From an uncultured Pseudomonadota bacterium (GTDB lineage: Bacteria > Pseudomonadota > Gammaproteobacteria > Steroidobacterales > Steroidobacteraceae), in assembly GCA_903938365.1 (NCBI GenBank), contig CAJACZ010000021.1:1-37879 (forward strand): a stretch of 37,879 nucleotides of DNA, read 5' to 3'. The position numbers were made by a program, and so were the translations under genes. Below are positions 1-37,879 of this stretch, in pieces. Numbering within the stretch: position 1 is the stretch's first letter; each line of letters opens with the position of its first letter. Under the pieces are notes generated by a model. It was given only the letters and a program-made list of their open reading frames with translations. It was not told the DNA's origin and did no database searches.

Positions 1-574
1 ATTTGCGCAGGTCGGCGATGCTGGCCTCGCCGTCCATCAGCGCGGCCGACGGGAGCGCGGCGGCCAGCACGGCGCGTTCCGGTGAACCGGCCGCCGCGTC
101 GACGCCGATGCGGCCGCCACCGATGCCGAGGTCACGAGCAGCCGACCGGACTGCCGCCAGTGCGGACGGCTGCGGCGGCCGCGCGGCGGCTTCGCGCGTC
201 GCGGCACTGGCACGGGCCCGCTCCAGCGGATCGAGCGGCACGAGTTCGCGGTCGCGGTAGATCGCCGCCTCTCCCGACCCGTCATCGTACTGGAACGCGG
301 CCACGTCGCCGTTGGAGCCCGGGTCGTCGTGGTGCGTCTGGGCGTGGCGGGCGTAGTAATGCGGCGCGGCCATGATGAGGCCGACCGGCTGCCGCGGATC
401 GCGCGGCACGAGGGCCAGCGCTCCGGCGTGGGCTGAATGGCGGGCCGCGACCAGCGGCACGTCGTAACCGGTGGCGTGGTAGACGCCGAGCGGGTGCGAC
501 AGCAGCAGGGCGTCCAGCCCGTGACGCCCCAGCACGTACTCGGCGCGGGCGCGGTCGAGCAGCGGGCGGTTCAT
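1..574 (-). CDS. M24 family (Xaa-Pro peptidase/creatinase-like) protein, N-terminal part
   Basis: The first 191 residues of a minus-strand gene that runs off the left window edge. The N-terminus (MNRPLLDRARAEYVLGRHGL, then DALLLSHPLGVYHATGY) has the layout of the creatinase N-terminal domain of M24 metallopeptidases: a helix followed by an LDALL strand and a 'Y..TGY' turn. The metal-binding pita-bread domain would lie outside the window, so activity cannot be judged. The ATG at 574-572 overlaps the stop of the upstream dehydrogenase as ATGA, so the two are probably translationally coupled. M24 proteins of this type hydrolyse Xaa-Pro peptides or act on small amidino/amide substrates; the substrate here is unknown. 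The family call is moderately sure, the precise function is not. Confidence 0.7.
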   Translation of the reverse strand, partial: MNRPLLDRARAEYVLGRHGLDALLLSHPLGVYHATGYDVPLVAARHSAHAGALALVPRDPRQPVGLIMAAPHYYARHAQTHHDDPGSNGDVAAFQYDDGSGEAAIYRDRELVPLDPLERARASAATREAAARPPQPSALAAVRSAARDLGIGGGRIGVDAAAGSPERAVLAAALPSAALMDGEASIADLRK

Positions 575-1392
575 GGGCTGCGGTGCCTGCGCTCGATCGT
601 GACGAATTTCTCGCTCGCCTTCTCCGCCAGCCCCGGGAACAGCCGCCCGAGCCGCCATGCGAGCCGCGCCCGGCGCGGAATCACGATTACGGCACGGTTC
701 CGTGCGATCGCCGCCAGCGCCTCCTCGGCAAAGGCGTCGGCCGGGTAGGGCGGGCCGGCAAGATTGGTCAGAAACCTGCGGATGTCCGGTGCCCAGGGCA
801 CGGCCTTCAGGTCCGCCGGGTTCATACTGTCGAGCAGCGGCGTCTCGATCGCGGCGGGGCACAGCACACTCACCCGTACCCCGTAGCGCTTGGCCTCGAT
901 CCGCAGGCTGGAGGACAGCCCGACCACGGCGTGCTTGGTCATCGCGTAGGGCGCCAGCAGCGGAGCGGGCCCGAGCCCCGCCAATGATGCGGTGTTGACG
1001 ATGTGGCCGCCGCCCTGGCGCACCATGACCGGATACGCTGCGAGTATCCCGTTGACGACGCCGCGCAGGTTGACGTCGATGATGCGGTCCCAGTGCGCGC
1101 GGTCGATCTCGAAGGCCTCGCCGCCGACGCCGATGCCGGCGTTGTTGAAGAGATAGTCGATCCGGCCGTGCCGCATGGCGACCTCGCGGACCAGGGCGTC
1201 CACGTCGGCAGCACTGCGTACGTCGAGCCGGCTCGGCCACGCCCCGCCACCGCAGGCCTCGGCGGTGCCGCGCGCCGCCGCCTCATCGAGGTCGGCCGCT
1301 ACGACCGTAACGCCCCGCGCCGCCTGCGCCAGCGCAAGCGCCCGCCCGATGCCGGAGCCCGCCCCCGTGATGATCGATACCTGCGAGTTCAT
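571..1392 (-). CDS. Short-chain dehydrogenase/reductase (SDR)
   Basis: A 273-residue classical SDR, the usual family length. Visible motifs are the NAD(P)-binding TGAGSGIG near residues 10-17, an acidic residue after the second strand (AADLDE), NNAG in the middle, and the catalytic YAMTK (Tyr-x-x-x-Lys) in the sixth strand/helix region after a conserved Ser (NTASLAG). It should be a cytosolic NAD(P)-dependent oxidoreductase acting on an alcohol or ketone; the substrate cannot be inferred. The D at the end of the second strand suggests NAD rather than NADP. It is followed directly by the M24 gene with a 4-base overlap. The start at 1392 gives the normal SDR N-terminus (MNSQVSIITGAG). Confidence 0.9.
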   Translation of the reverse strand: MNSQVSIITGAGSGIGRALALAQAARGVTVVAADLDEAAARGTAEACGGGAWPSRLDVRSAADVDALVREVAMRHGRIDYLFNNAGIGVGGEAFEIDRAHWDRIIDVNLRGVVNGILAAYPVMVRQGGGHIVNTASLAGLGPAPLLAPYAMTKHAVVGLSSSLRIEAKRYGVRVSVLCPAAIETPLLDSMNPADLKAVPWAPDIRRFLTNLAGPPYPADAFAEEALAAIARNRAVIVIPRRARLAWRLGRLFPGLAEKASEKFVTIERRHRSP

Positions 1393-1638
1393 GGGTCGAT
1401 GGTGAACTTGCCGCCGACCCTGTGCAATCAGCCGGTCGGCAGCCTGGTGGGGCGCAGCCCGGCGATCCGGCGCTGTCGCCGCGGCTCGCCGCCTTTGCGG
1501 CGCTGGGCGGCGCAGTGGCTGATTGCCGCGTCAACCAGCAAAGTGGCTGCAGGCCGGGTTGAATTTCCTATCCGCAAACAACCGCGTAGTATCCTTGCTC
1601 CGCCGTGCCATCGCGCGGTTCGACCGACGAGGGTCCCG

Positions 1639-2547
1639 ATGAATCGCACACCGTCCCTGATCCGTCGCTCGCTCGTCCTGCTGGCCGCGACGCTCTCCCT
1701 CGCCGGCGCGAGCGGCGCGGCGCCGGCGGCCCCGGCGATGCCGGCGCTCTCCGACCCGCCGTCGGGCCTGCACATCCCAGGCAAGTTCATCTGGTTCGAT
1801 CTCGCCACCGCCGACCCGGCCGCGGCGCAGCGCTTCTACGGCAGCGTGTTCGGCTGGAGCTTCGAGCCGGTGGCCGGCACGGGCGGTCGCTATGCCGTGA
1901 TCCGCAACGAAGGGCGCCCGATCGGCGGTGTGTTCCGGCCGGCGCTGCCGCGCGGCGAGCAGGCTGGCACGCGCTGGCTGTCGTTCGCGTCGGTCGAGAA
2001 GCTCGACCGCGCAGTCGGCGCACTGACCGATCTCGGCGCCACCGTGCTGGTGAAGCCGACCCTGGTGCCGGGTCGCGGCAGCCACGCGATCCTGCGCGAT
2101 TCGCAGGGCGCGGTGGTCGGGCTGCTGCAGTCCGCGAGCGGCGATCGCCCGGACGAATCTGTCCCGCCCGGCGATTTCTTCTGGGTCGACCTGTTCGCGC
2201 GCGATCCGGCGAAAGCCGGCGAGGCCTACGGCCAGCTCGGCTTCGAAGTCGTGCCCGACGACGTCTCGGGCTCGCGCGAACGCCTGCTGCTGGTGTCGGC
2301 GGGTTATGCGCGCGCGGGCATCATGCCGCTGCCCGCCGGCGGGCGCGAAGCCGGCTGGCTGCCCTACGTGCACGTCGACGACGTGGCCACCGCGCTCGAG
2401 CGCGCGAAGGCCGCGGGCGGCAAGGTGCTGCGCGAACCGGACACGGCCGTGCTCGGCGGCGGCGTCGCCGTGATCGGCGACCCGCAGGGCGGCGTGCTCG
2501 GGCTCATTCATTGGCCGGCCCCGGCTGCCGGCGGAGACCGGCCATGA
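1639..2547 (+). CDS. Exported two-domain VOC (glyoxalase/bleomycin-resistance fold) protein
   Basis: A 302-residue protein starting at ATG 1639. The N-terminus is a signal peptide (RRSLVLLAATLSLAGASGA, cleaved around residues 26-30), unusual because most VOC proteins are cytosolic. Two VOC modules follow: the first starts at GKFIWFDLATADPAAAQRFY, the second at GDFFWVDLFARDPAKAGEAY. Each ends in a strand of the 'DPQGG/ DSQGA..GLL' type. This tandem layout matches VOC proteins annotated as hydroxylases or glyoxalase-like proteins, but metal ligands are not obvious and the reaction is unknown. Its TGA overlaps the next gene's ATG (ATGA), so it is coupled to the small lipoprotein. An upstream in-frame extension to 1003 lies antisense to the SDR gene and is not real. 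Confidence 0.85.
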   Translation: MNRTPSLIRRSLVLLAATLSLAGASGAAPAAPAMPALSDPPSGLHIPGKFIWFDLATADPAAAQRFYGSVFGWSFEPVAGTGGRYAVIRNEGRPIGGVFRPALPRGEQAGTRWLSFASVEKLDRAVGALTDLGATVLVKPTLVPGRGSHAILRDSQGAVVGLLQSASGDRPDESVPPGDFFWVDLFARDPAKAGEAYGQLGFEVVPDDVSGSRERLLLVSAGYARAGIMPLPAGGREAGWLPYVHVDDVATALERAKAAGGKVLREPDTAVLGGGVAVIGDPQGGVLGLIHWPAPAAGGDRP

Positions 2548-2849
2548 AGAAATCCACGGCACTCGCGGCGCGCGTGGCGCTGGCGACGATCGTCGCGGCG
2601 GGCGTGAGCTCCTGCGCAAACATGGATGGCGTGTCCGTCAGTGGCAGCGTCGGCGTCGGCATGTACTACGGCAGCGGTTACTACGATCCCTGGTACTACG
2701 GTCCCGGCTACGGCCCGCCGGTCGTGGTCGTGCCGCCGAGGCCCGAGCGTCCGGTCAGGCCCGTGCGCCCCGACGTCCGGCCGATGCCGGTGCCGTCGCG
2801 GCCGACACGACCGATGCCGCGCGGTGGCGGCGGCGGCCGCCGCGGGTAG
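2544..2849 (+). CDS. Small Tyr/Gly- and Pro/Arg-rich lipoprotein
   Basis: A 101-residue protein with a lipoprotein signal: lysines at 2-3, a hydrophobic stretch, and the lipobox VSSC with Cys24 as the acylation site. The mature part has a tyrosine/glycine-rich stretch (YYGSGYYDPWYYGPGYG around 42-58) and then a proline/arginine tail of repeated R-P-x-R-P units ending in glycines. The composition suggests a disordered envelope-attached protein that may touch peptidoglycan or nucleic acid by charge; this is inference and no known family was recognised. It starts inside the stop of the VOC gene and is followed within 5 bases by a terminator, so the two form a two-gene operon. Confidence 0.7.
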   Translation: MKKSTALAARVALATIVAAGVSSCANMDGVSVSGSVGVGMYYGSGYYDPWYYGPGYGPPVVVVPPRPERPVRPVRPDVRPMPVPSRPTRPMPRGGGGGRRG

Positions 2850-2853
2850 GCCG

Positions 2854-2886
2854 CGCGGCTACTTCACCAAGTAGCCGCGGCTCTTT
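2854..2886 (+). terminator. Rho-independent terminator after the VOC/lipoprotein operon
   Basis: A perfect 11-bp inverted repeat (CGCGGCTACTT at 2854-2864 and AAGTAGCCGCG at 2869-2879) with a 4-base loop is followed by GCTCTTTT. It begins 5 bases after the lipoprotein stop codon. Stem, loop and T-run fit an intrinsic terminator for the plus strand. Confidence 0.85.
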
Positions 2887-3020
2887 TGCAGTCGGAGAGC
2901 CGCCGGTCTTCATGCCCGAGCCGCTCCGCTCCCGGAAGGCCACCGGCAGCATCGGGTGACGATCCAATGGCCCCGCGATGTATCCTCTCCAGTCTCCCTG
3001 ACCATCGCGGATATCCGAGC

Positions 3021-5225
3021 ATGCCTGTCTCAGCGCCTGCGGACACCACCTTGAGCCGCCGTACCGTCATCCGCAGCATCGCCGCGGCGGGCGGCGGGAT
3101 GATCCTGGGCTTCCATCTTCCGGGTGCGCTCGCTGCGGTCAGTCCACCGGAGTCCTGGCCGCCGCTGCACGGTGGCGCCGAGATCAACGCCTGGCTCGCC
3201 ATCGATCGCGACGGCAGGGTCACGATCCGCGTTCCGCACAGCGAGCAGGGCCAGGGGGCTCTGACCTCAGTCGCGATGCTGGTCGCAGAGGAACTCGACG
3301 TGGCCTGGGACACGGTACGGACCGTATTCGCCGACATGCACCGCCACGTAAACGGCGGCCAGGAATACATCGTCACCACGACACACGGCTCGCAGCTCGT
3401 GCGGCTGCAGCACAAGCACATCATGCAAGCCGGTGCCTCGGCACGGGAGCGCTTGCGCGCCGCAGCCGCATCGGCCTGGGGCATCGATCGCGCCGAGGTC
3501 GTCGCCAGGCAGGGCGTGTTGTCGGCAGCGCGCCACGCCGCGCCGTACGCCCGTTTCGCAACGGCCGCGGCGGCGCTGGTCCTCGAGCAGGAACCCGCGA
3601 TCCGGACACCTGACCAGTGGTGGCTGCTGGGCCGCGAGACCCGAAGGGTCGATGTGCCGGCGAAAACCGACGGCAGCGCTGGCTATGCCATCGATACGCG
3701 CCTGGACGGCATGGTGTACGCGGCGGTCAAGTGCTGCCCCGTGCCCTGGGGCCGGTTGGTGGGCTACGACTTCGAGCGCATCCGCCATCGTCCCGGCGTG
3801 ATTGCAGTAGTCGAGTTTCGTGCGGTCCCAGGCAAGACCGGCAACTCGGACCTGCAGGATGGCGTCGCCGTGGTCGCAGACAGCTGGTACCGTGCCAAGC
3901 AGGCGCTCGATGAGCTGCCGATCGAGTGGGATTCAGGCGCCGCTGGCAGCGCCAGCACGGGCACGCAGGGCGCGACCGCACGTGCACTGCTCGACACGCC
4001 GGGCAAGCTCAGCGCTGAATCAGGACAGGACGCGACAGCAATCATCGGCGCCGCGAAGCGCAGCATTCGCGCCGACTATCACCGCCCCTACGAGACCCAT
4101 GCACGCATGGAGCCGATCAACGCGACCGTCAGCGTCACCGACGCCCGGGTCGACGTCTGGTCGCCTACGCAGAATCCCGCTACGCCGCTGCTGCTGGTGG
4201 CCGATCAGCTTGGCCGCGACACCAGAGAGGTGTTCGCCCACACGGTATTCATCGGCGGCGCGTTCGGGGGCAATGGCGGTGGGGCGACGGCAGTAACGCG
4301 CCAGGCTGCAGTGATCTCGCAGCAACTCAAGCGCCCGGCCAAAGTGATCTGGTCACGCGAAGAAGACATTGCCCAGGACAAGCAGCGGCCTCCCGTGTAC
4401 CTGCGGCTCGCCGCGGCACTCGACGGGCGCGGCCTGCCCGAGGCGCTGTCCTCGCGCGCAGTCTGGTTCACTCGGGATGGGGTGGAGCGCGTCGCAGGCG
4501 CCACCGCCGATGTCGGAATATCGAACCTGCCGTACAGCATCCCCAACCGGCGCCACGAGCGGCACAGCGTCGCGACGCATATCCCGAGCGCCACCCACAG
4601 GGCGCCCGGCACCAACCAGAACGGATTCATCATCGAGCAGTTCGCTGACGAGATGGCGATCGCCGGCGGCTGGGATCCGCTCGAATGGCGCATTGAATTG
4701 ACCAAGGGCCAGGAGCCCTGGCAACGGGTACTACACAAGCTGCGGGAAGTCGCGGGCTTCCGCACCGACTTGCCCCGCGGCCGGGGCATGGGCGTTGCCG
4801 TCCTGGAGGATCACGACTCCTTCTGTGCTGTCTGCGCCACGGTGGAAGTCAGCCGCAGCGGCAAACTGCGTGTCGAGAAGCTCGTCATCGTGGCCAACAG
4901 CGGCTATGTGATCAACCCGCTGAACGCGGCCGAGCAGCTCGAGGGCGCCGCCGTCTGGGAGCTGTCACACGCACTCCATGGCGGACTCGAGCTCGAGCAG
5001 GGCCGGTTCACGAACACCAATTTCGACAGCTATGCCCTGCTGCGCATGGACGAGGCACCGAGGATCGAAACGCACTTTGCGCCATCCCAGGCCGGCTGGT
5101 GGGGCGGCATGGGCGAGCCTGCGGGCCCACCGACGCCGCCCGCGGTGGCGAACGCGATTTTCTTCGCCACCGGCAAGCGCATCCGCTCGACCCCGATCAT
5201 GAAGCAGGACCTCAGCTGGAGTTGA
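3021..5225 (+). CDS. Tat-exported molybdenum hydroxylase large subunit (IorB-like, xanthine dehydrogenase family)
   Basis: 734 residues from ATG 3021. A twin-arginine signal (LSRRTVIRS, then a weakly hydrophobic stretch to LPGALA) sends the folded cofactor-bearing protein to the periplasm. The body follows the isoquinoline 1-oxidoreductase beta-subunit pattern: RMEPINATVSV, then a glycine-rich FIGGAFGGNGGG molybdopterin-binding loop, the HIPSATHRAPGTNQNGFIIE segment, and a C-terminal GMGEPAGPPTPP motif carrying the likely catalytic glutamate. Length fits the family (about 720-780). Such enzymes hydroxylate N-heterocycles or oxidise aldehydes and need a partner [2Fe-2S] subunit (IorA), often a cytochrome as well. 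No such gene lies next to it. The start at 3021 is preferred because it places the RR motif near the N-terminus. Confidence 0.88.
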   Translation: MPVSAPADTTLSRRTVIRSIAAAGGGMILGFHLPGALAAVSPPESWPPLHGGAEINAWLAIDRDGRVTIRVPHSEQGQGALTSVAMLVAEELDVAWDTVRTVFADMHRHVNGGQEYIVTTTHGSQLVRLQHKHIMQAGASARERLRAAAASAWGIDRAEVVARQGVLSAARHAAPYARFATAAAALVLEQEPAIRTPDQWWLLGRETRRVDVPAKTDGSAGYAIDTRLDGMVYAAVKCCPVPWGRLVGYDFERIRHRPGVIAVVEFRAVPGKTGNSDLQDGVAVVADSWYRAKQALDELPIEWDSGAAGSASTGTQGATARALLDTPGKLSAESGQDATAIIGAAKRSIRADYHRPYETHARMEPINATVSVTDARVDVWSPTQNPATPLLLVADQLGRDTREVFAHTVFIGGAFGGNGGGATAVTRQAAVISQQLKRPAKVIWSREEDIAQDKQRPPVYLRLAAALDGRGLPEALSSRAVWFTRDGVERVAGATADVGISNLPYSIPNRRHERHSVATHIPSATHRAPGTNQNGFIIEQFADEMAIAGGWDPLEWRIELTKGQEPWQRVLHKLREVAGFRTDLPRGRGMGVAVLEDHDSFCAVCATVEVSRSGKLRVEKLVIVANSGYVINPLNAAEQLEGAAVWELSHALHGGLELEQGRFTNTNFDSYALLRMDEAPRIETHFAPSQAGWWGGMGEPAGPPTPPAVANAIFFATGKRIRSTPIMKQDLSWS

Positions 5226-5597
5226 GACTCGCGGCGGGGAATAGAGCGAGCCCCGCCAGAGACCGGCGTGTTCACGAGGCACACATATCAATGGCTGTGT
5301 ATCGCGATTCCTGTCGCACTCCCCACAGTTGTCGCCATGGCCGACAGCCCCAAAACGGCGTCTGACCCCATGCTGATCCGCTAAGCCGAGCGTTTCCGGA
5401 TGATGCGACTACAGCTACTTCCACACGACGCGCCGATGTGGGACCAGGGCTGAACATGTCAGAGCGCGTTGTTCGCCGCAAGGTGGCAAGAGGCGAGATC
5501 GACGGGGCCATCGAGTTCAGGACGAAAGCTGCGAACACGTGGACGCCGACGGCAGGGCTCGCGCGCTTCGCCGAAGGCGTCCTGCTGCAGGCGGGAC
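5226..5597. other. Spacer between convergent genes, with a hairpin and a repeat-like fragment
   Basis: This 372-base gap separates the molybdoenzyme gene from the racemase gene. Just after the first stop is a GC-rich hairpin (GGCGGGG 5233-5239 with CCCCGCC 5251-5257), a possible weak terminator without a T-run. At about 5348-5371 the sequence CCCAAAACGGCGTCTGACCC resembles a dispersed element I recall from other proteobacterial genomes (in the other strand GGGTCAGACGCCGTTTTGGG). That resemblance is from memory and only one copy occurs here. Apart from the doubtful small ORF listed separately, no gene is recognised. Confidence 0.4.
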
Positions 5598-5626
5598 TCA
5601 CCGACCGGTCGGCTCCTGCGCCATGA
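5456..5626 (+). CDS. Doubtful small ORF resembling a helix-turn-helix (HTH_17/excisionase-like) fragment
   Basis: A 56-codon ORF beginning MSERVVRRKVARGEIDGAIE. The pattern 'S-E-R-x-V-R-R-x-V-A-R-G-E-I' resembles the recognition helix of excisionase/MerR-like HTH_17 domains, and a later 'NTW' could match their wing. It overlaps the 3' end of the racemase gene by 29 bases on the opposite strand and has no clear ribosome-binding site. It may be a remnant of a mobile element or a chance ORF. Confidence 0.2.
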   Translation: MSERVVRRKVARGEIDGAIEFRTKAANTWTPTAGLARFAEGVLLQAGLTDRSAPAP

Positions 5627-6347
5627 CGGGGTCCGCGCGTTGACGCGCGCCCGCGTGACGTATGCAGGCGTGCGCCAGCGCCCTGTTCGCATCGATCATG
5701 GGCACGTGCGGCTGAAGACCGCGTACCAGGAGCGGCAGTTCCGTACAGGCCAACAGGACTGCATCAGCGCCACGGGCGACAACATGCTCAACCCCATGAC
5801 TGACAGCCCGGACGGCCTCAGGCCATCTGCCCGCCTTCGCATGCGCGATCGCGCCTGATACCGCCTCGTCCTGCACCGACCGATGCGGCAGGAGCGGGAT
5901 GTATCCCGCCCGGAGCAGCCGGGATTGATAGAAGCCGGAAGCGATCGTTCCAGCGGTTGCCATGATTGCGACCTGTCCGCGTCGGACTTCAACCCCTGCG
6001 AGCGCTTCGATGGCCGTATCGGCGATGTGTATCACCGGAAGGCACGAGGCGGCGCGGATAACGTCATACCAATGATGAGCCGTGTTGCAGGCGATGCTGA
6101 TGTAGTCGGCGCCCGCTTGGCGCAATCCGCGGGCTCCGGCGGCGAGCAGGGGTGCGGGCGAGGCGCCGCCTCCGACGAGCGACGCGGTGCGGTCCGGGAT
6201 CTGCGGGAGGTTCCAGACGATGATCGGCAGGTGCTGCTGGTCGGTGTTGGCGTCCGTCAGCTCGACGATCTTCTGCAGCACATCCAAGGTGGCGCTCGGG
6301 CCCATCCCGCCGAGCAGGCCAAGCCTCTTCAGCCTGACCTGGGTCAT
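5598..6347 (-). CDS. Aspartate/glutamate-type amino-acid racemase
   Basis: 249 residues, the usual length of the cofactor-independent Asp/Glu racemase superfamily. The N-terminus has LGLLGGMGPSAT, the family's opening motif. The two catalytic cysteines are in ACNTAHHW (Cys87) and ACTELPLL (Cys201), the pair that deprotonates and reprotonates the alpha carbon from opposite faces. It is the last gene of the eight-gene minus-strand operon, joined by an ATGA overlap to the M81-ligase fusion gene. In this context it probably converts a D-amino acid released from a peptide (D-Asp, D-Glu or a methylated form) into the L-form for central metabolism. The racemase family is sure; substrate and pathway are inferred. 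Hydantoin racemases and maleate isomerases share the fold, but the GGMGP motif favours the amino-acid racemase branch. Confidence 0.9.
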   Translation of the reverse strand: MTQVRLKRLGLLGGMGPSATLDVLQKIVELTDANTDQQHLPIIVWNLPQIPDRTASLVGGGASPAPLLAAGARGLRQAGADYISIACNTAHHWYDVIRAASCLPVIHIADTAIEALAGVEVRRGQVAIMATAGTIASGFYQSRLLRAGYIPLLPHRSVQDEAVSGAIAHAKAGRWPEAVRAVSHGVEHVVARGADAVLLACTELPLLVRGLQPHVPMIDANRALAHACIRHAGARQRADPVMAQEPTGR

Positions 6348-9340
6348 GGATCCGCCGACAGCTTCGACAGGAGCGCCTTCACGTTGACCTTGCCGATCGC
6401 GAGACGCGGCATGGAGTCCATGAACACCAGCCTCTTCGGGATCTTGTAGTTCGCCAGGCGGCCGCGCAAGCGCCCGAGCAGCGTGTCCGCATCACGACCG
6501 TCTCTCGAGGCGACCACGAACGCCACCGGGACGTGTCCCCACAACGGATCTTCGACACCGACGACGCATGCGTCGAGGACCTCCGGGAGTTCGAGCAACG
6601 CCGCTTCGATCTCGGTCGGGCTCACGTTGTATCCGCCGCTCTTGAACACACGATGCACCCGTCCTGTCAGACGCAGGGCCCCGGAACGGTCGAGCGTCCC
6701 GAGATCCCCGGTGAGAAGCCAGCCGTTCCGGCCCACGGCCTTGGCAGTCGCAGCAGCATCTCCCCAGTAACTGTTGAACCGGAACGGCGAGAGAATCTCG
6801 ACCTCCCCGATGGCGCCGAACTCGCCTTCAAGGGGACGCACCCGGACCAGGTAAGGCGGGACCGGCCGCCCGACTGTCTGCGCAAGCTCGGTTTCCGTCG
6901 CGTCCAAGGGGGTGAATGTCACGGATCCCACGGTCTCCGTCTGGCCGTAGGAGGTCGCAAGAGACGGTGCCAACCTGCGCAGACGTTTCACCAACGCGCT
7001 CGACGCATGCGCGCCACCCCAGAAGATGAGCCTCAGCGAGGACAGCTTTGCGGCGTCGAACCCAGGGTGATCGAGCAGCATCGTAAACATGCTGGGGACC
7101 TGTCCCAACACGGTGATCCCCTCTCTCTGGATCACATCGAGCATCGCTGGAGGGTCGAAGCGCGCCATGCAGACCAGCGTTCCGCCGCCCACGATCGTGA
7201 ACGCGGCGAGATCCCCCACACAGCCGATATGGTTGATTGGCAGGTTGTCCAGGACACGGAGCGGGTCGCACCCCCACTCTCGGACCTGCACCTCGCTCGC
7301 CCCGGTCAACGCCCACTGCGAGATCAAGGCGCCCTTGGGCGTGCCTGTCGACCCCGAAGTGAACACGAGCAGACAGGGCTCTCGCGGATCGACCGAGACG
7401 CAGCGTGCCGCGACGGACGCTTCATCGATCCTTTCCGCGCACGACAGGAAGCTCTCGAGACTGTCACATCCCGGGACGGATCGATCACCCAGGGCAATCA
7501 CCGTGATGGCTGGGCTGGTCCGCCGCATCCAGTCGGCGACTTCGGCACCCGCGATTGAGACGTCGGCGAATACGAGCCGTGGCGTCACGGTCTCCACGAG
7601 GCGATCAAGCTCGTGAGGCGTGTACCGGGGGTTGAGTCCGACCCATATGCCGCCGATCGCAGAGGTCGCGAGGAACGACGACAGGAACTGCACGCCCGGC
7701 GCGGCCAGCATGGCGATGCGGTCTCCCGGCGCGACCCCGGCATGGATCAAGGCGGCCGACCACCGGGCCACCATCGCGGCGAGCTCCGCCCAGCTCAGGC
7801 GCACGCTGCCGTCCACGATCGCGAGCGACGTCGGCCGTTCCGTCGCCCAGTGGTCGAGCCAGTCGCGCAGCGACCGCCGAGGGACACCGGGATCGAGCGG
7901 CCAAAGCGGGCCGCGCAGATTGCGATACCGGAGCCGCCGGAAGTCCGAATGCAAGAGGCCCCCGCCACGGGCATAGACGATCTCGGCCGCACAGGGCGCG
8001 AACCCGGCCGCGAAATGCTGTGCCGACTTGACCGCGATGATCCGTGCCCTGAGCGGATCGACCCCGACCGACCCGAAGAGATCGGGGCCATACGCCTGGT
8101 CACGCACCGAAGTGATCACCGCCGTCAGGTTGCCGATGCGCAGGGCACACGTTGGTCCGAGCGGGCTTCGGGTGCCTGCCCAGGTCTGCGACGCATCCTC
8201 GACGACTTTCACCACAAGCGCCTCGATGCTCCGCTCGCCCTCGAGTGCGACGCCGCGGAGGACCACCTCGACCCGTGCACCGGGTCCCGCGCGGGATGCT
8301 CGTCGTACCAGGTCGGGATCGCAGACTGGACCCATGCAGGACTCAACCCCGGAATCGATGAGTAACGAGGCTAGCGACCAATCGTCACCGGGAGCGCCAC
8401 TTCCCGGGTTGTCGTCCACATCGGCGATGACGACCGGGGCATGGTTGGCTTTCGCGCCATGCTCGACGGCGGCGCGCAGCTCGACAGTAGGCTGGGTAGC
8501 TTGATCTCGGATCGAGATCGCCGCCTCTCCGACGAGCGCAGCGACCGCCGCGGCGCGCGCGTCATCCTCTGCCAGCGCGAGGACTTTGGTACCGACATCC
8601 CGCACGTCGCCGAAGGGGAAGCCGTGCACGAGCGAGATCGATACGATCCCGGGCTCGCGCTCGAGCGCGCAGATCCAGTCGACGATTCCCCTCATCGGCT
8701 CACGGTTCGTGTGGAACCGCGCAATCGTCCTGCAGTCGAATACGCGCTTCGCGGGCCGCCAACCGGTCGCCGCGCAACGATCAAGCAGTGACACAAGCTC
8801 GCGAGCACGCTCGAGGAAATCGGTGTGAGGGTATTCCTTGAACGCGATCAGCACATCGGCGGCCGCCACCATGGCATCGCTCAGGTGGGCGTGCAGGTCG
8901 AATTCGATCCCGATCGGCACGTCAGGCCCCACGAGCCGCCGTACCCGCCCCAACAGGTCGCCCTCGCAATCGTCGATCGACTCGGAGCACATCGCTCCGT
9001 GCAGCGAGAGGACCACGGCATCGACCGGCAGCGCAGCCGTAAGCTGCCCCACGATCTCGTCGCGCAGGAGTTCGTAGGTCCGGTCTTCCACCCGTCCCGC
9101 CGGGAATGCGAAGGCGTAGGTTCCCTCTACCAGCTCGATCTCGCCTGCCTGTGCCCGTTCTCGCAGCACATACCAGGGTGCGGATATCTCGGTCAGGGCA
9201 GCCGGGAACTCGCCCGGCCGGCAGAGGAAGGCGCCCGCGAAGTCCTCGAGACGGACAGGTCGACCGATGAAGGTGTTGGACTCGGTCCCGAGCCCGGCTG
9301 TGAAAAACCGACGACGGACCCTCTCATGCTCTCTGGGCAC
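6344..9340 (-). CDS. Fusion of M81 (MlrC-type) metallopeptidase and AMP-forming acyl-CoA ligase
   Basis: A 998-residue two-enzyme protein. Residues 1 to about 485 are an M81/MlrC peptidase: TESNTF (20-24), LHGAM (His114), EFDLHAH (Asp148, His150, His152), YPHTD (His172) and DDNPGSGAPGDD near 309-320. These include the Asp/His residues expected to bind zinc. Residues about 488-998 are a complete class I adenylate-forming ligase: FTSGSTGTPKG (660-670), SYGQTE (797-802), TGDLG (877-881), GRVHRVFKSGGYNVSP (893-908) and the C-terminal AIGKVNVK with the adenylation lysine. There is no stop or frameshift between the halves. The GTG start at 9340 is chosen because AAGGAGG (9354-9348) lies 7 bases upstream; this overlaps the MFS gene by 17 bases. 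Inference: the peptidase releases an acid that the second half activates to a CoA thioester. Confidence 0.92.
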   Translation of the reverse strand: MPREHERVRRRFFTAGLGTESNTFIGRPVRLEDFAGAFLCRPGEFPAALTEISAPWYVLRERAQAGEIELVEGTYAFAFPAGRVEDRTYELLRDEIVGQLTAALPVDAVVLSLHGAMCSESIDDCEGDLLGRVRRLVGPDVPIGIEFDLHAHLSDAMVAAADVLIAFKEYPHTDFLERARELVSLLDRCAATGWRPAKRVFDCRTIARFHTNREPMRGIVDWICALEREPGIVSISLVHGFPFGDVRDVGTKVLALAEDDARAAAVAALVGEAAISIRDQATQPTVELRAAVEHGAKANHAPVVIADVDDNPGSGAPGDDWSLASLLIDSGVESCMGPVCDPDLVRRASRAGPGARVEVVLRGVALEGERSIEALVVKVVEDASQTWAGTRSPLGPTCALRIGNLTAVITSVRDQAYGPDLFGSVGVDPLRARIIAVKSAQHFAAGFAPCAAEIVYARGGGLLHSDFRRLRYRNLRGPLWPLDPGVPRRSLRDWLDHWATERPTSLAIVDGSVRLSWAELAAMVARWSAALIHAGVAPGDRIAMLAAPGVQFLSSFLATSAIGGIWVGLNPRYTPHELDRLVETVTPRLVFADVSIAGAEVADWMRRTSPAITVIALGDRSVPGCDSLESFLSCAERIDEASVAARCVSVDPREPCLLVFTSGSTGTPKGALISQWALTGASEVQVREWGCDPLRVLDNLPINHIGCVGDLAAFTIVGGGTLVCMARFDPPAMLDVIQREGITVLGQVPSMFTMLLDHPGFDAAKLSSLRLIFWGGAHASSALVKRLRRLAPSLATSYGQTETVGSVTFTPLDATETELAQTVGRPVPPYLVRVRPLEGEFGAIGEVEILSPFRFNSYWGDAAATAKAVGRNGWLLTGDLGTLDRSGALRLTGRVHRVFKSGGYNVSPTEIEAALLELPEVLDACVVGVEDPLWGHVPVAFVVASRDGRDADTLLGRLRGRLANYKIPKRLVFMDSMPRLAIGKVNVKALLSKLSADP

Positions 9341-10676
9341 TCTCGCTCCTCCTTGCCAAAGCGCGCACCACCGTCGCATGTCGCCGGCGCGTCAGGGGGA
9401 AGCGCCACGCCAGCGCCGCTGCGGCCATGAGCAGGACGGCGGGCAAGACGAGACTGATGATCTTGAAGGCAGATGCCCCCGTCGCCGACGGGATCTTCGA
9501 GTCGAATCCCGACCATCCGACGAGCAGCAGACCGGCGCCTCCGCCTACGGTGGAGGTGCCCTTCGTCAGCAACGAGACGAACGAGTGGAAGTTCGCGGCC
9601 CGGTTGGCTCCGCTGCGGAGCATCTCGTAGTCGACGATGTCGCCGAGGAGTGCGCCGGGCGCGACATAGATGACGGAGCCGCCCAAGGCGCGCAGCGCGA
9701 TCGCGACCAGCGCCAGGTCCTTGTCTGGGCCGGTCACGGGCATCATCAACAGGATGCCGAACGCGGCCACCTGGATCACGCTGCCAAGCGCCCATGCGAC
9801 ATGCTTGCTCCAGCGCGTGATGGCGAGATACCAGAGCGGGAGCGACGCGAGCGTGACTACCGCATCGACCAGCAGGAACCCGGCGAAGCTCTGCCCGAAG
9901 GGCATGACTGAAGTCAGCAGGAGAAAGACAAGTCCGTAGAAGACGCCTTGGCCAAGACCCGTCAGGGCGAAGAGACAGAGGAACCAGCACAGCGGCCGGT
10001 TCCGGGCCACGGAAACGAGGACCGACCAAGGCGTCATCGGTGGAGAGCGTCCCCCGGCTGGGGCGGGCGCGCGCCACAGGGCCGACGCGGTGCACAGGGG
10101 AAGCACGATGACCAGCACCCACGCCACCTGCGCGAGCACCTCCGCGCTGTAGACCCCCGAGGACGCAGTCAGGAAGGGCATCAGCGCGAACGTCAGCGTG
10201 CCCGCTCCGAACGCGACAGCCAGCGCCGTCGAGATGAGGGAGCGGGTCCGGTAGTCGCTGGAGAGTTCCGTGCCCCAGGCCTTGTGGGGCGTCTCGATCA
10301 ACGAGACGCCGAGATAGAACAGGAGCAGCGTCAGAAGGTACGCGAGGGGCGAGGTGTCGGTGTCCGGCATGTACAGCATCGGCGTCGCTGCGCACATGAT
10401 CAGCGTACCGGCTACAAGCCACGGCTTGCGGTGCCCCCATCGCGTGTTGGCGGCATCCGACAGGTAGCCGATGGCGGGGTCGACGAGCGCGTCGAACGCG
10501 CGGGCCACCATCAAGAGCGTGCCGATGGTGACCAGGTCCAGCGAGGTGTGCGTTGCGTAAAACCCGGGCAGGATGACGTAGACCGGAAACACGACCAGGG
10601 CGAGCGGCAGCGAAGGCGATGCGTAGGCGGCCAGCTGCCATCGGGAGAGCGAGGGACGATCTTTACCTTGCATCAT
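9324..10676 (-). CDS. MFS transporter, GPH/MelB-like
   Basis: 450 residues with about 12 hydrophobic segments. The first-half motif DALVDPAIGYLSDAANTRWG, followed by HRKPW, is the MelB/GPH-type loop 2-3 signature (Asp-Pro-x-x-G-x-x-S-D, then R-x-G-x-R-K-P). Members are inner-membrane cation symporters, mostly for sugars or uronides, but many catabolic operons use them for other compounds. It starts inside the stop of the serine hydrolase gene (ATGATG, 4-base overlap) and runs 17 bases into the M81-ligase gene. By position it would import the operon's substrate or its first breakdown product, the role proposed for MlrD in microcystin degraders. That role is inferred from context; sequence relation to MlrD was not tested. 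Confidence 0.88.
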   Translation of the reverse strand: MMQGKDRPSLSRWQLAAYASPSLPLALVVFPVYVILPGFYATHTSLDLVTIGTLLMVARAFDALVDPAIGYLSDAANTRWGHRKPWLVAGTLIMCAATPMLYMPDTDTSPLAYLLTLLLFYLGVSLIETPHKAWGTELSSDYRTRSLISTALAVAFGAGTLTFALMPFLTASSGVYSAEVLAQVAWVLVIVLPLCTASALWRAPAPAGGRSPPMTPWSVLVSVARNRPLCWFLCLFALTGLGQGVFYGLVFLLLTSVMPFGQSFAGFLLVDAVVTLASLPLWYLAITRWSKHVAWALGSVIQVAAFGILLMMPVTGPDKDLALVAIALRALGGSVIYVAPGALLGDIVDYEMLRSGANRAANFHSFVSLLTKGTSTVGGGAGLLLVGWSGFDSKIPSATGASAFKIISLVLPAVLLMAAAALAWRFPLTRRRHATVVRALARRSESAQRA

Positions 10677-12082
10677 CGGAAGCGGACAAGCTCGCCGAAA
10701 TAGGTGACATCGAGAGCTTCGGCGTCGTCTTTGCGCACGACGCTCAAGCGGTACTCGGGGTCCAGCGGCTGTCGGGCCATGGCGGGGTGCTCAAACACGA
10801 GCCGATGATGGCGGCCCCCCGTTTCGTGTACGACGGCCGCGAGCGCCGGCGCATCGTGAGGCAGGAACAGCCATCCACGAGGGGATTCACGGATCTCGAC
10901 CGTGCCGGTGACAGGGTTGGAGTACATCCCCGGCGAAAGGGCCGCGACAGTCTGATGATGCTGATTGTCCACGGTTTGCGGGCCGGTAAACCGATCCCGC
11001 TCGGCCCGGCGGCGCGCCTCGGCCTCCAGGATATCGATCCACCGCGTCGTCGGAATGCGGCGCAGAGCGGAGAGGAGGTCCCACGATAATCCCACGAGAC
11101 GGGCAGACTCCGTGCTCGCCATCAGCATCAGGCCGCAACGCTCTTCCGGAACGACGAGCATCTGATGCCGCCAACCTCGGCCGGCCCCTCCATGATGTAA
11201 CAGCCGTGTCCCACGCGAGTCGCTCATGAACAACCCGCACCCGTAAGCGCTGGAGTCGGCTGGCGGACACAGCGGCATCTCGTCCGGCGCGATGACTGTG
11301 TGGGGATGCCCGAGCCCGGACAGTCCGGTCCGACCCGGACCTTCATTCAATCTCTCGGCGAGATGCCCGAGCCAGGCAAGCGCGTCCCTCGGTGAGAGAT
11401 GGACACGGGCGGACCCCTCGGAATTAGGACCCGTCAGGTCTTCGACGCTTACCGGCGATCCTCCGACATCGATCGCGGGCGCGTGGGCGCCGTCCGGGAC
11501 ACGCACGCCGAATCCTGCCGAAAAGCTCTCGCGGAGCCCGAGCGGCGCGAAGAACATCGTCTCGAGCAATTCGTTGATGCTGCGTCCGGTGGCCCGCTCG
11601 AGCGCCAACCCGAGCGCGATGTAGCCCAGATTGGAATAGGTGAATCCGGTCTCCGGCTGCCGGATGAGCGGCATGAAGCGCGCGCGCGCTAACCGCTCGG
11701 TCTTGGGTAGTCGCTGGTCAAAGCCCCATTCGGCGACGCCCTCCCGGCCGAGGCCGGTGCGCATCGTCATGAGCGTCTTGAGGGTACAGGACCCCTCGGC
11801 CCCGCCGGGCAGGAACTCCGGGAGCAATCCGCCGCATGGGCCGTGGAGATTGAGGAGACCTTCGTCGGCCAACTGGAGCGCAGCGGCGGCCACAAAGTGC
11901 TTCGAGAGCGAACAGACATGGAAGGGCGTCGTGTCGTCCGGAGTCCGGCAGCCGCTGCGTGCCGAGGGTGGCACGATGATGATCGTCGCCTCCGCACCGG
12001 CCAGGGCGACCAGCGCCAGCCCGCCATGGACGAAGCTGTCAGCGCCCTCGTGCAGCAAGTCCTCGATCTGCGAGAGCAGCAT
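10673..12082 (-). CDS. Class C beta-lactamase-fold serine hydrolase (MlrB-like by class)
   Basis: 469 residues. The three motifs of serine beta-lactamase/D-aminopeptidase-type hydrolases are present: SLSK (nucleophile Ser58, Lys61), YSN (149-151) and HGG (297-299). After the catalytic domain comes an extra C-terminal beta-rich domain of about 100 residues, seen in many peptidase-like members. No signal peptide is evident at the chosen ATG (12082, 2 bases after the preceding stop); the longer upstream reading is antisense-like arginine-rich sequence and is rejected. The family includes esterases, D-amino-acid peptidases and MlrB, which cuts linearised microcystin. In this operon a role in cleaving a linear peptide is likely but inferred. 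It overlaps the transporter gene by 4 bases. Confidence 0.88.
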   Translation of the reverse strand: MLLSQIEDLLHEGADSFVHGGLALVALAGAEATIIIVPPSARSGCRTPDDTTPFHVCSLSKHFVAAAALQLADEGLLNLHGPCGGLLPEFLPGGAEGSCTLKTLMTMRTGLGREGVAEWGFDQRLPKTERLARARFMPLIRQPETGFTYSNLGYIALGLALERATGRSINELLETMFFAPLGLRESFSAGFGVRVPDGAHAPAIDVGGSPVSVEDLTGPNSEGSARVHLSPRDALAWLGHLAERLNEGPGRTGLSGLGHPHTVIAPDEMPLCPPADSSAYGCGLFMSDSRGTRLLHHGGAGRGWRHQMLVVPEERCGLMLMASTESARLVGLSWDLLSALRRIPTTRWIDILEAEARRRAERDRFTGPQTVDNQHHQTVAALSPGMYSNPVTGTVEIRESPRGWLFLPHDAPALAAVVHETGGRHHRLVFEHPAMARQPLDPEYRLSVVRKDDAEALDVTYFGELVRFR

Positions 12083-12084
12083 CT

Positions 12085-12570
12085 TCAGGGCGGCTTGTCC
12101 GGTCTCTTGCGGATGAACAGTCCGATCCATTCGGCGGTCATGGCTGGACGAGTGCTGCCCTCGATCTCCATCGTGTTGAGGGTCCGCACGAGGATCTGCA
12201 GATCGGGACGCTCTTCGAGCGACAGCAACCGGCAACGCATCCGGATCCTCGTCCCGACCGGGACGGGATTGATCCATCGGACCCGGTCGAGGCCGTAGTT
12301 GAGCGCGTAAACGACATCCTTCGGCCACATCCCTACATGATGCGAGCAGTAGGTCAGCATCGAGAGCGTCCAGAAGCCGAAGGCGATGGTGCCGCCATAC
12401 GGACCTTCCCGCTTCGCGCGTTCCGGATCGACGTGCAGCCAGTCCGAATCACGGGTGGACGTGCTGAACTGGTCGATTGCGTCCTGCTCGACGGGGATCC
12501 ACTCGGTGACACCAATCTCGGAACCGACCAGTGCGTAGAGGTCCGCCAAGGTCCTGGTGGACGTGCTCAC
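12085..12570 (-). CDS. MaoC-like (R)-specific enoyl-CoA hydratase
   Basis: 161 residues, the single hot-dog-fold length of the MaoC/NodN family. The core reads DAIDQFSTSTRDSDWLHVDP with the expected Asp and His (D-x-x-W-x-H-x-D) of the hydratase active site, followed by GPYGGTIAFGFWTLSML. In most relatives I know the last segment reads A-H-G-F; here the His is Phe, so substrate or activity may differ. The GTG start at 12570 overlaps the CPBP stop as GTGA; a longer upstream reading is antisense-type sequence. It would hydrate a trans-2-enoyl-CoA, which fits the acyl-CoA ligase in the same operon and points to breakdown of a fatty-acyl or polyketide part of the substrate. Cytosolic. Confidence 0.85.
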   Translation of the reverse strand: MSTSTRTLADLYALVGSEIGVTEWIPVEQDAIDQFSTSTRDSDWLHVDPERAKREGPYGGTIAFGFWTLSMLTYCSHHVGMWPKDVVYALNYGLDRVRWINPVPVGTRIRMRCRLLSLEERPDLQILVRTLNTMEIEGSTRPAMTAEWIGLFIRKRPDKPP

Positions 12571-13388
12571 GAAGATCCTCCTTCCGTCGGCCGTTTTCCA
12601 CCCCCCAAGGACGGTCCGCAAAAGAGCAAGACCAGCGCCCCCAGGACGATGGTGACCGCCGGGAACACTTCGATCCCTGCGCGAGGGACCGCATTGAACA
12701 TCATGTGCGGCACGATACCGGCCCACAGCACGTTGCCGTTCGTCTTGATGAAGATCACGGTCATGAAGACCGAGAACGCGACCACGTTGAGGATGTACGG
12801 CCCAAGCGAGAAGGTCGACTGCGACAGGCTGCCCACGAAAAAAGCGGGCAGGTGCCAGACCGCCCACGCGAGCCCGAGGACCACCGAAGCGGTGCGCGGG
12901 GTGGAAATCTCGAGCAGCCTCGGCAATGCGTAACCTCTCCAGCCCAGCTCCTCGCCGAGCGCACCGCCGTCCTTGAGCAGGTGTCCGCCCAACAAGACCG
13001 CGGGGAGCGCTACGGTCCACGGGGAAAGGTCGAGGACGCTCAGCTCCCCGTTCAGGATCTTCATCGAGGACACGACTATCAGCCAGAGCATCGGATATCC
13101 GAGCAACGCGGCGGCAGCCCAGATGGGCGGCACCGGGAACGGCAGCAGGCGTCGCAACAGGCCGGAGACACCCGCGAGGCCCTGTTGCCACAGGGTGAGC
13201 GCCAGTGCCGCCATGGAGGGTGCCGCGACGGCGAGGTAGAAGCTGGGACTGCCGGGTCGCATCGGGCCGAGGTTATCCGTAGCCCACCCGCCCGCGAGGA
13301 TGTAGGCGGCGAGGACCGCCCAGGTCACCGCGTACGAGGCGCCGAAGAACAGCAGCAATTGCCGCAACGGATCCGAAGGTGAAGTCAC
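12567..13388 (-). CDS. CPBP family intramembrane glutamic endopeptidase (MlrA-like by class)
   Basis: 273 residues with about seven or eight membrane segments. The three CPBP/Abi motifs are intact: GEELGWR (Glu146, Glu147, Arg151), AWAVWHLP (His179) and HMMFN (His228, Asn232). These residues bind and activate the water for peptide-bond cleavage within the membrane. MlrA, which opens the microcystin ring, belongs to this superfamily and uses the same Glu/His/HxxxN set. The start is taken as GTG 13388, which overlaps the ACT gene stop as GTGA like other joins in this operon; an ATG at 13424 would add 12 residues overlapping that gene. Other CPBP proteins process prenylated proteins or confer bacteriocin immunity, so the MlrA-like role depends on context. 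Confidence 0.9.
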   Translation of the reverse strand: MTSPSDPLRQLLLFFGASYAVTWAVLAAYILAGGWATDNLGPMRPGSPSFYLAVAAPSMAALALTLWQQGLAGVSGLLRRLLPFPVPPIWAAAALLGYPMLWLIVVSSMKILNGELSVLDLSPWTVALPAVLLGGHLLKDGGALGEELGWRGYALPRLLEISTPRTASVVLGLAWAVWHLPAFFVGSLSQSTFSLGPYILNVVAFSVFMTVIFIKTNGNVLWAGIVPHMMFNAVPRAGIEVFPAVTIVLGALVLLFCGPSLGGGKRPTEGGSS

Positions 13389-13687
13389 AGTATGTCGATC
13401 CTTGCGAAGCCCGACGCGCTGCATCCGAACAACGAGACATCGCGGATGCTGGTCACCCGCCAGAGATTCCGTACGATGCGCGCTGCGGTTTCGGCGTCAG
13501 CATATTCAAGTTCGATCGCCACCTCGACGACACCTTCCCCATGCTGCAGCATCGTCGCGGCGCGCGGCAAGCGGTTGGTCACGAGCACGGCGTTCGCCAC
13601 CTTCGCGAGAAGGTCCGGATCGGCGTCGGCGACCACCAGCAACTGGTATGTGGTCGGCCGGTCGTGTCGCGACGCCTCACCAGCCAT
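13385..13687 (-). CDS. Small ACT-like domain protein
   Basis: 100 residues. The predicted order of elements is beta-alpha-beta-beta-alpha-beta: a strand at TYQLLVVADADP, helix DLLAKVANAVLVTN, strands around RAATMLQHG and VVEVAIELEYAD, helix AETAARIVRNLWRV, and strand IRDVSLFG. This is the ACT fold, a small-molecule (often amino-acid) sensing module, and the size fits a free-standing ACT protein such as acetolactate-synthase small subunits. It begins 6 bases after the receptor stop and overlaps the protease gene start by 4 bases, so it is a true operon member. Its role is unknown; sensing of a released amino acid or a structural partner are both possible. Confidence 0.65.
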   Translation of the reverse strand: MAGEASRHDRPTTYQLLVVADADPDLLAKVANAVLVTNRLPRAATMLQHGEGVVEVAIELEYADAETAARIVRNLWRVTSIRDVSLFGCSASGFARIDIL

Positions 13688-13693
13688 CGACCG

Positions 13694-15811
13694 CTAGAAC
13701 GACCAACGGAGGTCCAGCCCGTAGGTCCGCGGCGGCGAAGTCGTCACCGCGAACAGCAACGGGGCGACCGAGAACCCGCCGAGCGTGACCCGCTCATCCG
13801 TGAGGTTCCGGCCCCAGGCCGAGATCGTCCAACCCTGAGTCGACTCGAAGGCAGCCCGCAGATTGACCTGTTCGTGCGCCTCCTGGCGGAAGAGCGCCGT
13901 GTTCGCCGCATCGACGAAGTTCTCGGCACGGTAGACCACTTCCGGGATGAACGAGAGGGTGCCGGCCGTGCCGATGGCGCGGTCGTACTCGAGGTTGATC
14001 GCCGCCGTCACCCGCGGAGCGCGCGGCAAGCGCTTCCCGGAGTTCGCTTCGAAGCTCGTGTATTGGGCGTCCACGAGACCGAGCGATGCGTTCAGGGCGA
14101 TCGATTCCGTGGCCCGTGCGGAGACCTGCAGTTCCGCGCCATAACTGCGCGCGCGCGCCGCGTTGCTGATGAAGAACCCGGCGCCGCTTTGGGCTGACTG
14201 CTGGATGTCCTTGTAGTCGAGGTAGAAGAGGCTCGTGTCGATCCGTACCCGCCCGCTCGGCGCGCCCTTGTAGCCGACTTCATAGCTGTTCAGGTATTCC
14301 GGGGCGAACTCGATGCGGGCCGGGTTCGAACTCGGCCCCGCATTGAAGCCGCCCGACTTGAAGCCGCGCGCGAGGCGCATGTACAGGGTGTGGGCTTCGG
14401 CCGGTTTGTAGGTGAGCGTCACAGTGGGCGACCACTCGCCACCGTCGACCTCCTTCGAGAACGCCGGGACCACACCGAATCCCGGTATGGGCAGCGTTGC
14501 TGTCTGCACATAATCGAGGTCCTTCGACTCGGAGGTGTAGCGCAGGCCCGCTTCGGCGGTCAGCTTCGCGGTGATCGGATACTCGATTGAGGCGAAGCCG
14601 GCGAGGCTGCGGGTGCTGAGGTCGGCGATGGCGTTCACCCGGTTCGTCCGTCCGGGACCCAGGAAGCCGGGACCGAGTTCGAGGATGGTGTCCTGCAGGT
14701 AACTCCGTTCAAAGTAGAAGGCGCCGACGACCCACTTGAGGTCGTCGCTGCTGCCGCCGGAGAGGCGGATTTCCTGTGTGAACTGGTCTTCGTCGGTGTC
14801 GAGGCCGGTCGCGAGGATGGGGCGGGAAGTGAAGTCGCGATCGGTGATGAACTCGGTGTCGCGCTTCCGGTAGGCCGAGATCGCGGTGAGCGTGGTGGTG
14901 GCGAAGGACTGGTCCGCCCGTAGCGAGACGCCGCGCATCCGCCGTTCGCTGTTGCAGGGACCGTCCCAGGCGGAATCGTCGGGGTTGGTGTTCCCGGTGT
15001 ACAGCTGGCCGCCGACCAGGCGGAACATGTTGTCGCAGGTGTCGTCGCGCGAGTCATCGACGCTCAGCAGCAGTTCGAGGCTGTCGTTGGGTCGCGCGAG
15101 CAGGTGCGCGCGGACGCTGCGGCCGTTCTCGTCGTTGCCACGCACGCCCGGCGCCGCGAGGTTCCGCAGGTAGCCGTCACGCGAACGGTCGACGAACGAG
15201 ACCCGCGCCATCAGTTTGTCGGACATCAGTGGCACGTTGAGGGTGACGCCGTATTGGCGCAGGCCGAAGTTGCCGAAGGAGGCGTCGAGCGCACCACCGA
15301 ACTCGGGTCCCGGCTTGCGGGTCACGATGTTGACGGCGCCGGCCACGGTGTTCCGCCCAAACAGCGTGCCCTGCGGCCCGCGGAGGATCTGGAAGGACTC
15401 GAGGTCAAACTGGCGCTGGCTCATCGAGGATTCGTCGCCGACGAACACCTCGTCGATGTAGAGACCGACGCTGGTGTCGCTGCCTGAGCCCGCCGAGGTG
15501 AGACCCCGGATGCTGAACTCGCTGTTCGATCCGTTGCTGTCGTTGAACGACACGCCCGGGAAGTAGGCGCCGAGATCCCGGTTGTTCCGCACGCCGCGGC
15601 GCTCGAGTTGGTCGCCGGCCAGCGCCGAGACCGACATCGGGACATTCAGCGCGCTTTCGGCCCGCTTCCGCGCGGTGATGACGACCTCTTCCAGGGCAGG
15701 CGACGACTGGGAGGGCTCGGCCGCCATCGCCGGAAGCCCGGGCAGGGCAGCCAAGGCGCCCACGACTGCGAAAAGGCGTCCATTTGACAAAATATTGTTG
15801 CGGATGGCCAT
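13694..15811 (-). CDS. TonB-dependent outer-membrane receptor (first gene of the peptide-catabolic operon)
   Basis: 705 residues from ATG 15811, with a signal peptide (LFAVVGALAALPGLPAMAA) and then LEEVVITARKRAES, the usual TonB-box/start of the plug domain in this receptor class. The plug has SIRGLTSAGSGSDTSVGLYI and the conserved ILRGPQGTLFGRNTVAGAVN. A barrel of repeated amphipathic strands ends in YGLDLRWSF with the terminal Phe of outer-membrane proteins. It imports a bulky ligand using TonB energy. Because it leads an operon of peptidases and acyl-CoA enzymes rather than iron genes, the ligand is probably the operon's peptide substrate, which would be too large for porins. A longer upstream reading is rejected: it crosses the operator region and the TetR start. 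Confidence 0.93.
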   Translation of the reverse strand: MAIRNNILSNGRLFAVVGALAALPGLPAMAAEPSQSSPALEEVVITARKRAESALNVPMSVSALAGDQLERRGVRNNRDLGAYFPGVSFNDSNGSNSEFSIRGLTSAGSGSDTSVGLYIDEVFVGDESSMSQRQFDLESFQILRGPQGTLFGRNTVAGAVNIVTRKPGPEFGGALDASFGNFGLRQYGVTLNVPLMSDKLMARVSFVDRSRDGYLRNLAAPGVRGNDENGRSVRAHLLARPNDSLELLLSVDDSRDDTCDNMFRLVGGQLYTGNTNPDDSAWDGPCNSERRMRGVSLRADQSFATTTLTAISAYRKRDTEFITDRDFTSRPILATGLDTDEDQFTQEIRLSGGSSDDLKWVVGAFYFERSYLQDTILELGPGFLGPGRTNRVNAIADLSTRSLAGFASIEYPITAKLTAEAGLRYTSESKDLDYVQTATLPIPGFGVVPAFSKEVDGGEWSPTVTLTYKPAEAHTLYMRLARGFKSGGFNAGPSSNPARIEFAPEYLNSYEVGYKGAPSGRVRIDTSLFYLDYKDIQQSAQSGAGFFISNAARARSYGAELQVSARATESIALNASLGLVDAQYTSFEANSGKRLPRAPRVTAAINLEYDRAIGTAGTLSFIPEVVYRAENFVDAANTALFRQEAHEQVNLRAAFESTQGWTISAWGRNLTDERVTLGGFSVAPLLFAVTTSPPRTYGLDLRWSF

Positions 15812-15832
15812 CGGTTTGCCTTCGGTTGGTTG

Positions 15833-15860
15833 AAGTAGAACTTGAATACAACTTCTACTT
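15833..15860. promoter_or_regulatory. Palindromic operator-like site 1 for the TetR regulator
   Basis: A 28-base near-palindrome: AAGTAGAA (15833-15840) and TTCTACTT (15853-15860) are perfect reverse complements, and the inner TTG/CAA pair extends the arms to 12 bases with a single C/C mismatch around a 4-base centre. It sits between the divergent receptor and TetR genes and overlaps the receptor promoter, the expected location for TetR autoregulation and operon repression. Confidence 0.65.
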
Positions 15861-15871
15861 TTGGATGTCAA
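15843..15871 (-). promoter_or_regulatory. Promoter of the receptor-led operon
   Basis: On the minus strand a perfect -35 box TTGACA (15871-15866) is followed by a 17-base spacer and a weak -10 box TATTCA (15848-15843, only the first three bases match consensus). It lies about 35-60 bases upstream of the receptor ATG. The palindromic operator covers the spacer and -10, which suits repression by the divergent TetR protein. Not experimentally known. Confidence 0.5.
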
Positions 15872-15891
15872 CTGGAATCGATCGGTCTCCG

Positions 15892-15909
15892 GAACTTGAA
15901 GTTGAGTTC
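15892..15909. promoter_or_regulatory. Operator-like site 2
   Basis: GAACTTGAAGTTGAGTTC shares 13 of 18 positions with the core of site 1 (15838-15855), and contains the small palindrome AACTT-G-AAGTT. It lies just upstream of the TetR start, near a weak promoter-like pair (TTGAAG at 15896, GACAAT at 15918). A second binding site for the same regulator is plausible. Confidence 0.45.
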
Positions 15910-15929
15910 GATTTCGGGACAATGCGGCG

Positions 15930-16664
15930 ATGAAATCCGCTTCGAAACCGGCACCGCGCGCAGTCGCGCGGGTCCGTCTCAATGCCGTCCGCACGAAGCC
16001 GGCCGCTCCGAAAACCAAGCGCGGGCGGGAGACCCGTGAACGCCTGAAGACGGCGTTGATCGAGTTGCTCCAGGAACGCGCCTATCAGGACATCCGGCTG
16101 GAGGACATCACGGACCGGGCGGGTTCGCGGGTGAGCCTCTTCTACCATTACTTCCAGAGCAAGGCCGACATCGCGCAGGAAGTCCTGACGGACATGCTCG
16201 AGGCGTTCAAGCTGGAGGTCGGGCGGCGACAAAAGGATGCCGATCCCCTCGCCACGATCCACTATGCCAACCAACGCATGGTCGCGCTGTACGCCAACAA
16301 CCCCGGCGCGATGCGCTGCCTCGTCGATTCGAAGGACGACTCGGCGCCGTTCGCCCAGACCTGGCGCTCCATCACGCTCGACTGGAATCGGCGGATCGCC
16401 GCCAGCATCGCCCGCCAGTTCCCTGACGCGCTGCCGCGCAACGACGCCTACCTGGCGCTGGCTTTCGCCCTCTCGGGCATGGTGGACGACTTCCTGTTCG
16501 AGTACTTCGTCAACGAACAGGCCGCCTTGCGACAGGCATATCCGACCCATGACGCTGTGGCCGCATTCTTGACGACGCTCTGGTGCCGAGCCCTCTATCT
16601 CAGGAATCCCGGCGACATCACGAGCCCAGGCTTCACCGAGGTCAGCGGCGACCCCGGTCTCTGA
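15930..16664 (+). CDS. TetR family transcriptional regulator
   Basis: 244 residues. After a basic, Ala/Pro-rich N-terminal extension of about 28 residues comes the TetR DNA-binding domain (TRERLKTALIELLQERAYQDI, then LEDITDRAGSRVSLFYHYF, then QSKADI). The helix-turn-helix is followed by the characteristic F-Y-x-Y-F. The remaining helical part (about 95-225) would bind the inducer. It is divergent from the receptor-led operon with 118 bases between them holding two related palindromic sites, so it most likely represses that operon and itself until a substrate-derived ligand is present. The ATG at 15930 lies very close to the only promoter-like pair seen, so the mRNA may be nearly leaderless, or the true start may be slightly downstream. 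Confidence 0.92.
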   Translation: MKSASKPAPRAVARVRLNAVRTKPAAPKTKRGRETRERLKTALIELLQERAYQDIRLEDITDRAGSRVSLFYHYFQSKADIAQEVLTDMLEAFKLEVGRRQKDADPLATIHYANQRMVALYANNPGAMRCLVDSKDDSAPFAQTWRSITLDWNRRIAASIARQFPDALPRNDAYLALAFALSGMVDDFLFEYFVNEQAALRQAYPTHDAVAAFLTTLWCRALYLRNPGDITSPGFTEVSGDPGL

Positions 16665-16666
16665 CG

Positions 16667-16968
16667 ATGGCGGGTACGCCCATCCGGGTCCTCGACGGAC
16701 CGACGGTGCGAGAACTCCTGCCGTACCCGGAGTGCGTCGTGCTCATGCGCAAGGCGATGGTCGCGACCAGCGCAGGACACGCGTTGCTACGTCGCACATC
16801 GTCGCGGAGATCGGCGCTGTGCTCGCCGGAGACTCAGTCGGGCGATCGTCAGACGAGGAGATCACCCTGTACAAGTCGCTCGGCGTCGCCTCGCAGGATC
16901 TGTCGGCCGCATGGCATGTTTTCGAGCAAGCGCAACGCCGAAACCTCGGTGTCGCAGCCGCGCTCTGA
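16667..16968 (+). pseudogene. Broken ornithine cyclodeaminase/mu-crystallin family gene
   Basis: Two pieces of one family are joined out of frame. From ATG 16667 the frame reads IRVLDGPTVRELLPYPECV and then VLMRKAMVATSAGH, the N-terminus of ornithine cyclodeaminase/alanine dehydrogenase-like proteins. From about 16791 a different frame reads HIVAEIGAVLAGDSVGRSSD and then EEITLYKSLGVASQDL, the family's C-terminus. Intact members have about 310-340 residues, so some 200 middle residues including the NAD-binding fold are missing and the frame is shifted. The start lies 2 bases after the TetR stop, so it once followed TetR in an operon. Such enzymes deaminate or reduce amino/imino acids, consistent with a former part in amino-acid breakdown. 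Confidence 0.75.
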
Positions 16969-16976
16969 CGGCGACC

Positions 16977-17969
16977 CTACAGGCGTGCGAGATGCGCGGC
17001 GAAACCTGCCGCATCGATGTTCGAACCGCACACCACGACCCCCACACGCCGCCCGCTGAGCTCCCCGCGCAGTCGGTACACCAACGCGGCCACCGCCGCG
17101 GCGCCGGCGGGCTCGACGGCCAGCTTCATCTCGCGGAACAGCAATCCCATCGCCGCGCGGATCTCCGCGTCCGACACCTTGACGAGCCGGTCCACGCTCG
17201 CGCGACACATCGCGTAGCCGTACGGCAGGGCCATCGGCGGAGCGAGACTGTCCGCGATCGTGTCCACACGATCGATACGCTGCGCTGTTCCGGCTGCGAA
17301 GCTGCGATGCATGGTGTCGGCGCCTTCCGGTTCGACACCGATGACCTCGCAGCGCGGCTGCAGGAGCTTGAGTGCCCGGCCTGCACCGCCGGCCAGTCCA
17401 CCCCCACCTATCGCGATGATGACGGCATCGAGCCCCGGCGCCTGTCGGGCGAACTCCAAGCCCAACGACGCCGTTCCGAGTGTGGTCTGCACGCCATCGA
17501 ACGGATGGATGAACTGCCGACCCTCAATCGCAGCGATCTCTTCGGCCATCGCGAACCCCGTGGGACCGTCCACCGCCGAGACGACCTCCGCGCCCCAGCT
17601 GCGGGCGGCGGCGACGCGCGCCGGATTCGCGTTAGCCTGCATGACGACCTTCGCGGAGATGCCGAACTGGGCCGCACCCCAGGCGACGGCGATGGCGTGA
17701 TTGCCGGCGCTCATGGCCGTCACCCCGCGTCGACGCTCCTCGTCGCTCAATGACAAGAGGTTCGCGATGACACCCCGTGCCTTGAAGGTGCCCGAACTCT
17801 GGAAAAGCTCCAGTTTCAGGAGGACCTGTGTCTCGGGCGTCATGAGCGAATCGAGTTCCCGTCCATGCCATCGATGCACGGGGGTCTGCTGGATGTAAGG
17901 CGCGATCGCGGCGGCGGTCCGCTCGATCTGTTCCGGTGACAGCAGTTCAAAAGAGTGCTCGATGCCCAT
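16977..17969 (-). CDS. Fold-type II PLP ammonia-lyase (threonine/serine/hydroxyaspartate dehydratase-like)
   Basis: 330 residues from ATG 17969; an in-frame ATG at 18014 would add 15 residues, but a TATAGT -10-like box (18008-18003) overlaps that start and favours the shorter form. Motifs are FQSSGTFKARG with the PLP lysine (Lys63), SAGNHA for cofactor/substrate carboxylate binding, and the phosphate-gripping GGGGLAGG. Length and layout match catabolic threonine dehydratases, serine racemases and hydroxyaspartate ammonia-lyases without a regulatory ACT domain. The reaction would be elimination of ammonia from a beta-hydroxy amino acid to give a 2-oxo acid. It lies convergent to the broken cyclodeaminase gene; a link to the nearby peptide operon (downstream of released Ser/Thr or 3-hydroxy-Asp) is only suggested by position. 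Confidence 0.88.
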   Translation of the reverse strand: MGIEHSFELLSPEQIERTAAAIAPYIQQTPVHRWHGRELDSLMTPETQVLLKLELFQSSGTFKARGVIANLLSLSDEERRRGVTAMSAGNHAIAVAWGAAQFGISAKVVMQANANPARVAAARSWGAEVVSAVDGPTGFAMAEEIAAIEGRQFIHPFDGVQTTLGTASLGLEFARQAPGLDAVIIAIGGGGLAGGAGRALKLLQPRCEVIGVEPEGADTMHRSFAAGTAQRIDRVDTIADSLAPPMALPYGYAMCRASVDRLVKVSDAEIRAAMGLLFREMKLAVEPAGAAAVAALVYRLRGELSGRRVGVVVCGSNIDAAGFAAHLARL

Positions 17970-18030
17970 AACCGGTCCAGATCCCTGACAAAAAACGGCG
18001 TCACTATAATTCATCCCCGTCGCGCGATTC

Positions 18031-18207
18031 TTAACGTTCCATCAAGGTCTTGAACCCGACCGCGAACCGCTGGGTCTCATCGCGCGTCAGACTCGCCACC
18101 CAGCGATCGTGGGCTTCCTGCTGCGGGTCGGCCAGGTCTTCGGGGTAGGTGTTGTCGTACCACGCGTCGATCTGCCGCGTACGGACCGGTCGGGAATGGC
18201 TCGCTGC
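18031..18207 (-). pseudogene. C-terminal fragment of an unrecognised protein
   Basis: A 58-codon open stretch ending in TAA at 18033-18031 reads well as protein (RQIDAWYDNTYPEDLADPQQ, then EAHDRWVASLTRDETQRFAV), with codon use like real genes. It is closed at its upstream end by an in-frame TGA at 18210-18208 and has no start or ribosome site. It appears to be the tail of a gene cut off by rearrangement next to the IS91-type remnant. The family was not recognised. Confidence 0.35.
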
Positions 18208-18284
18208 TCAATCGGAGCTGCTCCAGAACACACGCAACCCGGCGCGCTGCGCGACCGGGATGGCGGCATAAGCGCTCCTCTGCA

Positions 18285-18690
18285 TCGGCGACCTTTCTGG
18301 ACGGCGTAGTTTTGGCTCTCGACGGCGCGCGGCCGGTGTTTCGGCATCTGCCTGCGCCGACGGCCACGGAGCGTGCCGTAAGGGTGCAGGAGATTGCCGC
18401 CCGCATTGGCATCGCACTGCAGCGCCGTGGCCTGATCGAGCGCGACATTGAGAACGCCTGGCTGGCGGCGCTGGGACCGCCGCCGAGGATGCACCTGACG
18501 CGCTACCACGGCGTGGTCGCGCCGCGCAGCCCTCTGCGGGGGCGGGAAGCTCAAGATCATCGCCAGCATCGAAGAGTCGGAGGTGATCGCGAGGATGCCC
18601 GCGCACCTGGAGAAGAACGTTCCTGATCAGTCACAGCCCGAGTTGCGGGTCGGCGCTCGGGCGCTGCCGTTGCAGGCCAGACTGCTTTGA
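18285..18690 (+). pseudogene. Remnant of an IS91-type (Y2, HUH) transposase
   Basis: In one frame the sequence reads FLDGVVLALDGARPVFRHLP, then APTATER, then MHLTRYHGVVAPRSPL; these are landmarks of IS91-family transposases. At about 18535 the reading shifts to another frame: CGGKLKIIASIEESEVIARM, then PAHLEK, ending in TGA at 18690. This matches the conserved zinc-ribbon C-terminus (CPRCGG-like). The catalytic two-tyrosine core region upstream and the segment between the two pieces are missing, so the element is dead. It abuts a gene fragment on the left and a lower-GC gene on the right, marking an old insertion boundary. No terminal repeats are expected for this family and none are seen. 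Confidence 0.65.
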
Positions 18691-18916
18691 GTGCGGAGGT
18701 GAGGGGCGTATGGGCTGACCGGCGAACCGGTCGGGCAGGGACGGTGCGTGCAGGGATCGCGGTGGCCGGCAGGCGAGGGCGCCCGACTGTCTGCCAGGCC
18801 GCTCGATCGACGGGTTTCGGGTTGGCGGTGCTGAACGCGGGTGTCAGGTCGGGGCAGGCCTGAGCGGGGAGCATGCTAGAGTTCAGCAGCTGTTCCAATT
18901 AAATGTTTCTTCCAAG

Positions 18917-20926
18917 ATGACGCCATCCCCTCCCGGAGAAACCGCGCAAACACCCCATAAACTTTGGAGTTGGCTGGCATTGTTAGGGCCCTACGCGCCA
19001 CTGGGTATGCTTTATCTCATCGGCCTTCCGTTGCTCTCGCTTTCGCGCGCGGGGCTGATGGCATGGCAAGCCGAGCGCGTTTCTGCGACGGGCGTCTGGG
19101 TGGAAATGCTGCTGCAGGGAGTGCGCGTTGACATCATTCAACTGGGTCTGCTGAGCATCCCGCTCCTGATTCTGGCGCCGATAGTTGCCACAGTCCGTGG
19201 CTGGCAGATCTGGAAACGCATCAGCTATTTCTGGGTCATTGCTTCAGCGGCGCTCCTCGTATTGCTTGAGGCGGCTTCCCCGGCCTTCATTGCTGAATAC
19301 GATACGCGCCCCAACCGGCTGTTTATTGAGTATCTGAAGTATCCCGATGAGGTGCTCTCGATGCTCTGGCGGGGTTTTCGACTGCATCTGTTTGCGGGGG
19401 TGACAGCCACGATCCTTGCGATGGCTGGTCTCGCAAAACTTCTTAGCCCGTGGCTAAGGCAGGAACGCACCTGGAAGAACGTCCGCTTCTTTGTGACCTG
19501 GCCCATCGTTGTGCTGGTGTGTCTGATATCCATCCGTTCGACTCTTGATCATCGGCCGGCTAACCCGGCTTTGTTCGCCCTGACAGGCGACCCGATGGTT
19601 AACACGTTGATTCTCAATTCCGCCTGGTCGGTTGCCCACGCTATCTATGGCTTGAAACACGAAAACCGCTCAAGCGACATTTACGGAGAAATGTCCGAAA
19701 AAGGCATTCTCGACCAATTAGCCCATACTCGTGAAAAGGGCCATGAATCACGGCCATTGCTCAATTCTCCTGATATCCCGACCCTGATTGAGCAAAAGGC
19801 TACGATCCGCCGTCAGAAGCCGCTGAACCTGGTCATCATTCTGGAAGAAAGCCTGGGGGCAACATTTGTCGAATCCCTGGGAGGCGTCCCGGTGACGCCG
19901 GAACTGGAAAAGCTCAAGACGCAGGGCTGGTGGTTTGAGCAGTTGTACGCGACCGGCACTCGCTCAGTACGCGGCATCGAAGCAGTGGTTACAGGCTTTC
20001 CTCCATCACCCGCACAAGCCACCGTCAAACTGTCACTGGCTCAACGCAATTTCGCCAACCTGGCGCAACTGCTCGGGAAGCAGGGTTACGAATCCGAATT
20101 CATCTATGGTGGTGAATCCCATTTCGACAATATGCGGGGTTTCTTTCTCGGCAACGGATTCGACCACGTTACTGATGGCAAGGACTTCGAGTCTCCTGTT
20201 TTCAGGGGGAGTTGGGGCGTTTCGGACGAAGACCTGTTCAATAAAGCACTTGAGCGACTGACCGAGAAACACTCAGCAGGAAAATCGAGCTTCACGCTGA
20301 TATTCACCTCGACCAACCACTCGCCCTTCGAGTTTCCGGATGGTCGTATTTCTCTGTATGACCAGGAAAAAAATACGGACAATAACGCCGTCAAGTACAC
20401 CGACTATGCGCTTGGGCGCTTCATGGAGCAGGCGCGCGCCAGCAGTTACTGGAAAGACACGATCTTTGTGGTAGTGGCGGATCATGACATCCGTGTGCGC
20501 GGGGACAGTCTCGTGCCGATCGAGCGATTCCATATCCCCGGCTTGATCATGGGTGCTGATATCCAACCTCGGCGGATTAAAACTGTTGCCAGTCAGATTG
20601 ATCTGCCGCCAACGCTGCTTTCCTTGCTGGGCATCGATTCCAGGCATCCCATGATTGGGAGGGATCTCACCAGGGAACCCGAGGGTTTGCCAGGAAGGGC
20701 AATGATGCAATATGAACAGCATTACGCCTGGATGGAAGGGCAGCAGGTGGTGGTGTTACGCCCGGGGAAACCGCCGGCTCATGGCACTTACGATCCAGTT
20801 GCCAAGCGGTTGACGAATGTCCCGCTCCCTCGCGCGGACCAGGGTGGCATTGAGCAACGCGCGCTGGCACATGTGCTCCTTCCCGCCTGGCTGTACCGCG
20901 AACAGCGCTATCGCCTTCCAGATTAG
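18917..20926 (+). CDS. Membrane-anchored LtaS/MdoB-type sulfatase (phosphoglycerol/phosphoethanolamine transferase-like)
   Basis: 669 residues. The first about 210 hold five hydrophobic segments; the rest is a periplasmic sulfatase-fold domain. Key residues fit the LtaS/MdoB group: ILEES (Glu310, metal), GTRSVRG with the likely catalytic Thr348, STNHSPFEFP, and VVADHDIR (the Asp-His metal pair). The family moves phosphoglycerol or phosphoethanolamine from a lipid onto a glycan, lipoteichoic acid or osmoregulated glucan; the acceptor here is unknown. Sampled stretches are about 53% GC, well below the neighbours, with many AAA/GAA/ATT codons. Together with the IS91-type remnant just upstream this indicates horizontal gain. 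The 226-base spacer before it contains no gene I recognise. The start has only a weak ribosome site. Confidence 0.88.
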   Translation: MTPSPPGETAQTPHKLWSWLALLGPYAPLGMLYLIGLPLLSLSRAGLMAWQAERVSATGVWVEMLLQGVRVDIIQLGLLSIPLLILAPIVATVRGWQIWKRISYFWVIASAALLVLLEAASPAFIAEYDTRPNRLFIEYLKYPDEVLSMLWRGFRLHLFAGVTATILAMAGLAKLLSPWLRQERTWKNVRFFVTWPIVVLVCLISIRSTLDHRPANPALFALTGDPMVNTLILNSAWSVAHAIYGLKHENRSSDIYGEMSEKGILDQLAHTREKGHESRPLLNSPDIPTLIEQKATIRRQKPLNLVIILEESLGATFVESLGGVPVTPELEKLKTQGWWFEQLYATGTRSVRGIEAVVTGFPPSPAQATVKLSLAQRNFANLAQLLGKQGYESEFIYGGESHFDNMRGFFLGNGFDHVTDGKDFESPVFRGSWGVSDEDLFNKALERLTEKHSAGKSSFTLIFTSTNHSPFEFPDGRISLYDQEKNTDNNAVKYTDYALGRFMEQARASSYWKDTIFVVVADHDIRVRGDSLVPIERFHIPGLIMGADIQPRRIKTVASQIDLPPTLLSLLGIDSRHPMIGRDLTREPEGLPGRAMMQYEQHYAWMEGQQVVVLRPGKPPAHGTYDPVAKRLTNVPLPRADQGGIEQRALAHVLLPAWLYREQRYRLPD

Positions 20927-21412
20927 CCGGGCATCACACGGGCGGCTGGCCAATCGCGTTACGGAATCGATGGGTCGTGCTGCGAGGCGCGGGCAACGTC
21001 TTTCAGGCGGTGTTGCGCCACATCATCGATGCGCCAGCGCTTGCTCCAGCACATGACCGCTCCGCACCTGGTGCATTCCGGTCCGAAGATCGCCGACTGC
21101 GTCGAGGGCACCTGGGTGTTGGGGTATTTCGACCCGTTCGAGGCCTGAACCGGCCGGCCGAAGTCCGAACCCGGACGGGCGGCCGAGTCCAGGGGTCATG
21201 TCTGGGATGGAACTGGTGGTGGACTCCCCCCGGGTCGTATGCGTCGAGACCGTCACTGGCTGCCGTTTTGTTGACGAGCACGTCCAGGCGGGCGGCATGC
21301 ACCGGTAGGCGGCGAATTCCCTGGCGATCAGGGCGGATCTTGGTGTGACGCCACGGGGTTCTCCGGGCAGACGACTCCCGGGGCGCGCTTCCGCCAAGCA
21401 GGAGACCCGGCA
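20927..21412. other. Spacer with possible coding debris
   Basis: In this 486-base stretch no intact gene is recognised. A plus-strand reading ending at a TGA near 21148 (HMTAPHLVHSGPKIADCVEG, then TWVLGYFDPFEA) looks protein-like. So does a minus-strand reading over about 21240-21345 (HAARLDVLVNKTAASDG), which faintly recalls the LVNNAG region of short-chain dehydrogenases. Neither has a start or the rest of a domain. I treat the region as decayed sequence beside the transferred gene. Confidence 0.35.
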
Positions 21413-21727
21413 ATGATTCCCGGCGCCTACGTCGTTGTGTTCGTGAGCACGAGAACTGAGGCGGACGCCGACGGCTACGCCTCGATGGCGAGCCGGATGG
21501 AACAGCTGGCCCGCGCTCAGGACGGATTTCTGGGCATGCAAAGCGCGCGGAGTGACCGTGGAGAGGGCATCACGGTCTGCTACTGGGAATCCGCTGAGGC
21601 GATCTCCGCCTGGAGGCGGGACGTCGACCACGCGGCGGCGCAGCAGCGCGGCAGGGAAACCTGGTACGAGACCTACGCGGTCACGATCGCGAGGGTGGAG
21701 CGCCACTACGCGATGTTGCGTCCTTGA
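21413..21727 (+). CDS. ABM-fold protein (antibiotic biosynthesis monooxygenase-like)
   Basis: 104 residues, the usual length of a single ferredoxin-like ABM domain. The pattern fits the family: a first strand (YVVVFVSTRT), a helix with M-x-x-L-A-R-x-Q-x-G-F-L-G-M, a strand around GITVCYWES, then A-I-S-A-W-R-x-D-x-x-H and a closing Y-x-x-Y-x-V-x-I-A-R-V-E segment. The W-R-x-D-x-x-H motif is typical. Members include cofactor-free quinol monooxygenases and stress-linked proteins of unknown activity. A GGAG ribosome site lies about 9 bases before the ATG. It stands alone, with no clear partner; function beyond the fold is not known. Confidence 0.8.
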   Translation: MIPGAYVVVFVSTRTEADADGYASMASRMEQLARAQDGFLGMQSARSDRGEGITVCYWESAEAISAWRRDVDHAAAQQRGRETWYETYAVTIARVERHYAMLRP

Positions 21728-22102
21728 CGCATTGACTCTCGGCCAGGGTCTTGTCGTTCTTCAAGCGCTGCATGGTGAGCTCGAACATCCGGGGCCTGTC
21801 GCGCGCGGTGTTGCGTGCGGTCCATAAGGGTCTGGTTGACTGATTGGGTAACCTGCTCAACGGGGTTGCAGCGACTGGCTTTCCGGTGGCGTCGGATGCA
21901 CCAGAGCGTAAGGCCGCAAAGCACTGATAATAAGAGATAAAGTTGGCCCGGGCGTTGCTGTTTCCGGTCCGCCATAAATGCCCTTAATGACGCGCATCAG
22001 ATAATGTGCTGACGCCCGTCGCTCGTATGGCCGACGATGGCGCCAATCCAACACCCTGCCAGCGGTGTGGGCGTCACCCGAATCCAAGAGGAGATCAGGC
22101 TC
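21728..22102. other. Spacer upstream of the second TonB-dependent receptor
   Basis: 375 bases with no gene recognised. An AT-richer stretch around 21926-21946 (actgataataagagataaag) is the likeliest promoter zone for the receptor gene, and AAGAGGAG just before 22103 provides its ribosome site. Short open readings on both strands lack family features. Confidence 0.35.
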
Positions 22103-24574
22103 ATGTCCAGCTATCCAAAGACCACGGCACGCGTGCTCGTGGGGGCCGCGGTTGCCGCCGCGCTGTCCGGCACTGCGTTCGCGCAGGCGCAGCTCGAAGA
22201 GATCACCGTCACCGCCCGCAAGACCAAGGAAAACCTCCAGGACGTGCCGCTGACGATCACCGCGTTCTCCGCAGAGACGATCGAGCGCTCCAACATCCGG
22301 AACGTGCAGGACGTCGTGAAGTACACGCCGGGCCTGAACTACGACAAGGGCTTCGCGCCGCAGGACACGCGCATCAGCATCCGCGGCCTGCCCGTGGTTC
22401 GTGGCAAACCGCCCGTGGGCGTGCTGCTCGACGGTATCGATATCTCTTCCGAGTCGATCTCCACCGCAGGTGGCTCGGCGCTCGTGAACGTCAAGCTGGT
22501 CGAGCTGCAGCAGATCGAGGTGGTCAAGGGTCCGCAGAGCGCGCTCTACGGTCGCTCGGCCTTCGGCGGCGCAGTGGTCTACACCTCCAAGCGGCCGAAC
22601 CTCGAGAAGGTTGAAGGTAACGCCTCGCTCGAAGTGGCGAGCGACAGCATGTACGAGGGCCGCGCGGCAGTCAGCTTCCCCCTGGTCCAGGACAAGGTCG
22701 CTGTGCGCGTCAACGCGGTTTACAGCGACTTTGATGGCTTCTACAAGAACACCAACACCGGCAACACCATTGGCGGCAACAAGTTCGTCGGTGGCTCCGT
22801 CGCGCTGCGCTTCAAGCCGACCGAATCCGCGGATTTCACGCTGCGCGCGTCCTACAGCGACGACAAGATTGAGTCGCGCCCTTCGTACTACTTCGGCACG
22901 GCCAACGGCCGCACCGTCTCGCGCGCGCTGCCGGCGAATGCCGTCGGCCTGCGCCTCGGCCTGCCGCCGGGTGGTGCGCCTCTGGTAGCCAGCTGGCTGT
23001 TCCCGACCATCGGCACGGTGAGCACGGCGGGCAACGCGATCAACCTCAGCGTCGATCCGCTGACCGGCAAGGACTTCGAGGCCGGCCGGCTCAAGCCTTT
23101 CGTGGTGAGCCTGGTGGGCGATGTCGACCTTGGCTTCGCCAAACTGTCGAGCTGGACCGGCTACACGAGTGCCACCAGCTTCGGCCGCGCTGACGCGGAC
23201 TTCTTCGCCGCTCCGACCGGCGCCGTCACGGTGCCTTCGGCCGGCACGGCAGAGACCGGCCCCGTGATTTTCATCACCGACATCAAGGTCAAGGCGAAGC
23301 AGCTCAGCCAGGAAATTCGCCTCGGCAACGACGAGGGCAAGCTGCGCTGGGGCGTCGGCGCCCTGTACTGGCAGGAGCGCTATGACAGCGGCAACGCGTC
23401 GCTGTCGTCGGCCCGCTCGGCGCCGCGTCCTGCGAACTTCTCCGCTGCGCGCGCCTATCAGGTGCTCGGTCAGGCGCCGTTCGCGGCCAATGCCCGCGAT
23501 ACGGACCACAGGTCGATCTACGGCTCCATCGGCTACGATTTCACGGATCGCATCGAGGGCAGCGTCGAAGCCCGCTACGCGCAGGAGGACGTCGAGTCGC
23601 TGTTCGGCCCCGCGCTCAACCTGGTCGCCTCGGTCGCCGCCCCCACGCCGCTGTTCGTGTTCGGCGCCTCGCCGATCAACCCGACGCCCAGCTACAGCAC
23701 CAATATCTTCACGCCCCGTGCGGTGCTCAAGTACAACTTCGAGAACGACGCCAACGTCTACCTGTCCTACGCCAAGGGCAAGAAGCCAGGTGGGTACCTC
23801 AACGTCGGGGTCGTCGCCGACACGAAGCTTGCCCGCTATAACCCTGAGCAGATCGACACCATCGAGCTCGGCTTCAAGTCGACCTGGTTCGACAAGCGGG
23901 TGCGCCTGAACGGTGCGGTGTTCCAGTCGGTCAATAAGGACCGGCTCAACCAGGTGCTGATCCCGGACGCAACCAGCCCGCAGGGCGTGGTCACGCAGGC
24001 GGTCAACGTCGGCGAGGTCAAGATCGACGGCCTCGAGTTCGACATGACGGCTGCCCTGACCGACCACATCACGGCGAACCTGGCCTACACCTACCTCGAC
24101 GCGCGCTACACCTCGTCTGATGCCCCGCAGACCACGGCCTTCGCCGTCGCCGGCGCGGGCAACTGCACGGTCGGCACCGTCGGGCCGCAGACGGTCTGCA
24201 TCACCAATACGGATGGCAACCAGCTCGACTTCTCTTCCAAACACTCTGCTTCCGCGTCCCTGGCCTACACCACGGAGATCAACTCCGACTGGAACCTGAT
24301 CTCCTCGATCGACGCCCAGTACCGCAGCAAGCGCTTTCTGGACGCGACCAACCTGTTCGCGCTGCCCAGCTACGTGAGTGCCGACCTGCGGATCACAGCC
24401 GAGTCCGAGAAGTACGGGGTGACGCTGTTCGTCTCCAACCTGACCGACGACGACAAGCCCAAGTCGGGCCAGACCAGCGGCGACAACTACACCCAGGTGC
24501 CGCCGCAGCTGGCCTACACGCTGTACGCGCCGGACCCGCGCCAGTACGGGCTGCGCTTCAGCGTGAAGTTCTGA
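22103..24574 (+). CDS. TonB-dependent outer-membrane receptor
   Basis: 823 residues. A signal peptide (VLVGAAVAAALSGTAFA, cleavage near residue 27) is followed by LEEITVTARKTKENLQDVPL, the usual plug start of this receptor class. The plug has TRISIRGLPVVRGKPPVGVL and EVVKGPQSALYGRSAFGGAV. The barrel ends YGLRFSVKF with a terminal Phe. It is larger than the first receptor in the window and uses a strongly biased, GC-ending codon set, suggesting good expression. It stands alone: no siderophore, vitamin or polysaccharide genes are next to it, so its ligand cannot be guessed. The ATG at 22103 is preferred over an upstream in-frame start because of the nearby AGGAG and the clean signal peptide. 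A long antisense open frame over this gene is a shadow. Confidence 0.93.
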   Translation: MSSYPKTTARVLVGAAVAAALSGTAFAQAQLEEITVTARKTKENLQDVPLTITAFSAETIERSNIRNVQDVVKYTPGLNYDKGFAPQDTRISIRGLPVVRGKPPVGVLLDGIDISSESISTAGGSALVNVKLVELQQIEVVKGPQSALYGRSAFGGAVVYTSKRPNLEKVEGNASLEVASDSMYEGRAAVSFPLVQDKVAVRVNAVYSDFDGFYKNTNTGNTIGGNKFVGGSVALRFKPTESADFTLRASYSDDKIESRPSYYFGTANGRTVSRALPANAVGLRLGLPPGGAPLVASWLFPTIGTVSTAGNAINLSVDPLTGKDFEAGRLKPFVVSLVGDVDLGFAKLSSWTGYTSATSFGRADADFFAAPTGAVTVPSAGTAETGPVIFITDIKVKAKQLSQEIRLGNDEGKLRWGVGALYWQERYDSGNASLSSARSAPRPANFSAARAYQVLGQAPFAANARDTDHRSIYGSIGYDFTDRIEGSVEARYAQEDVESLFGPALNLVASVAAPTPLFVFGASPINPTPSYSTNIFTPRAVLKYNFENDANVYLSYAKGKKPGGYLNVGVVADTKLARYNPEQIDTIELGFKSTWFDKRVRLNGAVFQSVNKDRLNQVLIPDATSPQGVVTQAVNVGEVKIDGLEFDMTAALTDHITANLAYTYLDARYTSSDAPQTTAFAVAGAGNCTVGTVGPQTVCITNTDGNQLDFSSKHSASASLAYTTEINSDWNLISSIDAQYRSKRFLDATNLFALPSYVSADLRITAESEKYGVTLFVSNLTDDDKPKSGQTSGDNYTQVPPQLAYTLYAPDPRQYGLRFSVKF

Positions 24575-24696
24575 GCCAGAGCGACTGAAGGTCTGCATCG
24601 CGGCCCCGTATTCACTCGGCTTGGAGGATGCCCTGATCACGGTAGAATGAAGTCCACCGCAACCTCTGCCGGGTTAACCGGCCAGGATGACGACCC

Positions 24697-26346
24697 TTGA
24701 TCAGGATCACTGAACTGTCCCTGCGCTTCGGTGACCCCGACAGCGAGTCGACCCGGGAACTGCTGCGCCGGGCGGTCGTTCGCCGCCTCGGCGTCCGCGA
24801 GGCCGATCTGCTCGGGTTCACGGTTTACAAGCGCAGCCATGATGCGCGGCGCAAGGACAGCGAGATCTCCTTCGTTTACATCGTCGATGCCACGGTGAAG
24901 GACGAGCGGGCCGTTCTCGCGCGGCACGCCGGGGATCGTCATATCTCGCCAACCCCGGATACGGGCTTCCACCCCCCGCCGCACGCCCCCCATGGCAGCG
25001 CCGACAGGCCCATCGTGGTCGGGTTCGGGCCCTGCGGGCTGTTTGCGGCGTTGGTTCTGGCCCAACAGGGTTATCAGCCCATCGTCCTCGAGCGGGGCCG
25101 TGATGTGCGCCGCCGCACGCAGGACACCTGGGCGCTGTGGCGCAGGCACGTCCTGGATCCTGAATCGAACGTGCAGTTCGGCGAGGGGGGAGCTGGCCTG
25201 TTCTCGGACGGCAAACTCTACAGCCAGATCAAGGACCCCCGGTTCCTGGGCCGTCAGGTGATGCGCGAGTTCGTCCGCGCCGGCGCTCCGCCGGAAATCA
25301 TGTACGTCAACAAACCGCATATCGGCACCTTCCGCCTGACCGGTGTGGTGTCGAAGTTGCGCGACGAAATCATCGGGCTCGGCGGCGAAGTCCGCTTCGA
25401 GCAGAAAGTCACTGATCTCCTGCTCGAACCGCTGCCGGAGAACCGGCTGCAGGTGGCGGGCGTCATGCTGGCAAGCGGCGAGACGATTTCCGCCCGCCAT
25501 GTCGTGCTCGCACTCGGGCACAGCTCACGCGATACATTGCGCATGCTCGAGCGCCGGAATGTCTTCATGGAGGCCAAGCCGTTCGCGGTCGGTTTCCGGA
25601 TCGAACATCCACAGTCGATGGTGGATCGTGCGCGCCTGGGTCGTTTCGCCGGGCATCCCGATATCGGGGCAGCGGACTACAAGCTCGTCCATCACGCGGG
25701 AAACGGCCGTTCGGTCTACAGTTTCTGCATGTGTCCGGGTGGCACGGTGGTCGCCGCGACCTCCGAGCCCGGCCGCGTGGTCACCAATGGCATGAGCCAG
25801 TATTCACGTAACGAGCGCAATGCGAACGCCGGCATCGTGGTGGGCATCGATCCTGCCCGCGATTATCCGGCCGGGCCGCTAGCCGGGATGGTCTTGCAGG
25901 AGGCGCTGGAAGCCCGTGCGTTCGAACTCGGCGGCGGCGACTATTCTGCGCCCGGGCAGCTGGTGCGTGATTTCATCGACGGCCGTGCCTCCGCGGTGCT
26001 CGGTGAAGTCGAACCCTCGTACAAGCCCGGAGTGAAGCTGACCGACCTGGCGTCGCTGTTGCCCCCGGAAGCGACCGTCGCCATCCGCGAGGCGCTGCCC
26101 GCCTTCGGCAGGCAGATCCGCGGCTTCGATCGGGATGATGCGGTGCTCACCGGGATCGAAAGCCGGACGTCTTCGCCGGTTCGCATCACGCGCGACAACC
26201 AGACGCTGCAGAGTCTCAACGTCCGTGGCCTGTACCCGGGCGGTGAGGGGGCGGGCTATGCGGGAGGCATCCTCTCCGCCGGAGTCGATGGCATCAAGCT
26301 CGCCGAGGCAGTGGCCCTGGGCTTCAGCGGCAAGGCAGCGAACTGA
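24697..26346 (+). CDS. FAD-dependent oxidoreductase of the COG2509 type
   Basis: 549 residues. An N-terminal domain of about 100 residues (MIRITELSLR...VYKRSHDARRK) precedes a Rossmann FAD-binding motif, VVGFGPCGLFAALVLAQQG (Gly109, Gly111, Gly114), then the acidic LERG. The body has FGEGGAGLFSDGKLYSQIKD, and the C-terminus GLYPGGEGAGYAGGILSAGV (second FAD contact). This domain order is typical of the widespread, poorly characterised FAD-dependent dehydrogenase family COG2509; the reaction is unknown. The start is TTG 24697 with CCAGGA upstream; the nearby ATG at 24687 runs into a stop after eight codons. It is a single gene between spacers. Confidence 0.85.
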   Translation: MIRITELSLRFGDPDSESTRELLRRAVVRRLGVREADLLGFTVYKRSHDARRKDSEISFVYIVDATVKDERAVLARHAGDRHISPTPDTGFHPPPHAPHGSADRPIVVGFGPCGLFAALVLAQQGYQPIVLERGRDVRRRTQDTWALWRRHVLDPESNVQFGEGGAGLFSDGKLYSQIKDPRFLGRQVMREFVRAGAPPEIMYVNKPHIGTFRLTGVVSKLRDEIIGLGGEVRFEQKVTDLLLEPLPENRLQVAGVMLASGETISARHVVLALGHSSRDTLRMLERRNVFMEAKPFAVGFRIEHPQSMVDRARLGRFAGHPDIGAADYKLVHHAGNGRSVYSFCMCPGGTVVAATSEPGRVVTNGMSQYSRNERNANAGIVVGIDPARDYPAGPLAGMVLQEALEARAFELGGGDYSAPGQLVRDFIDGRASAVLGEVEPSYKPGVKLTDLASLLPPEATVAIREALPAFGRQIRGFDRDDAVLTGIESRTSSPVRITRDNQTLQSLNVRGLYPGGEGAGYAGGILSAGVDGIKLAEAVALGFSGKAAN

Positions 26347-26690
26347 GCCTGCGCATGCCGGGCATCATGTGGCCGGCCCAGCGATGCATGCGCTTCCCTG
26401 TTTGCGCCGTTGCCGTGTGGGGCCATCCCGAAGGTGTTGGCGGTCGGGTCCGGCGGTACTGATGTCATGGCGGCGATGAACGCGTCGAACAGCATCGTTT
26501 CGTTGGCATCGTCGCCATTGAACGCGAAGGAGATCAGGCTGCGCAGGCCGCCACCGGCCTGCATGGAGCGGTGCACGCAGTAGGCCGCAGCGCGAGGCTT
26601 CCCGTATGCTGCGCGCGTGGGGGTGGGCTGTTCTGGCGGGGACTGGGCGGCCCCGCCCACGAATGACCGGTGGGTCGGAACGGGGGCACC
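26347..26690. other. Spacer between the FAD protein and the molybdoenzyme
   Basis: 344 bases without a recognised gene. The minus strand is open across most of it and one stretch (GGLRSLISFAFNGDDANETM) looks protein-like, but no family, start or end could be assigned. The plus-strand molybdoenzyme gene has only GGGGGC before its ATG. Confidence 0.3.
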
Positions 26691-28808
26691 ATGGAAACGC
26701 ACTACCGGGCCTGCAATCTCTGCGAGGCGATCTGCGGCCTCGTGATCGGCGTAGACGCCGGGCGGGTCGTCTCCATCCGCGGCGATGCCGCTGACCCGCT
26801 CAGTCGCGGCTACCTCTGCCCCAAGGCGACCGCGCTGGCCGACCTCCAGGAGGACCCCGACCGGCTGCGCCGTCCACTCCTGAGAGAGGGCAGCAGCTGG
26901 AGGGAAATCGGCTGGGAAGAGGCCTTCACGGTCGCCGCCGAGCGATTGCATGCGGTGCGCGAGCGTCATGGCGCAGACGCGGTGGGCGTCTACCGCGGCA
27001 ACCCCTCGGTGCACAACTGGGGACTGCTTACGCACGCCAACCACTTCCTCAAGCGGCTGGGCACGCGGAACCATTTCTCTGCGACCTCGGTCGATCAGCT
27101 GCCGCATCATCTGGTCTGCCTGTGGATGTTCGGGCACCAGTTCCTGCAGCCCGTACCGGATATTGACCGCACACAGTTCCTGTTGCTGATCGGTTACAAC
27201 CCTGTGGCGTCCAACGGCAGCATGATGACCGTGCCCGACGTCCGCGCGCGACTGCAGGCGCTGCGCGCGCGGGGCGGAGTGCTGGTGGTGATCGACCCGC
27301 GCCGCAGCGAGACGGCGGAGATCGCCGACCGGCACCACTTCATCCGGCCCGGCAGCGACGCGGCGCTGCTGCTCGCGCTGCTGCATGTTCTGTTCGATGA
27401 GGGGCTGGTACGTACCGGCGCGCTGCAGTCACGCGCAAAGAATCTGGCGGCACTGCCGTCGCTGCTGGCGCGGTTCACCCCTGAATTCGCTGCGGCCGCC
27501 ACCGGGATTGAAGCCGCTGCCATTCGCGCGCTGGCGCGCGAATTCGCCGCCGCGCCGTCGGCCGCCTGTCATGGCCGTATGGGCGTCTCGACCCAGCCCT
27601 TCGGTACTTTGTGCCAGTGGGCGATCCAGGTGCTGATGCTGCTCACGGGCAACCTCGACCGGCCCGGCGGCGCCTTGCCCGCGAATCCCGCGGTGATGGG
27701 GGCGGGGCCGGATGACCATCCCAAGGGGGCTTTCGGCCGCCGCGCGAGTCGTGTCAGTGGCTATCCGGAGTTCGGCGGTGAGTTCCCGGTTGCGGCGCTC
27801 GCCGAGGAGATGCTGACGCCCGGCCCCGGGCAGATCCGCGCGCTGGTCACGGTGGCCGGCAATCCGGTGCTCTCGGTGCCGAACGGCCGCCTGACCGACC
27901 GCGCGCTCGGAGGGCTCGACTTCATGCTGAGCGTGGACATCTACCTGAACGAAACCACGCGCCACGCGCAGCTGATCCTGCCGCCGACCAGCGCGCTGGA
28001 GCACGACCACTACGACCTCGCGTTCCACAAGTTCGCGGTCCGCAACACCGCGCGCTACAACGCGCCGGTACTGCCCAAGCCCGCCGGTGCGCTGCACGAC
28101 TGGGAAATCTTCGCCGGACTGGCAGAGTCGTATTGCAGGCTGGCAGGCGAGCCGGTCACGCCGGCGGCGGCGCCCGCAGACCTGCTCGACCTCCTGCTGC
28201 GATCCGGTCCTTACGGCACGCGCTCGGAGTTCACGCCGCCGCTGAGCCTCGCCACCCTGCAGGCCTACCCGCACGGTATCGATCTCGGAGCGCTGCGGCC
28301 GTCGCTCGCGGAGCGCCTGTGTACAGCGGACGGTATGATCGACGGCCTGCCCGGAGCGATTCCTGGCGAGATCGAACGGCTTGTGGCCGCGCTCGGGCAG
28401 TCACCCGCGGCCGATGCGCTGCGGCTGATCGGCCGTCGCCATATCCGCAGCAACAACTCCTGGATGCATAACAGCCGCCGCCTGGTCAAAGGGCCGCGCC
28501 GTGACCAGCTGCTCATGCACCCGCAGGACCTGGCTGCGCGCGGCTTGCAGGATGGCCAGCGTGTGACGGTCAGCTCGCGCACCGGCCGCGTCAGCATCGA
28601 GGTCGAGGCCACGGAGGCGATCATGCAGGGCACCGTGTCGTTGCCGCACGGCTGGGGCCATGACCGTGAGGGCATCCGGCTGGGGATCGCCGCGCAGCAC
28701 GCCGGCGTCAGCGCCAACGACCTCACCGATGAGCGCCTCGTCGACGGCGCCTCCGGCAACGCCGCCCTTAACGGTGTCCCGGTGACGGTAAGCGCCGCGG
28801 ACGCCTGA
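26691..28808 (+). CDS. Molybdopterin oxidoreductase of the DMSO reductase family
   Basis: 705 residues. The N-terminus carries a [4Fe-4S] motif, C-x2-C-x3-C (Cys8, Cys11, Cys15), with the fourth Cys43 in RGYLCPK. Next come the bis-MGD-binding domains, with YRGNPSVHNWG where the molybdenum ligand usually lies. No Cys or Sec is obvious there, so the ligand may be Ser or another residue. A C-terminal dinucleotide-binding domain (LLMHPQDLAARGLQDGQRV) is followed by SLPHGWGHDREG. There is no signal peptide, so it is cytosolic. Length and layout are near formate-dehydrogenase/assimilatory-nitrate-reductase relatives of about 700 residues, but no partner subunit is adjacent. The substrate is unknown. 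Confidence 0.88.
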   Translation: METHYRACNLCEAICGLVIGVDAGRVVSIRGDAADPLSRGYLCPKATALADLQEDPDRLRRPLLREGSSWREIGWEEAFTVAAERLHAVRERHGADAVGVYRGNPSVHNWGLLTHANHFLKRLGTRNHFSATSVDQLPHHLVCLWMFGHQFLQPVPDIDRTQFLLLIGYNPVASNGSMMTVPDVRARLQALRARGGVLVVIDPRRSETAEIADRHHFIRPGSDAALLLALLHVLFDEGLVRTGALQSRAKNLAALPSLLARFTPEFAAAATGIEAAAIRALAREFAAAPSAACHGRMGVSTQPFGTLCQWAIQVLMLLTGNLDRPGGALPANPAVMGAGPDDHPKGAFGRRASRVSGYPEFGGEFPVAALAEEMLTPGPGQIRALVTVAGNPVLSVPNGRLTDRALGGLDFMLSVDIYLNETTRHAQLILPPTSALEHDHYDLAFHKFAVRNTARYNAPVLPKPAGALHDWEIFAGLAESYCRLAGEPVTPAAAPADLLDLLLRSGPYGTRSEFTPPLSLATLQAYPHGIDLGALRPSLAERLCTADGMIDGLPGAIPGEIERLVAALGQSPAADALRLIGRRHIRSNNSWMHNSRRLVKGPRRDQLLMHPQDLAARGLQDGQRVTVSSRTGRVSIEVEATEAIMQGTVSLPHGWGHDREGIRLGIAAQHAGVSANDLTDERLVDGASGNAALNGVPVTVSAADA

Positions 28809-28869
28809 GTCGGTCCCGATGTCGGTCAGCCTGACCGAAACCGGCCGCGTCGGCCGCGTCGACTCAGGC
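28803..28869. terminator. Nested inverted repeats between convergent genes (possible two-way terminator)
   Basis: GCCTGAGTCG (28803-28812) pairs perfectly with CGACTCAGGC (28860-28869); the left arm contains the stop codon of the molybdoenzyme gene and the right arm ends at that of the FkbM gene. Inside is a second strong palindrome, TCGGTCAG-C-CTGACCGA (28822-28838), and a tandem GGCCGCGTC pair (28843-28860). No T-run is present, so intrinsic termination is uncertain. Confidence 0.45.
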
Positions 28870-29675
28870 TACCCGTCCGCCAGACGCGCGTGCGTGTCGT
28901 ACCATCCAGCGCCGACGCCGATGGCCCGGGCGAGCGGGCGCAGGATGCGCGTACGCCAATCGGGGGCGTCTCCGATCAATCGGTACCGGGCGAAAATGGG
29001 CCGGTACGCCTCAAGGGCGGCGTCGGCGGTGACCCAGTTGCCCGGGGCTTCTTCGCCGAACAGCCCGCTCGCTCCCCGGACGAAGACATGCTCGCAGTAT
29101 TGTCCCTCTCGCGGCGGGCTGGGCACCCGCTGGCGCGGAACCTCGTGCTGCGCCACGACCTTGAAGCGGTCGTAGCCGAGCTTCCGCAGCAGCTCGAATT
29201 CCGCCTCGAGCGCCTGGAACGAGACCTTTTCCGACTCCACCGACACGTACTTCGGGCGGGCAGGTGCATCGCCCAGCGAACCCAGCGCCACCAGGTCGAG
29301 CCCCTCTATGTCGATCTTCGCGTAATAGGGCACGCCGAACTCGCGAGTCAGGTCCGCGAGCGTGGCTGCCTGGACGACGGCGCAGGTGCTCGCGGAACCT
29401 TTGAGTCGGTTCCGCTCGGCCCACAGAGGATCGATGGTGCCCCATTCGGAGCGCTTGGCATTTCTGAAGAAAGTGGCCTCACCGGCCTGCGCGGAAACCG
29501 CGATGTTGAGGATCTTCAGCCGGCCGCTCGCCACCTCGGGCGCAAAGCGTGCAGAGGCCTCCGCACACAGTTCGGCGTTCGCGTCGATCGCGACGACGCG
29601 GAATCCTTTGGCCAGGTAGAACTGCGTGTCTTCACCGCGATGGAGGCCTACGTCGTAGATCAGGTCGTGTTGCAT
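28869..29675 (-). CDS. FkbM family SAM-dependent methyltransferase
   Basis: 268 residues from ATG 29675. The opening LIYDVGLHRGEDTQFYLAKG, then FRVVAIDAN, is the SAM-binding motif I and acidic strand end of FkbM-type enzymes. The middle KIDIEGLD is the family's conserved acidic motif (K-x-D-x-E-G). FkbM proteins O-methylate sugars or polyketides, and many sit in surface-glycan loci; no such genes are adjacent, so the acceptor is unknown. The upstream in-frame extension to 29840 lacks family character and is left out. It is convergent with the molybdoenzyme gene and shares the hairpin region with it. Confidence 0.82.
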   Translation of the reverse strand: MQHDLIYDVGLHRGEDTQFYLAKGFRVVAIDANAELCAEASARFAPEVASGRLKILNIAVSAQAGEATFFRNAKRSEWGTIDPLWAERNRLKGSASTCAVVQAATLADLTREFGVPYYAKIDIEGLDLVALGSLGDAPARPKYVSVESEKVSFQALEAEFELLRKLGYDRFKVVAQHEVPRQRVPSPPREGQYCEHVFVRGASGLFGEEAPGNWVTADAALEAYRPIFARYRLIGDAPDWRTRILRPLARAIGVGAGWYDTHARLADG

Positions 29676-29864
29676 AGCGAGCGTCCTTGCCGCTGGTTGA
29701 CCGAAAGTGCGAAGTCGCGCTCGTGAGGCGCGGAACGCCCGCGTCCCTATCCTGGCGTTGTGCTGCCAGGGCGGCCAAAGTTTGCCGTACAAACATGCAA
29801 GGCACCACTTTTCCGCCGAGTCCGGGCACCTGGCGTGCACAACCCGATGGGCAGCCCCGGGGAG

Positions 29865-31598
29865 TCAGTCGGCGAAGAGGTGCTGGGTTTCGAGCTGGGT
29901 GGCCAGGTCGTCGAACATGATCATGCGCGCCAGCGGCTCGGTCTTGAGCGCCGCGCCCGCCGCGGGGTGTATCGCGACATTCACGACGCTCGGACCCTCG
30001 TGCGCGAAAGCGCGCTGGAGAGCAGGGGCGAGTTCGGCGCGGCGCGTCACGAATTCCCCATGGCAGCCGAACCCCACGCCCACCAGGTCGTAGCGCAGCA
30101 CGCCGAGTTCCGTGTTGAGAGCCCGCCCGACCGCCTGCACCTGGCCATGCATTTCGGTGCCCCAGGCGCCGTCGTTGCCCACGATACACACCAGGCGCAG
30201 GCCGGCGCGCGCGGCGGCGTGCAGTTCGGCTGGATGGAAGCCGAACGCGCCGTCGCCGGTCACCAGCACTACCGTACGCGCGGGGCCTGGGGCTTCGGTC
30301 GCCGCCGCCGCGGCACCGACTGCCAGCGGCGTTCCCACGCCCATGGCACCGAGCGGGTAGTGGTCGAGGAAGCCGGGTGCCTGCCGCACGCGCAAGGCGC
30401 CGTACATCCAGTTCTGTATGTCCGCGCCATCGCCGACCAGGATCGCGTCGTCGGGCATCAGTGCCGCGATCTCGGCGCCGAGCGCGAGCGGGTGGATGGC
30501 ATCATCGGGGAGCGCGGCAGCGGCGGTGCGTGCGAGGTAGTCGAGGCGTGGCTGCAGCGCTGCGCGCACCCAGCCGGCACGGGCAGTGCCGCTGTCGCCA
30601 GGCGAGCGCCGTCGCGACAGCGCGTCGCGCAGTTGCGCGCAGGCCAGGCCTGCGTCCGCCACGATGGGGACAGCGATCGGCCGGTTGCGCGCGAGCTCCT
30701 CGGCGGCGACATCGATCTGGATGAAGCGAGCGTGCGGCGCGAAACGCGGCGGCAGGCCGTAGCCGAGCCGCTGCTTCAGCCGCGCGCCGACCACGCACAC
30801 CACATCGGCTTCGCGGGCCACGATCTGCATCAGGGGCCAGGCGAAGGAGCGTTCGCCGTCCTCGGGCACCAGGCCGCGGCCCAGGCCGTTGCCCGCGATC
30901 GGCAGGTCGGCCTCGGCGACCAGTCCACGCAGCGCCTCACCCGCGCGGCCATGGCAGGCGCCCGCGCCGGCGATCAGCAGCGGGCGCTGGGCACCCTGCA
31001 GCAGCGTGGCGGCGTGTTCGATGAGCTCTGGATCTGCGGCCGGACGGCCGGGCGTCGGCGGCGGATGCGCTGCGGCGCCTGGATGCGGCAGCAGGGCTGC
31101 GAGGTATTCCATGGGGATCTGCAGCAGGGTCGGGCCGCGGCGCCCGGCCAGTGCGCGTGCTGCGCCCGCATCGACGTACTCGGCCAGTCGTTCCGCGGCG
31201 GGCACGGTCCGTGCCCACTTGGTGAGCGGGCCGACCCACGGGAACTGCGCGGCGTCCTGCTCGGACTGTGCCTCGGTCCAGCTCCCGGGCAGGCGCGCCA
31301 CGAGCACCAGCACGGGCGAGCAGGCATGGAAAGCCGTGGCCAGGCCGTTGGCGGCGTTGGGCAGACCCTGCTCGGCGATGATGAGCGCGACCCCGAGACC
31401 GCCGGTGACGCGCGCATGGCCGTCAGCGGCGCCGATGCAGCCTGATTCGTGGCGGCTGGAGATGATGCGCACGCCGTCGCGATCGAGGGCATCGAGCAGG
31501 TGGGTGTGCGAGGCGCCCGCGACGGCGAACACGGTGCGCACGCCGTAGCGGGCCAGCGCCTGGCTGACTACCCTGCCGCCGGTCAGCGACTGATTCAT
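29865..31598 (-). CDS. Thiamine-diphosphate-dependent enzyme (acetolactate synthase-like)
   Basis: 577 residues in the three-domain layout of the ThDP decarboxylase/synthase superfamily. The N-terminal Pyr domain has VAGASHTHLLDAL and the catalytic Glu51 in SSRHESG. A middle domain (about 190-340) has a Rossmann-like core. The C-terminal PP domain contains the ThDP/Mg motif GDGAFGF...GNDGAWG (residues about 448-480). Members include acetolactate synthase, 2-hydroxyacyl-CoA lyase, oxalyl-CoA decarboxylase and benzoylformate decarboxylase. Several positions resemble the acyl-CoA lyase side (SEQDAAQFPWV), but the call stays at superfamily level. No small regulatory subunit is adjacent. It is divergent from the cyclophilin gene. 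Confidence 0.87.
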   Translation of the reverse strand: MNQSLTGGRVVSQALARYGVRTVFAVAGASHTHLLDALDRDGVRIISSRHESGCIGAADGHARVTGGLGVALIIAEQGLPNAANGLATAFHACSPVLVLVARLPGSWTEAQSEQDAAQFPWVGPLTKWARTVPAAERLAEYVDAGAARALAGRRGPTLLQIPMEYLAALLPHPGAAAHPPPTPGRPAADPELIEHAATLLQGAQRPLLIAGAGACHGRAGEALRGLVAEADLPIAGNGLGRGLVPEDGERSFAWPLMQIVAREADVVCVVGARLKQRLGYGLPPRFAPHARFIQIDVAAEELARNRPIAVPIVADAGLACAQLRDALSRRRSPGDSGTARAGWVRAALQPRLDYLARTAAAALPDDAIHPLALGAEIAALMPDDAILVGDGADIQNWMYGALRVRQAPGFLDHYPLGAMGVGTPLAVGAAAAATEAPGPARTVVLVTGDGAFGFHPAELHAAARAGLRLVCIVGNDGAWGTEMHGQVQAVGRALNTELGVLRYDLVGVGFGCHGEFVTRRAELAPALQRAFAHEGPSVVNVAIHPAAGAALKTEPLARMIMFDDLATQLETQHLFAD

Positions 31599-31745
31599 TC
31601 CTGCTCCCGATCGATGATGTCTTGCAGTCGATTCCGATTACGCACCCAGACCAGGCCAGGCGCCAGGACGCAGTGCATTGCCCTTGCGCCCTGGGCTGTG
31701 TAGCGTGTGCGCCCTTGATTACACACTGCCCAGGAGCTTTCAGTC

Positions 31746-32246
31746 ATGGCCGACACCCGTCCCCGCGTTTTCTTCGATGTGTCCATTGGTGACGATGCGG
31801 CCGGCCGCATCGTTTTCGAACTCTACAGCGATGTCGTGCCGAAGACAGCTGAGAACTTCCGTGCGCTGTGCACCGGCGAGCCGGGCTTTGGCTACAAGGA
31901 CTCGTCGTTCCATCGCGTGATTCCCCAGTTCATGCTGCAGGGGGGCGACTTCACCAACCATAACGGTACGGGTGGGAAGTCGATCTACGGCACCAAGTTC
32001 GCGGACGAGAATTTCGAGAAGAAGCACACCCGTCCGGGGTTGCTGTCCATGGCCAATGCCGGCCCCAACACCAACGGCTCGCAGTTCTTCATCACCACCG
32101 TGGTGACCGAGTGGCTCGACGGCAAGCACGTGGTCTTCGGCGAAGTGGTCGAGGGCATGGACGTGGTCGAGAAGATCGAGACTTTTGGAACCTCCAGCGG
32201 CCGCACCAAGGCCGAGGTGCGGATCACCGACAGCGGACAACTCTGA
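31746..32246 (+). CDS. Cyclophilin-type peptidyl-prolyl cis-trans isomerase
   Basis: 166 residues, close to eukaryote-type cyclophilin A rather than the shorter bacterial PpiB. Signature stretches are [20 protein letters not shown], then [20 protein letters not shown], then [14 protein letters not shown], and [13 protein letters not shown] with the Trp that binds cyclosporin. The catalytic Arg is in FHRVIP. With no signal peptide it acts in the cytosol in protein folding. CAGGAG lies about 10 bases upstream of the ATG. It is a single-gene unit divergent from the ThDP enzyme. Confidence 0.96.
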
Positions 32247-32305
32247 ACGAGAGCCGCGCACGCTCCGCGCTGGCGCTGATCCGCACCGAGGCGATTGCGG
32301 GGGGA

Positions 32306-32800
32306 TCAGGGCCGGCGGGGAGTCGGGTCTGCAGCCGGTCGCTGCGCCAGACCCGCATCGAACCGGACCTGCCAGTCTTCGTGCTGTGGATGTGAAAGCC
32401 AGTGTTCCCCCAGCAGGGATTCGGTCTCGCACCAGGGCCGCAGGCCCTCGGAACGCTGGCGCAGGACAATGACAGAGCGGTAGCCTTTGTCCGCCAGTGC
32501 CTGCCGCCACAGCCGCTGCGACTGCCGGAAACCGGGGTAGCGGCCTCGCCAATCGCGCAGCAGCGCCGCTCCGGGCAGGCACACCCCGATCCAGGTGGCA
32601 TCGGCCTGCACCGGGCCCCCGAGCAACCAGCGCTCCACAAGGATCTCAGGGGCGCCCGCTCGGAAGCGGACCTCGACGACCGCTGCCGCGTCGGCCTGAC
32701 GGGCAAGCATCAGGGGCGTCAGTTGCTCGCCTGGCCACGCCGGCATCGCGGTGAGTGTGAGGCAGGCCGTAACCGTTGCAGACCAGATCGTGAGGCGCAT
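32306..32800 (-). CDS. Exported protein of unknown function
   Basis: 164 residues with an N-terminal signal peptide (MRLTIWSATVTACLTLTAMP, cleavage after AWPG or near it). The mature part begins EQLTPLMLARQADAAAVVEV and has a short conserved-looking core (VVEVRFRAGAPEILVERWLL, then WIGVCLPGAALLRDW), suggesting a beta-rich periplasmic protein. Two cysteines could form a disulfide. I do not recognise the family. It follows the lipoprotein gene of the VOC/MFS operon after 41 bases and may be transcribed with it. Confidence 0.6.
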   Translation of the reverse strand: MRLTIWSATVTACLTLTAMPAWPGEQLTPLMLARQADAAAVVEVRFRAGAPEILVERWLLGGPVQADATWIGVCLPGAALLRDWRGRYPGFRQSQRLWRQALADKGYRSVIVLRQRSEGLRPWCETESLLGEHWLSHPQHEDWQVRFDAGLAQRPAADPTPRRP

Positions 32801-32841
32801 CGGACGTGCTCCTTGGGGGTCGGCTCAGGGTGCGGCCGCCA

Positions 32842-33828
32842 TCAGGGGTCGGTGACGAACACCCGCTGGCCACCCAGGTAGGTCTCGGTTCCGCGCCGCG
32901 ACAGTTCGCCGTACTGCTTGCCGTTTTCGGTGGCCAGTTCCAGCACGGCCGCGCCGCTCTGGGCGATCACGCGCCAGGTTCCTTCACTCGCGTCCTGGGA
33001 CACGCTGCTGCCGCCGAGTCCGTCCACCGACATCGACACCGAGCTCGACCCAGAGTAGACATAGCGACCGTCGCGCCCGAGCACCATGTCATGGCGCGCG
33101 TTCATGCCACCCGACGAGCCGCTGCTGGTGTAGCCGCTCAGCAGCGTGAGCTTCCGGCCCGCCAGGCGTTGCGCCCAGTCGCGGGCGATCGTGCTGCCAT
33201 CGTGCAGTTGGCCGGGTGGCCCGGCGGGCGTCGGGGCCTGGGAGACGGCCTCCGGCGCTGCTGCGCGCAGGCTGGTGAACACAGCGTCCAGGGCAGCGCT
33301 GCGCGCTGCCACGTCGGCGGTGCTGCCGGCTGCGAGAAGGCTCACCGCCACGGTATCCACTGCGCCGAGGTAGACCGACAGGCGTGCTTCCCGGCCGTCG
33401 GGGAGCATGCCCAGCCAGTCGAGCCGCACGGCATCGCCCGACTGTGTGCGCAGGCGCTGTGGCGCGCCGCGGCGCTGCAGCTGCGGATACTGGCGCGAGA
33501 TCTCCTGTTCCGTGCTGGCAATTGCCTCGGGATCTGTCGCCGCGAAGCGGCGCTCGACGCGTCCGGCGGTCAGGCCGATCGCTTCGTTGGGGCGGGCATC
33601 CGGCGGAGCGATCTGGAACTGGCCGTCGCCCGCATCGGCAGCGGTCCAATCACGGGGCAAGGACAGGGCGAAGCCCAGCGGATGCTGGAGCGTGCGCGTT
33701 TCCGCGCGCGGCGCGACCGGGGACGGGACCGCCTCGCCGGACCCGCAGGCTGTGACCAGGGTTGCCGTCAGCGCCAGCACGGCGCGCCCGAGTCGTGACT
33801 GTCTGCTCGTCATGGGTGGTCGGGTCAT
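32842..33828 (-). CDS. Lipoprotein of unknown function
   Basis: 328 residues from ATG 33828, which overlaps the MFS stop as ATGA. The signal ends in the lipobox VTAC (Cys28). The mature N-terminal half (HPLGFALSLPRDWTAADAGD, QFQIAPPDA) resembles the PsbP/DcrB-like 'P-x-G-W/ P-x-D-W' envelope folds found in stress-linked lipoproteins. After a Pro-rich linker near 210-225, the C-terminal half (LLSGYTSSGSSGGMNARHDM, VLGRDGRYVYSGSSS...GTWRV) resembles a small lipocalin-like barrel. Both readings are by pattern only. Being coupled to a transporter and an exported VOC protein, it may be a periplasmic accessory protein of that operon. Confidence 0.7.
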   Translation of the reverse strand: MTRPPMTSRQSRLGRAVLALTATLVTACGSGEAVPSPVAPRAETRTLQHPLGFALSLPRDWTAADAGDGQFQIAPPDARPNEAIGLTAGRVERRFAATDPEAIASTEQEISRQYPQLQRRGAPQRLRTQSGDAVRLDWLGMLPDGREARLSVYLGAVDTVAVSLLAAGSTADVAARSAALDAVFTSLRAAAPEAVSQAPTPAGPPGQLHDGSTIARDWAQRLAGRKLTLLSGYTSSGSSGGMNARHDMVLGRDGRYVYSGSSSVSMSVDGLGGSSVSQDASEGTWRVIAQSGAAVLELATENGKQYGELSRRGTETYLGGQRVFVTDP

Positions 33829-35081
33829 TCCGTGTCGACCTCTTCGCCTGAGCGGATGTTCGGCAGGAACAGCGCTGCCGCAGCCGACACCAGCAGCAGC
33901 GGTGCGATCAGCGTGCTGAAGGCGACCTGCCAGCCGACCGACTGCACGACGAGCGGCACGATGGCCGGGAACAGTGCGAAGCCGGCGCTCAGCGGCGCCG
34001 AACCGCACACGGCGAAGGCCGTGGTGCGCATCCGCGTGGGGTAGAGCTCGGTGAGCAGAGCTCCGACCACCGCGTTGCTGCCGTAGAAGAACGCCGCCGT
34101 CAGCGCGAACAGCAGCAGGTCCTGCCAACGTTCCTGGGGCAGCCACATGAGCCCGACCAGGGCGATGGCACCCAGCAGGCACCACAGTGCGAAGGTGTTG
34201 CGCCTCGGCATCAGGTACTCGCCCACCCACGCGGCGCCCAGGTAACCGATGACGGCGATGAGGTTGGAGAGGCCGACGATCCGCGCGGCCTCGGCCGGTG
34301 TGTAGCCGCGTACTTCGGCGAAATAGGTCGGGAAGAAGAAAGCCGTGCCCGCATAGGCGCAGCCGAAGGTGAAGAAGAGCACGATCAGCGCGACCGAGCG
34401 GCGCCGATAGCGGTCCGCGAACAGTTCGCGGAGCAGTGCCCAGTCGAGCACAGGTGCTGCGGCGACACGCTGGGACGCCGTCTGCTCGAAGCGGGCGCTT
34501 TCCGGCATGCGCCAGCCGATCAGGAGTGCGATCGGTACGATCAGGAAGCCGATGAAGAACACCTGTCGCCAGTCGCCGAGCTGGAGCAGCGGCTCGGCGA
34601 GGTAGGCGGCGAGGAACCAGCCGAGCGGGTAGCCGCACTGCAGTACACCCATCAGCAGGCCGCGGTGACGGGCCGGCGCAGTTTCCGCGACATAGGCTGC
34701 GGTGATGGGCGCGAGACCGGCGGCGAGCCCGAAGGCGAGGGCGCGCAGCACGGTGAGTTGCGTCAGGTCGGTGACGAGGCCGGTCGCGCCCACGCAGGCA
34801 GCGGACAGCGCGAGCAGGCCGGCGAGCGTCCAGCGGCGCCCCCAGGTGTCGGCGGCGAGGCCCGCGAACACGACCATGACGGCAGCGGCCACGAACCCCA
34901 CGGTGAGGATCAGGCCGATCGTGTCGAGCCCGACCTTGAACTCGCCCATGATGCCCGGGATGGCATAGCCGAAGAGCGACTGGTCGAGATTGCTCATCGT
35001 CCAGGCGAACAGGCTGAAGCACAGGATCACGGCCCAGTGCACGGACGCGGCGGGCTTGGCGGAACCGGCGGGAGTATTCAT
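33825..35081 (-). CDS. MFS transporter, sugar/aromatic-acid porter type
   Basis: 418 residues with 12 likely membrane segments. The first loop 2-3 motif is GLAADTWGRRWTL (the MFS D-x-x-G-R-R), and the second-half equivalent GEYLMPRRNTFAL follows segment 8. ELYPTRMRTTAFAV (the E-x-x-P-x-x-x-R motif after segment 10) and LDQSLFGYAIPGI in segment 1 point to the aromatic-acid:H+ symporter/sugar porter branch, which often imports carboxylates. The ATG at 35081 follows the VOC gene by 10 bases and the stop overlaps the lipoprotein start. The substrate is unknown. Confidence 0.88.
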   Translation of the reverse strand: MNTPAGSAKPAASVHWAVILCFSLFAWTMSNLDQSLFGYAIPGIMGEFKVGLDTIGLILTVGFVAAAVMVVFAGLAADTWGRRWTLAGLLALSAACVGATGLVTDLTQLTVLRALAFGLAAGLAPITAAYVAETAPARHRGLLMGVLQCGYPLGWFLAAYLAEPLLQLGDWRQVFFIGFLIVPIALLIGWRMPESARFEQTASQRVAAAPVLDWALLRELFADRYRRRSVALIVLFFTFGCAYAGTAFFFPTYFAEVRGYTPAEAARIVGLSNLIAVIGYLGAAWVGEYLMPRRNTFALWCLLGAIALVGLMWLPQERWQDLLLFALTAAFFYGSNAVVGALLTELYPTRMRTTAFAVCGSAPLSAGFALFPAIVPLVVQSVGWQVAFSTLIAPLLLVSAAAALFLPNIRSGEEVDTE

Positions 35082-35091
35082 GGGGAAAATA

Positions 35092-36126
35092 TTACCTGTG
35101 TTCCGTCGCCGTGGGCGACAGTGTCTCGAAGAACTCCAGTTTTGCGCCTTCCGGGGAACTGACCGCGAGCATGCGGACCCGGCCATACGGGGGCAGGTCG
35201 CGGATCGCGGGTTCCTGCCAGTCGGGCCAGGCCGCGGTGCGCAGGCGCCGCTCGATCACTGAGAGGTCGCTGACCGGGAACCGCAGCGCGACCAGGCCCA
35301 GGTCCCGAGGTCCGGGCGCCGGCAGTGCGCGGCCCTCTATACCTGCGAACCGCACGATCTCTATCTGCGTCGGGCCTGATTTCGAGGGACCGAGGATCAG
35401 GTAGTCGAGCGTCACCGCGCCGGTCAGGTTGGCCGGCATGCCGAAGTTGTTCACGATGCCCGGTGCGCCGCGGTACTGACCTTCGGCAAGCACCTCGAAC
35501 TCCAGCACGTCGACATAGAAGCGCCGTGCGGCCGCTGCATCGCGCACGACCTGCATGGCATTGAAGGGGCGGCGCAACCGGCGCAGGTCCGGCGCATCCG
35601 GTACGCGCGGTGAGAGGCGCTCGTAGACCGACAGGTTGAGGCCCTCGGGACCGCGCAGGATGACGTTGGCGAGCCGCACCCCGCCGAATTCGAGTTCGAC
35701 CGGCGCGTTCCATGCACCCCAGCCGAGTCGCTCCGCTGCGCGCCAGCGTCCCGTCGCATCGTTGGAGCGTGCCATGACACTGAAGTGGCCACCGGTGTCC
35801 CAGGGCTGGGCGGAGGCGCGCAAGGCCCGCGATTCCGGTGCATCGATCTGGACCACGCGCAGCGTACCGGCCTGGCCGGAGGCGTCGCCGATGCGCCACT
35901 CGGGCGGGCCTGCCGTGCCGGCCGCCGGCGCCAGCCGATCGACCTGCCAGCCCGCCACCTCGCGGGCGAACTGCAGCATGGGTTGCGGGTTCCGCAACTG
36001 GATCACCGCTTCGACCCAGCCCCGATCGCGCGCATCGGCAAGGCCCGGCGACTCCGGCTGAGCGGTGAGCCCTGCCGCCCCCGTCGCAAGCCACAGAATG
36101 GTGATACCGGCGAGTCGTCGCATCAT
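35092..36126 (-). CDS. Exported VOC-fold (glyoxalase-like) protein
   Basis: 344 residues. The signal peptide reads MMRRLAGITILWLATGAAGL with cleavage likely after LTA. Two modules resemble VOC domains: GWVEAVIQLRNPQPMLQFAR with its pair ending VILRGPEGLNLSVYERL, and PFNAMQVVRDAAAARRFYVD with a pair ending LAVSSPEGAKLEFFETL. The second is the clearer. It leads an operon with an MFS transporter and a lipoprotein. This is the second exported VOC protein in the window, although the family is usually cytosolic. Enzymatic activity cannot be confirmed because the metal ligands are not evident. Confidence 0.75.
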   Translation of the reverse strand: MMRRLAGITILWLATGAAGLTAQPESPGLADARDRGWVEAVIQLRNPQPMLQFAREVAGWQVDRLAPAAGTAGPPEWRIGDASGQAGTLRVVQIDAPESRALRASAQPWDTGGHFSVMARSNDATGRWRAAERLGWGAWNAPVELEFGGVRLANVILRGPEGLNLSVYERLSPRVPDAPDLRRLRRPFNAMQVVRDAAAARRFYVDVLEFEVLAEGQYRGAPGIVNNFGMPANLTGAVTLDYLILGPSKSGPTQIEIVRFAGIEGRALPAPGPRDLGLVALRFPVSDLSVIERRLRTAAWPDWQEPAIRDLPPYGRVRMLAVSSPEGAKLEFFETLSPTATEHR

Positions 36127-36247
36127 GTTCAGCCGAGTGTACGAGCTTTGCCCGCGCCCCGGGGTGCGGGCATCATGCGGTGCGTGGACCTCTGCCCAGC
36201 GTGCCGTCGTGGCAGCCGGGCGAGTGCACGGCGGTGGAGGTTCAAGC

Positions 36248-37879
36248 ATGCTCGAATGGCTGGTGTTGGGTCTGGCAGCCTGGGTGTTCATCCAGCAGCG
36301 CCGGCAAGACAGCGAACTGCGTGACCTGCGCGACCACCTTGCTGAGCTGCGCCGGCAGATCAGTAATGGGTCCACGACCGAGGTATCCGCGACGGTGTCC
36401 GGCCGAGCGACGGACGGCTCGACCGTCTCGCCGCCGCCGGTAAACGCCGCAACCCCGGCAACCCGCGCAACTCCGGCCAAGTGGGCGTCGCAGCCCGCAG
36501 CGACGCCCTCGGGTTGGGCCGATCGTCCCTTCCCCGCGAGCGCTTCGACCCGCGCCGGGCCGGATCCCGTCGCGCGGGGCCTTCAGGCCGTGCGAGGTTT
36601 TTTCTTCGGTGGCAACGCGCTGGTGCGGGTCGGCATCGTCGTGCTGTTCTTCGGCCTGGCGTTCCTGCTGAAGTTCGCCTCGGAACGCTATGCGCTGCCG
36701 ATCGGCTGGCGTCTTGCGGGCGTCGCGCTGGTGGCGCTCGGGTTGCTCGGGCTCGGCTGGCGCCTGCGCGAGCGACGCCCCGGCTTTGCGCTGACGCTGC
36801 AGGGCGGAGCGGTCGCCATCCTCTACCTCACCATCTACGCTGCGCTGCGGCTGTACGGCCTGATCCCGGCGTCTGTCGCATTCCCGCTGCTGGTGGTGGT
36901 GGCGGTCTGCGGCGCGCTGCTCGCCGTCCGGCAGGAATCGCTCGTGCTGGCGATGTTCGCCACCGCCGGCGGATTCCTCGCGCCCGTGCTCGCCTCGACG
37001 GGGCAGGGGAACCATGTCGTGCTGTTCAGCTATTACGCCGTGCTCAACCTCGGCGTCGTCACGATGGCCTGGCACCGTTCATGGCAGCCCTTGAACCTGC
37101 TGGCCTTCGTCTGCACCTTCGGCATCGGCACGATCTGGGGCGTGACCCGGTACGCGCCGGCGGACTTCGCGAGCACGGAACCTTTCCTGCTGCTGTTCTT
37201 CCTGATGTACGTGCTGATCGCCGTGCTGTTCGCGCTGCGCAGCGCGCCGCGCCTTCGCCACTACGTCGACGGCACCATCGTGTTCGGCACGCCCGTCGTG
37301 GCGATGATGCTGCAGTCGGGCCTGGTGCGCGACATCCCGTACGGCCGTGCCTGGAGCGCGATGGCCGCGGCTGCGGTGTATGCCGGGCTGGCGTGGATGC
37401 TGCGGCGCTGGGCGCGCCCCAGCGTCGAGTTGCTGGTCCAGTGCTTCATCGCGCTGGCGGTCGCGTTTGCGACGCTGGCCGTGCCGCTCGCGATCGAGGG
37501 CCACTGGACCGCGGCCATCTGGGCGCTCGAGGGTGCCGCGATCCTGTGGGTGGGCTTGCGTCAGCAGCGACGGCTGGCGTGCCTCAGCGGGCTGCTGCTG
37601 CAGGCGGCGGCGGGTGTCGCCTACCTGTTCACCCTCGAACCCATTGCAGCGACCGTCCCGGTGGCGAACACGGCGTTTCTCGGTGCCTTGCTGCTCGCCG
37701 TCGGCGGCCTCATCAGCGCCTGGCTGCTGAGGTCGGCCGAGTGGCCGCGGACGGACCGGACCCGGCAGGGCGCGGCTGCGCTGCTGGCCTGGGGTCTGTT
37801 CTGGTGGTTTGTCGCGGCCCGCGCGGACATCGGACAGTTCATCGACAGCCGCTGGCATCTCACGACGTGGCTGGGCTGG
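36248..37879 (+). CDS. DUF2339 family multi-pass membrane protein, N-terminal part
   Basis: An open frame of at least 544 codons from ATG 36248 to the window end. GGAGG sits 7 bases before the start. A first membrane segment (LVLGLAAWVFIQQ) is followed by a short coiled stretch rich in D/E/R/L, then a Pro/Ala/Thr-rich linker (about 45-105), then FFFGGNALVRVGIVVLFFGL and a long series of membrane helices (at least 12 visible). The GGNxLVRxGxxxLFxGxAFLL pattern and layout are those of DUF2339 proteins, very large membrane proteins of unknown function, possibly linked to cell-envelope glycans. The rest lies beyond the edge. It is divergent from the VOC/MFS operon. Confidence 0.85.
   Translation, partial: MLEWLVLGLAAWVFIQQRRQDSELRDLRDHLAELRRQISNGSTTEVSATVSGRATDGSTVSPPPVNAATPATRATPAKWASQPAATPSGWADRPFPASASTRAGPDPVARGLQAVRGFFFGGNALVRVGIVVLFFGLAFLLKFASERYALPIGWRLAGVALVALGLLGLGWRLRERRPGFALTLQGGAVAILYLTIYAALRLYGLIPASVAFPLLVVVAVCGALLAVRQESLVLAMFATAGGFLAPVLASTGQGNHVVLFSYYAVLNLGVVTMAWHRSWQPLNLLAFVCTFGIGTIWGVTRYAPADFASTEPFLLLFFLMYVLIAVLFALRSAPRLRHYVDGTIVFGTPVVAMMLQSGLVRDIPYGRAWSAMAAAAVYAGLAWMLRRWARPSVELLVQCFIALAVAFATLAVPLAIEGHWTAAIWALEGAAILWVGLRQQRRLACLSGLLLQAAAGVAYLFTLEPIAATVPVANTAFLGALLLAVGGLISAWLLRSAEWPRTDRTRQGAAALLAWGLFWWFVAARADIGQFIDSRWHLTTWLGW

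Follow-up and report, generated by a model that had tools for sequence, protein, structure and literature searches.

One gene cluster, mlr, is well known for the degradation of microcystin, and its origin and later steps are at issue. The product of mlrC is an M81 metallopeptidase (PDB 7YLQ), for which the release of Adda has been described with the tetrapeptide and linear microcystin as substrates (PMC4810221). Its residue E70 is presented as the proposed general base, and the E70A variant as less active (PMC9982164). The genes mlrE and mlrF are assigned to a dipeptidase and a D-aminoacylase (PMC4520899). The genes for the degradation of Adda are called not elucidated in PMC6563193, and a route from Adda through phenylacetate to phenylacetyl-CoA is proposed in PMC9144602 and PMC8068134; in the account given in PMC9144602, the enzymes of this route are unannotated and strain C-1 is described as having no phenylacetyl-CoA ligase gene.

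A true MlrC was found by searching 396 genomes of one order (that of genome G060; the locus is labelled Sphingomonadales) with the MlrC equivalog model NF041767, which returned a single protein over the cut-off, at 1172 bits. The contig number and coordinates of this MlrC agree with those given for Novosphingobium MD-1 in PMC7082461. Within 20 kb, the locus (L126) carries mlrE, mlrB, mlrD, mlrA and mlrC, followed by genes for an MFS transporter, an acyl-CoA ligase, a TonB-dependent receptor and a TetR-family regulator, all four at most 7 kb from mlrC (the transporter and the regulator were recognized by eye). The mlrE gene encodes an M19 dipeptidase, and the published primers match at 0 and 1 mismatches. 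The GC content is 52–62% through the mlr genes to the TetR gene and steps to 63–68% near 17 kb. The MFS, ligase, receptor and TetR genes (L126:10584-16463) share the low-GC island of mlr, and the ligase encoded there (L126 13438-11882) is a candidate for forming Adda-CoA or phenylacetyl-CoA. No MlrC was found in the PLSDB plasmids at 60% identity or more.

The window analyzed here (the whole stretch of 37,879 nucleotides, from an uncultured bacterium whose gammaproteobacterial affiliation was given by a 13-row rpoB tree) encodes the same CPBP, S12, M81 and MFS classes as the mlr island (mlrF, E, B, D, A, C), with an M81 of the same clade. As in L126, a TonB receptor, an acyl-CoA ligase and a TetR regulator are encoded nearby. 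The first-pass annotation had supposed that the mlr cluster lacks receptor and ligase; L126, the one mlr island examined, has both, and they are therefore not peculiar to the window. Conversely, an operonic MaoC gene, a racemase gene and a fusion of M81 to the ligase distinguish the window from L126, the gene order differs, as the same annotation had noted, and the dipeptidase and D-aminoacylase of mlrE and mlrF are not among the operon genes. The operon is real, has one known sister and is mlr-like at the M81 step, but it does not belong to the mlr cluster. We read it, with a probability of about 0.55, as an operon that is controlled by TetR and serves to take up and break down an N-acylated, peptide-like natural product containing acidic and/or D residues.

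Organization of the operon

The minus-strand genes from 15811 down to 5598 form a translationally coupled operon, each junction being either an overlap or a gap of 2 to 6 nt. Together with the divergent TetR gene, they gave Pfam matches over the cut-off, except for an ORF of 100 aa. A coupled minus-strand operon with CPBP, S12, M81 and MFS genes, a TonB receptor, a racemase, an acyl-CoA ligase and a divergent TetR had been proposed in the first-pass annotation, and all of these were recovered; its enoyl-CoA hydratase proved to be a hydratase of the MaoC type, and its gene list held for the genes it named and missed the 100-aa ORF.

The TetR-family regulator (15930–16664, plus strand; TetR_N, 34.5 bits) is 60% identical to a TetR in the equivalent position of the sister locus, L017. 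Between this gene and the receptor gene, an inverted repeat with 12-bp arms (15833–15860, no strand assigned; arms 92% complementary) is a candidate TetR operator, and it is the sole such site in the 3.59-Mb genome at up to 3 mismatches. The matching stretch of L017 showed no inverted repeat, and a promoter scan gave no match. The TonB-dependent receptor (13694–15811, minus strand, as for all the operon genes below) has 705 aa, plug and barrel domains and, by eye, a signal-like N-terminus. In the receptor tree, the window and L017 receptors (57% identical) had no supported tie to those of the mlr island and of two further loci, L060 and L056.

The 100-aa ORF (13385–13687) starts 6 nt past the receptor stop, and its end overlaps the likely CPBP start. 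It had no match in Pfam or NCBIfam. A single-sequence structure model (pLDDT 75) gave phosphoglycerate dehydrogenases (E 2e-5) and the ACT domains of Rel and IlvN as best PDB matches, and the protein is predicted to be a stand-alone ACT-like (ferredoxin-like) domain. Coupled to CPBP, such a protein could serve as an amino-acid sensor. In L017, there is no space for this gene between receptor and CPBP.

The CPBP/Rce1-like membrane protease (12567–13388; Rce1-like, 52.8 bits) has a frame open from ATG 13424, and GTG 13388 is the likelier start. Its gene overlaps by 4 nt with that of the MaoC-type hydratase (12085–12570; PF01575, 52 bits), which is 56–59% identical to its counterparts in L016 and L017. 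The S12 beta-lactamase-fold serine hydrolase (10673–12082; PF00144, 127.9 bits) has its likely start, ATG 12082, 2 nt past the MaoC stop; SxxK, YSN and HGG motifs were recognized in an alignment with MlrB, and no signal sequence was seen by eye. A 4-nt overlap leads to the MFS_2 (GPH-type) transporter (9324–10676; PF13347, 183 bits), whose gene in turn overlaps the gene of the M81–ligase fusion (6344–9379), and the latter overlaps by 4 nt with the racemase gene (5598–6347).

The racemase is of the Asp/Glu type (PF01177, 154 bits), and the sole NCBIfam equivalog over its cut-off was the cysteate racemase CuyB (NF052483, 232.6 bits, cut-off 190), a model that may be broad. Cys87 and Cys201, which we take to be catalytic, lie in the usual motifs. 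The window alone has a racemase among the MlrC-clade loci (1/7), and no relative was found in the genomes G037 and G061, the latter incomplete. Beyond TetR, in both the window and L017, lies a gene for a PLP dehydratase of the Ser/Thr/3-hydroxy-Asp type (16977–18014, minus strand; PF00291; 52% identity to L017), whose 25 best NCBIfam matches were all below the cut-off. Farther along the window, a sulfatase-fold protein (18917–20926) was nearest to phosphoglycerol transferases, below the cut-off, and a second TonB receptor (22037–24574, plus strand) is followed by an FAD-dependent protein (24697–26346) and a molybdopterin oxidoreductase (26670–28808).

The M81–ligase fusion and its relation to MlrC

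The fusion joins an M81 metallopeptidase (PF07364 and MlrC_C; aa 24–487) to an AMP-forming acyl-CoA ligase (AMP-binding and AMP-binding_C; aa 508–997) in a single frame of 1011 aa, with a likely start at GTG 9340 behind AAGGAGG. The joint lies at natural domain ends, and the natural C-terminus of M81 continues directly into the ligase, which suggests that the freed acid passes to CoA activation. As the first-pass annotation had pointed out, the fusion is an addition relative to the mlr cluster, where M81 stands unfused; it was seen once, in the window, and no report of an M81–ligase fusion was found in the open-access literature searched. An assembly artefact, by which a stop codon was lost from an otherwise real operon, would agree with this single occurrence, with the joint at natural domain ends, with the unfused M81 of L017 and with the in-frame GTG codons at aa 522 and 526, either of which could start a separate ligase. 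The frame is nevertheless uninterrupted, and from aa 481 to 521, a stretch spanning the natural ligase start, it contains no in-frame ATG, GTG or TTG; an artefact is improbable.

The M81 domain was found in one well-supported clade with true MlrC, apart from other M81 proteins (support of 99/96 in a 52-row tree, 99/97 in a 69-row tree and 91 in a quick 120-row tree). The 52 rows were hand-picked from the 120 so that the clade was kept and the rest were spread, and the 69-row tree contains 17 more. The clade comprises eight proteins (the window, L017, L016, G037, G052, MlrC, L060 and L056) from five lineages only. The window domain is 42% identical to the MlrC of G240 and scored 376.3 bits against NF041767, below the cut-off of 999.

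In MlrC numbering, the residues E39, N41, E70, F96, H133, D167, H169, H191, D332, D341 and S392 are kept, and these include all Zn ligands (E39, D167, H169 and H191) and the proposed general base, E70 (E64 in the numbering of the window protein). The window departs from MlrC at W59 (C), F67 (A), Q468 (H), S485 (G) and R492 (L). When three long distant rows had been removed, Glu at position 70 was counted in 8/8 clade members versus 3/109 other M81 proteins; His occupied position 468 in 109/109 outsiders, and Gln was found there only in MlrC, L060 and L056. Because the Zn ligands and E70 are kept while these five positions are changed, the domain looks MlrC-like in chemistry, with a pocket unlike that of MlrC. 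The differing pocket residues speak against microcystin, which appears unlikely as the substrate of the window.

In the window's order, 13/296 genomes gave 16 M81 matches at 1e-110, and besides the window only G037 and G052 fell in the MlrC clade of the 69-row tree, from which L184, L188 and L190 are absent. The order of G061 gave a match in 1/28 genomes, G061 itself. In the order of G1432, 12 matches at 1e-168 came from 10/399 genomes, with G1432 at 818 bits and the other eleven at 566–642; eight of these eleven are in the 69-row tree, none within the MlrC clade (L208, L209 and L214 are absent from the tree). Among 23 genomes of the window's genus, no M81 was found at E 1e-60, the sole match being a separate ligase.

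The other counterparts of the mlr proteins were analyzed by alignment and trees. A grouping of S12 with MlrB was rejected (AU p 0.0068, 19-row tree), leaving no MlrB ortholog in the window, and the transporter showed no significant similarity to MlrD (BLASTP E 0.51), being MFS_2 and not of the PTR2 type of MlrD. The CPBP protein shares the EELGWRG, WHLP and H...N motifs with MlrA and L017, and it is 34% identical to MlrA in a three-row alignment (29% by tblastn). In a 24-row tree, its nearest relatives were L017 and then L142, and it was not joined to MlrA; forcing the two together was not rejected (AU p 0.105), in a tree with many long branches and with L140 filling 36% of the columns. On the MlrB test, the MlrD comparison and the NF041767 score, a true mlr cluster was rejected. 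A divergent but genuine degradation cluster for microcystin or nodularin would account for the four common protein classes, for an M81 in the MlrC clade and for the CPBP identity to MlrA; set against the same tests, the p of 0.105 for CPBP and the pocket residues, it is highly improbable. The classes of MlrA to MlrD assigned in the first-pass annotation stood, as did an MlrC-clade M81 with its catalytic Glu, whereas a one-to-one correspondence with mlr did not, and neither a cyclic substrate nor microcystin found support.

In a survey of CPBP, matches were found in 10/321 genomes of the window's class at E 1e-15, its own included, and in 3/385 genomes of the class of G060 at 1e-22. No M81 was detected by tblastn in ten neighbourhoods (L145–L154, 8 to 20 kb) of the 12 other loci, and in three of the ten an S12 gene adjoins CPBP. 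These three (L145:7613-9801, L153:8035-10091 and L154:8923-11152), in which CPBP overlaps or lies beside S12, belong to one CPBP clade, and no M81 or TonB receptor was found in 19–20 kb around them; they represent a second recurring CPBP–S12 pair, and in L145 a ligase is also beside it.

Recurrence of the gene set

The fusion protein was used to scan 84,980 species genomes, which gave 289 M81-related places, and the best 80 were kept. Among these best 80 of 289, the whole gene set was found once, in L017, where TetR, TonB receptor, CPBP, MaoC, S12, MFS and M81 follow in the order of the window at 60, 57, 51, 60, 39, 49 and 53% identity. Since the order recurs, the gene set is more than a chance assembly. 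The two loci have in common these seven genes in one order and a ligase and a PLP dehydratase at the edges. In L017, M81 is unfused and followed by a GH38 gene, after which the ligase (38% identity) lies on the opposite strand, and no racemase or 100-aa gene was found in the locus. The L017 contig belongs to the MAG MED606, labelled Rickettsiales, and has 54% GC versus 33.8% at the rpoB locus of that MAG; it is therefore of unsure host, and probably misplaced there.

A looser relative of the set was found in the window's own order. In G037, a clade M81, S12, an M55 D-aminopeptidase, a TonB receptor, P450, MaoC and a window-clade ligase are encoded within 12 kb. The G037/G052 cluster (L100–L102) thus shares clade M81, S12, TonB receptor, MaoC and window-clade ligase with the window; a TRAP transporter, M55 and P450 are its own, and no CPBP or racemase was found in the stretches read. 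The stretch L100:4909-19303 contains a TRAP transporter, an MlrC-clade M81, a double-domain S12, an M55 D-aminopeptidase, an RpiR-type regulator, a TonB receptor, P450, MaoC and a ligase.

The operon might instead serve to scavenge D-amino-acid peptides or lipopeptides derived from cell walls or siderophores, the acyl tail going to beta-oxidation. This would fit the racemase of the operon, the M55 D-aminopeptidase of G037 and the PLP dehydratase and RidA-type gene beside L017. It would also fit the two best solved relatives of S12, a D-peptidase and a D-Ala-D-Ala carboxypeptidase. These S12 matches are weak, however (51 bits at best), no siderophore-synthesis gene was seen among the window proteins scanned with Pfam, and we consider this origin quite unlikely.

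To compare neighbourhoods, gene classes were counted within 8 kb of M81 at seven clade loci and 72 other M81 loci; L016 (less than 2 kb of flank) and 10/82 outsider loci with short flanks were left out. MlrC-clade loci are richer in TonB-receptor (6/7 versus 9/72), MaoC (4/7 versus 1/72) and S12 (5/7 versus 7/72) neighbours than other M81 loci, and the counts were 3/7 versus 0/72 for CPBP and 4/7 versus 7/72 for the ligase. Two of these counts flatter the case: in the mlr island, the MaoC counted belongs to the tail of a PaaZ-like gene that lies past the GC step, and the L101 ligase is not of the window's subfamily. In L100, which has a MaoC–ligase pair, the ligase lies just beyond 8 kb. When the window and the mlr island, the source of the queries for these classes, were removed, the TonB receptor (4/5, p 0.002), MaoC (2/5, p 0.010) and S12 (3/5, p 0.014) remained enriched, and CPBP (1/5, p 0.065) and ligase (2/5, p 0.10) were not significant. 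Similarity to the window or the MlrC model was the basis on which both sets of loci had been chosen, and the clade loci include close kin (G037 with G052, L060 with L056).

The window ligase was found in a clade of six rows (100/99) with the unfused L017 ligase, G016, G037, G052 and L075, and the ligase of the mlr island is outside this clade, in another subfamily. A MaoC gene is present in the locus of 6/6 of the clade ligases, and steroid/FadD3-type models were among the better NCBIfam matches of the window ligase, all below the cut-off. One further locus, L104, from the window's genus, has TonB receptor, TetR, MaoC, MFS and window-clade ligase without M81, S12 or CPBP, so that the acid part could have a source other than a peptide; this is the strongest counter-evidence to the acyl-peptide reading. 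The operon could then mainly serve to take up a carboxylic acid or its ester (steroid-, aromatic- or polyketide-like) and activate it with CoA, with the three hydrolases acting as esterases or amidases on conjugates and with no real peptide involved, and a carboxylesterase is indeed among the best solved relatives of S12. Yet a plain acid or ester would hardly account for CPBP, M81, the racemase and the PLP dehydratase, and L017 retains S12, CPBP and M81 at 39–53% identity. This explanation seems unlikely to us.

Proposed pathway and its bearing on Adda

For the N-acylated peptide-like product that we favour, the TonB receptor together with three hydrolases suggests a molecule that exceeds the size limit of porins and combines an acyl part with acidic or D residues. 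The receptor would carry the acyl-peptide through the outer membrane, and the MFS transporter would import the compound or its pieces; the CPBP protease, presumably in the inner membrane, and the S12 hydrolase, presumably cytoplasmic, would trim or open it. M81, by the Zn/Glu70 chemistry of MlrC, would cut the amide that links the acyl acid to the adjoining amino acid; the freed acid would be converted to its CoA thioester by the fused ligase. MaoC would hydrate the enoyl-CoA en route to beta-oxidation, and the racemase and the neighbouring PLP dehydratase may process the amino acids.

The most useful message of the window is the link between MlrC-clade M81 and CoA activation, since the fusion of an MlrC-clade protease with an acyl-CoA ligase hints at immediate activation of the released acid. 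We tentatively extend this, with rather more doubt than confidence, to MlrC-clade M81s in general, which would be TonB-coupled acyl-amidases passing the unusual acid that they release on to a CoA ligase; the window would be the fused form, a separately assembled mlr-type system for another acyl-peptide. The free carboxyl of Adda after MlrC would suit a ligase as the next step, and by the same logic the ligase beside mlrC becomes a candidate for activating Adda. Against an immediate activation of Adda, the published route first degrades Adda to phenylacetate, which the ligase beside mlrC could take as its substrate instead. The Glu70 signature, combined with a TonB/MaoC/S12 neighbourhood, may also offer a way to find related peptide degraders that are missed by mlrA PCR.

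Two lake MAG loci (L060:650-8330 and L056:3720-12968, one labelled Paucibacter toxinivorans) contain oligopeptide ABC genes, a TonB receptor and an M81 sister to MlrC that keeps W59, E70 and Q468. Both further encode a peptidase of the C26 type as well as a family-5 binding protein; the genes of L060 were assigned by Pfam, and those of L056 by eye and tblastn. An ECF sigma factor gene precedes the receptor in L060, and the TetR of L056 shares 47% identity with its counterpart in the mlr island. The TonB receptor of the mlr island groups as sister to those of L060/L056 (100/100), and the M81s do likewise; receptor and M81 therefore seem to travel together there. These loci are candidates for the route, so far unexplained, by which Paucibacter degrades microcystin without mlr.
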